This document shows positions 1 to 50,016 of a stretch of DNA of 50,016 nt, piece by piece. The translations under genes were made by a program, and so were the position numbers. The stretch covers positions 1-50,016 of IMG/VR virus record IMGVR_UViG_3300047678_000727. One strand, written 5' to 3'. The notes beneath the pieces are model-generated. The model ran no database searches, had not been told where the DNA came from, and saw only the letters and a list, made by a program, of their open reading frames with translations. Source of the DNA: a virus. Numbering within the stretch: the stretch's first letter is position 1; every line of letters begins with the position of its first letter.

Positions 1-175
1 CCGCGAAGCCCCAGTTCTTCTCGTCGGCCTTGGCGCGCTCGTCGTGCTTGGCGAGCTCCATGTCGAGGACGTCGAGGAGGCGGGCGATGTCGTTGCGGGC
101 GGCGGCGTACGCGCTGGTCGCGGTGCGTTGGGCTTGGCTCGCGTTGGGGCTAGCGTCGTTGCGGCTGGTCGTCAT
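1..175 (-). CDS. Hypothetical protein, N-terminal 58 residues (runs off window)
   Basis: The reverse strand reads from an ATG at 175-173 without a stop to the window edge. A GGAG ribosome binding site lies about 8 bases upstream on that strand. The visible protein is polar and alanine-rich with a helical, charged stretch (AARNDIARLLDVLDMEL) and has no motif I recognise. It is divergent from the terminase operon, so it either belongs to another phage transcription unit or is host DNA beside the packaging genes. The start and frame look sound; the function is unknown. Confidence 0.55.
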   Translation of the reverse strand, partial: MTTSRNDASPNASQAQRTATSAYAAARNDIARLLDVLDMELAKHDERAKADEKNWGFA

Positions 176-381
176 GGCGTTCTCCGTTCGTGGCGTTTGG
201 CGGGCTGCGGAATGCGTCCCGCGTTGGACACACAAGGGCGTGAGGCGCGAACAACATCAAGGCCGATTCGCCGGAATCCGCCCGGCTTTCGACGAATGTG
301 GGCAACTCCGCGCGGACATCCGCCACGGTCGCCAAACGTGGCGTGATGCAGGTCCGCAAGGCGCTCCCGGAGGGCGGCCAC

Positions 382-651
382 ATGGCCCAACACGCGCCTA
401 ACTCCGGTTCCCATTCCGGGGGCGGGGGCGACCCCGGCCGCCTCAATCCGGCCGCGCTGTCGGTCGCGGACGCCGCGCGCGTGCTCACACGCCTTGGCGG
501 CGGCGAGGTGACCGAGGCGATGCTGCGCGCCGACATCGAGGCCGGTGCGCCGACGAACGCCGACGGCAGCATCAACCTCGTCCACTACGCGGCATGGCTC
601 GTGCGGGAACTCGCCAACTCCGTGGGCGGAGGTGCGCGTGGCGAAGATTGA
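382..651 (+). CDS. Small terminase-like / phage helix-turn-helix protein
   Basis: This 89-residue protein lies immediately upstream of the large terminase and overlaps its start by 14 bases. I chose ATG 382 because GGAGGG at 369-374 is spaced 7 bases from it; a longer in-frame extension to GTG 298 lacks such a site. A flexible Gly-rich N-terminus (about 20 residues) precedes a compact domain (DAARVL..GGEV...LRADIEAGAP...G.INLVHYAAWLV). The same pattern reappears in the first 60 residues of the terminase. Position and size fit a small terminase subunit that recognises phage DNA, but that role is inferred from context. Confidence 0.6.
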   Translation: MAQHAPNSGSHSGGGGDPGRLNPAALSVADAARVLTRLGGGEVTEAMLRADIEAGAPTNADGSINLVHYAAWLVRELANSVGGGARGED

Positions 652-2911
652 CCCGCGCAATCTCAAGCCGAGCGACGCGTGCCGCCTGCTCAACTCGACC
701 CCGCTGGGCGAAGTGATGGGCGAGCGTCAGCTCCATCGCCATCGCACGCGTGCGGGCTTCCGCATCGGAGATGGCAAGACCGTCGACCTCTTCCGCTACG
801 TCGCCTGGCTCGTCTCGATCCGCCACGCGCCGAAGCCAGAGGCGCAGAGCAACGCGCTCAGCGGCTACGACGCCGAGCGCGAGCGGCAGCGCGCCCGCGC
901 CGCGGCTCTCTCGCTGTCGGGCCGCAACATCGGCGAGCTGCCGCCGGTCGGCGATCCCGAGCGGAAGGATCGCTGCTCGCGGTCGTTCCGGGCCTTCTGC
1001 GACACCTACTTCCCGCAGACGTTCCACCTGCCGTGGTCGGACGACCACCTGAAGGTCATCGCCAAGATCGAGCAGGCCGTGCTCGAGGGCGGGCTCTTCG
1101 CGATGGCGATGCCCAGAGGCTCCGGCAAGACGACGCTCTGCGAGATCGCGTGTCTCTGGGCGATCCTGATCGGTGCGCGGCAGTTCGTGTGCCTGATCGG
1201 AAGCGACGAGGTGCACGCCGCGTCGATGCTGGAGAGCATCAAGAGCGAGTTGGAGAACAACGACCAGCTCCTCGACGACTTCCCCGAGGCGTGCTTCCCG
1301 ATCCGGTGCCTCGAGGGCATCCACCAGCGTGCGTCGGGCCAGCTCCACAACGGCGAACCGACGCACATCGGCTGGACCGCGAAGGAGATGGTGATGCCGA
1401 CGATCGCGGGCTCCAAGGCCTCCGGCGCGATCATCGCCGTCGCGGGCATCACCGGGCGCATCCGCGGCATGAAGCGGAAGCTCCCCGACGGCCAGAGCGT
1501 CCGGCCGTCGCTGGTGCTGATCGACGATCCGCAGACGGACGAGTCGGCGCGCAGCCCGAGCCAGTGCGCCGCGCGCGAACGCATCCTCGCCGGTGCGATC
1601 CTCGGACTTGCCGGGCCCGGCAAGAAGATCGCGGGGCTCATGACGCTGACCGTCGTGCGGCCGGATGATCTGGCCGACCGGCTCCTCGACCGCGATCGCC
1701 ATCCGACATGGCAGGGCGAGCGGACGAAGATGGTCTACGCCTTCCCGATCGCCGAGGCGCTGTGGGCGCGGTACGCCGAGATCCGTGCCGACGGGCTGCG
1801 CAACGACCGCGGCATCGGCGAGGCGACGGCCTTCTACGAGACGAATCGCGCGGCGATGGACGAGGGCGCGGTGGTCGCGTGGCCCGCCCGCTTCAACCAC
1901 GACGAGCGGTCGGCCATCCAGCACGCCATGAACCTGCGATGTCTGGACGAGGCCGCGTTCTGGGCGGAGTACCAGAACGAGCCGCTGCCCGAGGTGACAG
2001 CGGACGACGATCTGCTCACCGCCGAGCAGATCGCCGCCAAGACCAACGGCATCCAGCGCGGCGTCGTGCCGGTGTTGTGCACTCGGCTCACGATGTTCAT
2101 CGACGTGCAGGGCAAGCTGCTCTTCTGGCTCGTCGTGGCATGGGAGGACGACTTCACCGGCTACGTCGTGGACTACGGCGCGTGGCCGGATCAGAAGGCG
2201 GCGTACTTCTCGCTCCGCGAGGCGCGCGTCACGCTCCAGACTGCGCTGCCTCGCGCGGGCCAGGAAGGCGCGATCTACGCGGGCCTCGAAGCGCTGGTCG
2301 CGGAGCGCATCGGCCGGGCGTGGCGACGCGACGACGGATCGGAGGTGCGCGTCGAGCGTTGCCTGATCGACGCCAACTGGGGCCAGTCGTCGGACGTCGT
2401 CTACCAGTTCTGCCGCCAGACGAGCTTCGGCGGGATCGTGATGCCCGGGCACGGCCGCTACGTCGGCGCCTCGAGCATCCCCTTCGCCGAGCACAAGCGC
2501 AAGCGCGGGGAACGCATCGGGCTCAACTGGCGCGTGCCGGTGGTGACCGGTCGCCGCGGCGTGCGCCATGCGCTCTTCGACAGCAACTACTGGAAGAGCT
2601 TCGTGCACGCGCGACTGGCGGTCCCGATGGGCGATCCGGGATGCCTCTCGCTCTTCGGCCGCGCGGCGGAGGCACATCGGCTGCTCGCCGACCACCTGAC
2701 CAGCGAGTACCGCGTCCAGACGACCGGTCGCGGCCGGACGGTCGACGAGTGGAAGCTTCGGCTGAGCGGTGCCGACAACCACTGGCTCGACTGTCTCGTC
2801 GGCGCGGCGGTGGCGGCCTCGATGCAGGGCACGGTGCTGTTCGGAACCGACACGAAGCCGGAGGCCCGACCCCGGGTCCGGCTCTCGGAGATCCGGAGGG
2901 CCAAGGCGTGA
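638..2911 (+). CDS. terL: Phage terminase large subunit
   Basis: This 757-residue protein is the DNA-packaging motor and nuclease. The ATPase shows a Walker A motif MPRGSGKTT at about residues 158-166 and a Walker B LIDDP with acidic residues at 296-297. The C-terminal half contains the nuclease part, beginning near the segment TMFIDVQGKLLFW. The start is set at GTG 638, six bases after GGAGG (627-631); ORF extension to 545 is a frame shadow of the upstream gene. The first ~60 residues resemble the upstream small protein, so a DNA-binding domain seems fused to the motor. It is the first large gene of the head operon, followed with a 4-base overlap by the zinc-ribbon gene. Confidence 0.92.
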   Translation: MAKIDPRNLKPSDACRLLNSTPLGEVMGERQLHRHRTRAGFRIGDGKTVDLFRYVAWLVSIRHAPKPEAQSNALSGYDAERERQRARAAALSLSGRNIGELPPVGDPERKDRCSRSFRAFCDTYFPQTFHLPWSDDHLKVIAKIEQAVLEGGLFAMAMPRGSGKTTLCEIACLWAILIGARQFVCLIGSDEVHAASMLESIKSELENNDQLLDDFPEACFPIRCLEGIHQRASGQLHNGEPTHIGWTAKEMVMPTIAGSKASGAIIAVAGITGRIRGMKRKLPDGQSVRPSLVLIDDPQTDESARSPSQCAARERILAGAILGLAGPGKKIAGLMTLTVVRPDDLADRLLDRDRHPTWQGERTKMVYAFPIAEALWARYAEIRADGLRNDRGIGEATAFYETNRAAMDEGAVVAWPARFNHDERSAIQHAMNLRCLDEAAFWAEYQNEPLPEVTADDDLLTAEQIAAKTNGIQRGVVPVLCTRLTMFIDVQGKLLFWLVVAWEDDFTGYVVDYGAWPDQKAAYFSLREARVTLQTALPRAGQEGAIYAGLEALVAERIGRAWRRDDGSEVRVERCLIDANWGQSSDVVYQFCRQTSFGGIVMPGHGRYVGASSIPFAEHKRKRGERIGLNWRVPVVTGRRGVRHALFDSNYWKSFVHARLAVPMGDPGCLSLFGRAAEAHRLLADHLTSEYRVQTTGRGRTVDEWKLRLSGADNHWLDCLVGAAVAASMQGTVLFGTDTKPEARPRVRLSEIRRAKA

Positions 2912-3135
2912 GCGGCAAGGCGGCTCCCAACCCGAAGCCCGAGGAGCAGCGCGGCCTGCGGTGCCCGGCCTGCGGGTGCGGTCACCTGCGGGTCGTCTAC
3001 ACCCGGCGGGCGTGGGGCGGCAGGCTCGTTCGGCGGCGGGAGTGCCGGTACTGCGGACGGCGGCTTAGTACCGTCGAGGCGACCACCGTCTCGGCTGGTA
3101 GGACGGCGAGCTGCCGCCCGACAGACCGAGAATGA
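2908..3135 (+). CDS. Small NrdR-type zinc-ribbon protein
   Basis: A 75-residue protein starts at GTG 2908, overlapping the terminase stop (GTGA) behind GGAGGG at 2895-2900. It contains CPAC...CRYC, two Cys pairs separated by a basic stretch, with the arrangement RRRECRYCGRRLSTVE. This closely follows the N-terminal zinc ribbon of NrdR (CP.C...RRREC..CG.RFTT.E), but the ATP-cone of NrdR is absent. It probably binds nucleic acid; a role in late-gene regulation or packaging is possible but not shown. The last ~15 residues are low in similarity to anything I recognise. Confidence 0.6.
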   Translation: MSGKAAPNPKPEEQRGLRCPACGCGHLRVVYTRRAWGGRLVRRRECRYCGRRLSTVEATTVSAGRTASCRPTDRE

Positions 3136-3163
3136 CGCCGGGAAGCCCCTGAAGTGGCCCTTT

Positions 3164-3202
3164 CCGATGGGAAATTGCCCTTCCATCGGCAAGGTGTATA
3201 CT
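3164..3202 (+). promoter_or_regulatory. Sigma70-type promoter with a dyad operator at the -35
   Basis: TTGCCC (3175-3180) and TATACT (3197-3202) are separated by 16 bases. The -35 box lies inside a perfect 7-bp inverted repeat, CCGATGG (3164-3170) and CCATCGG (3183-3189). The promoter points at the 3300/3555 gene pair and breaks the otherwise tightly overlapped late operon, so these two genes are probably expressed independently, perhaps under a repressor binding the dyad. No transcript evidence is available. Confidence 0.55.
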
Positions 3203-3299
3203 TGAGGGTCTTGGAGGCCCGTCGGGTTTGGTGCGATCGGTGGTGCAACGTCGCCACGGATCAAGCCGATGAAGGAGACGTGTCCGACGGAGGAGCGCG

Positions 3300-3527
3300 A
3301 TGGCGACTAGCACAGTGAAACGACCCTTGCAGGAAGCTACACCCTTTGACCCCAAGGCCGCACAGCGGCTTGTGGAAGAGGCGATGAAGCAGCCCGGGGT
3401 GCGCGAGCTGATGGAAGCCTACGGTGAGGCGAAGCGGTATCAAGACGCCACCGAGGCGTACCAGAGCGTCATGGCCACCCGAACCGTTGAATGGGCAACC
3501 GACTCGACGACCGCCGAGTGCGTGTGA
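3300..3527 (+). CDS. Hypothetical 75-residue protein upstream of the ClpP-like protease
   Basis: ATG 3300 follows GGAGGAG (3291-3297 region) closely. The protein is charged and helical (AAQRLVEEAMKQPGVRELMEAYGEAKRYQDATEAYQ in pieces), with no membrane segment, cysteine pair or known motif. It is separated from the protease gene by 27 bases and both lie behind the promoter at 3175-3202, so it is likely a partner, adaptor or antitoxin-like companion of that protease. I do not recognise the family. Confidence 0.6.
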   Translation: MATSTVKRPLQEATPFDPKAAQRLVEEAMKQPGVRELMEAYGEAKRYQDATEAYQSVMATRTVEWATDSTTAECV

Positions 3528-3554
3528 CCGATTTCGGGTTATCATCGTTCCACG

Positions 3555-4637
3555 ATGCCCACGTGGAGCGAGATTCTCGAAGAGCTCAAGCCCAAGACCA
3601 AGGGCGAACCGCCACAGTTTGATGCCGTTCGGAAGAAGTACTTGGCCCGTGTGCATCAGCTCACCGGGCGGAATGTCATCCTCTATGCGACGAAGTGGAT
3701 GCAGGGCGATGCGCCGCCTGGCTTCGTCAGCATCGTTGAGGAGGACCTGACCGGGCTGATGGAGGTCATTCACGGCCTGCGCGGGCCGAACCTCGACCTC
3801 ATTCTCCATAGCCCCGGCGGTTCGCCCGGCGCTGCCGAGGCGCTAGTCTGCTACCTCCGCTCGAAGTTCGAGCACATCCGGGTGATCGTACCGCACATGG
3901 CGATGTCGGCAGCGACGATGATCTCGTGCGCAGCCGATGAGATCGTCATGGGGAAGCACTCCTTTCTTGGTCCGACCGATCCCCAATTGATGATGCCGAC
4001 GGGAGAGGGCATCCGAGCCGTGCCGGCTCAGGCGATATTGGAGGAGTTTGAGCAGGCGGTCCAAGAGTGCCAAGATCCGAAGCGCATCGGCGCTTGGCTT
4101 CCGAAGCTGAGCCAGTACGGGCCTGGGCTGCTCGTTCAGTGCCGCAATGCGTGCGAGTTGTCGGCCCTGCTCGTCGAGCAGTGGTTGGCGAGTTACATGC
4201 TCAAGGGCGATCCTAACGGCGCAGCCCAAGCGAAGTCGATCGCGGAGTGGCTCGCCGACCATGGGCAATTCAAGACCCACAGTCGCCCCATTCCCCGCGA
4301 CGTGCTGGCGAGCAAGGGATTGAAGATCGGGCATCTTGAGGCGAATCAGGACGAGCAGGATGGTTTCCTGTCCGTGTTCCATGCGACGATGCACACCTTC
4401 GGTGGTACAGCGGCTGTCAAGATCTTCGAGAACCACCTCGGCAAGGCCTACCTGAAGCAGGTGCGTCAGGTGCAAGTAATGATGCCGGCGCCTCCGCCCC
4501 CACATCCAGCCGACCCGGAACCTCCGCCATCACCTCAGTCACCTGCGCCACGCAAGTCACAAGCTACGAGAGATGGTCAGAAGCGTGGCCCGAAAAAGGC
4601 CTCCGGTAAGAAGGCCGCTCGACGCGCAGGCATCTGA
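3555..4637 (+). CDS. SDH/Clp-class serine protease
   Basis: A 360-residue soluble protein with the ClpP/crotonase-like fold of the SDH (serine dehydrogenase proteinase) family. Visible signatures are the oxyanion segment HSPGGSPGAAEALV (about residues 78-91) and the nucleophile loop PHMAMSAATMI with Ser118, followed by DEIVMGKHSFLGPTDPQ, the usual downstream block of ClpP/SppA-like proteases. There is no signal peptide. The last ~50 residues are proline-rich and then Lys/Arg-rich, suggesting an unstructured, nucleic-acid-binding tail. It sits between terminase and portal but is not the capsid protease, which is fused to the capsid gene. It is more likely an accessory (moron) gene; a defence or exclusion role is possible but unproven. 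Confidence 0.75.
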   Translation: MPTWSEILEELKPKTKGEPPQFDAVRKKYLARVHQLTGRNVILYATKWMQGDAPPGFVSIVEEDLTGLMEVIHGLRGPNLDLILHSPGGSPGAAEALVCYLRSKFEHIRVIVPHMAMSAATMISCAADEIVMGKHSFLGPTDPQLMMPTGEGIRAVPAQAILEEFEQAVQECQDPKRIGAWLPKLSQYGPGLLVQCRNACELSALLVEQWLASYMLKGDPNGAAQAKSIAEWLADHGQFKTHSRPIPRDVLASKGLKIGHLEANQDEQDGFLSVFHATMHTFGGTAAVKIFENHLGKAYLKQVRQVQVMMPAPPPPHPADPEPPPSPQSPAPRKSQATRDGQKRGPKKASGKKAARRAGI

Positions 4638-4660
4638 TCTCCGGCTCGGTCGAGGCCCAT

Positions 4661-4678
4661 GCGGTAGCGGTCTACCGC
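4661..4678 (+). terminator. Hairpin downstream of the protease gene
   Basis: GCGGTAG (4661-4667) and CTACCGC (4672-4678) form a perfect 7-bp stem with a 4-base loop, 24 bases after the protease stop. No T-run follows, so intrinsic termination is only probable. The remainder of 4638-4908 holds no convincing gene; a reverse-strand ORF (4837-4577) overlaps the protease end and has a poor start. Confidence 0.4.
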
Positions 4679-4908
4679 CCCGATGTCTACCGGTGTAACG
4701 ACTTGCACGGAGCCGATCGAATTCCGCGCATCTCGCCGCGCCGTGGCGTAGGTATCCAGTAGACGACCAGTTCGGGCGACCGCCTTGGGATTGATCCCCC
4801 GAGGCGCTCCACTCCGGCAACGGATGAGGACGTGCACGCCATGCAGGGCTGCATACCTGCGTGGCGCTGTCGCGTTGTCGCCCCGGCTGGTCGTCGCTGG
4901 AGTTTCCG

Positions 4909-5115
4909 ATGCCCGGCAACGACCTCGACCAAGCCATCCGCGACAACGCCGCAGGTCCCGCCCGAGTCCAGGGCGACTCGGGCAGCGTCCAGCAGCACTC
5001 GCTGAAGGACCAGATCGAGGCGGACCGCTATCTCGCCAGCAAGGACGCGGCGAAGCGGCCCGCGCGGGCGCTCCGTCTCACCCGGCTCATCCCTCCTGGC
5101 GCGGAGGGCGGCTGA
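4909..5115 (+). CDS. Small conserved phage head protein preceding portal (gpW-position)
   Basis: This 68-residue hydrophilic protein starts at ATG 4909, with GGAG six bases upstream (CTGGAGTTTCCG). It contains the pattern AIRDNAAGPARVQGDSGSV and KDQIEADRYLASKDAA, typical in my experience of the small proteins encoded between terminase and portal in lambda-like head operons. One base separates its stop from the portal start. It may be a head-tail joining (gpW-like) protein, but the fold cannot be confirmed here. Upstream in-frame residues to 4861 lack a ribosome binding site. Confidence 0.65.
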   Translation: MPGNDLDQAIRDNAAGPARVQGDSGSVQQHSLKDQIEADRYLASKDAAKRPARALRLTRLIPPGAEGG

Positions 5116-5116
5116 C

Positions 5117-6607
5117 GTGCTCGGGCTCTTCACGCGCAAGCCGAAGGCCGACGCCGCGCCGCGGCAGGTCGCCCCGAGCAAGGGCGGCCGTGTCGTGCGT
5201 GTCGTCCGCGCCGGATTCGACTCGGCCGTCACCAACGACCACAACCGCCGTCACTGGGCCAACGCCGACGGCCTGAGCGCAGACGCGGCCGCCTCGCCCG
5301 AGGTGCGCCGCACGCTCCGCAACCGCGCTCGCTACGAGGTGGCCAACAACTCCTACGCGCGTGGCATCGTCCTCACGCTGGCCAACGACGTCGTCGGCAC
5401 GGGCCCGCGGCTCCAGCTGCTCACCGAGAACGGCGACGCGAACCAGCGCATCGAGCGCGAGTTCACGCGGTGGGCCAAGGCGGTGCGTCTGCCCGAGAAG
5501 CTCCGCACCATGCGGATGGCCCGGGCGCAGGACGGCGAGGCGTTCCTCGTCCTGACCGACAACCCCCGTCTGCCGACGCCGATCAAGCTCGACGTGCGGC
5601 TCGTCGAGGCGGATCAGGTCACGACGCCCGATCTGCTGACGCTCCTCGACGGCAGCGTCGACGGCATCGTCTTCGACGAGTTCGGGAATCCGGTCGAGTA
5701 CCACGTCCTCAAGGAGCATCCCGGCGGCACCGGGAGCGCGACGCTCGGCTTCGAGTACGACCGCGTGCCCGCCGAGGCGGTGATCCACTTCTTCCGCGTC
5801 GACCGCGCTGGTCAGTCGCGCGGCATCCCCGACATCACGCCGGCGCTGCCGCTCTTCGCGCAGCTCCGCCGCTACACGCTCGCGGTGCTCGGCGCTGCGG
5901 AGACCGCCGCCGACTTCGCGGGCATCCTCTACACCGACACACCCGCCAACGGCGAGGCCGAGTCGGTCGAGCCGATGGACGCGATCGAGCTCGAGGCGCG
6001 GTCGCTGCTGACGATGCCCGGCGGCTGGAAGATGGCGCAGGTCCAGGCGGAGCAGCCGTCGACGACCTACGCCGAGTTCAAGCGCGAGCTTCTCAACGAG
6101 ATCGCCCGCTGCCTGAACATGCCGTTCAACGTCGCGGCGGGAAACTCCTCGGGCTACAACTACGCCTCGGGTCGCCTCGACCACCAGACGTACTTCAAGT
6201 CGATCCGCGTCGAGCAGGAGCAGATCGCCTGCGTCGTGCTCGACCGCATCCTCGCGGCGTGGCTGCGCGAGGCGGTTCTGGTCTCCGACCTGCTGCCGCT
6301 TCCGATCCGCACGCTCGTCGCCCGCGGCGAGACGGGCGGGCTTGCGCGCCAGTGGTTTTGGGATGGGCACGAGCACGTCGATCCCGCCAAAGAGGCGACC
6401 GCGCAGGCGACTCGCCTCGGAAGTCACACCACGACGCTCGCCAACGAGTACGCCAAGCAGGGACGCGACTGGGAGACGGAGCTGCGCCAGCGCGCGAAGG
6501 AACTCGCGCTGATGGCCGAGCTCGGGCTGCCGACGGCAGCCGCTGGCCCGTCGCAGGAACCTGAATCCGCAACCGTCACGGAGGACGACGATGCCGAGCG
6601 CGACTGA
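5117..6607 (+). CDS. Phage portal protein, lambda gpB family
   Basis: A 496-residue protein that forms the dodecameric DNA entry/exit ring at a capsid vertex. It starts at GTG 5117 next to the upstream stop. Recognisable features include the N-terminal basic arm, the block RRHWANADGLSADAAASPEVR, the segment NRARYEVANNSYARGI and the C-terminal GNSSGYNYASGRLDHQTYF, all typical of lambda-family portals. Its end overlaps the protease-capsid start by 17 bases. Length and order (terminase, small protein, portal, protease/capsid) are canonical, so the call is secure. Confidence 0.93.
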   Translation: MLGLFTRKPKADAAPRQVAPSKGGRVVRVVRAGFDSAVTNDHNRRHWANADGLSADAAASPEVRRTLRNRARYEVANNSYARGIVLTLANDVVGTGPRLQLLTENGDANQRIEREFTRWAKAVRLPEKLRTMRMARAQDGEAFLVLTDNPRLPTPIKLDVRLVEADQVTTPDLLTLLDGSVDGIVFDEFGNPVEYHVLKEHPGGTGSATLGFEYDRVPAEAVIHFFRVDRAGQSRGIPDITPALPLFAQLRRYTLAVLGAAETAADFAGILYTDTPANGEAESVEPMDAIELEARSLLTMPGGWKMAQVQAEQPSTTYAEFKRELLNEIARCLNMPFNVAAGNSSGYNYASGRLDHQTYFKSIRVEQEQIACVVLDRILAAWLREAVLVSDLLPLPIRTLVARGETGGLARQWFWDGHEHVDPAKEATAQATRLGSHTTTLANEYAKQGRDWETELRQRAKELALMAELGLPTAAAGPSQEPESATVTEDDDAERD

Positions 6608-8738
6608 GACACGCCGGGGGCCGCGGGTGCTGCACTTCTGCGCGCCCGTCACCGACTGGAACGCCATCGAGGCGTCCGACGCGAACGCCGCCGGGGACCG
6701 TCCGTCGCTGCGGCGCTTCAGCATGACCGCCTACACCGGCGGCGCGATGACGCTCGCGGGCTGGCCGCATCCGGTCGTCGTCGACCTCGCCGGGATGCGC
6801 GTCGCCGCCAAGAGCCGACCGATCCTCAAGGACCACAACCGCTCGCTCATCGTCGGCCACACCGACTCGATCGGCGTCCAGAACTCGCAGCTTCAGGTGA
6901 CCGGCGTCGTCAGCGGCGCGGGTCCCGTGGCGCGGGAGATTGTCGAGTCGAGCCTCAACGGATTCCCGTGGCAGGCGTCGCTCGGCGCAGTGGCCCAGCG
7001 CGTCGAGTTCGTCGCCAAGGGACGCACCGCGCGGGTCAACGGCCGCGAGTTCGCAGGACCTCTTCACATCGCACGCGAGTCGGTCCTCGGCGAGGTGAGC
7101 TTCGTCGCGCTCGGGGCCGACGACGACACGACCGCACAGATCGCGGCGGGACGCACCCGTGCATCCGCCAAGGAGACCAACACCATGACTTTCGAACAGT
7201 GGCTGGAGGCGAAGGGATTCGCCGACGCGGACCTCAACGACGCCCAGCGCACAAGCCTTGAGGCGCTCTTCGCGAGCGAGTCGGATGCGTCGACCGCAAC
7301 CGCAACCGCGACCGACGATGACCCGACGGAGACAGACTCCCCGAGCGTCACGGCGCAGATGCGCGCCGAGGCGGCCGCGGAGTCGAGTCGCATCGCCGCG
7401 ATCCGTCGGCTGTGTGCTCCATCGAATGGACGCCATGCCGACCTCGAGGCCAAGGCGATCGCCGACGGCTGGGACGCGACGCGCACGGAACTGGAGCTGC
7501 TCCGGGCCGAGCGCCCTGCCCTCGCGGCGGGGGGAGTCCGGCGCGATGGCGATGCCGGTGTCGCGGCGCGGACCGTCGAGGCGGCGCTCTGCCTCTCGGC
7601 TGGCATCCCCGAGGCCGAGGTCGGCAAGTGGTACGACCAGCGCACCATGAACGCCGCCGTCGCGGGCCGTCTGCGCGGCGCGGGCGTGCATGCGGCGCTC
7701 GGCTACGCGATCGAAGCCGTCGGCGGCTCGTCGCGCGGTACGCATGTCGACAACGACTTCATCCTGGCGGCCTTCGAGGCCGACCGGCAGCTCCGTGCGC
7801 AGGAGCGCGCCGAGCGGACCATCCGAGCCTCGGGCGGCGGCTTCTCGACGATCAGCCTCTCGGGCATCCTGTCGAACGTCGCCAACAAGGCGATGCTCGC
7901 GGCGTACCAGGCGGTGGACAGCGTTGTCGCGATGTTCTGCGCCGACGCGGATGTGGCCGACTTCAAGGAGGTCACCCGCTACCGGCTCACCGGCAACGGC
8001 GTCTTCGAGAAGGTCGGCCCCGACGGCGAGCTCAAGCACGCGACGCTGAGCGAGGAGTCGTACACCAACCGCGTCGAGACCTTCGGCCGCATCTTCGCGC
8101 TGACGCGGCAGATGATCATCAACGACGACCTCGGGGCGTTCCTCCAGATCCCTCGCATCATCGGCCGCATGTCGGCGCTGAAGCGCGAGGAGGCGGTGTT
8201 CGAACTCCTGCTCGCCAACCCGGGCACGTTCTTCTCGGTCGGCAACAAGAACTTCCTCTCGGGCGTGGACACGGCGCTGTCGATCGACTCGCTGACCAAG
8301 GCCGAGCAGACGTTCATGGACCAGACGGACTCGGACGGCAAGCCGATCCTGATCTCGCCGTCGGTGCTGCTGGTGCCGACGGCGCTCAAGGTCGCAGCGC
8401 AGCAGCTGATGACCGAGACGCGGGTCAACGAGACGACCACGACCGACAAGCCCAAGCCCGCCAACAACCCGCACGCGGGCAAGTGGCGTCCCGTCGCGAG
8501 CCCGTACCTCAACGCGCAGGGCATCGCGGGCGGCAGCGCCAAGGCGTGGTACCTGTTCGCCAACCCCGCGGACGTGGCCGCCATCGAGATCGCGTACCTG
8601 CGCGGGCGTCGCGTCCCGACCATCGAGAGCGGCGAGACCAACTTCAACACGCTCGGCATGCAGTGGCGCGGCTACTTCGACTTCGGCGTCGCCATGCAGG
8701 ACCGCCGCGCGGCCGTGAAGGTCAAGGGCGAGGCGTGA
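6591..8738 (+). CDS. Prohead protease-major capsid protein fusion
   Basis: A 715-residue polyprotein beginning at ATG 6591 behind GGAGG. Residues ~40-190 look like an HK97-type (S78/U35) prohead protease, with a His in PILKDHNRSLIVGH and the likely nucleophile Ser in FPWQASLGA. Residues ~195-300 are a charged, helical linker resembling a scaffold/delta region (MTFEQWLEAKGF, LEALFASESDAS). Residues ~320-715 are the capsid subunit, with segments such as GGGFSTISLSGILSNVANKA and TNFNTLGMQWRGYFDFGVA. In many phages the two are separate genes. Here no stop intervenes, so protease must be released by self-cleavage or an internal start (for example the ATG before TFEQWLEA) must supply extra capsid protein. 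Confidence 0.88.
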   Translation: MPSATETRRGPRVLHFCAPVTDWNAIEASDANAAGDRPSLRRFSMTAYTGGAMTLAGWPHPVVVDLAGMRVAAKSRPILKDHNRSLIVGHTDSIGVQNSQLQVTGVVSGAGPVAREIVESSLNGFPWQASLGAVAQRVEFVAKGRTARVNGREFAGPLHIARESVLGEVSFVALGADDDTTAQIAAGRTRASAKETNTMTFEQWLEAKGFADADLNDAQRTSLEALFASESDASTATATATDDDPTETDSPSVTAQMRAEAAAESSRIAAIRRLCAPSNGRHADLEAKAIADGWDATRTELELLRAERPALAAGGVRRDGDAGVAARTVEAALCLSAGIPEAEVGKWYDQRTMNAAVAGRLRGAGVHAALGYAIEAVGGSSRGTHVDNDFILAAFEADRQLRAQERAERTIRASGGGFSTISLSGILSNVANKAMLAAYQAVDSVVAMFCADADVADFKEVTRYRLTGNGVFEKVGPDGELKHATLSEESYTNRVETFGRIFALTRQMIINDDLGAFLQIPRIIGRMSALKREEAVFELLLANPGTFFSVGNKNFLSGVDTALSIDSLTKAEQTFMDQTDSDGKPILISPSVLLVPTALKVAAQQLMTETRVNETTTTDKPKPANNPHAGKWRPVASPYLNAQGIAGGSAKAWYLFANPADVAAIEIAYLRGRRVPTIESGETNFNTLGMQWRGYFDFGVAMQDRRAAVKVKGEA

Positions 8739-8767
8739 TCGCAACCACCAACAAGGAGACCTGACCC

Positions 8768-9109
8768 ATGGCACTCGCCACATTCATCCATGAGGGCCGC
8801 TCGATCGACTACACGCCCGGCAGCGACGTCGCCGCAGGCGCGGTGGTCGTGCAGGGCGAGCTCGTCGGCATCGCCAAGCTCGACATCAAGGCCAACACGC
8901 TCGGGGCGCTTGCGGTCGCAGGCGTCTTCGACATCGCCAAGGCGACCGGCGGCGGCACCGCGATCACTGCGGGTGCGTTCGTCCACTGGGATGCGACCAA
9001 CTCCATCGCCACGACCGCCGACGGCGGAGGCGCAAACAAGCGGATCGGCAAGGCGGTGGCCGCTGCCGCGACCACCGACGCCACGGTGCGCGTGCGCCTG
9101 TCGCAGTAA
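8768..9109 (+). CDS. Capsid cement/decoration protein, DUF2190 family
   Basis: A 113-residue protein directly after the capsid gene. It has the DUF2190 pattern: an N-terminal EGRSIDYTPGSDVAAGAVVVQGELVGIA, a repeated beta-rich AGVFDIAKATGGGTAITAGAFVHWD and a final GKAVAAAATTDATVRVRL. Such proteins bind the capsid surface and stabilise the expanded head. ATG 8768 lies behind AAGGAG (8752-8757). The family assignment is confident from the pattern and position. Confidence 0.88.
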   Translation: MALATFIHEGRSIDYTPGSDVAAGAVVVQGELVGIAKLDIKANTLGALAVAGVFDIAKATGGGTAITAGAFVHWDATNSIATTADGGGANKRIGKAVAAAATTDATVRVRLSQ

Positions 9110-9132
9110 CCCAAGCTCCGGAGACCGTGCCC

Positions 9133-9561
9133 GTGCCCGACATGCTCGAACAAGGTTCTGCCTGGCTTGACCAGCAGCGCACCGCACACATGACGCAGCG
9201 CGTCGAGTATCGGCGTGGCGCGCAGGCCGCGTCCGTCGATGCCACGATCGGGCGCACGCTCTTCGAGCAGGTCGACCGCATGGGCATCGTGCAGCGCGTC
9301 GAGTCGCGCGACTTCCTCGCGCTTCGGACCGACCTCGTGCTCGGCGGCGTGGCGACGCTGCCGAAGGCAGGCGATCGCGTGATCGATCCGGATGGCACCT
9401 CGGTTGCGGTCTACGAGGTGATGGCACCCGGTGCGGAGCCACCGTGGCGCTACAGCGACCCGTACCGCCGCACGCTCCGCATCCACACGAAGCATGTCGG
9501 AAGCGAAGTGGTGCTAGAAGGCGGCACCACCCCCGGCGGCGGAACGGGGGCGACGCCATGA
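9133..9561 (+). CDS. Head-tail connector / head completion protein
   Basis: A ~142-residue protein after the cement protein. I prefer GTG 9133 (GGAG at 9120-9123, 9-base spacing) over GTG 9127, which is only 3 bases from that site; ATG 9142 is also in frame. The protein has an N-terminal helix (LEQGSAWLDQQRTAHM) and a beta-rich body ending PPWRYSDPYRRTLRIHTK, typical of the small head-closure or neck proteins that follow the capsid genes. The C-terminus is Gly/Thr-rich. Function is inferred from position and pattern. Confidence 0.65.
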   Translation: MPDMLEQGSAWLDQQRTAHMTQRVEYRRGAQAASVDATIGRTLFEQVDRMGIVQRVESRDFLALRTDLVLGGVATLPKAGDRVIDPDGTSVAVYEVMAPGAEPPWRYSDPYRRTLRIHTKHVGSEVVLEGGTTPGGGTGATP

Positions 9562-9839
9562 CCGTGGTCACCTCGGCCAACGGAGCCGTCGCTGCGAAGG
9601 CCAACGGAAACGGCACCCACCGCTGGGCGGCCGTGCTGCTCACCGCGGCGCTTGCCGTCTTGGCGATGACCGTGCAGTGGGGCGTCGTCACGACCAAGCT
9701 CGACCACGTGGAGAAGCGGCTCGACGAGCTCATCGTCGAGGCCCGCTCGCTTCGCGCCGAATACCAGTCGATCGAGCGGCGGATCTCCTGGCTCGAGGGA
9801 CGGTCGCTCGGCGGCGCGCCGGAGAGGGCCAAGCCATGA
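9558..9839 (+). CDS. Small membrane protein with coiled coil
   Basis: A 93-residue protein whose ATG 9558 overlaps the previous stop (ATGA). Residues ~23-41 (WAAVLLTAALAVLAMTVQW) form one membrane helix; the rest (KLDHVEKRLDELIVEARSLRAEYQSIERRISWLEG in pieces) is a strong coiled coil. The topology resembles i-spanins or small holin-associated proteins, yet it sits in the neck module rather than a lysis cassette, and no endolysin is visible. It is translationally coupled on both sides. The lysis role is only a possibility. Confidence 0.6.
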   Translation: MTVVTSANGAVAAKANGNGTHRWAAVLLTAALAVLAMTVQWGVVTTKLDHVEKRLDELIVEARSLRAEYQSIERRISWLEGRSLGGAPERAKP

Positions 9840-10282
9840 GCACGATCACCGCCATCGCCGACGCCGTCGTCGCGCGACTCAGCGCGGGCACTTTCTCGAT
9901 GCCATTCACCGCGGTGCGGCGCTACCAGCCGGTCTTCGACCTCGAGGATCTTGCGACGCTGCGGGTGTCCGTCGTTCCGCGTTCATTGGCGATCGTCGGG
10001 GCGTCGCGGCAGACGAGCCAGTTCGATGCGCAGATCGACATCGGCGTGCAGAAGCGGCTCTCACCGGCCCCCGGAAGTCCCGCATCCGACGAGGCCGAGA
10101 TCGATGCGCTGCTTGCGCTCGTCGAGGAGATCGCCGACTGGCTGCGCTTCGCGCGTCTGCCCACCACGCCCGAGGCGGTGTGGGTCGGCGTCGCGCAGGA
10201 ACCCGTCGTCGCCGGCGAGCACCTCGAGCAGCACCGGCAGTTCACCAGCATTCTCACCGTCACCTACAGGGTGCTTCGATGA
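9836..10282 (+). CDS. Tail completion / tail terminator-like protein
   Basis: A 148-residue protein with ATG 9836 overlapping the upstream stop. The N-terminal helix (ITAIADAVVARLSAG) followed by a beta-rich region and a long helix (SDEAEIDALLALVEEIADWL), then a terminal strand (RQFTSILTVTYRVL), fits tail terminator or minor tail proteins of the lambda gpU/gpZ type. Position between neck genes and tail tube supports this. No specific catalytic feature is expected or seen. Confidence 0.6.
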   Translation: MSTITAIADAVVARLSAGTFSMPFTAVRRYQPVFDLEDLATLRVSVVPRSLAIVGASRQTSQFDAQIDIGVQKRLSPAPGSPASDEAEIDALLALVEEIADWLRFARLPTTPEAVWVGVAQEPVVAGEHLEQHRQFTSILTVTYRVLR

Positions 10283-10545
10283 CCGCGAACCCGATCGCCT
10301 TCGACATGACGGTCAGTGCGACGCCGGTGCGCGTCTCGAACGTCGCGCTCATCGCCGACATCGCGATCACGAACACCACCGCGTCGCGCACGGTCTTCGT
10401 CTCGACTGACGGCGGCATCACCCGCGCCTCGATCCCGACCAACGTGCAGGTCCGTCTCTCGGGCGTCAACCTCAACGAACTCTGGGTCTACGCCAACGGC
10501 GCAGGCACCGTCGTATCGATCGTCGGCAACTCGCGTTCGCGCTAA
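10279..10545 (+). CDS. Hypothetical small phage structural protein
   Basis: An 88-residue, Thr/Val/Ser-rich beta protein (ITNTTASRTVFVSTDGGITRASIPTNVQVRLSGVNL in pieces) starting at ATG 10279, overlapping the preceding stop by 4 bases. It precedes the tail tube gene by 12 bases. It may be a tail or head decoration protein. No homologous family is recognisable by eye; the coupling and composition make it a real gene. Confidence 0.55.
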   Translation: MTANPIAFDMTVSATPVRVSNVALIADIAITNTTASRTVFVSTDGGITRASIPTNVQVRLSGVNLNELWVYANGAGTVVSIVGNSRSR

Positions 10546-10557
10546 GGAGCATCACGC

Positions 10558-10989
10558 ATGGCCATCAGACTCGGCATGGAAGCCAAGCTCTACTTCAAGA
10601 CCGGCGGACAGGCAGGCGCCGGATCGTGGACGCTCCTGGCCAACGTCAAGGACGTGACGCTCTCGCTGGAGGCGGGTGAGGCCGACGTGACCACACGCGC
10701 CAACAACGGCTGGCGCGCGACCGTCGCCACGCTCAAGGAAGCCACCGTCGAGTGGGAGATGGTGTGGGACACCGGCGATGCCGGGTTCACCGCCATCAAG
10801 AACGCCTTCCTGTCCAACGCCGTCATCGGGCTGCAGGTGCTCGACGATGCCACGCCTTCGGGCGAGGGATTGCAGGCCGACTTCATGATCACCAACTTCA
10901 GCCGCAACGAGGCTCTGGAGGAGGCCATCACCGTCTCGGTGTCCGCAAAGGTCACCTACTCGGCGAGCGCTCCGACATGGCTCGACTGA
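10558..10989 (+). CDS. Phage major tail tube protein
   Basis: A 143-residue protein starting at ATG 10558 after AAGGAG. It has the tail-tube pattern: KLYFKTGG near the N-terminus, KDVTLSLEAGEADVTTRANNGWRATV, then a central EWEMVWDTGDAGFTAI and a final AITVSVSAKVTYSA strand. It is followed by the G/GT chaperone genes, the universal siphovirus order (tube, chaperones, tape measure). The repeat subunit assembles around the tape measure to form the tail tube. Confidence 0.85.
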   Translation: MAIRLGMEAKLYFKTGGQAGAGSWTLLANVKDVTLSLEAGEADVTTRANNGWRATVATLKEATVEWEMVWDTGDAGFTAIKNAFLSNAVIGLQVLDDATPSGEGLQADFMITNFSRNEALEEAITVSVSAKVTYSASAPTWLD

Positions 10990-11013
10990 TCTCAACGAGA
11001 GGACTCCTGACCG

Positions 11014-11553
11014 ATGAAGACCTTCACCGACAACGCCGGACGCAGCTGGACCGTCGAGGTCAACGTCTCCGCGATCAAGCGGGCGCGGACCCTCGCGGGC
11101 GTCGACCTGCTGGAGGGGCTCGACGGATCGTTCATCGAGCGATTCTCCCGCGATCCCGTCCTGCTGGTGGACGCCCTCTACGCGGTGTGCAAGCCGCAGG
11201 CGGACGAGCGCTCGGTGACCGACGAGGAGTTCGGTCGTGCGATGGCGGGCGATGCGATCGACCACGCCACGCAGGCGCTCTTGGAGGAACTGGTGTCTTT
11301 CTCCCCGAGCCCGAGGGATCGCCGGGCCCTCGGGCAGGTGCTGGCGACGACACGGCGAGTGATGGAGAAGGCCCGGGACCTGATCGATGCGCGGCTCGAG
11401 AGCGGAGCGATCGAGGAGGCGGCGGATCGGGCGATGGCGCAGGCGGCGGCGGAACTCGAGGGGATTCCGGGGGGGCCGATCGGCTCATCTGGCAGTGCGC
11501 CGGAATCGTCGGCGTCGATCCGGGCAACCTCACCTTGCGGGAGCTCCTCGTGA
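11014..11553 (+). CDS. Tail assembly chaperone, G-type short product
   Basis: A 179-residue protein starting at ATG 11014 after GAGAGGAC. The body (residues 1-150) is alpha-helical and acidic, with VTDEEFGRAMAGDAIDHATQALLEELVSF, as in gpG-like proteins that bind the tape measure during tail assembly. After residue ~152 the zero frame passes the G7 run at 11469-11475 and becomes low-complexity (GPIGSSGSAPESSAS) before a TGA at 11551-11553. That poor tail is expected if the biologically important read-through is the -1 frame. Confidence 0.82.
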   Translation: MKTFTDNAGRSWTVEVNVSAIKRARTLAGVDLLEGLDGSFIERFSRDPVLLVDALYAVCKPQADERSVTDEEFGRAMAGDAIDHATQALLEELVSFSPSPRDRRALGQVLATTRRVMEKARDLIDARLESGAIEEAADRAMAQAAAELEGIPGGPIGSSGSAPESSASIRATSPCGSSS

Positions 11554-11786
11554 TGGCCGAGGCACGCCAGCGCGAGTCGTGGTCTCGCACCGCGTCGGTG
11601 ATGGCGCTTCTCGCCAACACGCAGCGCGACCCCAAGAAGACCCGGCCGTTCCGGCCAGCGGACTTCGACCCGTTCTCGGCGGCGAAGTCGGCCGAGCCAA
11701 CGCCGAAGGTCGGTGTCGGCGTCCTCAAGACCGTGTTCATCGATCCGCTGCGAAACGCCGCAGCGCCGCAGGAGGCGACCTCATGA
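11014..11786 (+). CDS. Tail assembly chaperone GT fusion made by -1 frameshift
   Basis: A -1 slip at 11469-11475 joins the G protein to a second frame reading GGADRLIWQCAGIVGVDP then LTLRELLVMAEARQRESW and ending EATS at 11786, giving about 256 residues. The RQRESW block and the Lys/Arg-rich DPKKTRPFRPADFDPF are typical T domains. The alternative is independent translation of T from ATG 11553 (overlapping the G stop as TGATG, with GGGAG upstream), which would give only the last 77 residues. Both could operate. The end overlaps the lipoprotein start (ATGA). Confidence 0.75.
11469..11475 (+). promoter_or_regulatory. Programmed -1 ribosomal frameshift site (G GGG GGG)
   Basis: Seven Gs in the zero-frame phase G|GGG|GGG match the X XXY YYZ slippery heptamer, located just where the G frame loses and the -1 frame gains tail-chaperone character. 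Lambda uses GGGAAAG at the equivalent place. No upstream Shine-Dalgarno stimulator was identified with certainty; GGCGGCGG and GAGGGG sequences lie nearby. Confidence 0.7.
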
Positions 11787-12259
11787 ACGCTCTCTCCACT
11801 CGACACCTCGCCTACGGCTTCGCGCTGGTGATGATCTCGTTCGGGCTCGCGGCCTGCGCGGGCTTCGACATCGGCGACATCGTCAAGGTCAAGACGCCCA
11901 ACGCGATCCAGCAGACGACGGGGCTTCCCGCACGCACGTCGCTCAACGACGCCGAGGCGGAGTACCGCGCGTGGTTCGAGAACACTCAGCGCGTCGGTGC
12001 CCAATGGAAGGCCAGCATCGAGCGGGGCAACGACGTCCGTGCCCTCCTGAACCAGCTCACGCTCGCCGCGCTCGACGAGGTCGGCCCGACGCTCGCGGGC
12101 GTGCCCGTCGTTGGACCGGCGCTACCGGCGCTGACCGGACTCGTCGGCCTCTTCATCGGTGCAGCACGACTCCGCAAGGAGAAGGAGGCGTCGTTCAACA
12201 AGGGCCTCAAGGAAGGCAGGGTCGGAGCCGGTGCCGCACCTCAGGAGAATGCTTCATGA
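11783..12259 (+). CDS. Phage-encoded lipoprotein
   Basis: A 158-residue protein at ATG 11783, coupled to the GT end. The N-terminus is a lipoprotein signal peptide: hydrophobic core AYGFALVMISFGLAAC with Cys25 in the lipobox LAAC. A helical middle part is followed by a second hydrophobic stretch (VPVVGPALPALTGLVGLFIGAA) and a Lys-rich tail. It may be a superinfection-exclusion or spanin-type membrane protein; placement between tail chaperone and tape measure is unusual for either. Its last 19 bases overlap the end of the antisense gene 12241-12765. Confidence 0.7.
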   Translation: MNALSTRHLAYGFALVMISFGLAACAGFDIGDIVKVKTPNAIQQTTGLPARTSLNDAEAEYRAWFENTQRVGAQWKASIERGNDVRALLNQLTLAALDEVGPTLAGVPVVGPALPALTGLVGLFIGAARLRKEKEASFNKGLKEGRVGAGAAPQENAS

Positions 12260-12765
12260 GCACCGCACTGTCGACGAAGCTCGCCCAGCAACTCGTCCAG
12301 CATTCCACGATCGATGTGGCCAGCAACCGCGACGCGCCGTTCGCGCTCTCCTCGCGCGCGCGCCTGATACCGAATGACCAGAAACGAGCCGCGGTCATCG
12401 TCTTCCAGATGCAGCGCAAGCACCTGCCTTGCGTCGATGCGAACCGCAGAGTTCCCCTGTGCGATCTGAATCCGGTCTCTTCTGATGTCCACATGTCGAG
12501 GTGCGAACACGACGAGCGTCATGATCGCCCCGAGCAGCAGTGGAACCACGACAAACCCCAGCAGAATCTGCACCCAGGGCAGCTGAACCGCCGGGTAAGC
12601 CCAATACAGGGCACCGGTCGACGCTGCCGTGATCACGGCGGCAATCGAGAGCGGGCGTATCCACCAGCGCAAATGGACCACGCCCAAAGAGCGCAGGAAA
12701 TGGGAGGCATCCCGTTTCGTGACGCTGTACGGCTCCCACCACGTGATGCGATCAGAGGAAACCAC
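12241..12765 (-). CDS. Antisense membrane protein with two TM helices and PH-like C-terminus
   Basis: A 174-residue reverse-strand protein starting at GTG 12765. Two hydrophobic helices occur at about residues 38-60 (IRPLSIAAVITAASTGALYW) and 65-90 (VQILLGFVVVPLLLGAIMTL), followed by a beta-rich cytosolic part (HVDIRRDRIQIAQGNSAVRI) resembling bacterial PH-like membrane proteins. Coding character on the + strand here (ATG 12256-12795) is poor and base composition is less GC-rich than neighbours, so the minus gene is preferred. It interrupts the late operon in antisense, as cargo (moron) genes do. Its upstream ribosome binding site is weak. Confidence 0.6.
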   Translation of the reverse strand: MVSSDRITWWEPYSVTKRDASHFLRSLGVVHLRWWIRPLSIAAVITAASTGALYWAYPAVQLPWVQILLGFVVVPLLLGAIMTLVVFAPRHVDIRRDRIQIAQGNSAVRIDARQVLALHLEDDDRGSFLVIRYQARARGERERRVAVAGHIDRGMLDELLGELRRQCGAHEAFS

Positions 12766-12791
12766 GGCAGATTCTACAGGTGGAGGATGCT

Positions 12792-13229
12792 GTGATCGAC
12801 ATGCGGATCACGAGCATGTTCTTCGACCGGCCCAAGATCCTCCGGTCCGTCGATCGCGCGAAGCGCCAAGCACTCTCGAAGGGTGGCGCCTTCATCCGAC
12901 AGGCCGCCCGCACCAGCATCCGCCCGCGCAAGGGAACCAGCACGCCGGGCAACCCGCCGTTCTCGCACGAGGGAAGCCTGCGACGGCTGATCCTCTTCGG
13001 CTACGACGCCGGGAGCGATTCGGTCGTCGTCGGACCCGTCGGATTCCGCTCGTCCACCGCACCCAATGTCCTTGAGTTCGGCGGCACCACGACCATCCTC
13101 CGACGACGGAAGGGCCAGCTCGTGCAGCACCGCGTGAAGATCGCGGCACGGTCCTACATGGCACCAGCGCTCGAACGCGAGCGACCGAAGCTGCCCGCTC
13201 TCTGGCGCAACAGCGTGAGGGGGTCGTGA
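12792..13229 (+). CDS. HK97 gp10-like tail/neck protein
   Basis: A ~145-residue basic protein. GTG 12792 is preferred because GGAGG (12782-12786) lies five bases upstream; ATG 12801 is possible. Features are the helix SVDRAKRQALSKGGAFIRQAARTSIRPRKG, the motif STPGNPPFSHEGSLRRLILF and a strand region SSTAPNVLEFGGTTTI, which match the HK97 gp10/tail-completion type (NPPxxxxGxL). It directly precedes the tape measure gene. The protein likely completes the head-tail interface or tail end. Confidence 0.7.
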   Translation: MIDMRITSMFFDRPKILRSVDRAKRQALSKGGAFIRQAARTSIRPRKGTSTPGNPPFSHEGSLRRLILFGYDAGSDSVVVGPVGFRSSTAPNVLEFGGTTTILRRRKGQLVQHRVKIAARSYMAPALERERPKLPALWRNSVRGS

Positions 13230-13230
13230 C

Positions 13231-15243
13231 ATGCCCCCCGGAGGTGCTCCCAACACCCGCGGCATCCGCGCCGGTCGCGCCTTCGTCGAGCTCGGCGTCA
13301 GCGACAAGCTGACCGCCGGACTCCGTCGCGCCCAGCAGAGGCTGAAGGCCTTCGGCGAGGGCGTGCGTGCCGCCGGGCTGCGGCTCACCGCGCTCGGCGC
13401 TGGCGTGCTCGCACCGCTGGCCGCGAGCGTGAAGGTCTTCTCGAACACCGGCGACGCCCTCGACAAGATGGCCATCCGCACCGGGATCAGCGTCGAGGCG
13501 CTGTCGGAGCTCGGGTTCGCCGCGGAGCAGTCCGGCGCGGACCTCGAGACGCTCGAGACGGGCGTCCGCATCCTGCAACGATCGATCAGCGACGCCGAGC
13601 GCGGGATGTCCACCGCCACCGACGCGTTCGCCGAGCTGAACCTCACAGCCGCTGCCCTGCGCGGCCTCTCGCCCGAGGACCAGTTCAAGCTCGTCGCGGA
13701 CCGGCTGAGCCAGGTGATCGATCCGGCCAAGCGTACGGCGCTGGCGATGCAGCTCCTCGGCCGCTCGGGCACGCGGCTGATTCCGCTGCTCGAGGGCGGT
13801 GCGGCGGGCATCGAGGAACTCCAGAAGGAGGCACGCGCGTTCGGGCTCACCGTCTCGACCGAGACGGCCGCCGAGGCCGCGCTCCTCAACGACACGCTCA
13901 ACATCCTCTGGCGGGTGCTGAAGCAAGGTGTCTTCGTCATCGGCTCGGCGCTTGCCCCGGTCGTGACCGAGCTCACCGGCCGCATCGCCAAGGCAATCGT
14001 CTCGGTCAACGACTGGATTCGGAACAACAAGGGCCTGATCGTCACCGCCGCAAAGGTGGCGGCGGGCGTCGTCGCTGCGGGCGTGTCGCTGATCGGCCTT
14101 GGGCTTCTCATCAGCGGCATCGGTGCGGCGTTCGGCGTGCTGGCCTCCGTCGTCGCGGGCGTCGGCACGGCACTCGGCGTGGTCGGCGCTGTGGTCGCAG
14201 CGCTGCTCTCCCCGATCGGGCTGGTGATCGCGGCGGTGGCCGGGCTCGGGACGGCGCTCCTCGTCTGGTCAGGCGCGGGAGCCGATGCGCTCGCGTGGCT
14301 CGGGGAGCAGTTCGGTCGGCTGCGCGACTTCGCCACCAAGGTCCTCGGCGGGATCACCGACGCCCTCGCGGCGGGCGACATCCCGCTCGCGGCGCAGATC
14401 CTCTGGCTCGCGTTGCAGCTCGTCTGGCAGAAGGGCGTCGCGTCCCTCAGCCGCATCTGGCTCGGGGCACGCGACTTCTTCGTGACGACCGCCCAGAAGA
14501 TGTGGTTCGGGGCGATCGCCGCGGCGCAGATGGGCTTCCACGCGCTCGAGATCGGGTGGATCGAGACGACCGCCTTCCTCTCCAAGACCTGGACGAACTT
14601 CGCCTCGGGATTCCGCAAGGTGTGGGAGACGGCGACGAGCTTCGTCGCCAAGCGGATGCTTGAGATTCAGGGGCTCTTCGACTCGTCGCTCGACGTCGAC
14701 GCCGCCAAGCGGATCATCGACGACCAGCTCGATTCGCGGCTCGGCGAGATCGACCGCGGCGCGCAGCGCGACCTGTCGGAGCGCGAGACCCGACGCCAGC
14801 GCGAGCGCGATGCTGCTGCGTCCCTCAACGAGGCGACGCTGGCCGAGATCGGGCGTCAGTTCGAGCAGGCCCAGGAGGCGCTCAAGAGCGGCAACGACAC
14901 CCGCATCGCGGAAACGGAGCGCGCACTCGAGGAAGCGCGGCGGAAGCTCGATGAGGCGATCGCCGAAGCGAGGCGCAAGCGCGAGGAGACGGACACCGGG
15001 ACGGACGTGCCGCGCCGCTCACCTGCGGACTTGCTGAGCGAGCTCGAGGACCGGCTGGGTTCCCTCGGCGAGCGGATCGGTCGCGGCATCGAGGTGCGCG
15101 GCACCTTCAGCGGCGCAGCCGTCGCCGGGCTGGCGTCGTCCGGCACCGCCGCCGAGCGCACCGCGCGCGCCAGCGAGCAGACGGCCCGCAACACCAAGCG
15201 GCTGGTGGACGCCGCGCAGTCGGGCGGACTCGCGTTCGGCTGA
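13231..15243 (+). CDS. Tail tape measure protein
   Basis: A 670-residue protein that sets tail length. Typical parts are visible: an N-terminal region with KLTAGLRRAQQRLKAFGEGVRAAGL and SNTGDALDKMAIRTGISVEALSELGFAAEQSGADL (the TP901-type tape-measure pattern), a hydrophobic central domain (~residues 270-350, repeated VVAAGVSLIGLGLLISGIG-like stretches), Trp-containing helices, then a long charged coiled coil (~500-590). It is short for a siphovirus tape measure, implying a tail of roughly 100 nm by the usual proportionality. It starts one base after the previous stop. Confidence 0.88.
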   Translation: MPPGGAPNTRGIRAGRAFVELGVSDKLTAGLRRAQQRLKAFGEGVRAAGLRLTALGAGVLAPLAASVKVFSNTGDALDKMAIRTGISVEALSELGFAAEQSGADLETLETGVRILQRSISDAERGMSTATDAFAELNLTAAALRGLSPEDQFKLVADRLSQVIDPAKRTALAMQLLGRSGTRLIPLLEGGAAGIEELQKEARAFGLTVSTETAAEAALLNDTLNILWRVLKQGVFVIGSALAPVVTELTGRIAKAIVSVNDWIRNNKGLIVTAAKVAAGVVAAGVSLIGLGLLISGIGAAFGVLASVVAGVGTALGVVGAVVAALLSPIGLVIAAVAGLGTALLVWSGAGADALAWLGEQFGRLRDFATKVLGGITDALAAGDIPLAAQILWLALQLVWQKGVASLSRIWLGARDFFVTTAQKMWFGAIAAAQMGFHALEIGWIETTAFLSKTWTNFASGFRKVWETATSFVAKRMLEIQGLFDSSLDVDAAKRIIDDQLDSRLGEIDRGAQRDLSERETRRQRERDAAASLNEATLAEIGRQFEQAQEALKSGNDTRIAETERALEEARRKLDEAIAEARRKREETDTGTDVPRRSPADLLSELEDRLGSLGERIGRGIEVRGTFSGAAVAGLASSGTAAERTARASEQTARNTKRLVDAAQSGGLAFG

Positions 15244-15279
15244 CCCGAAGGCCACCCGCCTCACAGGAGCACACGGATC

Positions 15280-16086
15280 GTGCCGATCGTCGTCGCAGAG
15301 AAGTTCGACAGCCGCGTCTCGACCGCCGGACAGAACGCCTCGGTCGAGCTGCGGTACATCGTCTTCGGCACCGGCGACGATCTTGCGGCCCGCGCGCAGT
15401 TGGCGAGCACCTCGCCGACCGCCTACGACGGCCTGCCCCGCCAGTCGATCCAGATCGAGCCGCTCGCCAACGACATCTGGGAGGCGACCGTCCGCTACGG
15501 CGCGAACGACTCGACCGAACCGCCGCAGACGGGCGAGTCGTCCTTCGCGTTCGACACCGGTGGCGGCTCGCAGCACATCACGCACTCGCGAGCGACTGTC
15601 GGCATCTACGCCGCCTCGGGCGTTACGGCACCGAACTTCCAGGGCGCGATCGGCGTCACGGAGAACGGGGTCGAAGGCGTCGACATCACGATCCCGGTCT
15701 ACCAGTTCTCCGAGACGCACTACCTGCCGTCGGGTGCGGTGACGCTCGCCTATCGCGGCACGCTCTTCAACCTCACCGGCAAGGTCAACAACGCCGGCTT
15801 CAAGGGACTCGCGGCGGGCGAGTGTCTCTTCCTCGGGGCATCGGGTTCCAAGCGCGGGAGCGGCGACTGGGAGATCACGTACCGCTTCGCGGGCTCGCCG
15901 AACATGACCGGGCTCGCCATCGGCCCGATCACCGGCATCGCCAAGAAGGGCTGGGAGTACCTCTGGGTGCGCTACGCCGACGTCGAGGACGACGGCGCGA
16001 AGATGCTCGTCAAGCGGCCGATCTCGGTCCATGTCGAGCAGGTCTACAACTCGGACAACTTCGCCGCGCTGGGGATCGGGACATGA
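15280..16086 (+). CDS. Distal tail protein, uncharacterised
   Basis: A 268-residue beta-rich protein starting at GTG 15280 (AGGAG at 15265-15269). It contains Asn/Gly/Thr-rich strands and a block YRFAGSPNMTGLAIGP plus KKGWEYLWVRYADVEDD. Located right after the tape measure, where distal tail or baseplate hub proteins are encoded, it probably forms part of the tail tip. I do not recognise a named family. Confidence 0.6.
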   Translation: MPIVVAEKFDSRVSTAGQNASVELRYIVFGTGDDLAARAQLASTSPTAYDGLPRQSIQIEPLANDIWEATVRYGANDSTEPPQTGESSFAFDTGGGSQHITHSRATVGIYAASGVTAPNFQGAIGVTENGVEGVDITIPVYQFSETHYLPSGAVTLAYRGTLFNLTGKVNNAGFKGLAAGECLFLGASGSKRGSGDWEITYRFAGSPNMTGLAIGPITGIAKKGWEYLWVRYADVEDDGAKMLVKRPISVHVEQVYNSDNFAALGIGT

Positions 16087-17093
16087 GCGATGCCCTCAAG
16101 AAGGTCCGCTCAGGCGAACCGCTTCGCATTCCCGCAGCGGCGTACAACGCCTTCATCGACGCGGCACACTTGGCCCGCCGTATTGATGCCGATGCGCAGG
16201 TGGACCCGCTGCGCGCCGGTGTCGGCGAGCAACTGGTCCTCGTGCGGAACGAGTCGGGCGATGACCTGCCGCGCTTCGGCGTGCTCGGGCTCAATGGGCC
16301 GATCATCTCGCCCGCCTCTGGCAGCGAAGGCAACGCCGACGAGTTCAAGCGGCGCGTGGCCATCGTCGGCGCGGCGATCACCGACACCGACGAGTTCGTC
16401 GGCCGCTTCGTCGTCGCGCGCGAGCCGATGGCGGCTGGCCGCATCGGGCTGGCTGTGCTGCGCGGCGTCACACCCGCGGTCGTCAACGTGGTCGACGCCG
16501 AGCACACCCACGCCGACACCGAGGCCGATGCGCAGTTCCTCAGCAGCGGATTCACGGGCGCAGCGCGCATCCTCTGGAAGGAAGCGGGCACCGGCGCGAA
16601 GCTGGCCATCGTCGAGATCGGCCCGGCGAACCGCGACCGCTTCCCAGCTCGCCTGACCGGCGCGACCGACATCGACGGCCGCACGTTCGGCTGGCTCTAC
16701 GGCTGGGCGGAGGTCCGGCTCGATGCCGATCCGGCGAGCAACACCTTCGCGCAGTACGTCACGCCTCCAGAGGGCAGCGGCGCGCTGTCGTCGTCCGGTT
16801 CGGCCGACAAGCTCGCGTTCAACCGCTACGAGGCGCACCTGTCGGTGATCCACGCGCAGTCGGACGCGGGCATCGAGGGCTTCGCCAACGCCGGTGCGTG
16901 TCTCGTGCCCGGCGTGCTCAAGGACTGCCCGCCCGCCAAGGCGGCGGTGCCGTACCTGCGACCCGTGCCGAAGGGCGTCGTCGTCGAGATGCGCGCCGAG
17001 CGGACGTTGCAGGGTCAGACGCGGTTCGTCTTCGACGCCATGACGCCGATCGAGTTCCGGGAGATGACGGTCCCGCAGGAGCATTACGAGTGA
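16083..17093 (+). CDS. Tail tip-associated protein, uncharacterised
   Basis: A 336-residue protein at ATG 16083 (ATGA overlap with the previous gene). N-terminal helix (PAAAYNAFIDAAHLARR), then small beta-domain material with RFGVLGLNGPIISPASG, a possible carbohydrate- or shaft-type region, and a final FVFDAMTPIEFREMTVP. Context between the distal tail gene and modification enzymes suggests a structural tail-tip role. No known motif is clear, so the function remains open. Confidence 0.55.
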   Translation: MSDALKKVRSGEPLRIPAAAYNAFIDAAHLARRIDADAQVDPLRAGVGEQLVLVRNESGDDLPRFGVLGLNGPIISPASGSEGNADEFKRRVAIVGAAITDTDEFVGRFVVAREPMAAGRIGLAVLRGVTPAVVNVVDAEHTHADTEADAQFLSSGFTGAARILWKEAGTGAKLAIVEIGPANRDRFPARLTGATDIDGRTFGWLYGWAEVRLDADPASNTFAQYVTPPEGSGALSSSGSADKLAFNRYEAHLSVIHAQSDAGIEGFANAGACLVPGVLKDCPPAKAAVPYLRPVPKGVVVEMRAERTLQGQTRFVFDAMTPIEFREMTVPQEHYE

Positions 17094-17638
17094 CGGCGCA
17101 CGCCACGATCGACGAGCGCCGCGAGGCTGAGCGCCGGAAGTACCTCGCGCTGCACGCGCGATCCGGTGGCCGCTACGGCGGGAGCAACCACGGCCGCCGC
17201 GCGATCGTGTCGGTGCTCCTGCGCCAGCCGCGCTTTGTCGTCGACTTCGGCTGCGGCAGCAACGCCTTCATTCGCGAGCTGCGGCGCCGAGGTGCCGACG
17301 GCCTCGGGATCGACTTCGCCGACGACCGCGCCGACATCCTTGCGCCGATGCACGCGGTGCCGCTTGCTGCGGGCATCGCCGACGTCGTCACGAGCTTCGA
17401 TGCGCTCGAGCACCTGCTGCCGGAGGATGTTGATGCGGCGCTAGCCGAGATGCGGCGCATCGCCCGGCCCGGCGCGGCGTTCGTGCTCTCGGTGTCGACG
17501 CGACCGAGCCGGATCACCGCTCATGGCGAGAACCTCCATCCGACGGTGCGACCGCGGGCGTGGTGGCTCGAGCGGATCGCACGCGTCGGCCATGTCGGGC
17601 GCCCTGGCCCGTACATCGAGGGGGTGTTCCATGCGTGA
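17090..17638 (+). CDS. Class I SAM-dependent methyltransferase
   Basis: A 182-residue protein starting at GTG 17090, overlapping the upstream stop (GTGA). The SAM-binding motif I is VVDFGCGSNAF near residue 52, followed by the acidic GIDFADDRADI, post-I, then motif-like VVTSFDALEHL and the strand AAFVLSVSTRP, the standard methyltransferase-11 layout. Target is unknown. It overlaps the MptE-like gene by 8 bases, so they likely work together, perhaps on a glycan or on a modified tail component. It is not a DNA methylase of the NPPY/DPPY type. Confidence 0.75.
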   Translation: MTAHATIDERREAERRKYLALHARSGGRYGGSNHGRRAIVSVLLRQPRFVVDFGCGSNAFIRELRRRGADGLGIDFADDRADILAPMHAVPLAAGIADVVTSFDALEHLLPEDVDAALAEMRRIARPGAAFVLSVSTRPSRITAHGENLHPTVRPRAWWLERIARVGHVGRPGPYIEGVFHA

Positions 17639-18500
17639 CCACGACTCCGACATTGCCGCGCTTCATGCCGGGCTGCATGTGCGCCGACCCGCAAAGAACG
17701 GACTGCGGCTCTACACCACCGATTTCGACAGCGTCTCGCTCTGCGACTTCTACCGCGGGCGGCAGGCGTTTCTGGTGCTCTCGGGACCGTCGCTGGCGAC
17801 GCACGATCTCGCGCAGCTCACGCGGCGCGGCATCGTGACCATGGGCGTCAACAACTCGTGGGCGGTCCATCGACCGAACCTCTGGACCTGCGTCGACTCC
17901 GCGGGTCGCTTCATCGACACCGGCTGGAAGGACCCGGGCATCCTGAAGCTCGTGCCGATGTCGGCGTGGAACGAGCGGCTCCGCATCCAGAAGCCGAGCG
18001 GTGCAATGGCCGCGAGCGCCTTCCGCGTGAAGCAGATGCCCTCGGTCCTGCTCTACCGCCGCAGCGAGCACTTCGACCATCGCCGCTTCCTCGACGAGGA
18101 CGTCGTCTGCTGGGGCAACCACACCGCCACGAAGGACTCCATCGGCATCAAGGGCAAGCGCTCGGTGATGCTCGTCGCGCTGCGTCTCCTGCACTACCTC
18201 GGCTTCCGCACGGTCTACCTCGTCGGCGCGGACTTCAAGATGACGCCCGAGCAGGGCTACGCCTTCGACGAGGCACGGAGCGCCGAGGCCGTCCGCCACA
18301 ACAACGTGCTCTACGACTCGCTGAACCGGCGCTTCGAGGCGCTGCGCGATCACTTCAGGGAGCACCGCTTCGCCGTCCTGAACTGCACGCCTGAGAGTGG
18401 GCTCACCGCGTTCCCGCACATCCCGTTCGAGCAGGCGATCGAGAAGGCCTCAGCCGAGTGCGGCAAGACGATCAACACGAAGGGCTGGTACACGACATGA
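17631..18500 (+). CDS. MptE-like (DUF115) protein
   Basis: A 289-residue protein starting at ATG 17631. The order FLVLSGPSL (residues ~45-53), IVTMGVNNSW, and later VYLVGADF matches the DUF115/MptE-like Rossmann fold found in putative glycosyl- or sialic-acid-transferase-type proteins and pterin diphosphokinases. It ends ECGKTINTKGWYTT. A very similar ending is found at the end of the chimeric DUF2924 gene at 37548-38030. In phage tails such proteins probably add or process surface glycans; substrate is unknown. Confidence 0.7.
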   Translation: MRDHDSDIAALHAGLHVRRPAKNGLRLYTTDFDSVSLCDFYRGRQAFLVLSGPSLATHDLAQLTRRGIVTMGVNNSWAVHRPNLWTCVDSAGRFIDTGWKDPGILKLVPMSAWNERLRIQKPSGAMAASAFRVKQMPSVLLYRRSEHFDHRRFLDEDVVCWGNHTATKDSIGIKGKRSVMLVALRLLHYLGFRTVYLVGADFKMTPEQGYAFDEARSAEAVRHNNVLYDSLNRRFEALRDHFREHRFAVLNCTPESGLTAFPHIPFEQAIEKASAECGKTINTKGWYTT

Positions 18501-19564
18501 GCAGCGCCCAAGGCACGAAGTACTTCCTCTATATCCCCGTCTGGGCGACCACGCAGCAGCCGCCCGGCAGCGGGCCGGGCAGCAGCCAGTCCGAGCCGAC
18601 CGAGAGCACCGAGTCGGCCAGCAGCGTCATGAGCAGCGACGATCCGCCGCCGAGTTCGGAGACGGGCGGATCGAGCGGTGTGGGATCGAGTGGCGTCGGC
18701 TCCAGCGGCGTCGGGTCGAGTGGAGTTGGCTCGAGCGGCGTCGGTTCGAGTGGCGGCGGCACGGGGACCGAAGGCACGGGGCCAGGCGGGACCGGACCGG
18801 GCGGAACCGGCCCCGGTGGTACGGGCCCCGGCGGCACGGGGCCGGGCGGAACCGGTCCGGGTGGGAGCGGTTCCTCGAACTGCCTGCTCTACGGCACGCT
18901 CGTCACGATGGCCGACGGCCGCCGCGTGCCGATCGAGATGCTCGCGCCGGGCGATCTCGTTGCGTCACTCGTGGTCCCCGGCCTCAAGACCGACGTGCCC
19001 TTCGGCCGCCAGTACGAGTGGATGTCGACCTGGGGCCTCGTTGGCGCGAGCCTCAAGCCCGCGCGCCTCGCGAGCGTCCAGCTCGGCGAGCACGACGGCT
19101 TCTTCCTCATCAACGGCCGCATCAAGGCGACGTTCGAGCACCCATTCCTCATCCGCCGCGAACACGAGGGTCAGGATGCGTGGGGCTTCTGCGCCGCGGA
19201 ACTGCTCGGCGTCGGCGACATCCTCATCGTGCGACAGCCTGGGGCGACCGACGACGGCCTCGCCGAGGAGCCGATCGTCACCATCGAACGGATCGCCGGG
19301 CGCGTCCGGACGGTCGCGCTCTGCGTGCCCGGCACGAACACCTTCCTCGCCGATGGCGCGTGGACACACAACACCTTCGGGCCGTCCATCCTGACCCAGA
19401 CGTCCGGCAGCAGTTCGAGCAGCAGCGGCAGCTCCAGCGGGAGCAAGTCGAGCGGATCGAGCTTCTCGAGCAGCAGCGGCTCGCCGGTGCTCACGCAGTT
19501 CACCCAGTCGAGCTTCACCTTCGGGGCCAGCAGCGGGAGCGTCGGGCTCACGAACAAGGGCTGA
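18497..19564 (+). CDS. Hint-domain (intein/hedgehog-type) low-complexity tail-end protein, copy A
   Basis: A 355-residue protein with three parts. The N-terminal 23 residues contain YFLYIPVWATTQQPP, shared with copy B. A Ser/Gly region with GVGSS and GTGPGG repeats follows. Residues ~129-292 are a Hint domain: Cys129 opening CLLYGTLVTMADGRRVPIEM, TFEH (Thr212-His215), and terminal VPGTNTFLADGAWTHNT with His291-Asn292, then Thr293. All catalytic positions are present, and Thr293 could act as +1 nucleophile, so splicing or cleavage is possible. The C-terminus is Ser-rich. It ends the phage operon. Function is unknown; autoprocessing of a tail/surface protein is the natural guess. Confidence 0.8.
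   Translation: MSSAQGTKYFLYIPVWATTQQPPGSGPGSSQSEPTESTESASSVMSSDDPPPSSETGGSSGVGSSGVGSSGVGSSGVGSSGVGSSGGGTGTEGTGPGGTGPGGTGPGGTGPGGTGPGGTGPGGSGSSNCLLYGTLVTMADGRRVPIEMLAPGDLVASLVVPGLKTDVPFGRQYEWMSTWGLVGASLKPARLASVQLGEHDGFFLINGRIKATFEHPFLIRREHEGQDAWGFCAAELLGVGDILIVRQPGATDDGLAEEPIVTIERIAGRVRTVALCVPGTNTFLADGAWTHNTFGPSILTQTSGSSSSSSGSSSGSKSSGSSFSSSSGSPVLTQFTQSSFTFGASSGSVGLTNKG
18667..18872 (+). repeat. Tandem in-gene repeats encoding GVGSS and GTGPGG
   Basis: Inside Hint copy A, a run of about five to six 15-base units encoding (SG)VGSS (about 18667-18755) is followed by about six 15- to 18-base units encoding GTGPGG (about 18774-18872). Spacer-like low-complexity linkers of this kind can change length by slippage. 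The paralog at 38027-39043 has a different but equally repetitive GGGTGGT linker (about 38240-38360). Confidence 0.75.
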
Positions 19565-19641
19565 TCGGGGCCTACTGACGGAGCGAGCCGCGCCGGATGG
19601 GCCGGTCGCTGACACCCTGCCGTCACCGGTCGGGCCGTGAG

Positions 19642-19673
19642 CAGTTGACAGCAACTGCCAGAGAGACTTTCAT
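19642..19673 (+). promoter_or_regulatory. Palindromic operator / leaderless promoter of defence cassette 1
   Basis: CAGTTG-ACAG-CAACTG (19642-19657) is a perfect 6-bp-arm inverted repeat that contains the -35 box TTGACA (19645-19650). A 17-base spacer leads to TTTCAT (19668-19673). The expected transcription start is about 7 bases on, i.e. at the A of the HTH gene's ATG (19680), so the message may be leaderless. The nearly same element occurs at 40964-40995. Binding by the HTH product (autoregulation) is the natural hypothesis. Confidence 0.6.
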
Positions 19674-19679
19674 GCCCGC

Positions 19680-19925
19680 ATGGCCGCGACCCGCCGTCAG
19701 CCCGTCCCCCGGAAAGCCAAGCCCGCCTCAGCGGGCCGGGCTGCCGTGCCGACCGACGCGGTCTACACGATCGACGAGCTGGCGATCTACCTGAAGCTCC
19801 CGAAGCGGACGCTCTACAAGCTGGCGCAGGAGGGCACGATCCCCGGCCACAAGGTGGGGAGGCATTGGCGGTTTCTGCGTGAGACCATTGATACCTGGCT
19901 TCGTAGCGGGGACGCGGTGTCATGA
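19680..19925 (+). CDS. Excisionase/MerR-type HTH regulator of cassette 1
   Basis: An 81-residue protein with a flexible basic N-terminus and a single helix-turn-helix of the AlpA/excisionase type: VYTIDELAIYLKLPKRTLYKLAQEG then IPGHKVGRHWRFLRETIDTWL. It ends GDAVS, its stop overlapping the SNF2 start (ATGA). The paralog at 41003-41239 shares the whole HTH core at protein and DNA level. The protein likely controls the downstream restriction genes through the palindrome at 19642-19657. DNA binding is certain from the fold pattern; the regulatory role is inferred. Confidence 0.82.
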   Translation: MAATRRQPVPRKAKPASAGRAAVPTDAVYTIDELAIYLKLPKRTLYKLAQEGTIPGHKVGRHWRFLRETIDTWLRSGDAVS

Positions 19926-22804
19926 CTGCGATCAGTCCGCATCAAGCCTGCTACTACGCCCACGAACTGACCCGCCTAGGCGCGGTCGGCGAGATGGACC
20001 GCCTGTCCACCACGCTCTTCGACTCGAAGGTCGATCTCAACCCCCACCAGGTTGAGGCCGCACTCTTTGCCATCTCCAATCCCCTCCAGAAAGGCGTCAT
20101 CCTCGCGGACGAGGTGGGCCTCGGAAAGACCATTGAGGCAGGCCTTGTCCTATGCCAGCGATGGGCCGAGCGTCGACGCCGCCTAGTCGTGGTTGCCCCT
20201 GCTCATATCCGAAAACAGTGGCAGACAGAGTTGGCCGAGAAGTTCAACCTGCCCGCCGTCGTTCTGGATCGCCGAGTGTGGAACCAGCTGCGAGCAGAGG
20301 GGCAGCCATACCCTTTTGATTGCGGGAAGATCATCGTCATCTCATACGGCTTCGCCGCCCGGATGAAGGACGATCTGCGCGCGATCCCATTCGACCTTGT
20401 GGTGCTGGACGAAGCGCACAAGCTCCGCAATGCCTATCAGCCCAGTCGGAAGGACGGACAAGCGGTGCGATGGGCCTTTGAGCTGAGACAGAAGCTGCTG
20501 CTCACGGCAACACCGCTCCAGAACAGCCTTCTGGAGCTTTACGGCCTGGGTTGGCTGATCGACGACCACGTCTTCGGCGACAAGAGCGCGTTCCAGTCGC
20601 GCTACTGCAACGCTGGTGGCGATCTCGTTGGTCTTCGCGCTCGCCTCGCGCAGGTGTGCAAGCGCACGCTCCGTAAGGACTGCTCGTACATCAACTACAA
20701 GAAGCGGCAGGCGATGACCCATCCGTTCCCGCAGACGGAGGAGGAAAAAGAGCTCCACCAGGACGTGGTGGACTTCATGACGCGGGAAATCAGCTTCGCG
20801 TTCCCGCAGCGCCAGCGCCAACTGATCGAGATGATCTTGTTCAAGACGCTGGCCTCATCGCCACAGGCGCTCGCGAGCACGCTCGGCACCATGCGCAAGC
20901 GTCTGATCTCACTACGCGATGGTCTGCCCGAAGGCTCCGAAGATGATCTCCTCGACGCCCTGGCCGAGGATGAGGACATCGACATTGATGCGCTGGTCGA
21001 GCAGCTCGATGGCGCCGAGGGCACCGCTGGCCCGTCCAGCCCCATCGTTCAAGGCAAGCTGCTTGCGGGCGAACTCGCGCAGATCGACTCCCTGATCGCG
21101 CGAGCAGAGAGGATCGGCAGCGACAGCAAGTCGAAGGCACTTCTCAAGGCTCTGGACGCCGCGTTTGGGCGCCTGAAAGAACTCGGCGCGACGCGCAAGG
21201 CCCTGATCTTCACGGAGAGCCGTAAGACCCAGGCGTTCCTAGCGGCCTATCTCGAGGCCAACGGCTACGCACGCAAGGTTGTCGTCTTCAACGGCTCCAA
21301 CACGCACCCCAGCGCGAAGCAGGCCTACGACCGTTTCACCAGCAGGCATACTGGCACCGACAAGCTCACCGGCTCGAAGGCCGTCGACATCCGGTCAGCT
21401 CTCATCGAGGAGTTCCGCGATCACGGGGAGATTCTGCTCGCAACCGAGGCAGCCGCAGAAGGCGTGAACCTTCAGTTTTGCTCGCTGGTCGTCAACTACG
21501 ACCTGCCGTGGAACCCGCAGCGGATCGAGCAGCGCATCGGTCGTTGTCACCGTTACGGACAGCAGCACGACGTGGTCGTCGTCAATTTCCTCTCGGAGGG
21601 TAACCTCGCCGATCGGCGCGTCCAGGATCTCCTTCAGCAGAAGTTCAGCTTGTTCGATGGGCTCTTCGGTGCCAGCGATGAAGTGCTGGGCGCGATCGAG
21701 GAAGGTGTGGACTTCGAGAAGCGCGTGCTGGCGATCCTTAAGACCTGCCGGACCGACGAGGAGATCGCGCGGGCCTTCGACGCCCTCCAGCAGGAACTCG
21801 AAGCCACGATCTCGCAGAAGATGACGCAGGCCCAGCAGCAGCTCTTTGAGCACTTCGACGCAGATGTCCACGAGCGATTGAAGATCCGCGGGCAGGACGC
21901 GCAGGTTGCCCTCGACCGCGTTGGTGAGAGATTTTGGAAGCTCGCGCACTGGGGTCTCGACGGTCGGGCAACCTTCGACGATTCCCGTCTTGGGTTCGAC
22001 CTCTCGGCCGCGCCGTCCCCGGACGTCCCGGCCGGTCGCTACCGCCTCATCTCCGCGGCACACTCCGAGGAGGACTATGCGGCGACCGAGGCACACCTGC
22101 TCCGGTTGTCCAGTCCGCTGGGGCAGTGGCTCCTTGGCACCGCAAAGACTCAGACCCTGACATCAGCGACCGTCCGGTTCGACGTGAGCAACCACGACCG
22201 CAAGATCAGCATGCTCAAGCCGCTGGTCGGCAAGCGCGGTTGGTTGCGGCTCGACAAGCTGACGCTGGATAGCGATGCGCGCGAAGAGTTCCTGCTCTTC
22301 ACCGCTGTCACTGATGAGGGCGACAACATCGATCAAGAGCTCCTCCACCGCCTGATGGATGTCTCTGGCAGCGTGGCCGCAGATGCGAGCGAGTGTGTCC
22401 CGCCTGAAGACCGCCTGACGGCCGACGCCGACCGACTGACAAGAGCGAGCCTCGCGCGAGCGAGCGAGGCGGGTGACGACCGCTTCCGGAGAGTCCAGAC
22501 TCAGGTCAACCAGTGGGCGGACGACAAGATCGCCGCCGCCGAGCTGGAACTGGATTCCATCAGGCGTGACCTTCGTGCCGCCCGACGCCAGGCCGACCTC
22601 GCAGAAACCGTGGCTGCACAGCAGCAGTCGATGGAGCAAGTGACGCAGCTTGAAGCGAGACGCCGCCGCGCCCGGCGGAACATCGATGATGTCGAGGACA
22701 CCGTCGAACTGGAACGACAGAGGCTCCTTCAGCAGCTCCAGGCTCGTTGCCAACAGCACCACTCACGCGAACACCTGTTCACTCTCCGCTTCGAAGCGGC
22801 CTGA
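19922..22804 (+). CDS. RapA-like SNF2-family helicase/ATPase of a restriction system
   Basis: A 960-residue superfamily 2 translocase. The first RecA domain has motif I DEVGLGKT (residues ~63-70) and DEAH (163-166), followed by LLTATPLQNS; the second shows EAAAEGVNLQFCSLVVNYDLPWNP and QRIGRCHRYGQ. A long C-terminal coiled-coil region (LEARRRRARRNIDDVEDTVEL) follows. The layout resembles RapA/HepA-like SNF2 proteins found beside type III-like methylases and in DISARM (DrmD), but other DISARM genes are missing here. It probably translocates on DNA to recognise or process foreign DNA together with the next two gene products. Confidence 0.85.
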   Translation: MTAISPHQACYYAHELTRLGAVGEMDRLSTTLFDSKVDLNPHQVEAALFAISNPLQKGVILADEVGLGKTIEAGLVLCQRWAERRRRLVVVAPAHIRKQWQTELAEKFNLPAVVLDRRVWNQLRAEGQPYPFDCGKIIVISYGFAARMKDDLRAIPFDLVVLDEAHKLRNAYQPSRKDGQAVRWAFELRQKLLLTATPLQNSLLELYGLGWLIDDHVFGDKSAFQSRYCNAGGDLVGLRARLAQVCKRTLRKDCSYINYKKRQAMTHPFPQTEEEKELHQDVVDFMTREISFAFPQRQRQLIEMILFKTLASSPQALASTLGTMRKRLISLRDGLPEGSEDDLLDALAEDEDIDIDALVEQLDGAEGTAGPSSPIVQGKLLAGELAQIDSLIARAERIGSDSKSKALLKALDAAFGRLKELGATRKALIFTESRKTQAFLAAYLEANGYARKVVVFNGSNTHPSAKQAYDRFTSRHTGTDKLTGSKAVDIRSALIEEFRDHGEILLATEAAAEGVNLQFCSLVVNYDLPWNPQRIEQRIGRCHRYGQQHDVVVVNFLSEGNLADRRVQDLLQQKFSLFDGLFGASDEVLGAIEEGVDFEKRVLAILKTCRTDEEIARAFDALQQELEATISQKMTQAQQQLFEHFDADVHERLKIRGQDAQVALDRVGERFWKLAHWGLDGRATFDDSRLGFDLSAAPSPDVPAGRYRLISAAHSEEDYAATEAHLLRLSSPLGQWLLGTAKTQTLTSATVRFDVSNHDRKISMLKPLVGKRGWLRLDKLTLDSDAREEFLLFTAVTDEGDNIDQELLHRLMDVSGSVAADASECVPPEDRLTADADRLTRASLARASEAGDDRFRRVQTQVNQWADDKIAAAELELDSIRRDLRAARRQADLAETVAAQQQSMEQVTQLEARRRRARRNIDDVEDTVELERQRLLQQLQARCQQHHSREHLFTLRFEAA

Positions 22805-22821
22805 TACAGCATTGAAACGTC

Positions 22822-24336
22822 ATGCCCACCCCGAACACCGCGATCACGGATAGCAAGTTCAACGCCCTCAAGGCCAAGCTGAGGGAGTTGTTCGAGCTCG
22901 ACAAGTCCGACCTGGACTTCGGCATCTATCGCATAATCGCCGCCAAGAACAAGGAAGTCACCGAGTTCCTCGACCGCCAGTTGAAGGATGTGGTCCGTGG
23001 AACGCTCGCGGCGCACGGGGCCGGGGCTGCCGATCAGGTGCAAGCCGAGTTGGACAAGGTGATCGAGCAGGCTCGCGCCCTCGGGGCCGATCCTGAGACG
23101 CTGCCCAAGGTAAGAGACCTACGCGCCCGGCTGGAGTCCGCGGGCGGTGCGGCATCCGCTGACCTCGAAGCCGACATCTACAACCACCTGTTGGCCTTCT
23201 TCGGGCGCTACTACGACGAGGGCGATTTCATTTCGCAGCGTCGGTACAAGGGCGACACCTACGCGATCCCGTACAGCGGCGAAGAGGTGACGCTCCACTG
23301 GGCCAACAAGGACCAGTACTACATCAAGTCCGGCGAGTGGCACAAGGACTACCGCTTCAAGATCGGGGACAAGATCGTCCGCTTCAAGTTGGTCGAAGCC
23401 ACGCAGGAGGTCGGCAACAACAAGGAAGCGGACGACGCCAAGCGACGCTACATCCTCGCGGCAGAGAATCCCGTCGAGGAGTCACCAAACACCTTGACGC
23501 TGCGCTTCGAGTTCCGCGTGCCAACGCAGGCCGACAAGGACCGTGCCGCCGCCGGCGCCGTCACCGTGTTCGGCGGCGACTATGCCAAGGCCACAAGCCC
23601 CAAGAAGGGTGACGAGCGAGAGCAGTTCTGCGCCGACGCTGAGAAGCGAGTGATTGCTGCGATGCCCGAGGCGTGGAAGACGTTGGTCGCCGTCCCCGGG
23701 GCCGCCGCCACGGCGGACAAGCCCGCACGATCGCTCCTCGGCAAGCATCTGGATCATTTCTCCGCGCGCAACACCTTCGACTACTTCATCCACAAGGACT
23801 TGGGCAGCTTCCTTCGCCGCGAGTTGGATTTCTACATCAAGAACGAGGTGGTGCGACTGGACGATCTGGAGTCGCTTCCGCCCGACCGCCTGCAGCGCGT
23901 GCAAGGCAAGGTCAAGGCTATCCGCGCCGTGGCCAGCCGCCTGATCGCGTTCCTCAGCTCGCTCGAAGACTTCCAGAAGAAAATGTGGCTCAAGAAGAAA
24001 TTCGTGCTCAACACGAACTGGCTCGTGACCGTGGACCGCCTCCCGCCGGCACTGCGCGATGTGGTCGTAGCAAGCGCCGAGCAGTGGGCCGAGTGGGAGC
24101 GGCTGGGCTTCAAGCCGGAGAACATGGGTGACGCCGGACTGTTCGGGGGGCGGCGTGGGGAACCCGAGCGTACCTGGACGCGTGCGACAAGCTGGTCGTG
24201 GATACGCGGTTCTTTGGATCAGAGTTCACATCCGAGTTGCTCTGCGGAGACACGGTGCTCTGCGGTGCGAGCACGGCGGACGAGTGCACCGCAGGGACGG
24301 TCGTTTCTGGCGACAATTTCCACGCGATTAGGCTAA
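22822..24336 (+). CDS. Type III-like Mod methyltransferase, N-terminal fragment
   Basis: Frame 1 encodes the N-terminal part of a site-specific adenine methyltransferase: a helical start (KFNALKAKLRELFELDKSDLDFGIYRII), YIKSGEWHKDYRFKIG, and KPENMGDAGLFGG. Near 24145-24150 the frame becomes nonsense (RRGEPERTWTRATSW), while the expected continuation GTRAYLDACDKLVVDTRFFG is read in frame 3 from the same bases. Thus a single base is missing (or slippage is needed) in the G6 tract. The reading to 24336 is an artefact of the wrong frame. Spacing to the SNF2 stop is 17 bases. Confidence 0.8.
   Translation: MPTPNTAITDSKFNALKAKLRELFELDKSDLDFGIYRIIAAKNKEVTEFLDRQLKDVVRGTLAAHGAGAADQVQAELDKVIEQARALGADPETLPKVRDLRARLESAGGAASADLEADIYNHLLAFFGRYYDEGDFISQRRYKGDTYAIPYSGEEVTLHWANKDQYYIKSGEWHKDYRFKIGDKIVRFKLVEATQEVGNNKEADDAKRRYILAAENPVEESPNTLTLRFEFRVPTQADKDRAAAGAVTVFGGDYAKATSPKKGDEREQFCADAEKRVIAAMPEAWKTLVAVPGAAATADKPARSLLGKHLDHFSARNTFDYFIHKDLGSFLRRELDFYIKNEVVRLDDLESLPPDRLQRVQGKVKAIRAVASRLIAFLSSLEDFQKKMWLKKKFVLNTNWLVTVDRLPPALRDVVVASAEQWAEWERLGFKPENMGDAGLFGGRRGEPERTWTRATSWSWIRGSLDQSSHPSCSAETRCSAVRARRTSAPQGRSFLATISTRLG
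24145..24150 (+). other. G6 homopolymer at the methyltransferase frame break
   Basis: TTC-GGG-GGG-(G)CG GCG TGG GGA ACC: with a seventh G the two frames join as LFGGAAWGTRAYLDACDKL. The sequence shows six Gs, so the break is a one-base deficit. It could be an assembly error, a mutation, or phase variation by slippage. Confidence 0.75.
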
Positions 24337-26153
24337 TGCTACCGGTCTTGCGGGGTGCGGTTCAGGGTATCTACATCGATCCCCCGTACAACACAAGTGC
24401 TTCGGAGATCGTCTACAAGAACGGATATCGTAGTTCGTCTTGGGCGAGCATGATCGCAGATCGCATTCAGCTCGGACGTGTGATGCTGAGTGCAACGGGT
24501 GCACACTGCTACACAATCGACGACTACGAACTCGCGACGTCGCTCCGCCTTCTCGATAACGTCTTCTGCAGCGAGAATCACCTTGCAACTGTGCCGATTC
24601 GAAACAATCCACAAGGGCGCTCCACCGTCGAGGGATTTGCGGTTAACCATGAGTATGCGATCTTCCACCGTGCGTCTGCATCACTAGAATCTGTCGGTCG
24701 ACTGGAGCGCACGCAACAGCAGATAGATCGATATCGAGAGCGAGATGAAAGAGGCAGACGATTCCTCTGGGACAATTTAAGGAAGACCGGGACCGACTCA
24801 GAAAGGGCTGATCGGCCGAAGCAGTACTTCCCCCTGTACGTCCACCCCGACAACACCGTGTCTATTCCGCAGATGGAATGGAGGCGGGACCAGAGTGTGT
24901 GGGAAGTGATCGCCGAGCCCCCGCCTGGAGTGTCCGTCGTGCTACCGGATACGCAAAGCGGAGAGCAGAAATGCTGGAAGAAAGGTGCTGACACGCTTCA
25001 GGAGCTTTTGCCACTGCTTCGAGTCGAACGGGACGGTGACCGAGTAGAGATTTACTACCGCGGGTACCTGAACGACGCTGGACGATTGCCTGGCACATGG
25101 TGGGACGAGGCAAAGTACGCGGCAGGATCGCACGGAACAAATCTGCTCGCGTCCATGTTTGCCGGGGCCCGCACCTTCTCGTTCCCAAAGTCGATTCATG
25201 CGGTACAAGATTGCCTTCGGGTGCTTGGTGTGAGGGACGGAGACGTTGTGGTTGACTATTTTGGGGGATCAGGGACAACTGCCCACGCGGTCCTTGAACT
25301 CAACCGGGTGGAGGAACTGCGACTCAGATTTGTCATTGTTGAGATGGGCGAGTACACCAGGTCCGTTCTGTTGCCGCGCATTGCCAAAGCGAGCTACTCG
25401 CCCAACTGGAGCGAAGGCCTAGCGACTTCTCATGACAAGGGGCTCTCCGTTCTCATTAAGTGCATTGCTGTCGAATCCTACGAAGACGCCCTCAACAACC
25501 TCCCCGCGCCGTCCGGCACGCTTCTCGATGGCCGTTCGGACGCCGAGAAGGACGCCCTGCTCACCTACGGTCTCGATCTCGAACTCGGCCCGCACCTGCT
25601 CAATCTGGACGCCTTCCGCGATCCGTGGGGTTACGCCATCCACGCCCAACTGGCGGGCGACGCCGAGATCAAGCGGCACCGTGTCGATCTAGTGGAGACC
25701 TTCAACTACCTGATCGGCCTGAAGGTGCATGCGTACGGGCCGCTGGAGCGGTACAGCGCCGACTTCGAGCGGGCCGCGCACGCCGATGGCCTCGGACGGA
25801 TCAAGATCACGGGCCGCTTGCGCCGCGATCCGAACGGCCCGTTCAAGTTCCAACGAGTCGAGGGCGAGTTGAACGACGGCAGCGCGACCCGCGTGCTCGT
25901 GGTCTGGCGCAAGCTGACGGACGACGCGGAGCAGGATGCCGCCGTGCTCGATGCATGGATGGCCCGGCACCGCGAGACCACCCGCGAACGGACGGAACAC
26001 CGCGATTACCACATCATCTATATCAATGGCCCGGTGACATTGCCGCAACCGACGGCGGAGATTCGCACCGTGTTCCCGACCGAGGAGACGTTCAAGATCA
26101 AGATGTTCGAGGACACGGACTCTGCGTCCGGCCCCGGAGGCGTCAATGGCTAG
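24198..26153 (+). CDS. Type III-like Mod methyltransferase, catalytic/TRD and C-terminal fragment
   Basis: 651 residues if read from ATG 24198, but as a unit this is the continuation of the gene at 22822. Motif IV DPPYNT is at residues 61-66; motif I FGGSGTT is at 355-361. Motif IV before motif I is the beta-class order, with the target recognition domain between them. A middle stretch (about 24190-25450) is visibly less GC-rich than its flanks, then composition returns to normal, suggesting exchange of the catalytic/TRD module. The end overlaps the Res-like start by 8 bases. The merged protein would be about 1110 residues. It would protect host DNA; if truly broken, the nuclease may be self-toxic or silent. 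Confidence 0.8.
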   Translation: MDTRFFGSEFTSELLCGDTVLCGASTADECTAGTVVSGDNFHAIRLMLPVLRGAVQGIYIDPPYNTSASEIVYKNGYRSSSWASMIADRIQLGRVMLSATGAHCYTIDDYELATSLRLLDNVFCSENHLATVPIRNNPQGRSTVEGFAVNHEYAIFHRASASLESVGRLERTQQQIDRYRERDERGRRFLWDNLRKTGTDSERADRPKQYFPLYVHPDNTVSIPQMEWRRDQSVWEVIAEPPPGVSVVLPDTQSGEQKCWKKGADTLQELLPLLRVERDGDRVEIYYRGYLNDAGRLPGTWWDEAKYAAGSHGTNLLASMFAGARTFSFPKSIHAVQDCLRVLGVRDGDVVVDYFGGSGTTAHAVLELNRVEELRLRFVIVEMGEYTRSVLLPRIAKASYSPNWSEGLATSHDKGLSVLIKCIAVESYEDALNNLPAPSGTLLDGRSDAEKDALLTYGLDLELGPHLLNLDAFRDPWGYAIHAQLAGDAEIKRHRVDLVETFNYLIGLKVHAYGPLERYSADFERAAHADGLGRIKITGRLRRDPNGPFKFQRVEGELNDGSATRVLVVWRKLTDDAEQDAAVLDAWMARHRETTRERTEHRDYHIIYINGPVTLPQPTAEIRTVFPTEETFKIKMFEDTDSASGPGGVNG

Positions 26154-29100
26154 GCGACCCCGTGTGCAACCGGACTTCCACCGCCAGACGGTGTTGTTTC
26201 AGTGGGCGCTGGCGAAGCTTGGCGTCAAGGACTTGAAGCAGTTCAAGGATCGCTTCCAACTCTCCCCGGACAATGCCGAGGGAATCGACGAACGAACGGG
26301 CCTGCATCGATTCTTCGAGGCCATAGCCGGAGTGTTGCCCACTGTCACCGACGCCAACGTCGTGCCTTTGGATCGCCTGCGAGCCTTTGAGCAGAACATT
26401 CTCGAGCACACGCAGGCGATCAATGCGGCCCGGTTTCGACACAATCAGCCTCGGATCGATTGGAAATACCACCAGTATCTCGCGCTGCTCTTCACGGAGT
26501 TGTTTCTCGATCGGTACTTCGACGACGCGGCCGCCGTCCGTGACGAGATCAACACGCGAATCGCCGAGCACAACGCGGAAGCTGCCGAGCCCGATCGGGT
26601 CGCGCCGTTCCCGACCGACGCAGTTGGCGACGACGATGCCGACCCGCGTCGGCAACTGGCTCGACTCGCGTTCTGGTGCGCCACGGGCAGCGGCAAGACG
26701 CTTCTCATGCATGTGCATGTACGGCAGTTCCGGCAATACCACCAACGGGCCTTCGCCGCAGGCACATGGCCAAAGCTCGATCAGATCATCCTTGTGACTC
26801 CCAACGACGGGCTCAGCGACCAGCACGCGACGGAGTTCACGCAGTCTGGTTTCGAGGTTGTGACTGTCGGCGAGCAGGGTGTTGATGGGCTCTTCTCCGA
26901 AGTCGCTCAGCGCGCGATCAAGATCCTCTCGATCCACAAGTTCCAGGATGACCACGGCCAGGCGACTGTGGCGACCGAGGCGTTCGCGGGGTGCAATCTG
27001 GTCCTCGTGGACGAGGGGCACCGTGGCGCGGGTCGCGGCGAGGACGGCAAGTGGCTCTCGCGACGCGATCAGCTCGCCAAGGGTGGGTTCTGCATCGAGT
27101 ACTCTGCCACGTTCAAAGAGGCAATCGGCACCGACGAGGCGATGAAGAACAGGTACGCCCGGAGCGTGCTGTTCGACTACGCCTACCGCAGCTTCTATCG
27201 CGATGGGTACGGCAAGGACTTCACGATCCTGAATCTGGAAGACGACGACAAGCAGCGGCGATACCTCACCGCAGCAGTGCTCTTGTTCTATCAGCAGTTG
27301 CGGGTGTGGATGGACGGCGGCGAGGCGATGAAGCCGTTCCAGATCGACAAGCCGCTATGGGTGTTCGTCGGGCACACGGTGACGGGCGGCAAGGTGTCGA
27401 GCACGGACGACAAGGAGTCCGTGTCGGACGTCGTCGAAGTGCTCCTGTTCCTGAAGGCATTCCTCGCCGCGCCCGCCGAGGCGGTCGCGCTCATCCAGAG
27501 CTTGCTGGAGGAAGGGTTCAAGGATCAGAACGGGCGTGACCTGCTGGCGCACCGGTTGCCGCACATTGATGTGTCCGGCGACAAGGCCGCGCAGGCACGG
27601 GCGCTGCACGAGGGCATTCTGAGGGATGTGTTCCACGCTCCCGGTGGCGGCGTGCTGGCCGTCCAGATGCTCAGAGGGGCGACCGGTGAGCTGGCGCTCA
27701 AAGTCGGCGAGGCCGAACCGTTCGGCGTCGTCAATGTGGGTGAGCCGGGCGCTGTCGCGGACGCCTGCGAGGCCAAGGGTGTCGTGCGATTGGAGGATGA
27801 TGCCAATCGCTCGTCTCTGTTCCAGGGCATCAACCGTGATGACAGCCCGATCAATCTTCTCGTGGGCTCCCGGAAGTTCACGGAGGGGTGGAACTCCTGG
27901 CGTGTGTCGTCCATCGGGCTCATGCGCATGGGTAAGAGCGAAGGCACGCAGATCATCCAGTTGTTCGGGCGGGGCGTGCGGCTGCGGGGTTACCGGATGA
28001 GCCTGCGCCGATCCTCCGTGCTGGCGGACAAGCCAGCGCCGCCCAGGAATCTGCGGCAGGTCGAGACGCTTCAGGTCTTCGGCGTCAAAGCCACCTACAT
28101 GAACACGTTTCGGGACTGGATTTTCAGCGAGGTTCCGGAGGCACAGGAGAAGCAGGTCTGGGACATACCGGTCGTCAAGACGCTGCCGGAGCGAAAGCTC
28201 AAGACGCTTCGTCTGCGTGCGGAGATCGATGGCGAGACCGTGGAACGCGGCCAGGCGTTCCGCAAGCTCGGGCCGCTCGTGCGGCTCCGGCCGCCGCACG
28301 AGACCGCGCCGGAGGATGCGTGGCTCCGACACCATCGCACCAAGCTGAACTGGCTGCCGCGCATTCGCGGCATCGCCGGTGCAAATCAGCAGATCACCGC
28401 CGCGATCGGGCAGGCCGCGGAGCTGCCGAGGCAGACGCTCAAGTCAGTACCGCTGTTCCTGTTCGATCTCGACGGCCTGTTGTTCGGACTTGAAGCATTC
28501 AAAGCGACCCGTGGGCTGGATCGTCTGCACGCCGATCTCGCGGCCATCACAGCGATGTTGACACGCGACGACTGGTACGAGTTGCTGGCGACCACCGACG
28601 ACATGCGCCTCGACCGCTACGAAAATCGCTCGCACTGGCAGCGCATGGCACAGCAGTTGCTGAACGCCTATGCCGAGCGGTTCTACCGCTACATCCGGGG
28701 GCGATGGGAAGCGCCTTATCTGGAAGTGGCCGAGCTGGCACCCGACGATCCCAACCTCGTGGACGGATACAGCATCGAGACGACTGATCTGGCGCAAACC
28801 GCCGAACAGATCGAGCAGATTGCGACCTTCATCGAGGGGCTTAAAACGGCGCTGGGGCAGAACCTCCTCGCCACGTGGAGCCAGTGGGGCGGGCGTTGGC
28901 GCACGGTGCCGTTCGGAGGCCACCTGTATCAGCCCCTCCTCCACGTCGGGAAGAACGCGGAGATCCGGATCAGCCCCGTCGCCCTCGACAAGTGGGAGGC
29001 TCAGTTTGTGCAGGACCTGGCCACATGGTGCGCGGCCAACCGCGGGAGCGAGGTCTACCTCCTGCGCAATCAGGCGGTCACGGGCCTCGGGTTCTTCCAG

Positions 29101-29466
29101 GCGGCAAACTTCTTCCCCGACTTTCTCCTGTGGCTGCAGGAGGGGGACCGCCAGCACTTGGCGTTCGTCGATCCGAAGGGTCTGCATCACTTCGACCCCA
29201 GCGACCCCAAGGTGCAATTCGCCACACGCGAGGTGCCCCGGCTCCAACAGATCGTCGAGCGACAGGCTCCCGACCTGCAACTGCACGCCTTCATCCTCTC
29301 GAACACCCCGTTCGCTAGCCTCGGCTGGTCACGCGGCGCGGGCCAACTCATGACCAAGGCGGAGGTCGAAGGGCTGGGAGTCCTCTTCCAGTCGGATGAC
29401 GCCACGACCTACGTGGGGACCCTCTTCGATGTCATCCAGCGGCGGCCGGTGCCCGGCCCGGCATGA
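26146..29466 (+). CDS. Type III Res-like helicase-nuclease (restriction subunit)
   Basis: A 1106-residue protein starting at ATG 26146. Motif I ATGSGKT is at residues 179-185, DEGH at 289-292, and the second RecA domain has SRKFTEGWNSWRVSSIGLMRMGKSEGTQIIQLFGRGVRLRG in pieces, the usual Res pattern. The C-terminus contains a PD-(D/E)xK nuclease-like motif: PDFLLW with Asp992 and VDPKG with Asp1009 and Lys1011. It cuts DNA after ATP-dependent translocation, in concert with Mod and probably the SNF2 protein. Length exceeds classic Res (~970). It is the last gene of the cassette; its stop is 94 bases before the shared 3' repeat. Confidence 0.85.
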   Translation: MARRPRVQPDFHRQTVLFQWALAKLGVKDLKQFKDRFQLSPDNAEGIDERTGLHRFFEAIAGVLPTVTDANVVPLDRLRAFEQNILEHTQAINAARFRHNQPRIDWKYHQYLALLFTELFLDRYFDDAAAVRDEINTRIAEHNAEAAEPDRVAPFPTDAVGDDDADPRRQLARLAFWCATGSGKTLLMHVHVRQFRQYHQRAFAAGTWPKLDQIILVTPNDGLSDQHATEFTQSGFEVVTVGEQGVDGLFSEVAQRAIKILSIHKFQDDHGQATVATEAFAGCNLVLVDEGHRGAGRGEDGKWLSRRDQLAKGGFCIEYSATFKEAIGTDEAMKNRYARSVLFDYAYRSFYRDGYGKDFTILNLEDDDKQRRYLTAAVLLFYQQLRVWMDGGEAMKPFQIDKPLWVFVGHTVTGGKVSSTDDKESVSDVVEVLLFLKAFLAAPAEAVALIQSLLEEGFKDQNGRDLLAHRLPHIDVSGDKAAQARALHEGILRDVFHAPGGGVLAVQMLRGATGELALKVGEAEPFGVVNVGEPGAVADACEAKGVVRLEDDANRSSLFQGINRDDSPINLLVGSRKFTEGWNSWRVSSIGLMRMGKSEGTQIIQLFGRGVRLRGYRMSLRRSSVLADKPAPPRNLRQVETLQVFGVKATYMNTFRDWIFSEVPEAQEKQVWDIPVVKTLPERKLKTLRLRAEIDGETVERGQAFRKLGPLVRLRPPHETAPEDAWLRHHRTKLNWLPRIRGIAGANQQITAAIGQAAELPRQTLKSVPLFLFDLDGLLFGLEAFKATRGLDRLHADLAAITAMLTRDDWYELLATTDDMRLDRYENRSHWQRMAQQLLNAYAERFYRYIRGRWEAPYLEVAELAPDDPNLVDGYSIETTDLAQTAEQIEQIATFIEGLKTALGQNLLATWSQWGGRWRTVPFGGHLYQPLLHVGKNAEIRISPVALDKWEAQFVQDLATWCAANRGSEVYLLRNQAVTGLGFFQAANFFPDFLLWLQEGDRQHLAFVDPKGLHHFDPSDPKVQFATREVPRLQQIVERQAPDLQLHAFILSNTPFASLGWSRGAGQLMTKAEVEGLGVLFQSDDATTYVGTLFDVIQRRPVPGPA

Positions 29467-29560
29467 CCGAGCCCCACGCCGTCAACCCGCCCCGACCAGC
29501 CGAGAGGGCCCTCCAGACCCCGCCAAGGCCCCTTTTGGCCTTCCCAACGTTCCGAAGAGG

Positions 29561-29865
29561 GTTCCTCTCGGGGAGTTCAACGGCCCTCGTCCAAAGTGAC
29601 GGGGGCCGTGTCGTTGACAGCGCGAGGGGTTGGAACGCCCCCGCTGGCGTGGCGTGGCGAGGGTTCGGCGCTCTCGGCTTCGAGGTGAGAGTTGGGGGTG
29701 GGGATCGGAACGGGTCGTTTCGGGGCCGAGCGGGGCCAAACTCTCGCGCTCTCTGGCCCTCAGTGAACAGGATCGCGGGGTGAGGCCCCTGATCGGAACG
29801 CGCTTCGAAGATAGGCGCGAGTCGGGCGGCTGGACTATGCGATTTCGCTCCTCTTGCCGCAATCC
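29561..29865 (+). repeat. ~305-bp direct repeat, copy 1 (3' end of cassette 1)
   Basis: This segment matches 48976-49279 end to end, with identical blocks such as GGGGAGTTCAACGGCCCTCG, CAAACTCTCGCGCTCTCTGG and TGCGATTTCGCTCCTCTTGC, and similar length. It ends ...CCGCAATCC. Both copies lie just downstream of the last gene of a restriction cassette. It contains the hairpin at 29580-29609. No convincing gene is inside; reading frames through it give low-complexity Arg/Ser-rich peptides. It may be a mobile-cassette end, a terminator region or a decayed gene. Confidence 0.8.
29580..29609 (+). terminator. Conserved hairpin within repeat copy 1
   Basis: ACGGCCCTCG (29580-29589), loop TCCAAAGTGA, CGGGGGCCGT (29600-29609) forms a 10-bp stem with one G-U pair. 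The same stem is kept in copy 2, with one loop change. No T-run follows, so it may be a Rho-independent-like terminator without tract, or a structured cassette end. Confidence 0.45.
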
Positions 29866-30034
29866 AAGCGCTGCCTTCCGTCCCGATCGGACTCATCCAG
29901 GACGACTCCATTTTCGGTCTCGCGCTGCATAGCCGCGGCAGGTACCGTCCCGGTAACGGGGTGGACCAAGTGGCACGGACCACCAGAGTCTTGGATGACT
30001 TCACGACTAGGCCGCCAACCAGAAGGGATCTCCG

Positions 30035-30394
30035 ATGCCTGCCATCGTTGCCATCGCGTTGAACCTGATGTTGAACTTCAGCCCTCAGTCGGACCCATCG
30101 CCTCTCTGCCTGGTGGAACTGCGCTACTGGTGCTGTCACCAGGTGGCGAATGAGTGGCTGATCGTGGACTGTGGCGGAGAGGAATGCACCGGGCCGGCCG
30201 AGGCAAACCTTGTCGTTCACTACGACAGGACATACGGCTCCCCCGGATTTGCGAATGCGCAGTGGGAGAACCAGCAAGATGGCTCGGTGTGCACCTACAA
30301 CCGGGTGGAGTGCATCAATGGCTTCTGCCAGGTCCTTCCCGAGAAGATCACATGGCACTGCCACAGGGTCATCCTTTCTGGGAGTTGCCAGTGA
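30035..30394 (+). CDS. Small secreted cysteine-rich protein
   Basis: A 119-residue protein beginning MPAIVAIALNLMLNF, a weak signal-like or hydrophobic start, with ten cysteines (WCC, DCGGEEC, VC, EC, FC, HC, SC). The pattern suggests a disulfide-rich extracellular domain. The stop overlaps the next gene's GTG (30391). I do not recognise the family. It is unlike the surrounding phage and restriction genes and may be host cargo. Confidence 0.55.
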   Translation: MPAIVAIALNLMLNFSPQSDPSPLCLVELRYWCCHQVANEWLIVDCGGEECTGPAEANLVVHYDRTYGSPGFANAQWENQQDGSVCTYNRVECINGFCQVLPEKITWHCHRVILSGSCQ

Positions 30395-31830
30395 GACGAG
30401 GCAGCCTCGAGCGCCAGTCGGCGGCGATGATGCGCTCAAGACCACACGTGCATCGGATGTGGTGCACACTGCTCCTGGCATTGTCGTCCCACGCGTGGGC
30501 TTCGGGTCAGGATTCCGGATCTCAAGGTCGGCCGGCTGGAACGACTCAGGTGGCTCCGGGCCAGAGCATTGTGAAGACCTTTCCCGAAAGCGCCCAGGTC
30601 GAGTTGCACCTTCCTGTTCCACTGCTTGCAGCCGACGCGGAGTACTTCGCGTGGATAAGCGGCGCCGCAACGAAGGAATCAGGGATCGTAGGTACCTGGG
30701 TGGCGATGATGGGATCCACCGACGCCGGTTGGTGTTCCGAGTTGTTTGAGTCGCTTCGAGGGCCAGCATCTGAGTATGTGGGGCTGCTGGGGGATCCCCA
30801 GAACTTGGGCGATCGCGCCAAGTACCTCAAGGCGTTGATGAGCCGACGAGATCTGGTTGTAGCAGAGCTGTTCTCTCGGGAGCGCGCGGCTCTGAAGGCG
30901 CTGTTGGTCGCGGCGGGAAGCGAGGAGTCGGACCAAGAGGCGGTGGTTGAACAAGTCATGATGGTTCGGCGGGCAGACGCGTTCAGCACCGACGCCACCT
31001 ACGCCCCACACTTGACAGCAAACATCCTTCGGCTCCTCTTCGTCGCTGCCAACGACAAGAGGACAAGTCCGGAAGCCAGTGCCGCGCTCAGGCAACTGGC
31101 GCTGGACCACACACCGCGAGTTTGCGAACAGCGCCGCCTCGTATTGGAGGCCATCGCGAAGTCTGGCTACAGAGGCTACGAGGCGCTCAGCAGGACCGTC
31201 GCCGCCGGCGGTCCACCAAACGGAGCCATGGCGAGCGTCTTTCGCCCGATCGCGCTTGGATCTGCGCGCGTAGCCGTCACGAACCAGGAGGTCGCCGCAC
31301 TGGCGCGAGCGGAATTGGCGCCGGGCATCGGAAAGCAATTGGATGACACGCTGCTTCAACTGACATACGGCCCATTGGCGGTAGACATTTTTGCGTTCGA
31401 TCAGATCGAAGACATGCTGATGCCTCTGATACCGCAAGAGGAGCGTGCGGCTGCGTCGGCGCTAGTTTTGGATTCGACTCGCCAACGCTTCATCGGACGC
31501 GACCGAATGCTGAGGGAATTCGATGCCGCGCAGCGCAAGTTCGTCGAGCGTGGCCTGGTGCGCGACAAGGACACGAGTGAACGCTTCGGCAGAGGACTGC
31601 TCGCCTACTTTCAGTCCTCACACAACGATGCCGTGGAGACAATCGCCCGACTCGGTGAAATGGCGCGGACCAATCCGGCGTGGAGCGAGGATGCATTCGT
31701 TGATGCGCGAAAGAAGTGGAATTCAGCCATCCAAGAGCGGCTTCAAGAAGTGATCACCTCCGGGGCTGTGTCACCCGTTGTGCCTCACTCAAAGATGGAA
31801 GCCCTTGTCAGGGAGGTGTCCGGACCGTGA
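30391..31830 (+). CDS. Secreted protein of unknown function
   Basis: A 479-residue protein starting at GTG 30391, overlapping the previous stop. After a basic N-terminus comes a signal peptide core MWCTLLLALSSHAWA, cleaved probably before SGQD. The mature part is helical, with no cysteine motif or enzyme signature I recognise. It forms a two-gene unit with the cysteine-rich protein. Lower GC and synonymous codon choice differ from the phage genes. Function unknown; likely exported to periplasm or outside. Confidence 0.65.
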   Translation: MRRGSLERQSAAMMRSRPHVHRMWCTLLLALSSHAWASGQDSGSQGRPAGTTQVAPGQSIVKTFPESAQVELHLPVPLLAADAEYFAWISGAATKESGIVGTWVAMMGSTDAGWCSELFESLRGPASEYVGLLGDPQNLGDRAKYLKALMSRRDLVVAELFSRERAALKALLVAAGSEESDQEAVVEQVMMVRRADAFSTDATYAPHLTANILRLLFVAANDKRTSPEASAALRQLALDHTPRVCEQRRLVLEAIAKSGYRGYEALSRTVAAGGPPNGAMASVFRPIALGSARVAVTNQEVAALARAELAPGIGKQLDDTLLQLTYGPLAVDIFAFDQIEDMLMPLIPQEERAAASALVLDSTRQRFIGRDRMLREFDAAQRKFVERGLVRDKDTSERFGRGLLAYFQSSHNDAVETIARLGEMARTNPAWSEDAFVDARKKWNSAIQERLQEVITSGAVSPVVPHSKMEALVREVSGP

Positions 31831-32161
31831 GGTTGACGGGGTTGCTCACCTGGGTCCACCCCTTTTGAAAGGCGTCGTCGGGACTGGACGGCAGAAAGGG
31901 GCCTGTCTCGGCTGATCCAGGCAGGAGGGATGACCCTTCAATCCAGCTCTGACCTGCCGAAGCAAGCCTGCTCCAGGCTGATGCGGCCACGCGTGCGGGG
32001 CGATCGAGGTGCAGTATCGGCTCCATGGGGTGCTCTTCAAGTTCGAGAGATGTCCCCAGGGCAGCATTACGCGCTGAGATCGCCCGCGACGACTTCGCTC
32101 TTGCTGCAGATGTAGAGGGATGCCACCCGCCCGTTGACAGCGGGGGCGGAAGGGCATCTCC
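31831..32161 (+). other. Gene-poor spacer before the recombinase module
   Basis: No gene with credible start and coding character is seen in this 331-base stretch. It contains a short open fragment reading EVQYRLHGVLFKFERCPQ (around 32010-32065), which could be a gene remnant, and a TTGACA at about 32133-32138 just before the small gene at 32162. The -10 region is not clear. Confidence 0.4.
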
Positions 32162-32416
32162 ATGCACGGACGCAGCGGCCCAGAGCGGCCGAGGGCATCG
32201 CGCGCGGCCAACATGTCGGCACGCCAGCGCAGGAGCGAACTCGCGGCGATCATCGCCAGCGGGATCGCCAAGGCCATCGCCGCCCGCTCAGAATCTGCCG
32301 GGCAGCTGGAAGCTTCTGCCGTCGATGGACTTGCACTCTCGGCCGGATCGAGGCTCAGTGTGCCACTGGCCGGAACGCCCGATCGGAACGGGCCCAAGGC
32401 CGGAGAGCACGCATGA
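32162..32416 (+). CDS. Small recombinase-associated protein
   Basis: An 84-residue protein at ATG 32162 with GGAAGGG upstream; ATG 32213 is an alternative start. The core ELAAIIASGIAKAIAAR and ending GLALSAGSRLSVPLAG are typical of the small protein encoded just before DUF2924/serine recombinase pairs. It overlaps the DUF2924 start (ATGA). Its C-terminal half is duplicated, fused to a sigma-like gene, at 37373-37551. Exact function is unknown. Confidence 0.6.
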   Translation: MHGRSGPERPRASRAANMSARQRRSELAAIIASGIAKAIAARSESAGQLEASAVDGLALSAGSRLSVPLAGTPDRNGPKAGEHA

Positions 32417-32810
32417 TCGACACCGACCCCATCCCCAAGCAGATCGCCGCCCTCGAACACATGTCCGTAGGGCAACTTCAGAGGCGCTACGCCGAGGTCT
32501 TCGGCGAGGCCGCCCGCTCGGGCAACAAGCAGTGGCTCTTCCGCCGGATCGCGTGGCGGATCCAGGCGCTCGCCGAGGGCGACCTTGCCACGCGGGCGAT
32601 CGCGCGATCTCGGGCGTTAGCCCGCGAGTTGGCGCGTGACGCCGACCTTCGCCTCCGCCCGCCACCCGCATCGCCACCGACGCGCCGCGACGGAGTCGCG
32701 ACCACGCACTTGGCCGTCCAGCGCGACGAGCGCGTCCCGCCGCCGGGCACCATCCTCACGCGCCCCTTCAAGGGACGCGAGCACCGGGTCACGGTGCTGC
32801 CGAGCGGGTT
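32235..32810 (+). repeat. Duplicated segment, copy 1 (small protein and DUF2924)
   Basis: About 575 bases, from the IIASGIAKA region to the VLPSGFE region of DUF2924, recur with high similarity at about 37373-37945 (for example GACTTGCACTCTCGGCCGG and GCAACAAGCAGTGGCTCTTC-like blocks). The copies share frame and gene overlap. Edges are approximate. This is direct evidence of duplication or recombination between related modules within the window. Confidence 0.8.
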
Positions 32811-32927
32811 CGAGCATGACGGCGAGGTCTACCGCTCGCTGAGCGCGGTCGCCCACGCGATCACCGGATCGCATTGGAACGGGCTCCTCTTCTTCGGGCT
32901 CACGAAGCCCAAGGAGGCGGCACGCTC

Positions 32928-32931
<4 letters not shown>
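32413..32931 (+). CDS. DUF2924 protein (recombinase partner), intact copy
   Basis: A 172-residue basic protein. It contains QIAALEHMSVGQLQRRYAEVFGEAARSGNKQWLFRRIAWRIQ in pieces, the DUF2924 hallmark, then the beta-rich RVPPPGTILTRPFKGREHRVTVLPSGFEHDGEVYRSLSAVAHAITGSHWNG, the RPF-K-G / A-I-T-G-S-x-W-N-G pattern of the family. DUF2924 genes almost always precede large serine recombinases, as here (ATGA overlap). It probably assists recombination. The C-terminus is complete, unlike the second copy. Confidence 0.85.
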
Positions 32932-34492
<1,561 letters not shown>

Positions 34493-34505
<13 letters not shown>

Positions 34506-34903
34506 CCGTCACGAAAGGGATTCACTTCGCGACCCGCAACCGCGGTCGGCGCGAGATCTTCGAGGGGCCGAGGCCAGTCGCCGATGTCAACGACGAGGGG
34601 CGCGTGCCCCGCGTTGCCCGCCTCATGGCCCTCGCCATCCGTATCGAGGGACTCGTCGCGTCGGGCGCGATCGCCGACCTTGCCGAGGCCGCAGCCGTCG
34701 GCCATGTCTCGCGTGCCCGCATGACGCAGATCGCGAATCTGCTGCTCCTCGCGCCCGACATCCAGCTCGCGCTCCTCGAGCTGCCCCGCGTGCGGAGCGG
34801 GCGCGATCCCATCGTGGAGACGCACCTGCGGGCGGTGGCTGCGGAGGTTTGCTGGCGGTGCCAGAGATCGCTGTGGTCAGTCGTTACTCAAGCTGTGGAA
34901 TAG
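34493..34903 (+). CDS. Small HTH protein downstream of serine recombinase
   Basis: A 136-residue protein. ATG 34493 is preferred (GGAGG four bases upstream); ATG 34502 is also in frame. It contains RVPRVARLMALAIRIEGLVASGAIADLAEAAAVGHVSRARMTQIANLLLLAPDIQLALLELP in pieces, the ParB-like HTH protein usually found immediately after large serine recombinases of this type. It overlaps the recombinase end by 13 bases. It probably modulates recombination or its expression. The very C-terminus differs from what I expect for the family. Confidence 0.75.
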
Positions 34904-34987
34904 AGTTATCAGAGAGCCGCCGGGGCGGACTCCCAACCCGCACCGAGTAAACTGCGGGAACAACGGCCCTACTAGGAGTTGTGACCG

Positions 34988-36073
34988 ATGGCTCGCCGCA
35001 GTACCACATGTAGCCCCCCCAGAGTGGTCGAACCGGAAACGGCCCTGCTGCTGTCGCATGTCCTCGCCCTAAAGAAGGACCGAATACAGGAGTTCTTGGG
35101 CAAGCACGAACTCGGGAGGTCGGTGACCAAGGCCAAGATCCGCGAGCGGCTCGAAGCCGCCCTGGCGGCCGGGACCATCACGACGGACGCGATCGTTCAG
35201 TTGCTCGACGAGGTGACCCCGTGGGGAAAGCAGCACGTCTCCTTGTATCGCGGGCCGCAGAGCCCGATTGCGGATTGGAGACGCACGGATTGGCTGGCCG
35301 AACTGCTGCGCCGCCACCGACTTCATGATCGCCTCAACGCCAGCTTGCCGCTGACTCTGCCAGAGGAGATGACGGTTTCGTTGGTGATGCATGACGGACG
35401 CCGACTCCGCATCACCGCCATCCGCAAGCGCCAGTGGAACGAGCGCATGCCCGAGCATGACGAACGGCGAACAACTGATCTGGGTGAGCCGATCGAACTT
35501 CGCGCCTATGTGGACCGCGTCACCAGAGGGCTTGTGGCATTCGAGTGGGACTTGACCGCGAACACTGCCATGCTGCAGGTGTCGCAGCTGCCCACCGGAG
35601 TGCAGTACGAGGAAGTGGCAGAGGAGTTCTTCGGGCTGGTTCGCGAGTGGCTCGACATCGGCCGCTTCACGATCGTTGACCTGCGCAGGGCGATCCGGCG
35701 CCTGCACGAACTCGAGGGGAATGGCGCACGCGAGACGCGCTCGCACAGCATCAACTACCGCACGCTCGAAGGACGCCGACTCGAGGGGACAAGTGCGTCC
35801 TCCGGCGACCCGCTGCTTGGTGAACCGGTGATCGACTCTGCATTGGCTGCGGTCCGCGCCAACGGAGTGGGCCACCTCGGCAACTTCTACTGGTGCCCCA
35901 ACGGCACGGCGAATGGCGTCGCGGCAGGTGGCTCGAACGGACACGCGAGCCCACTCGACGCGGACGTTCACGTGGTCATCCACGGCCATCGCAACAGAAT
36001 CAACTTCACCACGCCAAACGACGAGCGGACCGTACGACATGTTCTTTCACGAATCCGAATCCACAGCGCGTGA
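34988..36073 (+). CDS. Unknown protein with SAP-like N-terminal domain
   Basis: A 361-residue protein, ATG 34988 with AGGAG nine bases upstream. The first ~60 residues (LALKKDRIQEFLGKHELGRSVTKAKIRERLEAAL) resemble a SAP-type helix-extended-helix DNA-binding motif, followed by VTPWGKQHVSLYRGP. The middle is beta-rich with ELRAYVDRVTRGLVAFEWDLTANTAMLQVSQLPTG. No catalytic motif is clear. It overlaps the next gene by 35 bases, forming a two-gene unit between recombinase and sigma-like gene. A defence or element-maintenance role is possible; I cannot assign it. Confidence 0.65.
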   Translation: MARRSTTCSPPRVVEPETALLLSHVLALKKDRIQEFLGKHELGRSVTKAKIRERLEAALAAGTITTDAIVQLLDEVTPWGKQHVSLYRGPQSPIADWRRTDWLAELLRRHRLHDRLNASLPLTLPEEMTVSLVMHDGRRLRITAIRKRQWNERMPEHDERRTTDLGEPIELRAYVDRVTRGLVAFEWDLTANTAMLQVSQLPTGVQYEEVAEEFFGLVREWLDIGRFTIVDLRRAIRRLHELEGNGARETRSHSINYRTLEGRRLEGTSASSGDPLLGEPVIDSALAAVRANGVGHLGNFYWCPNGTANGVAAGGSNGHASPLDADVHVVIHGHRNRINFTTPNDERTVRHVLSRIRIHSA

Positions 36074-36815
36074 GCACCCCGATCTTGCCCCAGCCATCGA
36101 GGAGGTCGATCGCCGACTCTCCGGCGTTCGCGCGCCGTCTCCGCTTCGACCGGCAGACTTCTCCTACGCGATCGAAGGCGATGTCAACCAGGTCGAGTCC
36201 GTCTTCGACCTTCTTGCGGGCGCTGGGGTCCTGCGCGTAGAGGAGACCGTCGAGTGCGAGCGCTGTCAGACCCTGGTGTCCGCCGATGCATTTCGGCATG
36301 CTGTCGCCGACGAGGACCCACTCGACTGCACACGCTGCGGCAACACATTTCCAAGGCGATCAAGGATTGGCGTCGTGTATCGGCTGTCTCAGAGCGCGCT
36401 GGACCGGGTGGCCGCGAAGGCGCCAGCGTTTGAAGTACGCCCTGCGTCCGATCGAACAGGGTCCGACACAGAGGAGCCGTTGAGCCAGCGCGCACAGGAG
36501 GTCCTCGTTGCGATGCTGGACCTCAATGCGGTCGACTCTGATCGGCGCCAGTCGACTGAGGCGATCGCGGCGAAGGCGAGCGGCGGGGATGCGAATGCGC
36601 TCAAGGTGGTCATGAGCGAACTGCGATCGCGTTGTCTGATCGAGACCAAGACCGGGCGCGGCGGTGGTTGCTGGCTTGTCGAGCGTGGCCGCGTTCGAGC
36701 GACGAAATTACGCGATGTCGCAGGAAACTCCGCACGCGTTTCGACACCGTTTGGGCACAGATTAGCCTGCCTGGCCGCGCCACACTCCTCCTCGTCTGGA
36801 TCGCCGAGTCGGTGA
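36039..36815 (+). CDS. Unknown protein with zinc ribbon and winged-helix region
   Basis: A 258-residue protein starting at ATG 36039 inside the end of the upstream gene. Two Cys pairs, CERC and CTRC about 25 residues apart (residues ~69-100), form a probable zinc ribbon. The C-terminal part (residues ~150-220) looks like a winged helix (LSQRAQEVLVAMLDLNAV...ALKVVMSELRSRCLIETKTGRGGGCWL). Translation coupling with the SAP-like gene suggests they act together on nucleic acid. No family name recognised. Confidence 0.65.
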   Translation: MFFHESESTAREHPDLAPAIEEVDRRLSGVRAPSPLRPADFSYAIEGDVNQVESVFDLLAGAGVLRVEETVECERCQTLVSADAFRHAVADEDPLDCTRCGNTFPRRSRIGVVYRLSQSALDRVAAKAPAFEVRPASDRTGSDTEEPLSQRAQEVLVAMLDLNAVDSDRRQSTEAIAAKASGGDANALKVVMSELRSRCLIETKTGRGGGCWLVERGRVRATKLRDVAGNSARVSTPFGHRLACLAAPHSSSSGSPSR

Positions 36816-36837
36816 TCCGCAACTCGAGGAGTCGTAG

Positions 36838-37551
36838 ATGCCAGCACCAGCGATTGCCACCAACGAGCCAACAACCAGCACCAGCGCGAAGCCCAGCACC
36901 AAGCCCAACTACGCCGGCAACGACACCTCGAATCTCGGAATCGACCCGAGCCTCCTCCTCGACGACTACGCCTACGAGCGCGTCGCCTACCACGTCGCCC
37001 AGATCGGCCGCAGGTACCGGCTGAGCGAGGACAAGCAGGACGACCTGCGGCAGGACTTCTACACGGCGATCTGCTCCGCCGCGCGGCGCTACGACCCGAG
37101 CAAGGCGAGCCGCCGCACGTTCACATCCCGCGTCATCGAGCTGACCGCCGTCTTCCGCCGCCGTTGCATCCGGAACGAGCGACGCTCCGCCGCGCGGTCG
37201 CCGCTTCTCCTCAGCGAGCTGCAGCGCGAGCACCGTTTCCCCGAGCCGCGGGCACCCCGCTCCTGCGAACCCACCGCGCTCGACCTCGTGCATGACCTCC
37301 GGCTCGGACTCTCGCGCCTGACGCACCGCCAGCACCAGACCGCCGAGGCGCTGAAGAACCAGACGCCCTCCGAGGTCGCCGCGATCATTGCCAGCGGGAT
37401 CGCCAAGGCCATCGCCGCCCGATCGGAATCTGCCGCGCAGGCGCAAGAATCTGCCGTTGATGGACTTGCACTCTCGGCCGGCTCGAGGCTCAGTGTGCCA
37501 CTGGCCGGACGGCCCGATCGGAACGGGCCCAAGGCCGGAGAGCACGCATGA
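36838..37551 (+). CDS. Sigma70-region-2-like protein fused to recombinase-module tail
   Basis: A 237-residue ORF starting at ATG 36838 with GAGGAG upstream. Residues ~58-110 (RRYRLSEDKQDDLRQDFYTAICSAARRYDPSKASRRTFTSR in pieces) resemble sigma-70 region 2. After LTHRQHQTAEALKNQTPSEVAA, where a region 4 HTH would be expected, the frame continues into IIASGIAKAIAARSE..., identical in type to the small recombinase-associated protein at 32162-32416. The product is thus probably chimeric and may lack a complete region 4. It ends by overlapping the second DUF2924 start. Confidence 0.65.
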   Translation: MPAPAIATNEPTTSTSAKPSTKPNYAGNDTSNLGIDPSLLLDDYAYERVAYHVAQIGRRYRLSEDKQDDLRQDFYTAICSAARRYDPSKASRRTFTSRVIELTAVFRRRCIRNERRSAARSPLLLSELQREHRFPEPRAPRSCEPTALDLVHDLRLGLSRLTHRQHQTAEALKNQTPSEVAAIIASGIAKAIAARSESAAQAQESAVDGLALSAGSRLSVPLAGRPDRNGPKAGEHA

Positions 37552-37945
37552 TTGAGACCGACCCCATCCCGAAGCAGATCGCCGCGCTGGAACGCATGAC
37601 CGTTGGCCAACTTCAGCGGCGCTACGCCGAGGTCTTCGGCGAGGCCGCCCGCTCGGGAAACAAGCAGTGGCTCTTCCGCCGGATCGCCTGGCGGATCCAG
37701 GCGCTTGCCGAGGGCGATCTCGCTACGCGGGCGATCGAGCGCTCCCGGGCGCTGGCCCGCGAGTTGGCCCGCGACGCCGACCTTCGCCTTCGCCCGCCAC
37801 CAGCGCCACCGCCGTCGCTCCGCACCGGAGCTGCGACCACGCGCTTGGCCGTCCAGCGCGACGAGCGCGTCCCGCCGCCGGGCACCATCCTCACGCGCCC
37901 GTTCAAGGGCCGCGAGCACCGGGTCACGGTGCTGCCGAACGGATT
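37373..37945 (+). repeat. Duplicated segment, copy 2 (small protein tail and DUF2924)
   Basis: This copy matches 32235-32810 in sequence and frame. Its left edge fuses in frame to the sigma-like gene (near SEVAA) and its right edge in frame to a tail like that of the MptE-like protein (near AECSKPIDTRGWY). Both joints lie inside coding sequence. Confidence 0.8.
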
Positions 37946-38030
37946 CGAGCGCGCGGGCGCCGAGTGCTCGAAGCCGATCGACACGCGCGGCTGGTACGAG
38001 CCCGTCGCCAAGAAGGAGACCAAGCCATGA
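37548..38030 (+). CDS. Chimeric DUF2924 protein with MptE-like tail
   Basis: A 160-residue ORF with the same first ~135 residues as the intact DUF2924 (32413), through RPFKGREHRVTVLPNGFE. It then switches to RAGAECSKPIDTRGWYEPVAKKETKP. The intact copy instead has SLSAVAHAITGSHWNG. The new tail resembles the ending ECGKTINTKGWYTT of the MptE-like protein at 17631-18500, which likewise immediately precedes a Hint-domain gene. So a recombination joined the front of one module to the 3' end of another. There is no adjacent recombinase, so it is probably non-functional as a partner. Confidence 0.75.
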   Translation: MIETDPIPKQIAALERMTVGQLQRRYAEVFGEAARSGNKQWLFRRIAWRIQALAEGDLATRAIERSRALARELARDADLRLRPPPAPPPSLRTGAATTRLAVQRDERVPPPGTILTRPFKGREHRVTVLPNGFERAGAECSKPIDTRGWYEPVAKKETKP

Positions 38031-39043
38031 GTTCGAACGGCGATGCGCTCAAGTACTTCCTCTATATCCCCGTGTGGGCCACGACCCAGCAGCCGCCGAC
38101 TTCGAACAGCCAGTCCACCGAGGCCTCCTCGCAGTCGAGCTCCGCAAGCAGCTCGATGACCGACTCAGTGTCGAGCGGCAGTTCGAGCGGCGTCTCCTCA
38201 GGCGCGTCGTCCGGCGTCTCCTCGGGCGGCGAAAGCTCGGGTGGCGGCGGGACCGGCGGCACCGGTGGCGGAACGGGCGGCACGGGCGGAGGAACCGGGG
38301 GCTCCGGGGGCACCGGCGGCGGCAGCGGCGGATCGGGCGGATCCGGAGGCGGATCCACCAACTGCTTCCTCTTCGGCACCCTGGTCACGATGGCCGACGG
38401 CAGGCGCGTGCCGATCGAGACGCTCCAGCCCGGCGACGCGATCGCGTCGCTGCAGATCCCCGGCCTCGTCGTCGACGTGGACTACCGCGCGCAGTACGAC
38501 TGGCTCTCGAGCTGGGGCCTAGACGGCATCGTCCGCCGCGCGCAGCCGGTCGGTGCGGTGCGGCTCGGCACGCATGACGGGTTCGTCGTGATCAACGGCC
38601 GCGTGAAGTGCACGGCGGAGCACCCGATCCTCGTTCGGCGCGACGACCAGTGGGGCTTCGTGTCGGCGGAGTTGGTCGAGGTCGGCGATGCGCTCTTCCT
38701 CGATGGGCTCGGCGAGGAGGCGGTCGCCAGCGTGGAGCGCATCGCGGGCCGCGTGCAGACGGTCGCGCTCCACGTGCCCGGCACCAACACGCTGCTCGTC
38801 GACGGCATCTGGGCGCACAACGACATCTCGCTGTCGGCGCTGACCTCGACGTCGGGCTCCTCGTCCTCGGCCTCGGGCACGATGTCCAGCACCTCGGGCT
38901 CCACCGGAGTCACCGCCAGCAAGTCCAGCGGGTCGAGCTTCACCAGCAGTTCGGGGTCGGTCATGCCGACGATCGGGTCGAGCGCGGGGACCGGTCCAGG
39001 CCTCAGCCCGAGCCAGGGCGGGAGCACGAACACCGCTGGATAA
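38027..39043 (+). CDS. Hint-domain low-complexity protein, copy B
   Basis: A 338-residue paralog of copy A. Shared parts are the N-terminal KYFLYIPVWATTQQPP, the Hint domain (residues ~113-265: Cys113 opening CFLFGTLVTMADGRRVPIE, Thr196-His199 in TAEH, terminal IWAHN) and the Ser-rich C-terminus with KSSGSSFTSSSGS. Linker repeats differ (Gly/Thr/Ser). The residue after the terminal Asn265 is Asp266, not Ser/Thr/Cys, so splicing is unlikely and only cleavage would be expected. ATG 38027 overlaps the chimeric DUF2924 stop, the same start context as copy A. Confidence 0.8.
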   Translation: MSSNGDALKYFLYIPVWATTQQPPTSNSQSTEASSQSSSASSSMTDSVSSGSSSGVSSGASSGVSSGGESSGGGGTGGTGGGTGGTGGGTGGSGGTGGGSGGSGGSGGGSTNCFLFGTLVTMADGRRVPIETLQPGDAIASLQIPGLVVDVDYRAQYDWLSSWGLDGIVRRAQPVGAVRLGTHDGFVVINGRVKCTAEHPILVRRDDQWGFVSAELVEVGDALFLDGLGEEAVASVERIAGRVQTVALHVPGTNTLLVDGIWAHNDISLSALTSTSGSSSSASGTMSSTSGSTGVTASKSSGSSFTSSSGSVMPTIGSSAGTGPGLSPSQGGSTNTAG

Positions 39044-39054
39044 GCGTTCAGGTT

Positions 39055-39729
39055 CTACCGCTTGGACTTCAAGAAATCGTTGATCGCCTCGGTGAGCGCG
39101 GCTCGGCGATGCTCGAGGAATCGCCGGTAGTTCTCTATTCGGTGAAGTTCCGGCGCGGTCGGCACAGCCTGCCGCTCGAGCGCAGCGACGCCTCGCTTGG
39201 CGATGACATCGGGGAGGTAATCAGTCGGAGCCTTGGCGCTGATCTGACGGTTCGTGCCTCCGCCGATGAACGCCATGTTTGCGATCTCGTTGATCTCTCG
39301 CTTGTCGTACTGCTCGCGGAGCCTGGCCTTCGGGAAGATGTGATGGCTCTGGATGTAGTGGAGCTTGCCTTGGTGCGTGAGCGACACGCCGAGCCCCGTG
39401 AACCAGTCTTGCGCCCCCCGTGCTCGCAGCGCGAGAAAGACCAGTGGAAACACGGGAGACCGCGTGTTCCTGTGCGCGAGATCCGAAACCTCGAAGTCCA
39501 GTCGGCCGACCTGAATCCGCAACGCCTCGATCAGCTCCGCTGCACCGCCGCCCTTGGAGAGCATGCTCAGGTCGCTGTCCAGCACTGTCTCGCTCGATCC
39601 CCGCGAGTAGCGCCCACGGGCGTTCGCCACGAGCAGCCAGAACAGCAAGTCCTTCTGCTCGGTGGCGGTGAGCTTTCCGCCCCGGAGATGCGCCAGGTAG
39701 GCGATCGCGATCACGAACAGCGGGCTGAG
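39055..39729 (-). pseudogene. GmrSD-like protein, C-terminal HNH/DUF1524 part in shifted frame
   Basis: The reverse strand carries SPLFVIAIAYLAHLRGGKLTATEQKDLLFWLLVANARG, then IQSHHIFPKARLREQYDKREINEIANMAFI, the His-rich DUF1524/HNH-type nuclease motif, ending in NDFLKSKR. It continues the DUF262 gene at 39711-40766 in another frame. The joint is near 39725-39730 (CTGCTCTC-AGCCCGCTG), where one base is missing for LLSSPLF. It ends 11 bases from the convergent Hint gene. Confidence 0.75.
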
Positions 39730-40766
39730 AGCAGCGACTCGTCCTCGATGTCCGCGTTGGTGCGCAGGAAGTTGACCGCGAAGTCGATGCACTTCCGCGC
39801 GTCCTCCCAGCCCTGCTGGAGTTTCGCGATCGGGATACTGCCGACGCTGCGGAACCGACTCTGGCCGCTGGCGAAGACGACCATTGCTCGCACGAGCAAC
39901 CCGAGGTCGAAGGTGAACCACCGCTCCTCGCACTCCTCCTGATACTTCTCGAGGAGCTTCAGGGAGTTCGGCCATCGAGCGGTGATCTGCGCCAGCGCGA
40001 GATCCGAACCGCGAAGCTTGACGCCAAGCGAGTTCACGCGCACGAAGATCTCCGCCACCTCCTCGTACGAGAGGTTCCGCTCGAGCACGTGCATCACGTA
40101 CGGGTAGTGCCGGATGCCTCGGAGCCGCTTGAGGCGAGCGATGTACCGCTCGTACCGCGGATCGTCGAACCCCGTGACTCCTGCCCGCTTAAGGAACTCG
40201 CTGTCGCCGTCGGTCGTGAAGACTTTCGAGACCGAAACCCAGTTCGGCATGGCGGCGAGCGCCTTGCTTGCGACGACGAACGTGGCTCGCCGGAGTCGCT
40301 CCTGCAGTCCCGAGTCTCCCTCCTCTTCGTCCTCGCCCTCACCCTCGTCGTCCTCGTCGAACAGGGGCGACTCCTCGTCGCTCTCGATCTCCGCGAACTC
40401 AGCGGGCCCATCCGGATGGTCGAGATTGAAAAGGACATCGATCGGCTTCTTGCGCCCTCTGACCATCACGGGCTCGCCGCGCAGCACGGCCGACAGCGAG
40501 GTCAACCGCTGCTGCCCGTCGAGCAGGAGCTTGTGCCCAGCGAATGGGCTCTGCTTCTGAGCGACGGCGAGGTCGCGCGAGGGCTGTTCCTGATCGGTTT
40601 CCCAGACCAGGATGCTGCCCGAGGGATACCCGCGGTAAAGGGAGTCGAGCAGGTCGCGCACCCGGGTGGCCCGCCAAACGTACCGTCGCTGCATCTCGGG
40701 CAGCCGGAGCTCGCCGCTCTCGATCTTGCCCACGAGCTCACCCACGTTGGTGTCGACCTTGCCCAC
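39711..40766 (-). CDS. DUF262 (GmrS/ParB-like) protein, N-terminal part of a GmrSD-like type IV restriction gene
   Basis: 351 residues reading on the reverse strand from ATG 40766: KIESGELRLPEMQRRYVWRATRVRDLLDSLYRGYPSGSILVWE in pieces, then LLLDGQQRLTSL, the ParB/Srx-like DGQQR motif of DUF262 that binds and hydrolyses nucleotide. An acidic linker (EEDEEEG-type) follows. The ORF ends prematurely (SLLSARCS) at the one-base deficit; the rest is at 39055-39729. Intact DUF262-DUF1524 fusions form GmrSD-like restriction enzymes targeting modified DNA. It lies divergent from cassette 2's HTH and is probably inactive unless the frameshift is an assembly error. Confidence 0.82.
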   Translation of the reverse strand: MGKVDTNVGELVGKIESGELRLPEMQRRYVWRATRVRDLLDSLYRGYPSGSILVWETDQEQPSRDLAVAQKQSPFAGHKLLLDGQQRLTSLSAVLRGEPVMVRGRKKPIDVLFNLDHPDGPAEFAEIESDEESPLFDEDDEGEGEDEEEGDSGLQERLRRATFVVASKALAAMPNWVSVSKVFTTDGDSEFLKRAGVTGFDDPRYERYIARLKRLRGIRHYPYVMHVLERNLSYEEVAEIFVRVNSLGVKLRGSDLALAQITARWPNSLKLLEKYQEECEERWFTFDLGLLVRAMVVFASGQSRFRSVGSIPIAKLQQGWEDARKCIDFAVNFLRTNADIEDESLLSARCS

Positions 40767-40963
40767 GTTGCCGGTTCTCCTCGGAGGACGGATGCCGCCG
40801 GGTCCGCGCCCGGATTCGCTTGGCTCGGTAGCCTACCCCGCATCGATCGGCCGAAGTCGCGTCTGGCACCGCCCGAGCCAGGCGGTGGGAGCGCAGACGC
40901 CGCCGGGGCGGACCCCGGGAACCGGCTCACTAGGTGCTCGGCAGTCCCGCCAGCTCTGAGCAG

Positions 40964-40995
40964 CAATTGACAGCAACTGGGCGCCAGTGTCCAAT
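40964..40995 (+). promoter_or_regulatory. Palindromic operator / leaderless promoter of defence cassette 2
   Basis: CAATTG-ACAG-CAACTG (40964-40979) is a near-perfect copy of the cassette 1 palindrome (one arm base differs) and contains TTGACA (40967-40972). A 17-base spacer leads to TCCAAT (40990-40995). The expected start lies at about the GTG of the HTH gene (41003), again a leaderless arrangement. The surrounding spacer (40767-41002) also must hold the promoter of the divergent DUF262 gene. Confidence 0.6.
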
Positions 40996-41002
40996 CCCTG
41001 TC

Positions 41003-41239
41003 GTGGCCGCCCGCAGTCGCAAGCACGGCTTCCGAGCCCCTCCCACGACGGGGGTCGACGCCCCTTCACCGGGCGGGGCTGTCTTCACCATCGATGAGCT
41101 TGTGGCCTACCTGAAGCTGCCCAAGTCGACCATTTACAAGCTGGCGCAGGAGGGCAAGATCCCCGGCCAGAAGGTGGGGAGGCACTGGCGATTCAGCCGG
41201 GTCGTAATCGAACGTTGGCTCCAGGGGAGCGCGCGATGA
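41003..41239 (+). CDS. Excisionase/MerR-type HTH regulator of cassette 2
   Basis: A 78-residue paralog of the HTH protein at 19680. GTG 41003 is chosen because it aligns with the other start (MAA-R) and sits at the predicted transcription start. The core reads VFTIDELVAYLKLPKSTIYKLAQEG, IPGQKVGRHWRFSRVVIERWL. It lies 46 bases before hsdM. Function is probably repression or activation of the type I operon through the palindrome at 40964-40979. DNA similarity to cassette 1's HTH gene is high across LAQEG..VGRHW. Confidence 0.82.
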   Translation: MAARSRKHGFRAPPTTGVDAPSPGGAVFTIDELVAYLKLPKSTIYKLAQEGKIPGQKVGRHWRFSRVVIERWLQGSAR

Positions 41240-41285
41240 ACCTCGCACATGCTGCCGTGGCTGTTGTGAGCCGGAGGAGTTCAAG

Positions 41286-43766
41286 ATGGCGTTGAAGAAG
41301 TCCCAGCTCTATTCATCCCTGTGGGCCTCCTGCGACGAACTCCGCGGCGGGATGGATGCCTCGCAGTACAAGGACTATGTCCTCACGCTGCTGTTCGTGA
41401 AGTACGTGTCGGACAAGGCCGCGGCCAAATCCGACGCCGCAATCGATGTGCCCAAGGGTGGCAGCTTCGCCGACATGGTCGCGCTCAAGGGCGACAAGGA
41501 GATCGGCGACAAGATCAACAAGATCATCGCCAAGCTGGCCGAAGCCAACGACCTCAAGGGCGTGATCGACCAGGCCGACTTCAACGACGAGGACAAGCTC
41601 GGCAAGGGCAAGGAGATGCAAGACCGGCTCTCCAAGCTGGTCTCGATCTTCAGCGGCCTGGACTTCCGTGCCAACCGCGCCGACGGCGACGATCTGCTCG
41701 GTGACGCGTATGAGTACTTGATGCGCCACTTCGCCACCGAGAGTGGCAAGAGCAAGGGCCAGTTCTACACGCCTGCCGAAGTCTCCCGCATTCTGGCCGC
41801 CGTCATCGGCATCGACAGCAGCACCAAGCTCAAAGAGCCCACGATCTATGACCCGACCTGCGGGTCGGGGTCGCTTCTGCTCAAGGCGGCGGACTCCGGT
41901 GCGAAGAACATCGCGCTCTACGGGCAAGAGAAGGACCTCGCCACCTGGTCGCTGGCCCGGATGAACATGATCCTCCACGGGCACGCGACGGCCGAGGTGT
42001 GGAAGGGCGACACACTCTCTTCGCCACACTTCAAGAACAAGGACGACTCGCTCAAGACGTTCGACTTCGCCGTCGCCAACCCGCCCTTCTCGACCAAATC
42101 GTGGTCGCACGGGATCGACCCCGGCAACGACCTGTACCACCGCTTTGAGTTCGGCGTGCCGCCCGCCAAGAACGGCGACTACGCCTTCCTCCTCCATCTC
42201 ATCAAGAGTCTGAAGTCGAGCGGCAAGGGCGCGATCATCCTGCCCCACGGCGTGCTTTTCCGCGGGCACAAAGAAGCCGACATCCGCCGCAAGATCATCG
42301 AGCGCGGGTACATCAAGGGCATCATCGGGCTCCCCGCCAACCTCTTCTATGGCACGGGCATCCCCGCGTGCATCATCGTCATCGACAAGGAGAACGCCCA
42401 CGCCCGCACCGGCATCTTCATGATCGACGCGAGCAAGGGGTTCATCAAGGACGGCAACAAGAACCGCCTCCGCGATCAGGACATCCACCGCATCGTGGAC
42501 GCGTTCACACGCCAGGCCGAGATCGAGCGGTTCTCTCGCATGGTCCCGGTCAGCGAGATCTCCAGCCCCGCCAACGACTTCAACCTCAACATCCCGCGCT
42601 ACATCGATTCCTCCGAGCCCGAGGACCTCCACGACCTCGAAGCCCACATGCGCGGCGGCATCCCCGAGCGCGATATTGACGATCTGGCCAAGTACTGGAA
42701 TGTCTTTCCCTCGCTCCGGGCCGTTCTCTTCGGCCCGGGCGATCGCAAGGGATACAGCAAGGCCAAGGTCGAGTCCGGGAAGATCAAGGCGACCATCCTG
42801 GCCCATCGGGAGTTCGCGGCGTTCGCCGCCAAGGTCTCGCACGTCATCAACGTCTGGTGCAACGCCCACAAGCCTTTGCTGATGCACGGCCTGCGTGGCA
42901 AGTTGACCCCGAAGATGGTCATCCGCGACATCTCCGAAGACCTGCTGGCCCGCGTGCAGTTTGAGAAGGTGCCGCTGCTGGACAAGTACGACGTCTACCA
43001 GCGGCTCATGGACTACTGGAACGAGTCGATGCAGGATGATGTGGATCTTGTCGCCGGCGAGGGCTGGATTGAGGCCGCCAAGCCCCGCGCCGCGATCGAC
43101 GACAAGGAACGGAAGATCAAGGAGGAGCCAGACCTCTCCATCGGGCGCGGGCGCGGCTCCAAGAAGTACAAGATGGACCTGCTGCCGCCGGCGCTCGTGG
43201 TGGCGAAGTACTTCGCCAAGGAGCAGGCCGCGATCGAAGCCCTTCAAGTGAAAGCCGACGCGGCGGCCCGGGCGCTGGAGGAGTTCATCGAGGAGCAGGG
43301 CGGGGCCGGTGACGATGGCGAGGACCTGCTGGAGGAGGCCAAGAGCGATAAGGGGAACGTGACCAAGGCGCTCGTCACGGCCCGCCTGAAGGCAATCAAG
43401 GACGAGAAGGATGTGGACGACGAGCGCAAGGCCCTGACGGCCTGCCTGAAACTCATCGAGGTCGAATCGGACGCGACGGACAAGGTGAACGAGGCCCAGG
43501 ACGCCCTCGACGAGAAGGTGCTCGCGAAGTACGGCACGCTCACCGAGGCCGAGATCAAGGCTCTCGTGGTGGACGACAAGTGGCTCCCTAGCGTCCGGAC
43601 AGCGATTGACGGCGAGGTGCAGCGGCTCACTAACGCACTGGCCGGGCGGGTCCGCGAACTGGAAGAGCGGTACGAGGCGACGCTGCCGCAGATCGAGGAG
43701 GAGGTTGAGGAGTACGCGGACAAGGTCGAGGGACACCTCAAGGCGATGGGGGTTGCCATCGCATGA
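41286..43766 (+). CDS. hsdM: Type I R-M methyltransferase subunit HsdM
   Basis: An 826-residue N6-adenine methyltransferase. The N-terminal HsdM helical domain (LYSSLWASCDELRGGMDASQYKDYVLTLLFVKYVSDK) leads to motif I DPTCGSGSLLL (from residue 189) and NPPF (residues 265-268), the gamma-class order. The protein is longer than classic HsdM (~500) because of a C-terminal extension after ~residue 520 with coiled-coil, Lys/Glu-rich parts (EEDLLEEAKSDKG-type) that may couple to HsdR/HsdS. ATG 41286 has GGAGGAG upstream. Overlaps hsdS (ATGA). It methylates the site recognised by HsdS. Confidence 0.93.
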   Translation: MALKKSQLYSSLWASCDELRGGMDASQYKDYVLTLLFVKYVSDKAAAKSDAAIDVPKGGSFADMVALKGDKEIGDKINKIIAKLAEANDLKGVIDQADFNDEDKLGKGKEMQDRLSKLVSIFSGLDFRANRADGDDLLGDAYEYLMRHFATESGKSKGQFYTPAEVSRILAAVIGIDSSTKLKEPTIYDPTCGSGSLLLKAADSGAKNIALYGQEKDLATWSLARMNMILHGHATAEVWKGDTLSSPHFKNKDDSLKTFDFAVANPPFSTKSWSHGIDPGNDLYHRFEFGVPPAKNGDYAFLLHLIKSLKSSGKGAIILPHGVLFRGHKEADIRRKIIERGYIKGIIGLPANLFYGTGIPACIIVIDKENAHARTGIFMIDASKGFIKDGNKNRLRDQDIHRIVDAFTRQAEIERFSRMVPVSEISSPANDFNLNIPRYIDSSEPEDLHDLEAHMRGGIPERDIDDLAKYWNVFPSLRAVLFGPGDRKGYSKAKVESGKIKATILAHREFAAFAAKVSHVINVWCNAHKPLLMHGLRGKLTPKMVIRDISEDLLARVQFEKVPLLDKYDVYQRLMDYWNESMQDDVDLVAGEGWIEAAKPRAAIDDKERKIKEEPDLSIGRGRGSKKYKMDLLPPALVVAKYFAKEQAAIEALQVKADAAARALEEFIEEQGGAGDDGEDLLEEAKSDKGNVTKALVTARLKAIKDEKDVDDERKALTACLKLIEVESDATDKVNEAQDALDEKVLAKYGTLTEAEIKALVVDDKWLPSVRTAIDGEVQRLTNALAGRVRELEERYEATLPQIEEEVEEYADKVEGHLKAMGVAIA

Positions 43767-45055
43767 TCGCTGCCAGTACCACACATTGCTCGATTGCCCG
43801 ATCTTCCACCGCGACGGAGCACCGTCAAAAGACGGACCTCGGCGACTTGCCCGCCGACTGGAGCGTTGGAGCAATCGGGGATTCACGACCGTTCGTTACC
43901 AGTGGTTCTCGTGGATGGGCACGATACTACTCAGACGTTGGTGATCCCTTCATCCGGATCGGCAATCTGTCGCACGATTGGGTAGACGTGAGCCTCGACG
44001 ACCTCCAGCACGTCCATCTTGATGCAGCGGCCGCAGTCGAGGCGACGCGTACATGTCTCCGTCGGGGCGACCTGCTCATCTCGATCACGGCTGACATCGG
44101 TGCAATCGGATTCGTCCATGATCGGGTGCCCCTGCCCGCATACATCAACCAACATATCGCCCTAGTGCGATTTGATCCGGCATCGGTCAACTCGAGATTC
44201 GCGGCCTATGTCCTGGCTTCCCGTGCTGTACAGCGCCTGTTCAAGGCGTCGATGGACGTCGGTGCAAAGGCTGGGATGAGCCTCATCACGGTTCGCAAGA
44301 TCCGGATGCCGTTGCCGCCGGTACCCGAGCAAGACGCCATCGCCGCGGCGTTGTCGGATGTGGATGGGCTGATCGCGTCGCTGGACCGGCTGATCGCCAA
44401 GAAGCGGGCCATCAAGCAGGCCGCGATGCAGCAACTCCTCACCGGCAAGACCCGCCTGCCGGGGTTCAAGGGCAAGTGGGATGCCAAGCCGCTGCGAGCG
44501 CTCGCAGATATCACGATGGGACAGTCTCCCTCGTCCAGCTTCTATAACCTGCGAGGCGACGGATTGCCGCTCATCCAAGGGAACGCGGACATTGAGGACC
44601 GTCGCTCAATCGCCCGCGTTTGGACGACCCAAGCGAGCAAGCGGTGCATAGCCGGCGACATCCTGCTGACCGTGCGAGCACCCGTCGGTGCGGTGGGCGT
44701 TGCATCTGAGAGCGCATGCCTTGGGCGGGGTGTCTGCGGACTGCGCCCACTGGCTGATTCCTCGTTCCTGCTTCAGGCGCTGGTTTGTGCGGAGCCACGC
44801 TGGAAGATACTTGAGCAAGGCAGCACGTTTACTTCAGCAAATCGCACACAGGTGGGCCAGTTCGAGCTCAGGGTGCCGCTCGACCCGTCTGAGCAGCACG
44901 CGATCGCTGTCGTTCTTGACGACATGGACGCCGACCTTCGGTCGCTCGAAGTTCGTGCGGCTAAGGCCAAGGCCATCAAGCAGGGCATGATGCAAGCCCT
45001 CCTCACGGGTCGGGTGCGGCTTCCCGTGACGGCGGCGGCGGGAGGTCAAGCATGA
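43763..45055 (+). CDS. hsdS: Type I R-M specificity subunit HsdS
   Basis: A 430-residue specificity subunit with two target recognition domains (about 25-190 and 235-405), each followed by the conserved coiled-coil region: KRAIKQAAMQQLLTGKTRLPGF and AKAIKQGMMQALLTGRVRLP. The first TRD opens DLPADWSVGAIGD and FVTSGSRGWARYY. TRD sequences are more AT-rich than hsdM and hsdR, as is usual for exchanged specificity genes. It begins at ATG 43763 overlapping hsdM and its stop overlaps hsdR, so the operon is translationally coupled. The DNA target cannot be read from sequence. Confidence 0.92.
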   Translation: MIAASTTHCSIARSSTATEHRQKTDLGDLPADWSVGAIGDSRPFVTSGSRGWARYYSDVGDPFIRIGNLSHDWVDVSLDDLQHVHLDAAAAVEATRTCLRRGDLLISITADIGAIGFVHDRVPLPAYINQHIALVRFDPASVNSRFAAYVLASRAVQRLFKASMDVGAKAGMSLITVRKIRMPLPPVPEQDAIAAALSDVDGLIASLDRLIAKKRAIKQAAMQQLLTGKTRLPGFKGKWDAKPLRALADITMGQSPSSSFYNLRGDGLPLIQGNADIEDRRSIARVWTTQASKRCIAGDILLTVRAPVGAVGVASESACLGRGVCGLRPLADSSFLLQALVCAEPRWKILEQGSTFTSANRTQVGQFELRVPLDPSEQHAIAVVLDDMDADLRSLEVRAAKAKAIKQGMMQALLTGRVRLPVTAAAGGQA

Positions 45056-48000
45056 GCACAGTCGGTCAGCGTGAGCGCAAGACGCAGAACCGGATCGTGC
45101 GGTTCCTGACCGACCCGGCCGGGCCGATGCGATGTCGGTACCTGGGCAACTGGGAAACTCGGCCCGACAACGCCAACGTCGAAGAGGGGATCCTCGCAGA
45201 CTGGCTCGCCAAGCAGGGGCACGACGCGAAGATCATCAACAAAGTGCTGTTTGAGTTGGGGAAGGCCAAGGCCGTCTCCGGGAGCAGGACGCTGTACGAC
45301 GCCAACCGCGAGGTGTACGGCCTGCTCCGCTACGGCGTGAAGGTCAGCCCGGACGCGGGCGAGCGGAAGGTCACCGTCTGGCTCATCGACTGGAAGAACC
45401 CGGAGAAGAACGACTTCGCCATCGCTGAGGAGGTCACCGTCGCCGGCGTGCACGACAAGCGGCCCGACATCGTGCTGTACGTCAACGGCATCGCGCTGGG
45501 CGTGCTGGAGTTGAAGCGTTCCACGGTCTCGGTCACCGAAGGCATCCGGCAGAACTTTGACAGTCAGAAGCCCGAGTTCATCCGGCCCTTCTTCTCGACC
45601 GTGCAGCTCGTGCTCGCGGGCAACGACACCGAGGGCGTGCGCTACGGCGTGATCGAGACGCCGGAGAAGTACTACCTGCAATGGAAGGAGGCCGGCGAAG
45701 CGGCCGCCATTGAGAACCCGCTGGAGGCGGGGCTGGCCTGCCTTTGGCGGCCGGAGCGATTCCTCGAGATCGTGCACGACTTCATGGTGTTCGATGCGGG
45801 GATCAAGAAGACCTGCCGCCACAACCAGTACTTCGGGATTCGGGCCGGGCAGGGAGCGATCCGGAAGCGCGAGGGCGGCGTCATCTGGCACACCCAGGGG
45901 AGCGGCAAGAGCCTGACGATGGTCTGGCTCGCGAAGTGGATCCGCGAGAACGTCAAGGACTCCCGGGTTCTCCTGATCACCGACCGGCTGGAGCTCGACG
46001 AGCAGATCGAGAAGGTCTTCAAGGGTGTCAGCGAGGAGATCTACCGCACCAAGAGCGGTGCGGACCTCGTGCGCGTGCTCAACGAAGGCCAGGAGTGGCT
46101 GATCTGCTCACTGGTCCACAAGTTCGGCACTTCGGAAGAGGGAGACATCGACGCGTTCGTCGCGGACATCCAGAAGCACCTGCCCAAGGGCTTTCACGCC
46201 AAGGGCGAGATCTTCGTCTTCGTGGACGAGTGCCACCGCACTCAGTCGGGGAAGCTCCATCAGGCGATGAAGGCGATCCTGCCCGGGGCGATGCTGATCG
46301 GGTTCACGGGAACGCCGCTGCTCAAGAAGGACAAGCAGAAGAGCATCGAGGTGTTCGGGCCGTACATCCACACGTACCGTTACGACGAGGCGGTGCGGGA
46401 CAAGGTGGTGCTCGACCTGCGGTATGAGGCGCGGGACATCGACCAGAACATCACCTCCCAGGACAAGATCGACCAGTGGTTCGAGATCAAGACGCGAGGC
46501 CTGACGGACCTGGCCAAGGCGCAGTTGAAGCAGCGTTGGGGCACCATGCAGAAGGTGCTCAGCGCGCAATCGCGGCTGGAGAAGATCGTCGCCGACATCC
46601 TGCTCGACATGGAGACGCGCGACCGGCTGCGGAGCGGGCACGGCAACGCGATCCTGGTGTCCGGGAGCATTTACTCGGCGTGCCGGTTCTTCGAGATGTT
46701 CCAGAAGACCGACCTGGCCGGGAAGTGCGCCATCGTGACGTCGTACACGCCGATGGCCAGCGACATCAAGGGGCAGGACTCCGGCGAGGGCAAGAACGAG
46801 AAGCTGCGCCAGTACGACATCTACCGCAAGATGCTCGCTCAGCACTTCAACGAGCCGGAGGATGCGGCCGCGGCGAAGGTTGAGCAGTTCGAGAAAGAGG
46901 TCAAGAAGCGGTTTGTCGACGAGCCGGGGCAGATGAAGCTTCTAATCGTGGTGGACAAGCTGCTGACCGGCTTCGATGCCCCGCCGGCGACGTACCTCTA
47001 CATCGACAAGCAAATGCGTGACCACGGGCTCTTCCAGGCGATCTGCCGCGTGAACAGGTTGGACGGAGAGGACAAGGAGTACGGGTACATCATCGACTAC
47101 AAGGACCTGTTCAAGTCTCTTGAGAGGTCGATCAAGGACTACACGGGCGAGGCGTTCGACCAGTTCGACGCGGAGGATGTCGCCGATCTGTTGAAGGATC
47201 GCCTGGAGAAGGGACGCGAGCGGCTGGAGGAAGTGCGCGAGGCAATCAAGGCCCTGTGTGAGCCGGTCGAGCCTCCCAAGGACACGCGGGCGTACCTGCG
47301 GTACTTCGTGACCACGAACACCGCAGACGGCGAGCAGATCGAAGAGAATGAGGCGAAGCGAGTCGCTCTCTACAAGCTCGCGGCTGCTTTCCTTCGCGCG
47401 TATGCGAACCTGGCCAACGAGATGGCCCAGGCTGGGTACTCGGATGCGGAAGCCAAAGCCATCAAGGACGAGGTTGGCCACTACGAGAAGGTTCGCGAGG
47501 AGGTGAAGCTCGCGAGCGGCGACTACATCGATATGAAGATGTACGAACCCGCCATGCGACATCTGCTGGACACGTACATCCGGGCGGAGGACAGCCAGAA
47601 GGTCTCGGCCTTCCATGACTTGACGCTGGTGCAGTTGATCGTGGAGCGCGGTGAGGCCGCGATGGACTCGCTACCGGAAGGGCTCCGGGACAACAAGGAG
47701 GCGATGGCAGAGACCATCGAGAACAACGTTCGACGGGTCATCGTCGACGAGATGGCCGTCAACCCGAAGTACTACGAGAAGATGTCAGAGTTGCTCGATG
47801 CGTTGATTCAGCAGAGAAAGCAGGAGGCGATCGCCTACAAGGAATACCTCAAGCGCATCGTGGCGCTGACGAAGCAGGTGAAGGCACCCGAGACCCAGAC
47901 CTCGTACCCGTCAACGGTGAACTCCCCCGCCCGGCGTGCGATGTATGACAACCTTGGCCAGAACGCCGAGCTTGCGGTGCGACTGGACGAGGCGATCCTC

Positions 48001-48138
48001 AATGTGAAGAAGGCAGACTGGCGGGGGAACAAGTTCAAGGAGAAGGAAGTCCGGACAGCGATGAAGGCGGTCCTCGGCGGCGACGAAGGGCTGATCGAGA
48101 GGATCTTTGAGATTGTGAAGAGCCAGCGTGATTACTGA
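45052..48138 (+). CDS. hsdR: Type I R-M restriction subunit HsdR
   Basis: A 1028-residue motor-nuclease. The N-terminal nuclease shows RPDIVLYVNGIALGVLELKR with Asp139 and Glu153-x-Lys155. The helicase has motif I HTQGSGKS (Lys286), VDECHR (Asp392-Glu-Cys-His) and, further on, VVDKLLTGFDAPPATYLYIDKQM. The C-terminal helical domain is typical for binding the M2S core. It translocates DNA and cuts at a distance when HsdS finds an unmethylated site. Operon order M-S-R with overlaps is complete and no key motif is missing. Confidence 0.93.
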   Translation: MSTVGQRERKTQNRIVRFLTDPAGPMRCRYLGNWETRPDNANVEEGILADWLAKQGHDAKIINKVLFELGKAKAVSGSRTLYDANREVYGLLRYGVKVSPDAGERKVTVWLIDWKNPEKNDFAIAEEVTVAGVHDKRPDIVLYVNGIALGVLELKRSTVSVTEGIRQNFDSQKPEFIRPFFSTVQLVLAGNDTEGVRYGVIETPEKYYLQWKEAGEAAAIENPLEAGLACLWRPERFLEIVHDFMVFDAGIKKTCRHNQYFGIRAGQGAIRKREGGVIWHTQGSGKSLTMVWLAKWIRENVKDSRVLLITDRLELDEQIEKVFKGVSEEIYRTKSGADLVRVLNEGQEWLICSLVHKFGTSEEGDIDAFVADIQKHLPKGFHAKGEIFVFVDECHRTQSGKLHQAMKAILPGAMLIGFTGTPLLKKDKQKSIEVFGPYIHTYRYDEAVRDKVVLDLRYEARDIDQNITSQDKIDQWFEIKTRGLTDLAKAQLKQRWGTMQKVLSAQSRLEKIVADILLDMETRDRLRSGHGNAILVSGSIYSACRFFEMFQKTDLAGKCAIVTSYTPMASDIKGQDSGEGKNEKLRQYDIYRKMLAQHFNEPEDAAAAKVEQFEKEVKKRFVDEPGQMKLLIVVDKLLTGFDAPPATYLYIDKQMRDHGLFQAICRVNRLDGEDKEYGYIIDYKDLFKSLERSIKDYTGEAFDQFDAEDVADLLKDRLEKGRERLEEVREAIKALCEPVEPPKDTRAYLRYFVTTNTADGEQIEENEAKRVALYKLAAAFLRAYANLANEMAQAGYSDAEAKAIKDEVGHYEKVREEVKLASGDYIDMKMYEPAMRHLLDTYIRAEDSQKVSAFHDLTLVQLIVERGEAAMDSLPEGLRDNKEAMAETIENNVRRVIVDEMAVNPKYYEKMSELLDALIQQRKQEAIAYKEYLKRIVALTKQVKAPETQTSYPSTVNSPARRAMYDNLGQNAELAVRLDEAILNVKKADWRGNKFKEKEVRTAMKAVLGGDEGLIERIFEIVKSQRDY

Positions 48139-48856
48139 AGCGACCCAGATCCGAGTGAGCGGCATGCCCGTGGACGTTGTCCGCAAGGACATCAAGAACG
48201 TCCACCTCGCCGTGTATCCGCCCGCGGGTCGGGTTCGGATCGCTGCGCCGCTGCGACTGAGCGACGATGCGATCCGGCTCGCTGTCGTGACCCGCTTGGG
48301 ATGGATACGCCGACAGCAGCGGGAGTACGCCGGACAGGAGCGGCAGAGCGAGCGAGAGATGGTGTCGGGTGAGAGTCACTTCGTCGAAGGCCGCCGCTAC
48401 CGACTCAAGGTGATCGAGAGCGACGAGAAGCCGCACGCACGCATCCGGAGCACGCGCATTCTGGAGCTTGTTGTTGCTCCTGGCAGCAGTCGAGACGCAC
48501 GGGCGAGGACGCTGGACCGGTGGTACCGCGCACGACTGCGCCAAGCAGCACAGGCGCTGATTGACAAGTGGCAGCCGATCGTGGGGGCGCGTGTGCTGAG
48601 TTGGGGCATCCGGAAGATGCGCACCAAGTGGGGCTCATGTCACCCATCGAACGGGCACATCCTCCTGAATCTGGAACTGGCAAAGAAGGATCGGGAGTGC
48701 TTGGAGTACATCGTCGTCCACGAGCTAGTCCATCTTCTGGAGCGGGAACACAGCGATCGCTTTCGCGCTTTCATGGATCGCTTCATGCCCGCGTGGCGGC
48801 ATCACCGTGAGAAGTTGAACAAGGCCCCACTGGCGAATGAGCACTGGCAGTATTGA
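48128..48856 (+). CDS. YgjP-like zinc metallopeptidase (DUF45/SprT-type)
   Basis: A 242-residue protein starting at GTG 48128 within the hsdR end (11-base overlap). It contains the metal motif HELVHLLEREHSDRF (HExxH plus downstream His) and the preceding block KWGSCHPSNGHILLNLELA, the signature of YgjP/DUF45 proteins. Such genes often follow type I hsdR. It may process or clear a restriction component, for example degrade stalled complexes, but no substrate is known. It closes cassette 2, about 120 bases before the shared 3' repeat. Confidence 0.85.
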   Translation: MITEATQIRVSGMPVDVVRKDIKNVHLAVYPPAGRVRIAAPLRLSDDAIRLAVVTRLGWIRRQQREYAGQERQSEREMVSGESHFVEGRRYRLKVIESDEKPHARIRSTRILELVVAPGSSRDARARTLDRWYRARLRQAAQALIDKWQPIVGARVLSWGIRKMRTKWGSCHPSNGHILLNLELAKKDRECLEYIVVHELVHLLEREHSDRFRAFMDRFMPAWRHHREKLNKAPLANEHWQY

Positions 48857-48975
48857 CTTCGAGGAGAGCGGAGGTCCTGCGAGCAACGCGAGATGGCTCG
48901 CGAGCGGGCCTCGGGGCCTGTTCACCGCCGTGCTCCCCCTTCACCGTCCCGCCAGACCGCCCAACCTTTGAACCC

Positions 48976-49279
48976 GTTCCGATCGGGGAGTTCAACGGCC
49001 CTCGTCCAAAGTGGCGGGGGCCGTGTCGTTTACAGAGCGAGCACGGAGAAACGCCGCGTTGCGAACGCGTGGCGAGGGGTTCGCGTTCTCTGTTTGTGGC
49101 GAGAGTTGAGGGTGGCGATCGGAACGGCTCGTTTCGGGGCTGACCGGCGCCAAACTCTCGCGCTCTCTGGCTCTCAGTGAACAGGGTCGCGGGTCGAGGC
49201 CCCCGATCGGAACGAACTTCGTAGATTGACGCGAGTCGGGCGGCTGGACCATGCGATTTCGCTCCTCTTGCCGCAATCC
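48976..49279 (+). repeat. ~304-bp direct repeat, copy 2 (3' end of cassette 2)
   Basis: Aligns with 29561-29865 end to end, from GTTCC..TCGGGGAGTTCAACG to CTCTTGCCGCAATCC, with scattered differences. Both edges match within a few bases. Beyond the right edge the sequences differ; here an IS3-type element follows within ~15-80 bases. Confidence 0.8.
48995..49024 (+). terminator. Conserved hairpin within repeat copy 2
   Basis: ACGGCCCTCG (48995-49004), loop TCCAAAGTGG, CGGGGGCCGT (49015-49024): same 10-bp stem as in copy 1, kept while surrounding bases vary, which argues for a role of the structure. It lies about 140 bases after the metallopeptidase stop. Confidence 0.45.
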
Positions 49280-49360
49280 TGGTCTTCCCCCTGATTCCTG
49301 AGCCAAACTTGCTGCGAGTTATCTCGGACAATACGGCCTCCAGCAGAGATGGAGGTTCGC

Positions 49361-49621
49361 GTGAAGAAGAAGCGTTTCACGGAAGAGCAGATCGCCTACG
49401 CCCTGGCGCAGGAGTCGACGGGCCAGACGATCGCGGAGATCTGCCGCAAGCTCGGCGTGTCCGAGCAGACGTTCTACCGGTGGAAGAAGAAGTTCGGCGC
49501 CATGGGCGTCGCGGAAGTTCGTCGGCTGAAGCAGCTCGAGGACGAGAATGCCAAGCTGAAGCGGCTCGTCGCCGACCTAAGCCTTGACAAGGCGATCCTG
49601 CAGGACGTGCTCCGAAAAAAG
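49361..49621 (+). CDS. IS3-family transposase OrfA
   Basis: The protein starts at GTG 49361 (GGAGG at 49351-49355; ATG 49349 is an alternative): KKKRFTEEQIAYALAQESTGQTIAEICRKLGVSEQTFYRWKKKFG, the HTH_Tnp_1 pattern, then a leucine-zipper ELKRLEDEN-type and LDKAILQDVLRKK. OrfA normally ends KKV* after an A7 run with -1 slippage into OrfB. Here the run is A6 (49615-49620), so the frame stays open and OrfB lies in the other relative frame. Either one A was lost in the element or in assembly. Confidence 0.85.
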
Positions 49622-50016
49622 TCTGACGCCCGGCCAGCGCCGCGGGCTGGTCGGGTACGCGCGGGATGCCTACCGGGTGACGGAGCGACGGGCATGCCGC
49701 GTGCTACGCGCTTCGCGCGCGACGATTCGCTACGTGTCAGTGAAGCCAGGGCAGGAGGATCTTCGGATGCGGATCAAGGAAATCGCCGCAGTGCGCCCGA
49801 GCTGGGGCTCGCCGCGGATCCACGTGCTGCTGCGCCGAGAGGGCTGGCTGGTCAACCACAAGCGGACGGAGCGACTGTATCGCCTGGAAGGCCTGAATTT
49901 GAGGCGGAATCGACCTCGGCGTCGAAAGGCCGCGGTGACGCGCGGGCCGTCGGTCGCAGCGACGCGCAAGGACGAGCGCTGGAGCATGGACTTCATGCAC
50001 GACCAGCTGCAGGACG
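49620..50016 (+). CDS. IS3-family transposase OrfB, N-terminal part (runs off window)
   Basis: Frame 3 reads LTPGQRRGLVGYARDAYRVTERRACRVLRASRATIRYVSV in pieces, then SWGSPRIHVLLRREGWLVNHKRTERLYRLEGLNLRRN and RKDERWSMDFMHDQL at the edge. This is the HTH_21 plus the start of the DDE integrase core of IS3 OrfB; the Asp in WSMDFM is the first catalytic acid. It is normally translated as an OrfAB fusion. The rest lies outside the window. Confidence 0.88.

Follow-up and report, generated by a model that had tools for sequence, protein, structure and literature searches.

The described systems closest to the domain studied here are the type A bacterial intein-like (BIL) domains and the BIL2 domain of the ciliate Tetrahymena thermophila. 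As characterized in the available portions of PMC4031507 and PMC7664689, type A BILs keep a terminal His-Asn (HN), lack the +1 nucleophile, and undergo cleavage together with some ligation by a free amine; most of their products come from cleavage. BIL2, from the BUBL1 locus (6y75, 6tmm), has ubiquitin-like flanks. According to the accessible part of PMC8616854, it forms an isopeptide bond between a lysine and the N-terminal flank, and a lysine of the C-flanking domain is speculated to be the nucleophile that takes this flank.

Here we describe Hint1, a protein with a predicted Hint domain from a virus whose host group is the Phycisphaerae (Planctomycetota). BIL2 belongs to the Hint family, as Hint1 does, and is its best fold match; the lysine of the BIL2 C-flank has a candidate counterpart in a lysine that is invariant in our alignments. 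Unlike BIL2, Hint1 is a putative surface protein of a phage; its linkers are Ser/Gly, and it has no ubiquitin-like domain. Type A BILs, such as the Clostridium thermocellum BIL 2lwy, share with Hint1 the HN end and the absence of a required +1 nucleophile. Hint1 differs in its phage tail-operon setting and in the downstream conserved lysine, which is not among the type A BIL features described in the available portions of the sources. Class 1 mini-inteins (Ssp DnaB, Npu DnaB) have the same fold, Cys1, TxxH and HN, and natural alleles without the domain; in the Hint1 family, however, the +1 residue is not a conserved Cys/Ser/Thr, and the domain lies within a low-complexity linker rather than a conserved enzyme site. 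The hedgehog Hog domain is alike in fold, in C-terminal placement and in the thioester chemistry that we propose for Hint1, and its acceptor is cholesterol (PMC7664689, in the portions available). The lysine kept in every relative analyzed suggests that phages may use Hint to glue fiber proteins via a lysine side chain.

Hint1, its neighbors and its predicted fold

The window, that is, the stretch of DNA analyzed here, is the whole 50,016-base virus record. The Hint1 gene (18497-19564, + strand) is an open reading frame for 355 residues with an ATG start and detectable homologs, and its start overlaps the end of the preceding MptE-like gene via ATGA. From N- to C-terminus the protein comprises an anchor (TKYFLYIPVWATTQQPP), Ser/Gly/Thr linkers, the Hint domain and a Ser-rich C-terminal segment. 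The anchor motif KYFLYIPVWATTQQPP (residues 8-23; 18518-18565, + strand) is conserved in viral and Phycisphaerae relatives. Checking the translation of the Hint domain (residues 129-292; 18881-19372, + strand) confirmed the complete motifs that a prior sequence-only reading had placed there, namely Cys129, Thr212-x-x-His215 and His291-Asn292. The −1 residue, Asn128, is encoded at 18878-18880. The linkers, described in that reading as low-complexity Ser/Gly, proved to be tandem repeats of 15-base units (18667-18759 and 18785-18861) coding SSGVG and GGTGP units (18665-18864, + strand), and the length change it anticipated can be seen between close relatives: GGTGP units number 5 in the window and 6 in both L010 and L011, and SSGVG units number 5, 3 and 2 in the window, L010 and L011, respectively. 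C-terminal of Hint lies the motif K-S-S-G-S-S-F with Lys317 (19445-19465, + strand), our proposed amine acceptor. The conserved lysine after the Hint domain is a point absent from the sequence-only reading.

Hint1 is indeed, as claimed, the last gene of a phage tail operon. Upstream are genes for a GpA-type terminase (632-2911), a portal (5117-6607), a capsid protein (6627-8738), a major tail tube protein (10558-10989, + strand; PF06199) and a tail tape measure protein (13231-15243, + strand; phrog_8462, E 1.7e-47). These are followed by a conserved tail-operon gene without a family match (15280-16086, + strand), the tail-operon gene gp16083 (16083-17093, + strand), a class I methyltransferase gene (17090-17638, + strand) and, directly upstream of Hint1, an MptE-like or sialyltransferase-like gene (17631-18500, + strand). 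Hint1 thus lies in a structural operon, as expected for a phage virion protein. The methyltransferase neighbor named earlier is clear (PF13489, E 5.5e-13, scanned as 16898-17638). The MptE-like neighbor held up in part: such a gene precedes the anchor protein in 49/49 viral loci found by anchor pattern alone, but its Pfam match is weak (18.3 bits against a cut-off of 34.6), and PHROG 4603, "alpha-2,3-sialyltransferase", fits it better (E 4.9e-10). Glycosyltransferase-like genes follow the anchor protein in several viral loci; one of two such genes has Gly_transf_sug above cut-off, and the other has no Pfam match. Given the MptE-/sialyltransferase-like neighbor and the Ser/Thr-rich linkers, we suggest, less firmly, that the linkers are probably O-glycosylated by the products of the adjacent glycosyltransferase-like genes.

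Against Pfam Hint_2, the Hint1 domain scored 14.1 bits, below the gathering score of 28.4, and Hint2, a second Hint protein of the window, likewise fell below it. Matches from a phmmer search of PDB sequences were confined to the Gly/Ser linkers. An AlphaFold2 model of the Hint domain built from 17 homologs has an intact Hint fold (pLDDT 89.7, pTM 0.86), in agreement with a family alignment, and this predicted model was used for structure comparison with Foldseek and VIA-align. The best VIA-align match was T. thermophila BIL2 (6y75; Z 20.4, rmsd 1.7, 139 aligned); the Ssp DnaB mini-intein gave Z 19.7, the Clostridium BIL 2lwy Z 18.3 (rmsd 1.4, 131 aligned) and hedgehog 1at0 Z 17.6. The modeled fold, the N-terminal Cys and the block B T-x-x-H (59/59 unique relatives) place the domain in the Hint superfamily. 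An HN end in 59/59 with a variable +1 residue agrees with type A BILs as defined in the available text of PMC4031507. The +1 Cys/Ser/Thr of class 1 inteins is not kept across representatives, though the window copy has Thr, and the flanks are Ser/Gly low-complexity rather than ubiquitin-like as in BUBL proteins. Overall, the Hint domain resembles type A BIL domains, and the earlier "splicing or cleaving" protein can be refined to one with a BIL-like Hint and a conserved lysine as candidate acceptor.

In polymorphic toxins, a PT-HINT protein carries a C-terminal toxin domain after Hint. Toxin release of this kind was rejected here, as Hint is followed by Ser/Gly-rich segments of 16-130 residues and no toxin domain.

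Conservation in Phycisphaerae-type proteins and distant phage fibers

Ninety-two raw records with Hint (Hint+) were reduced to 59 unique relatives, from which 90% clustering gave 25 representatives. Left out of the 59 was L012, in which the Hint gene of a Phycisphaeraceae MAG is split over two frames by a frameshift (7536-8695), a pseudogene or an assembly error. Relatives in genome collections lie at nine loci, in Phycisphaerae and other Planctomycetota MAGs. In the class to which one of these relatives (G003) belongs, 30/298 genomes match at E 1e-5 or better; several of these matches are weak, and the weak ones were used for that count alone.

Cys1, T-x-EHP and HN are each present in 59/59 unique relatives. 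At +1, 21 of the 25 representatives have Asp, two have Thr, and Tyr and Gln occur once each; at −1, 23 have Asn and two have Ser. Thr293, to which the sequence-only reading had drawn attention as a +1 residue, is present, but a role as splicing nucleophile found no support in the comparison with relatives, which mostly have Asp there. With no conserved residue at +1, canonical intein splicing through Thr293 is unlikely and was rejected as the mechanism of the family. For the Hint domain, dN/dS was 0.04-0.11 in 9/11 pairs computed, and the other two values were 0.30 (L018/L023) and 0.335 (the near-identical L022/L116). By these values, purifying selection acts on the Hint domain.

The motif K-S-S-G-S-S-F/M sits in a hypervariable Ser/Gly segment after HN in each Hint+ protein. 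Its Lys is found in 59/59 unique relatives and 25/25 representatives, 6-52 residues from HN, and K-x-S-G-[SA]-[SG] is matched by 58/59, L128 having KSNGSS. Arg occurs in 3/25 representatives. The upstream N-linkers contain no Lys among 8922 residues (49 complete anchored proteins). Codons for the motif Gly vary synonymously (GGG 10, GGC 9, GGA 3, GGT 3), which argues for selection on the protein. An AlphaFold2 model of Hint with its tail left the Lys without a defined position: the C-terminal segment was disordered, and residues 194-202 alone, overlapping the motif at 193-199, escaped pLDDT <50, a weak order.

Among the 49 anchor-pattern loci, 13 were cut by a contig or locus end and 1 was partial, leaving 30 Hint+ and 5 Hint-less. 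With the MptE-like gene as bait, 31 loci were obtained; the gene is followed by a Hint+ protein in 16 and a Hint-less one in 5, and the protein is missing in 3. In the rest, the anchor protein was cut by a contig end (1) or there was too little downstream sequence (6). In L018 (7299-9546), two Hint genes stand in tandem within a single tail operon; both have the cassette of Hint plus KSSGSSF, fused to two other N-terminal proteins, one a homolog of gp16083.

The five complete Hint-less viral homologs (L067, L075, L082, L096, L109) share the anchor and linkers with Hint+ proteins. They also have a C-terminal FIEGG-(M/V)-EGVPPA-x-WQ region, which is found in 11/42 Hint+ proteins listed. In the MptE-like tree, the Hint-less rows make up a single clade with one change, which under midpoint rooting is nested among the Hint+ rows. 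These proteins have neither Hint nor the Lys motif, and since a different segment replaces both, the joint absence counts as one event. Within the shared C-terminal region, Hint+ proteins L064, L069, L073, L076 and L077 have PPAKWQ and the Hint-less ones PPA[NGE]WQ; the Lys of PPAKWQ is thus a second Lys that goes with Hint and that all five Hint-less homologs are without.

Hint also stands at the very end of fiber or collagen-like proteins of Erwinia and Dickeya jumbo phages, phage NCTB and viral contigs. Many phage fibers thus have a terminal Hint domain, and the earlier description of the architecture as unusual was too strong. Like Hint1, these proteins combine Hint, HN and a following Lys, here in a short segment, with a Gly-rich linker in many, and they are virion or fiber proteins by annotation; they differ in that the segment is 2-24 residues long without KSSGSSF and that −1 is often Gly, not Asn. 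The −1 Asn of the Phycisphaerae-type family, as against the common Gly of distant fibers, may affect the fate of a thioester.

A first scan, run with these Hint domains as queries, recovered 41 loci; in each, HN is followed by a terminal segment of 4-22 residues, with Lys in 41/41. A second scan used a different alignment (A6) and search patterns inside the Hint domain; in the best 80 of 133 relatives, all end in HN plus 2-24 residues and Lys is present in 80/80, the shortest Lys segments including KF and IK. The two scans overlap in part (e.g. L199/L165), and the second is not wholly new sequence. Merging them gave 74 unique sequences, with HN in 74/74, Cys1 in 72/74 and the T..[EQ]H pattern in 69/74, and 28 clusters at 50% identity. 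Set aside from the cluster analysis was L009_744 (NCTB), a standalone Hint without Cys1 whose segment is KVD; L156 and L157 (Ruminococcus and Vibrio phage matches) have no row, as the script pattern missed the domain.

Lys is present in 28/28 fiber clusters against 12.0 expected from 233 C-termini of neighboring ORFs (log10P −10.7, treating clusters as independent), a comparison that controls for general C-terminal Lys enrichment. In a smaller first C-terminus control, on 10 clusters, P was about 7e-5. A residue-composition null, which gave much smaller P values, was replaced because it is blind to C-terminal bias. The residue after the Lys is Ala at 15/28 clusters, and the surroundings of the fiber Lys are mostly not conserved. 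The fiber +1 residues are mostly Ala, Phe, Leu, Val and others, which excludes canonical splicing for most fibers. Two other origins of the Lys were rejected: a Shine-Dalgarno by-product, with overlap in 6/72, and plain positive charge, Arg being rare (2/14 fiber clusters at 40% identity and 3/25 Phycisphaerae-type representatives). A literature search for phage fiber Hint domains with a lysine or an isopeptide, with subscription journals and preprints largely outside its coverage, turned up no paper describing such a conserved lysine; the articles consulted included PMC3556154, PMC5259590, PMC7824862 and PMC6143709. Phage NCTB (L009) has several neighboring Hint-bearing genes, and in Yoloswag (L154) a "putative large intein domain protein" lies beside an HNH endonuclease gene.

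The conserved lysine as a candidate acyl acceptor

On the strength of sequence, model and analogy, we tentatively propose, at a shade under even confidence, that Hint1 sits on the virion surface of Phycisphaerae phages and processes itself by means of a type A BIL-like Hint, its N-terminal part becoming joined through a lysine. From the observed residues and conservation and the predicted fold, we infer the chemistry, the choice between cis and trans, and the biological use as follows. Cys129 would attack the Asn128-Cys129 bond, forming a thioester on the N-terminal anchor-and-linker part. The acyl group could then pass to an amine, for which the side chain of Lys317 is the best candidate, giving an isopeptide bond; this acceptor may lie in the same chain or in a neighboring subunit. 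With the cyclization of Asn292, Hint would come free of the C-terminal segment. The outcome would be a virion protein with its N-terminal part covalently attached via lysine, analogous to Tetrahymena BIL2. We favor this order of thioester, Lys and Asn292 cyclization because of the BIL2 lysine precedent and because BIL2 is the best structural match. Given that attaching a peptide of 2-20 residues in cis has no obvious use, a cross-link in trans or an auxiliary role of the Lys should be considered. Against the lysine proposal, the +1 Thr of the window copy would permit ordinary splicing.

A broader form of the proposal, which we consider somewhat less likely than not, is that phages widely carry self-ligating virion proteins. 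A terminal Hint would activate the fiber C-terminus as a thioester and pass it to a dedicated lysine, in cis or in a neighboring subunit, yielding isopeptide-joined fibers or surface strands without a separate enzyme or ATP, much like a ubiquitin-type ligation within one protein. Hint1 and Hint2 would then be the Phycisphaerae branch, with the acceptor in the KSSGSSF tag.

Type A BIL splicing via an alpha-amine would proceed differently: Asn292 cyclizes first, and the freed amino group of the +1 residue (Thr, Asp) attacks the Cys129 thioester. An ordinary peptide bond would then link the flanks, giving a product that looks like a Hint-less allele; in the window, Thr293 could also be a class 1 nucleophile. 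Although this mechanism is known for type A BILs (PMC4031507, in its available text) and natural Hint-less proteins with matching N- and C-terminal parts exist, we consider it unlikely here, as it leaves the Lys in 59/59 relatives and 28/28 fiber clusters unexplained while +1 varies freely.

We also think it improbable that Hint acts by cleavage only, cutting itself out by thioester hydrolysis and Asn cyclization so that the virion protein is matured or released, with the Lys segment docking or releasing. BILs do yield mostly cleavage products (PMC7664689, PMC4031507, both in the portions available), and on chemical grounds the −1 Asn of 23/25 representatives might favor N-terminal cleavage. 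However, a Lys 6-52 residues from HN, at a place where Arg is rare, points to amine chemistry rather than charge docking. Moreover, long-segment Hint+ proteins retain a conserved C-terminal region, which in Hint-less proteins belongs to a single chain, and the N- and C-terminal parts shared with Hint-less alleles favor re-joining over mere cleavage.

The C-terminal Hint of fibers is reminiscent of the hedgehog layout (1at0, Z 17.6) and glycosyltransferase-like genes adjoin, which could be explained by a hedgehog-like transfer in which a sugar, lipid or host-surface amine takes the thioester and the Lys aids catalysis or binding. No such acceptor is known, and HN is invariant here whereas the hedgehog Hog domain is not known to have an HN end, making this account distinctly improbable. 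Finally, Hint could be inert in the virion and kept unprocessed as a folding cap. That processing is so far a prediction throughout this family speaks for such a cap, but the invariance of C1, T-x-EHP and HN, together with dN/dS near 0.1, is hard to explain without catalysis, and we give this idea very little credence.

The Hint domains of phages are commonly interpreted as inteins and, as such, as parasites. Lys in 74/74 unique fiber and 59/59 Phycisphaerae-type sequences, at variable distance, argues instead for a role in virion assembly. Were the lysine the acyl acceptor, phages would be building covalent fibers by a hedgehog- or BUBL-like reaction, which could yield a new protein-ligation tool.

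Hint2 and repeated blocks in the window

Hint2, the second Hint gene of the window (38027-39043, + strand), had gone unmentioned in the sequence-only reading. It encodes a 338-residue paralog with a +1 Asp, a Hint domain 61% identical to that of Hint1, and the Lys motif KSSGSSF (38921-38941, + strand). Directly upstream is a chimeric DUF2924-like ORF (37548-38030, + strand) whose last part resembles the MptE-like C-terminus.

Comparison of the window with itself revealed four repeated blocks: Hint, an HTH_17 gene, a 305-base noncoding block and a DUF2924 region. Downstream of both Hint genes come an HTH_17-type gene and a restriction-type defense region. The first of these regions (19680-29466) holds an SNF2 helicase, methyltransferase-like genes and a ResIII protein, and the second (39711-48138) a GmrSD_N protein and type I HsdM/S/R. 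Copies of the block of about 305 bases (29561-29865 and 48976-49279), which are apparently noncoding and 85% identical, each sit after one of the two restriction-modification regions; the block may serve tandem units as an end or attachment region. A large serine recombinase lies with an intact DUF2924 gene at 32413-34505, and the second DUF2924 copy (37548-38030) is truncated and forms a fusion with the last part of an MptE-like gene, an arrangement that suggests a tandem or deleted prophage. At 49358-50016, running off the end of the window, is what we take to be an IS3-type transposase gene.

Follow-up and report, generated by a model that had tools for sequence, protein, structure and literature searches.

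Organisation of the two HTH-headed defence operons

The window, the whole stretch of 50,016 nt that was analysed, is the complete IMG/VR record (IMGVR_UViG_3300047678_000727) of a prophage, the host of which is probably a Phycisphaerae-like planctomycete. PHROGs matches locate the phage structural context at 5117–15243 on the plus strand, including a portal (5117–6607), a head protease/major head protein (6591–8738) and a tape measure protein (13231–15243). The window also harbours two defence operons, both on the plus strand and each opening with a small HTH_17 gene. Between them lies a large serine recombinase (32874–34505, plus strand; Resolvase, Zn_ribbon_recom and Recombinase domains), which is the prophage integrase, and a DUF2924 protein is encoded at 37548–38030.

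The first operon begins with HTH gene 1 (19680–19925), which has a predicted leaderless start and encodes a presumed autoregulator of 81 aa with an HTH_17/excise-type winged HTH (wHTH; Pfam HTH_17, 3.2e-16; TIGR01764, 4.3e-17). Behind it are a DrmD-like SNF2 helicase of 960 aa (19922–22804; PADLOC DrmD, 1.3e-182), a type III-like Mod methyltransferase (22822–26153; PDLC03646) and a type III-like Res of 1106 aa (26146–29466; PADLOC REase_III, 3.2e-166). Assignment of this payload to DISARM was considered and rejected, as the SNF2 protein falls under both NCBIfam DrmD cut-offs (608 vs 950 bits, and 288 vs 610 bits), and its partners are type III-like Mod/Res proteins instead. The Mod gene is present as two ORFs (22822–24336 and 24198–26153), the overlapping frames of which match successive parts of PDLC03646 with one frame change, whereas the gene is intact in a relative (L052_2), the product of which is at least 1037 aa long and 72 % identical. 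This split could reflect a mutation, a programmed frameshift or an assembly error.

The second operon opens with HTH gene 2 (41003–41239), which possesses a GTG start, is likewise predicted to be leaderless and encodes a presumed autoregulator of 78 aa (Pfam HTH_17, 1.3e-15). Its payload is a type I restriction–modification (R-M) system, with HsdM (41286–43766; N6_Mtase, 2e-99; TIGR00497 above cut-off), HsdS (43763–45055; Methylase_S, 9.6e-20) and HsdR (45052–48138; TIGR00348 above cut-off) occurring together. A YgjP-like metallopeptidase (48128–48856, plus strand; PF01863, 5.6e-59) overlaps the end of hsdR.

Promoters of the window HTH genes

An initial, sequence-only reading of this DNA proposed that the two HTH genes share a palindrome over the −35, with equal spacers and start codons at the predicted +1. 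The placement of these elements is correct throughout: the 16 bp sites CAGTTGACAGCAACTG (19642–19657) and CAATTGACAGCAACTG (40964–40979) overlap the −35 sequence TTGACA at 19645–19650 and 40967–40972, both spacers are 17 nt, and the start codons, ATG at 19680 and GTG at 41003, follow 6 and 7 nt past the −10. The symmetry itself is less uniform than was proposed, with a perfect 6 bp inverted repeat in the first copy but only 5/6 matching positions in the second. The −10-like hexamers TTTCAT (19668–19673) and TCCAAT (40990–40995) each match the consensus at 4/6 positions, and strict sigma70 scans called no promoter at either window site because these hexamers fail the rule that A is required at −10 position 2. 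With up to three mismatches allowed, the palindrome motif occurs twice in the window against 0.35 expected occurrences, a count reached by 5/100 shuffles, and by itself this is only modest evidence against chance. On comparative grounds, as it precedes both HTH genes and recurs at 90 loci, the shared site is far beyond chance.

Conservation of a 10 bp direct repeat in the core promoter

Relatives of both HTH genes were gathered from IMG/VR plus genomes, with one per species, and their upstream sequences were compared. The resulting 90 loci derive from Planctomycetota, Desulfobacterota, Eisenbacteria and others, and display one common upstream element, described here by a position weight matrix (PWM). 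Read in 10 bp units, this matrix is C-A/G-A-TTGACA, G, CAACTGCCA, G and C/T-AACTGTTA-AAT. Its conserved feature is a 10 bp tandem direct repeat, YAACTGNNA, occupying the 17 bp spacer: the −35 TTGACA lies inside a degenerate unit 1, and units 2 and 3 fill the spacer and run into the −10. The sequence-only reading had described a property of two cassettes, and so missed that the same leader is widespread and interchangeable.

The two best PWM matches in the window, with both strands scanned, are the sites before the two HTH genes. Operator 1 (19642–19673; score 19.0) is composed of unit 1, CAGTTGACA (19642–19650, including the −35), unit 2, CAACTGCCA (19652–19660), and a degenerate unit 3, AGAGACTTT (19662–19670). 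Operator 2 (40964–40995; score 17.8, the second-best match) similarly contains CAATTGACA (40964–40972, including the −35), CAACTGGGC (40974–40982) and a degenerate CCAGTGTCC (40984–40992). Units 1 and 2 are thus intact in both window copies, and they resemble an inverted repeat because CAATTG/CAGTTG nearly complements CAACTG.

Across 82 distinct sites, identity at an offset of 10 bp is 0.448, in comparison to 0.17–0.32 at other offsets, and a PWM-free count of exact 5-mers returns 65 repeats at this offset vs 28 expected. The same count gave a 13 bp direct-repeat signal, which was put down, by eye, to a local duplication in one locus (L052). The inverted arms match at a mean of only 2.8/6 positions and are perfect in 5 of the 82 sites, and the left arm outside the −35 is not conserved across sites. 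Whilst the seed for the first PWM was chosen by eye, both the held-out and the PWM-free test give concordant results: upon removal of sites at least 70 % identical, all 90 loci retain a site at p<0.02, 83 of them at the same position. By this comparison, the 16 bp ‘palindrome’ is best read as a tandem direct repeat.

The distance from the −10 to the first in-frame start falls into two classes among the 90 loci. In 37, including both window genes, the start is no more than 10 nt from the −10, nearly all without a Shine–Dalgarno sequence; the remaining loci mostly start 16–84 nt from the −10, many with a Shine–Dalgarno sequence. Leaderless starts for HTH1 and HTH2, as originally proposed, are therefore well supported by comparison with their relatives.

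Specificity of the element for HTH genes

The comparison supports a shared HTH-linked operator within the core promoter. At a PWM score of at least 18, 77 sites lie upstream of HTH genes and 0 elsewhere in 0.94 Mb around the relatives. Among the 14 best profile matches from 30 whole genomes, 13 are directly upstream of an HTH gene found independently by protein profile. The fourteenth, in Rhodopirellula, is followed by a short leaderless reading frame and then by an hsdM that appears truncated; no HTH gene is present. This locus (L187:8491–9247, minus strand) presents the operator and leaderless promoter directly before the hsdM remnant, and its 5′ leader resembles those of two HTH loci (L026 and L076), which would fit a loss of the HTH; due to the apparent truncation of its hsdM, it offers little support for control in trans. 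At a further locus (L188:1856–3094), the operator precedes a 324 aa gene of no known function, with the HTH gene only afterwards.

The full 33 bp profile is needed for such searches, as the short pattern TTGACAGCAACKGNNA alone is unspecific: in 199 Planctomycetota genomes it has 14 matches vs approximately 11 for the reversed pattern, and only 2 of them precede an HTH gene. A strict-filter profile search of 392 phylum-wide genomes returned chance-level matches only, bar one known HTH site, and operators far from HTH genes are therefore without support. More distantly, HTH_17 proteins of enterobacterial heat-resistance islands, 47–50 % identical, are not accompanied by the YAACTGNNA element. 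In these tLST/clpK islands (L099, L101, L103 and L104, on enterobacterial plasmids) the first gene is an HTH_17 gene with its own 10 bp tandem, TCTTGCAAAG/TCTTGCAAGA, in the corresponding place upstream, as would follow from each HTH subfamily recognising a repeat specific to it.

Family and fold of the HTH proteins

The nearest relative of HTH1 (from L019) displays 93 % identity over 74 aa, and the orthologue of HTH2 (from L025) 90 % over a 48 aa core; both derive from one metagenome-assembled genome (MAG), Planctomycetia SRR2107179_bin.59. For HTH2, no matching phage record was found. The two window proteins had been called near-identical in their DNA-binding core, which applies to the helix-to-wing stretch YKLAQEG.IPG.KVGRHWRF (18/20 residues) but not to the 48 aa core as a whole, where identity is 73 %.

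An AlphaFold2 model of HTH1 is a winged HTH with a core pLDDT of about 90. Its best Foldseek matches in the PDB are RdfS (8dgl), BldC on DNA (6ama and 6amk), RacA and the Pukovnik Xis, with weak E-values (best 1.4e-2) for what is a small domain of ~50 residues. A profile search of PDB sequences has RdfS as its best match at an E-value of 0.079, with BldC not listed. In the manner of BldC-like regulators, the window HTHs are small, wHTH-only proteins (HTH_17/MerR-like), and their relatives have direct-repeat sites about one helical turn apart, unit 3 being degenerate in the window. As the sequence match to BldC is not significant, the family is proposed to work like BldC, and is not filed as its orthologue.

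Payload variety and exchange behind a constant leader

At least one R-M or defence-type protein is found among the first downstream genes at 82 of the 90 loci. Using labels that are homology clusters, each annotated via one representative, the payloads comprise SNF2 DrmD/HmaA-like proteins (24 loci), type I HsdM/S (18), type III-like or other N6/N4 methylases (15), HsdR (13), Schlafen/RecG-like proteins (10), BREX BrxC (9), DUF1156 methylases (9) and type IIG enzymes (6), with DUF499, DruE-like, DrmMII-like, UvrD/GajB-like, SspB and other proteins also present. A protein family of ~900–960 aa occupies the payload slot of five loci (L009, L010, L024, L034 and L098); it has no PADLOC match and is a candidate new defence protein.

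Comparison of individual loci reveals that similarity in the leader is not accompanied by similarity downstream. Window 17622–19891 is 85 % identical to L020 (Phycisphaeraceae ACE_PLA6), with the alignment ending 34 bp short of the stop codon of the HTH gene; L020 then carries a type I system, the HsdM of which is only 30 % identical to that of the window. L019 shares window 16276–20580 at 83 %, yet its SNF2 protein is only 42 % identical. The converse is seen for L052, L068 and L086, where SNF2 proteins 73–80 % identical to that of the window occur with HTH cores of only 62–71 % identity. Overall, 94 locus pairs share promoter and HTH DNA at 75 % or more, of which 73 are without alignable payload DNA and 61 without a homologous payload protein. 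At one locus in three Phycisphaerales genomes with differing payloads, similarity is 88–92 % up to where the HTH gene ends, disappears for the following 7–9 kb and returns at 83–85 % thereafter; a second pair behaves alike. As most leader-sharing pairs differ downstream, and similarity breaks off around the 3′ end of the HTH gene, the promoter–HTH module is, by these comparisons, a constant leader with an exchangeable payload.

Proposed mechanism and alternative explanations

On balance, we consider it fairly likely that both window sites are copies of one widespread regulatory leader, in which a repeat-filled, sigma70-like promoter is followed by a BldC/RdfS-like HTH gene that heads a defence operon and limits its own expression. 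Sequence comparison supplies the architecture, specificity, leaderless class, payload variety and exchange, to which we add, by inference, HTH binding, its head-to-tail mode, repression, delay in a naive host and cross-control. The mechanism is proposed mainly because both fold and site resemble those of BldC. By analogy to that protein, HTH monomers would bind the repeats head-to-tail, covering the promoter from −35 to −10, and the bound protein would hold back transcription of the HTH gene together with the downstream operon. The promoter might stay open in a naive host until HTH accumulates, as for an R-M controller protein. Due to the leader being constant and the payload variable, any operon that arrives and recombines in behind the leader would acquire existing control, and regulators could be shared between several cassettes in a cell. 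Core-promoter autoregulation is suggested by the position of the element, and is probably repressive, as the repeats sit over both −35 and −10. Cross-control between HTH1 and HTH2, linking both cassettes, appears plausible given their 18/20 identity from helix to wing, their single operator family and the Rhodopirellula hsdM that carries an operator without an HTH gene.

Activation by the HTH instead of repression is possible, although we regard it as unlikely. In such a case, the spacer repeats would act in the style of the MerR family, by recruiting or remodelling RNA polymerase where the −10 is poor, and this would suit the 4/6 hexamers of the window and an element situated between −35 and −10, as in MerR promoters. 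MerR promoters typically have a long spacer. Here, however, the spacer is an ordinary 17 bp, the −35 is consensus and many relatives have better −10s. Related wHTH proteins argue both ways, as RdfS1271 activates rdfG, but RdfS represses its own promoter (PMC11963761).

More doubtful still is a reading in which the HTH is simply the first gene, and the element either represents a promoter variant or serves as the site of another host factor. The −35 and −10 do explain part of the conservation, and the window has two clear units only, one of which is the −35 itself, such that a pure promoter reading is possible for the window taken alone. Against this, the spacer bases are conserved across phyla though sigma70 does not read them. 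A second motif, TGACR-N6-YGTCA, is present upstream in some loci and genome-wide in at least one genome (G003; 98 sites vs 0 for the reversed control), as might be anticipated for a host factor; nevertheless, the operator tracks one HTH subfamily, is missing from the rest of the genomes, and is replaced by a different 10 bp tandem at more distant HTH_17 genes.

Slightly less probable again is the original proposal that a symmetric HTH dimer represses each cassette from the 16 bp palindrome. Beyond the arms of the window copies, this draws on the left-arm CAR, which is conserved in the closest relatives (L019, L020, L024, L038 and L045), but in L025, which carries the orthologous HTH2 leader, the arm is disrupted (CATTTG). 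Moreover, perfect arms are rare amongst the distinct sites, the stronger repeat is direct, with its units on a single strand, and BldC-type proteins are without the dimerisation domain of classical MerR proteins (PMC5859096). Finally, that the HTH is a recombination directionality factor (RDF; excisionase) for the serine recombinase or for cassette exchange, with the repeats as recombination sites, is very improbable, since, despite its match to the TIGR01764 ‘excisionase family’/HTH_17 domain, its structural neighbours RdfS and Pukovnik Xis (both RDFs), the large serine recombinase in the window and the payload exchange junctions at the HTH 3′ end, defence-type or R-M genes follow at nearly all loci, the repeats overlap −35 and −10 at fixed spacing, the junction is about 200–300 bp from them and varies by tens of bp around the HTH end, as homologous recombination predicts, and the window recombinase is 6.5–13 kb from either HTH gene, not in integrase/att adjacency.

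Returning to the repeat-filled autoregulatory leader, a broader and distinctly more tentative proposal is that the promoter–HTH unit serves as a general socket for defence operons. Payloads would be swapped by homologous recombination, integron-like in effect and not in mechanism, and the resident cassettes could form one cross-regulated regulon, as their HTH proteins are proposed to read the same repeats.

Relationship to known regulatory systems

BldC of Streptomyces binds its site, 5′-CAATTCGGACAATTCGGACA-3′, a direct repeat, in a head-to-tail manner (PMC5859096). The leader HTHs share with it a small wHTH without an effector domain, direct-repeat sites and a fold match. BldC is, however, a developmental regulator with dispersed targets, 9 bp repeats (in crystals) and an AATT core, whereas the leader has 10 bp YAACTGNNA repeats inside the core promoter of the HTH’s own defence operon. 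RdfS, which assembles into head-to-tail filaments and reduces the activity of its own promoter (PMC11963761), and other RdfS/Xis-type RDFs are similar in their HTH_17 wHTH and include the best Foldseek match, but act with a recombinase at att sites, whilst the leader HTH is encoded at the start of defence operons, with a core promoter as its site.

The leader HTHs would function like the C proteins of type II R-M systems, such as C.AhdI, which are small HTH autoregulators co-transcribed with restriction genes; the AhdI C transcript is leaderless (PMC5333194). C proteins belong to another HTH family and bind symmetric C boxes as dimers, in contrast to an HTH_17 wHTH with direct repeats, and here the same leader is found ahead of type I, type III, IIG, BREX, DISARM-like, Hma and DUF499 operons. 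Co-localisation of one regulator family with many defence systems is also known for the BrxR/CapW WYL regulators (PMC9122601), although BrxR, at ~295 aa, carries a WYL ligand-binding domain and binds inverted repeats, whereas the leader HTHs are ~80 aa and have no sensor. MAD1, the HTH_17 protein of the methylation-associated defence system MADS (NF047737), has an HMM that matches the window HTHs at 7e-20 and 4.5e-17, but at 70.9 and 62.0 bits these are under the cut-off of 80, and the payloads are SNF2 plus type III-like R-M and type I R-M, not MADS. No earlier description of a shared promoter–HTH leader with exchangeable payloads was found in the open-access papers searched.

How large, potentially toxic defence operons are restrained, and yet expressed in a new host, is a poorly understood problem, to which a leader of ~300 bp before many unrelated defence systems in several phyla offers a directly testable answer. 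The leader would also extend BldC-type direct-repeat regulation to immunity genes, and provides a genomic handle for new defence systems, as for the 900–960 aa family described above.

Additional upstream features

A 16 bp inverted repeat of fixed spacing, TGACACCCTGCCGTCA (TGACR-N6-YGTCA), lies at 19610–19625 and is the only exact match in the window. The same motif occurs 23–46 bp upstream of the operator in 13 loci (the window, L006, L008, L011, L012, L014, L016, L019, L020, L033–L035 and L061). The comparison suggests a putative second regulatory site, which in G003 would belong to a host-wide regulon of another factor. It was also considered as a terminal repeat of the cassettes, and dropped due to the single exact copy in the window and its genome-wide occurrence in G003.

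Upstream of the second cassette, window 38051–38949 is 64–67 % similar to the DNA just upstream of the HTH1-like cassette in L019 and L020, so related genes may precede the two cassettes. The gene upstream of the first cassette ends (at ~19.3–19.4 kb, within 16276–19578) in what looks like a Hint/intein-type C-terminus.
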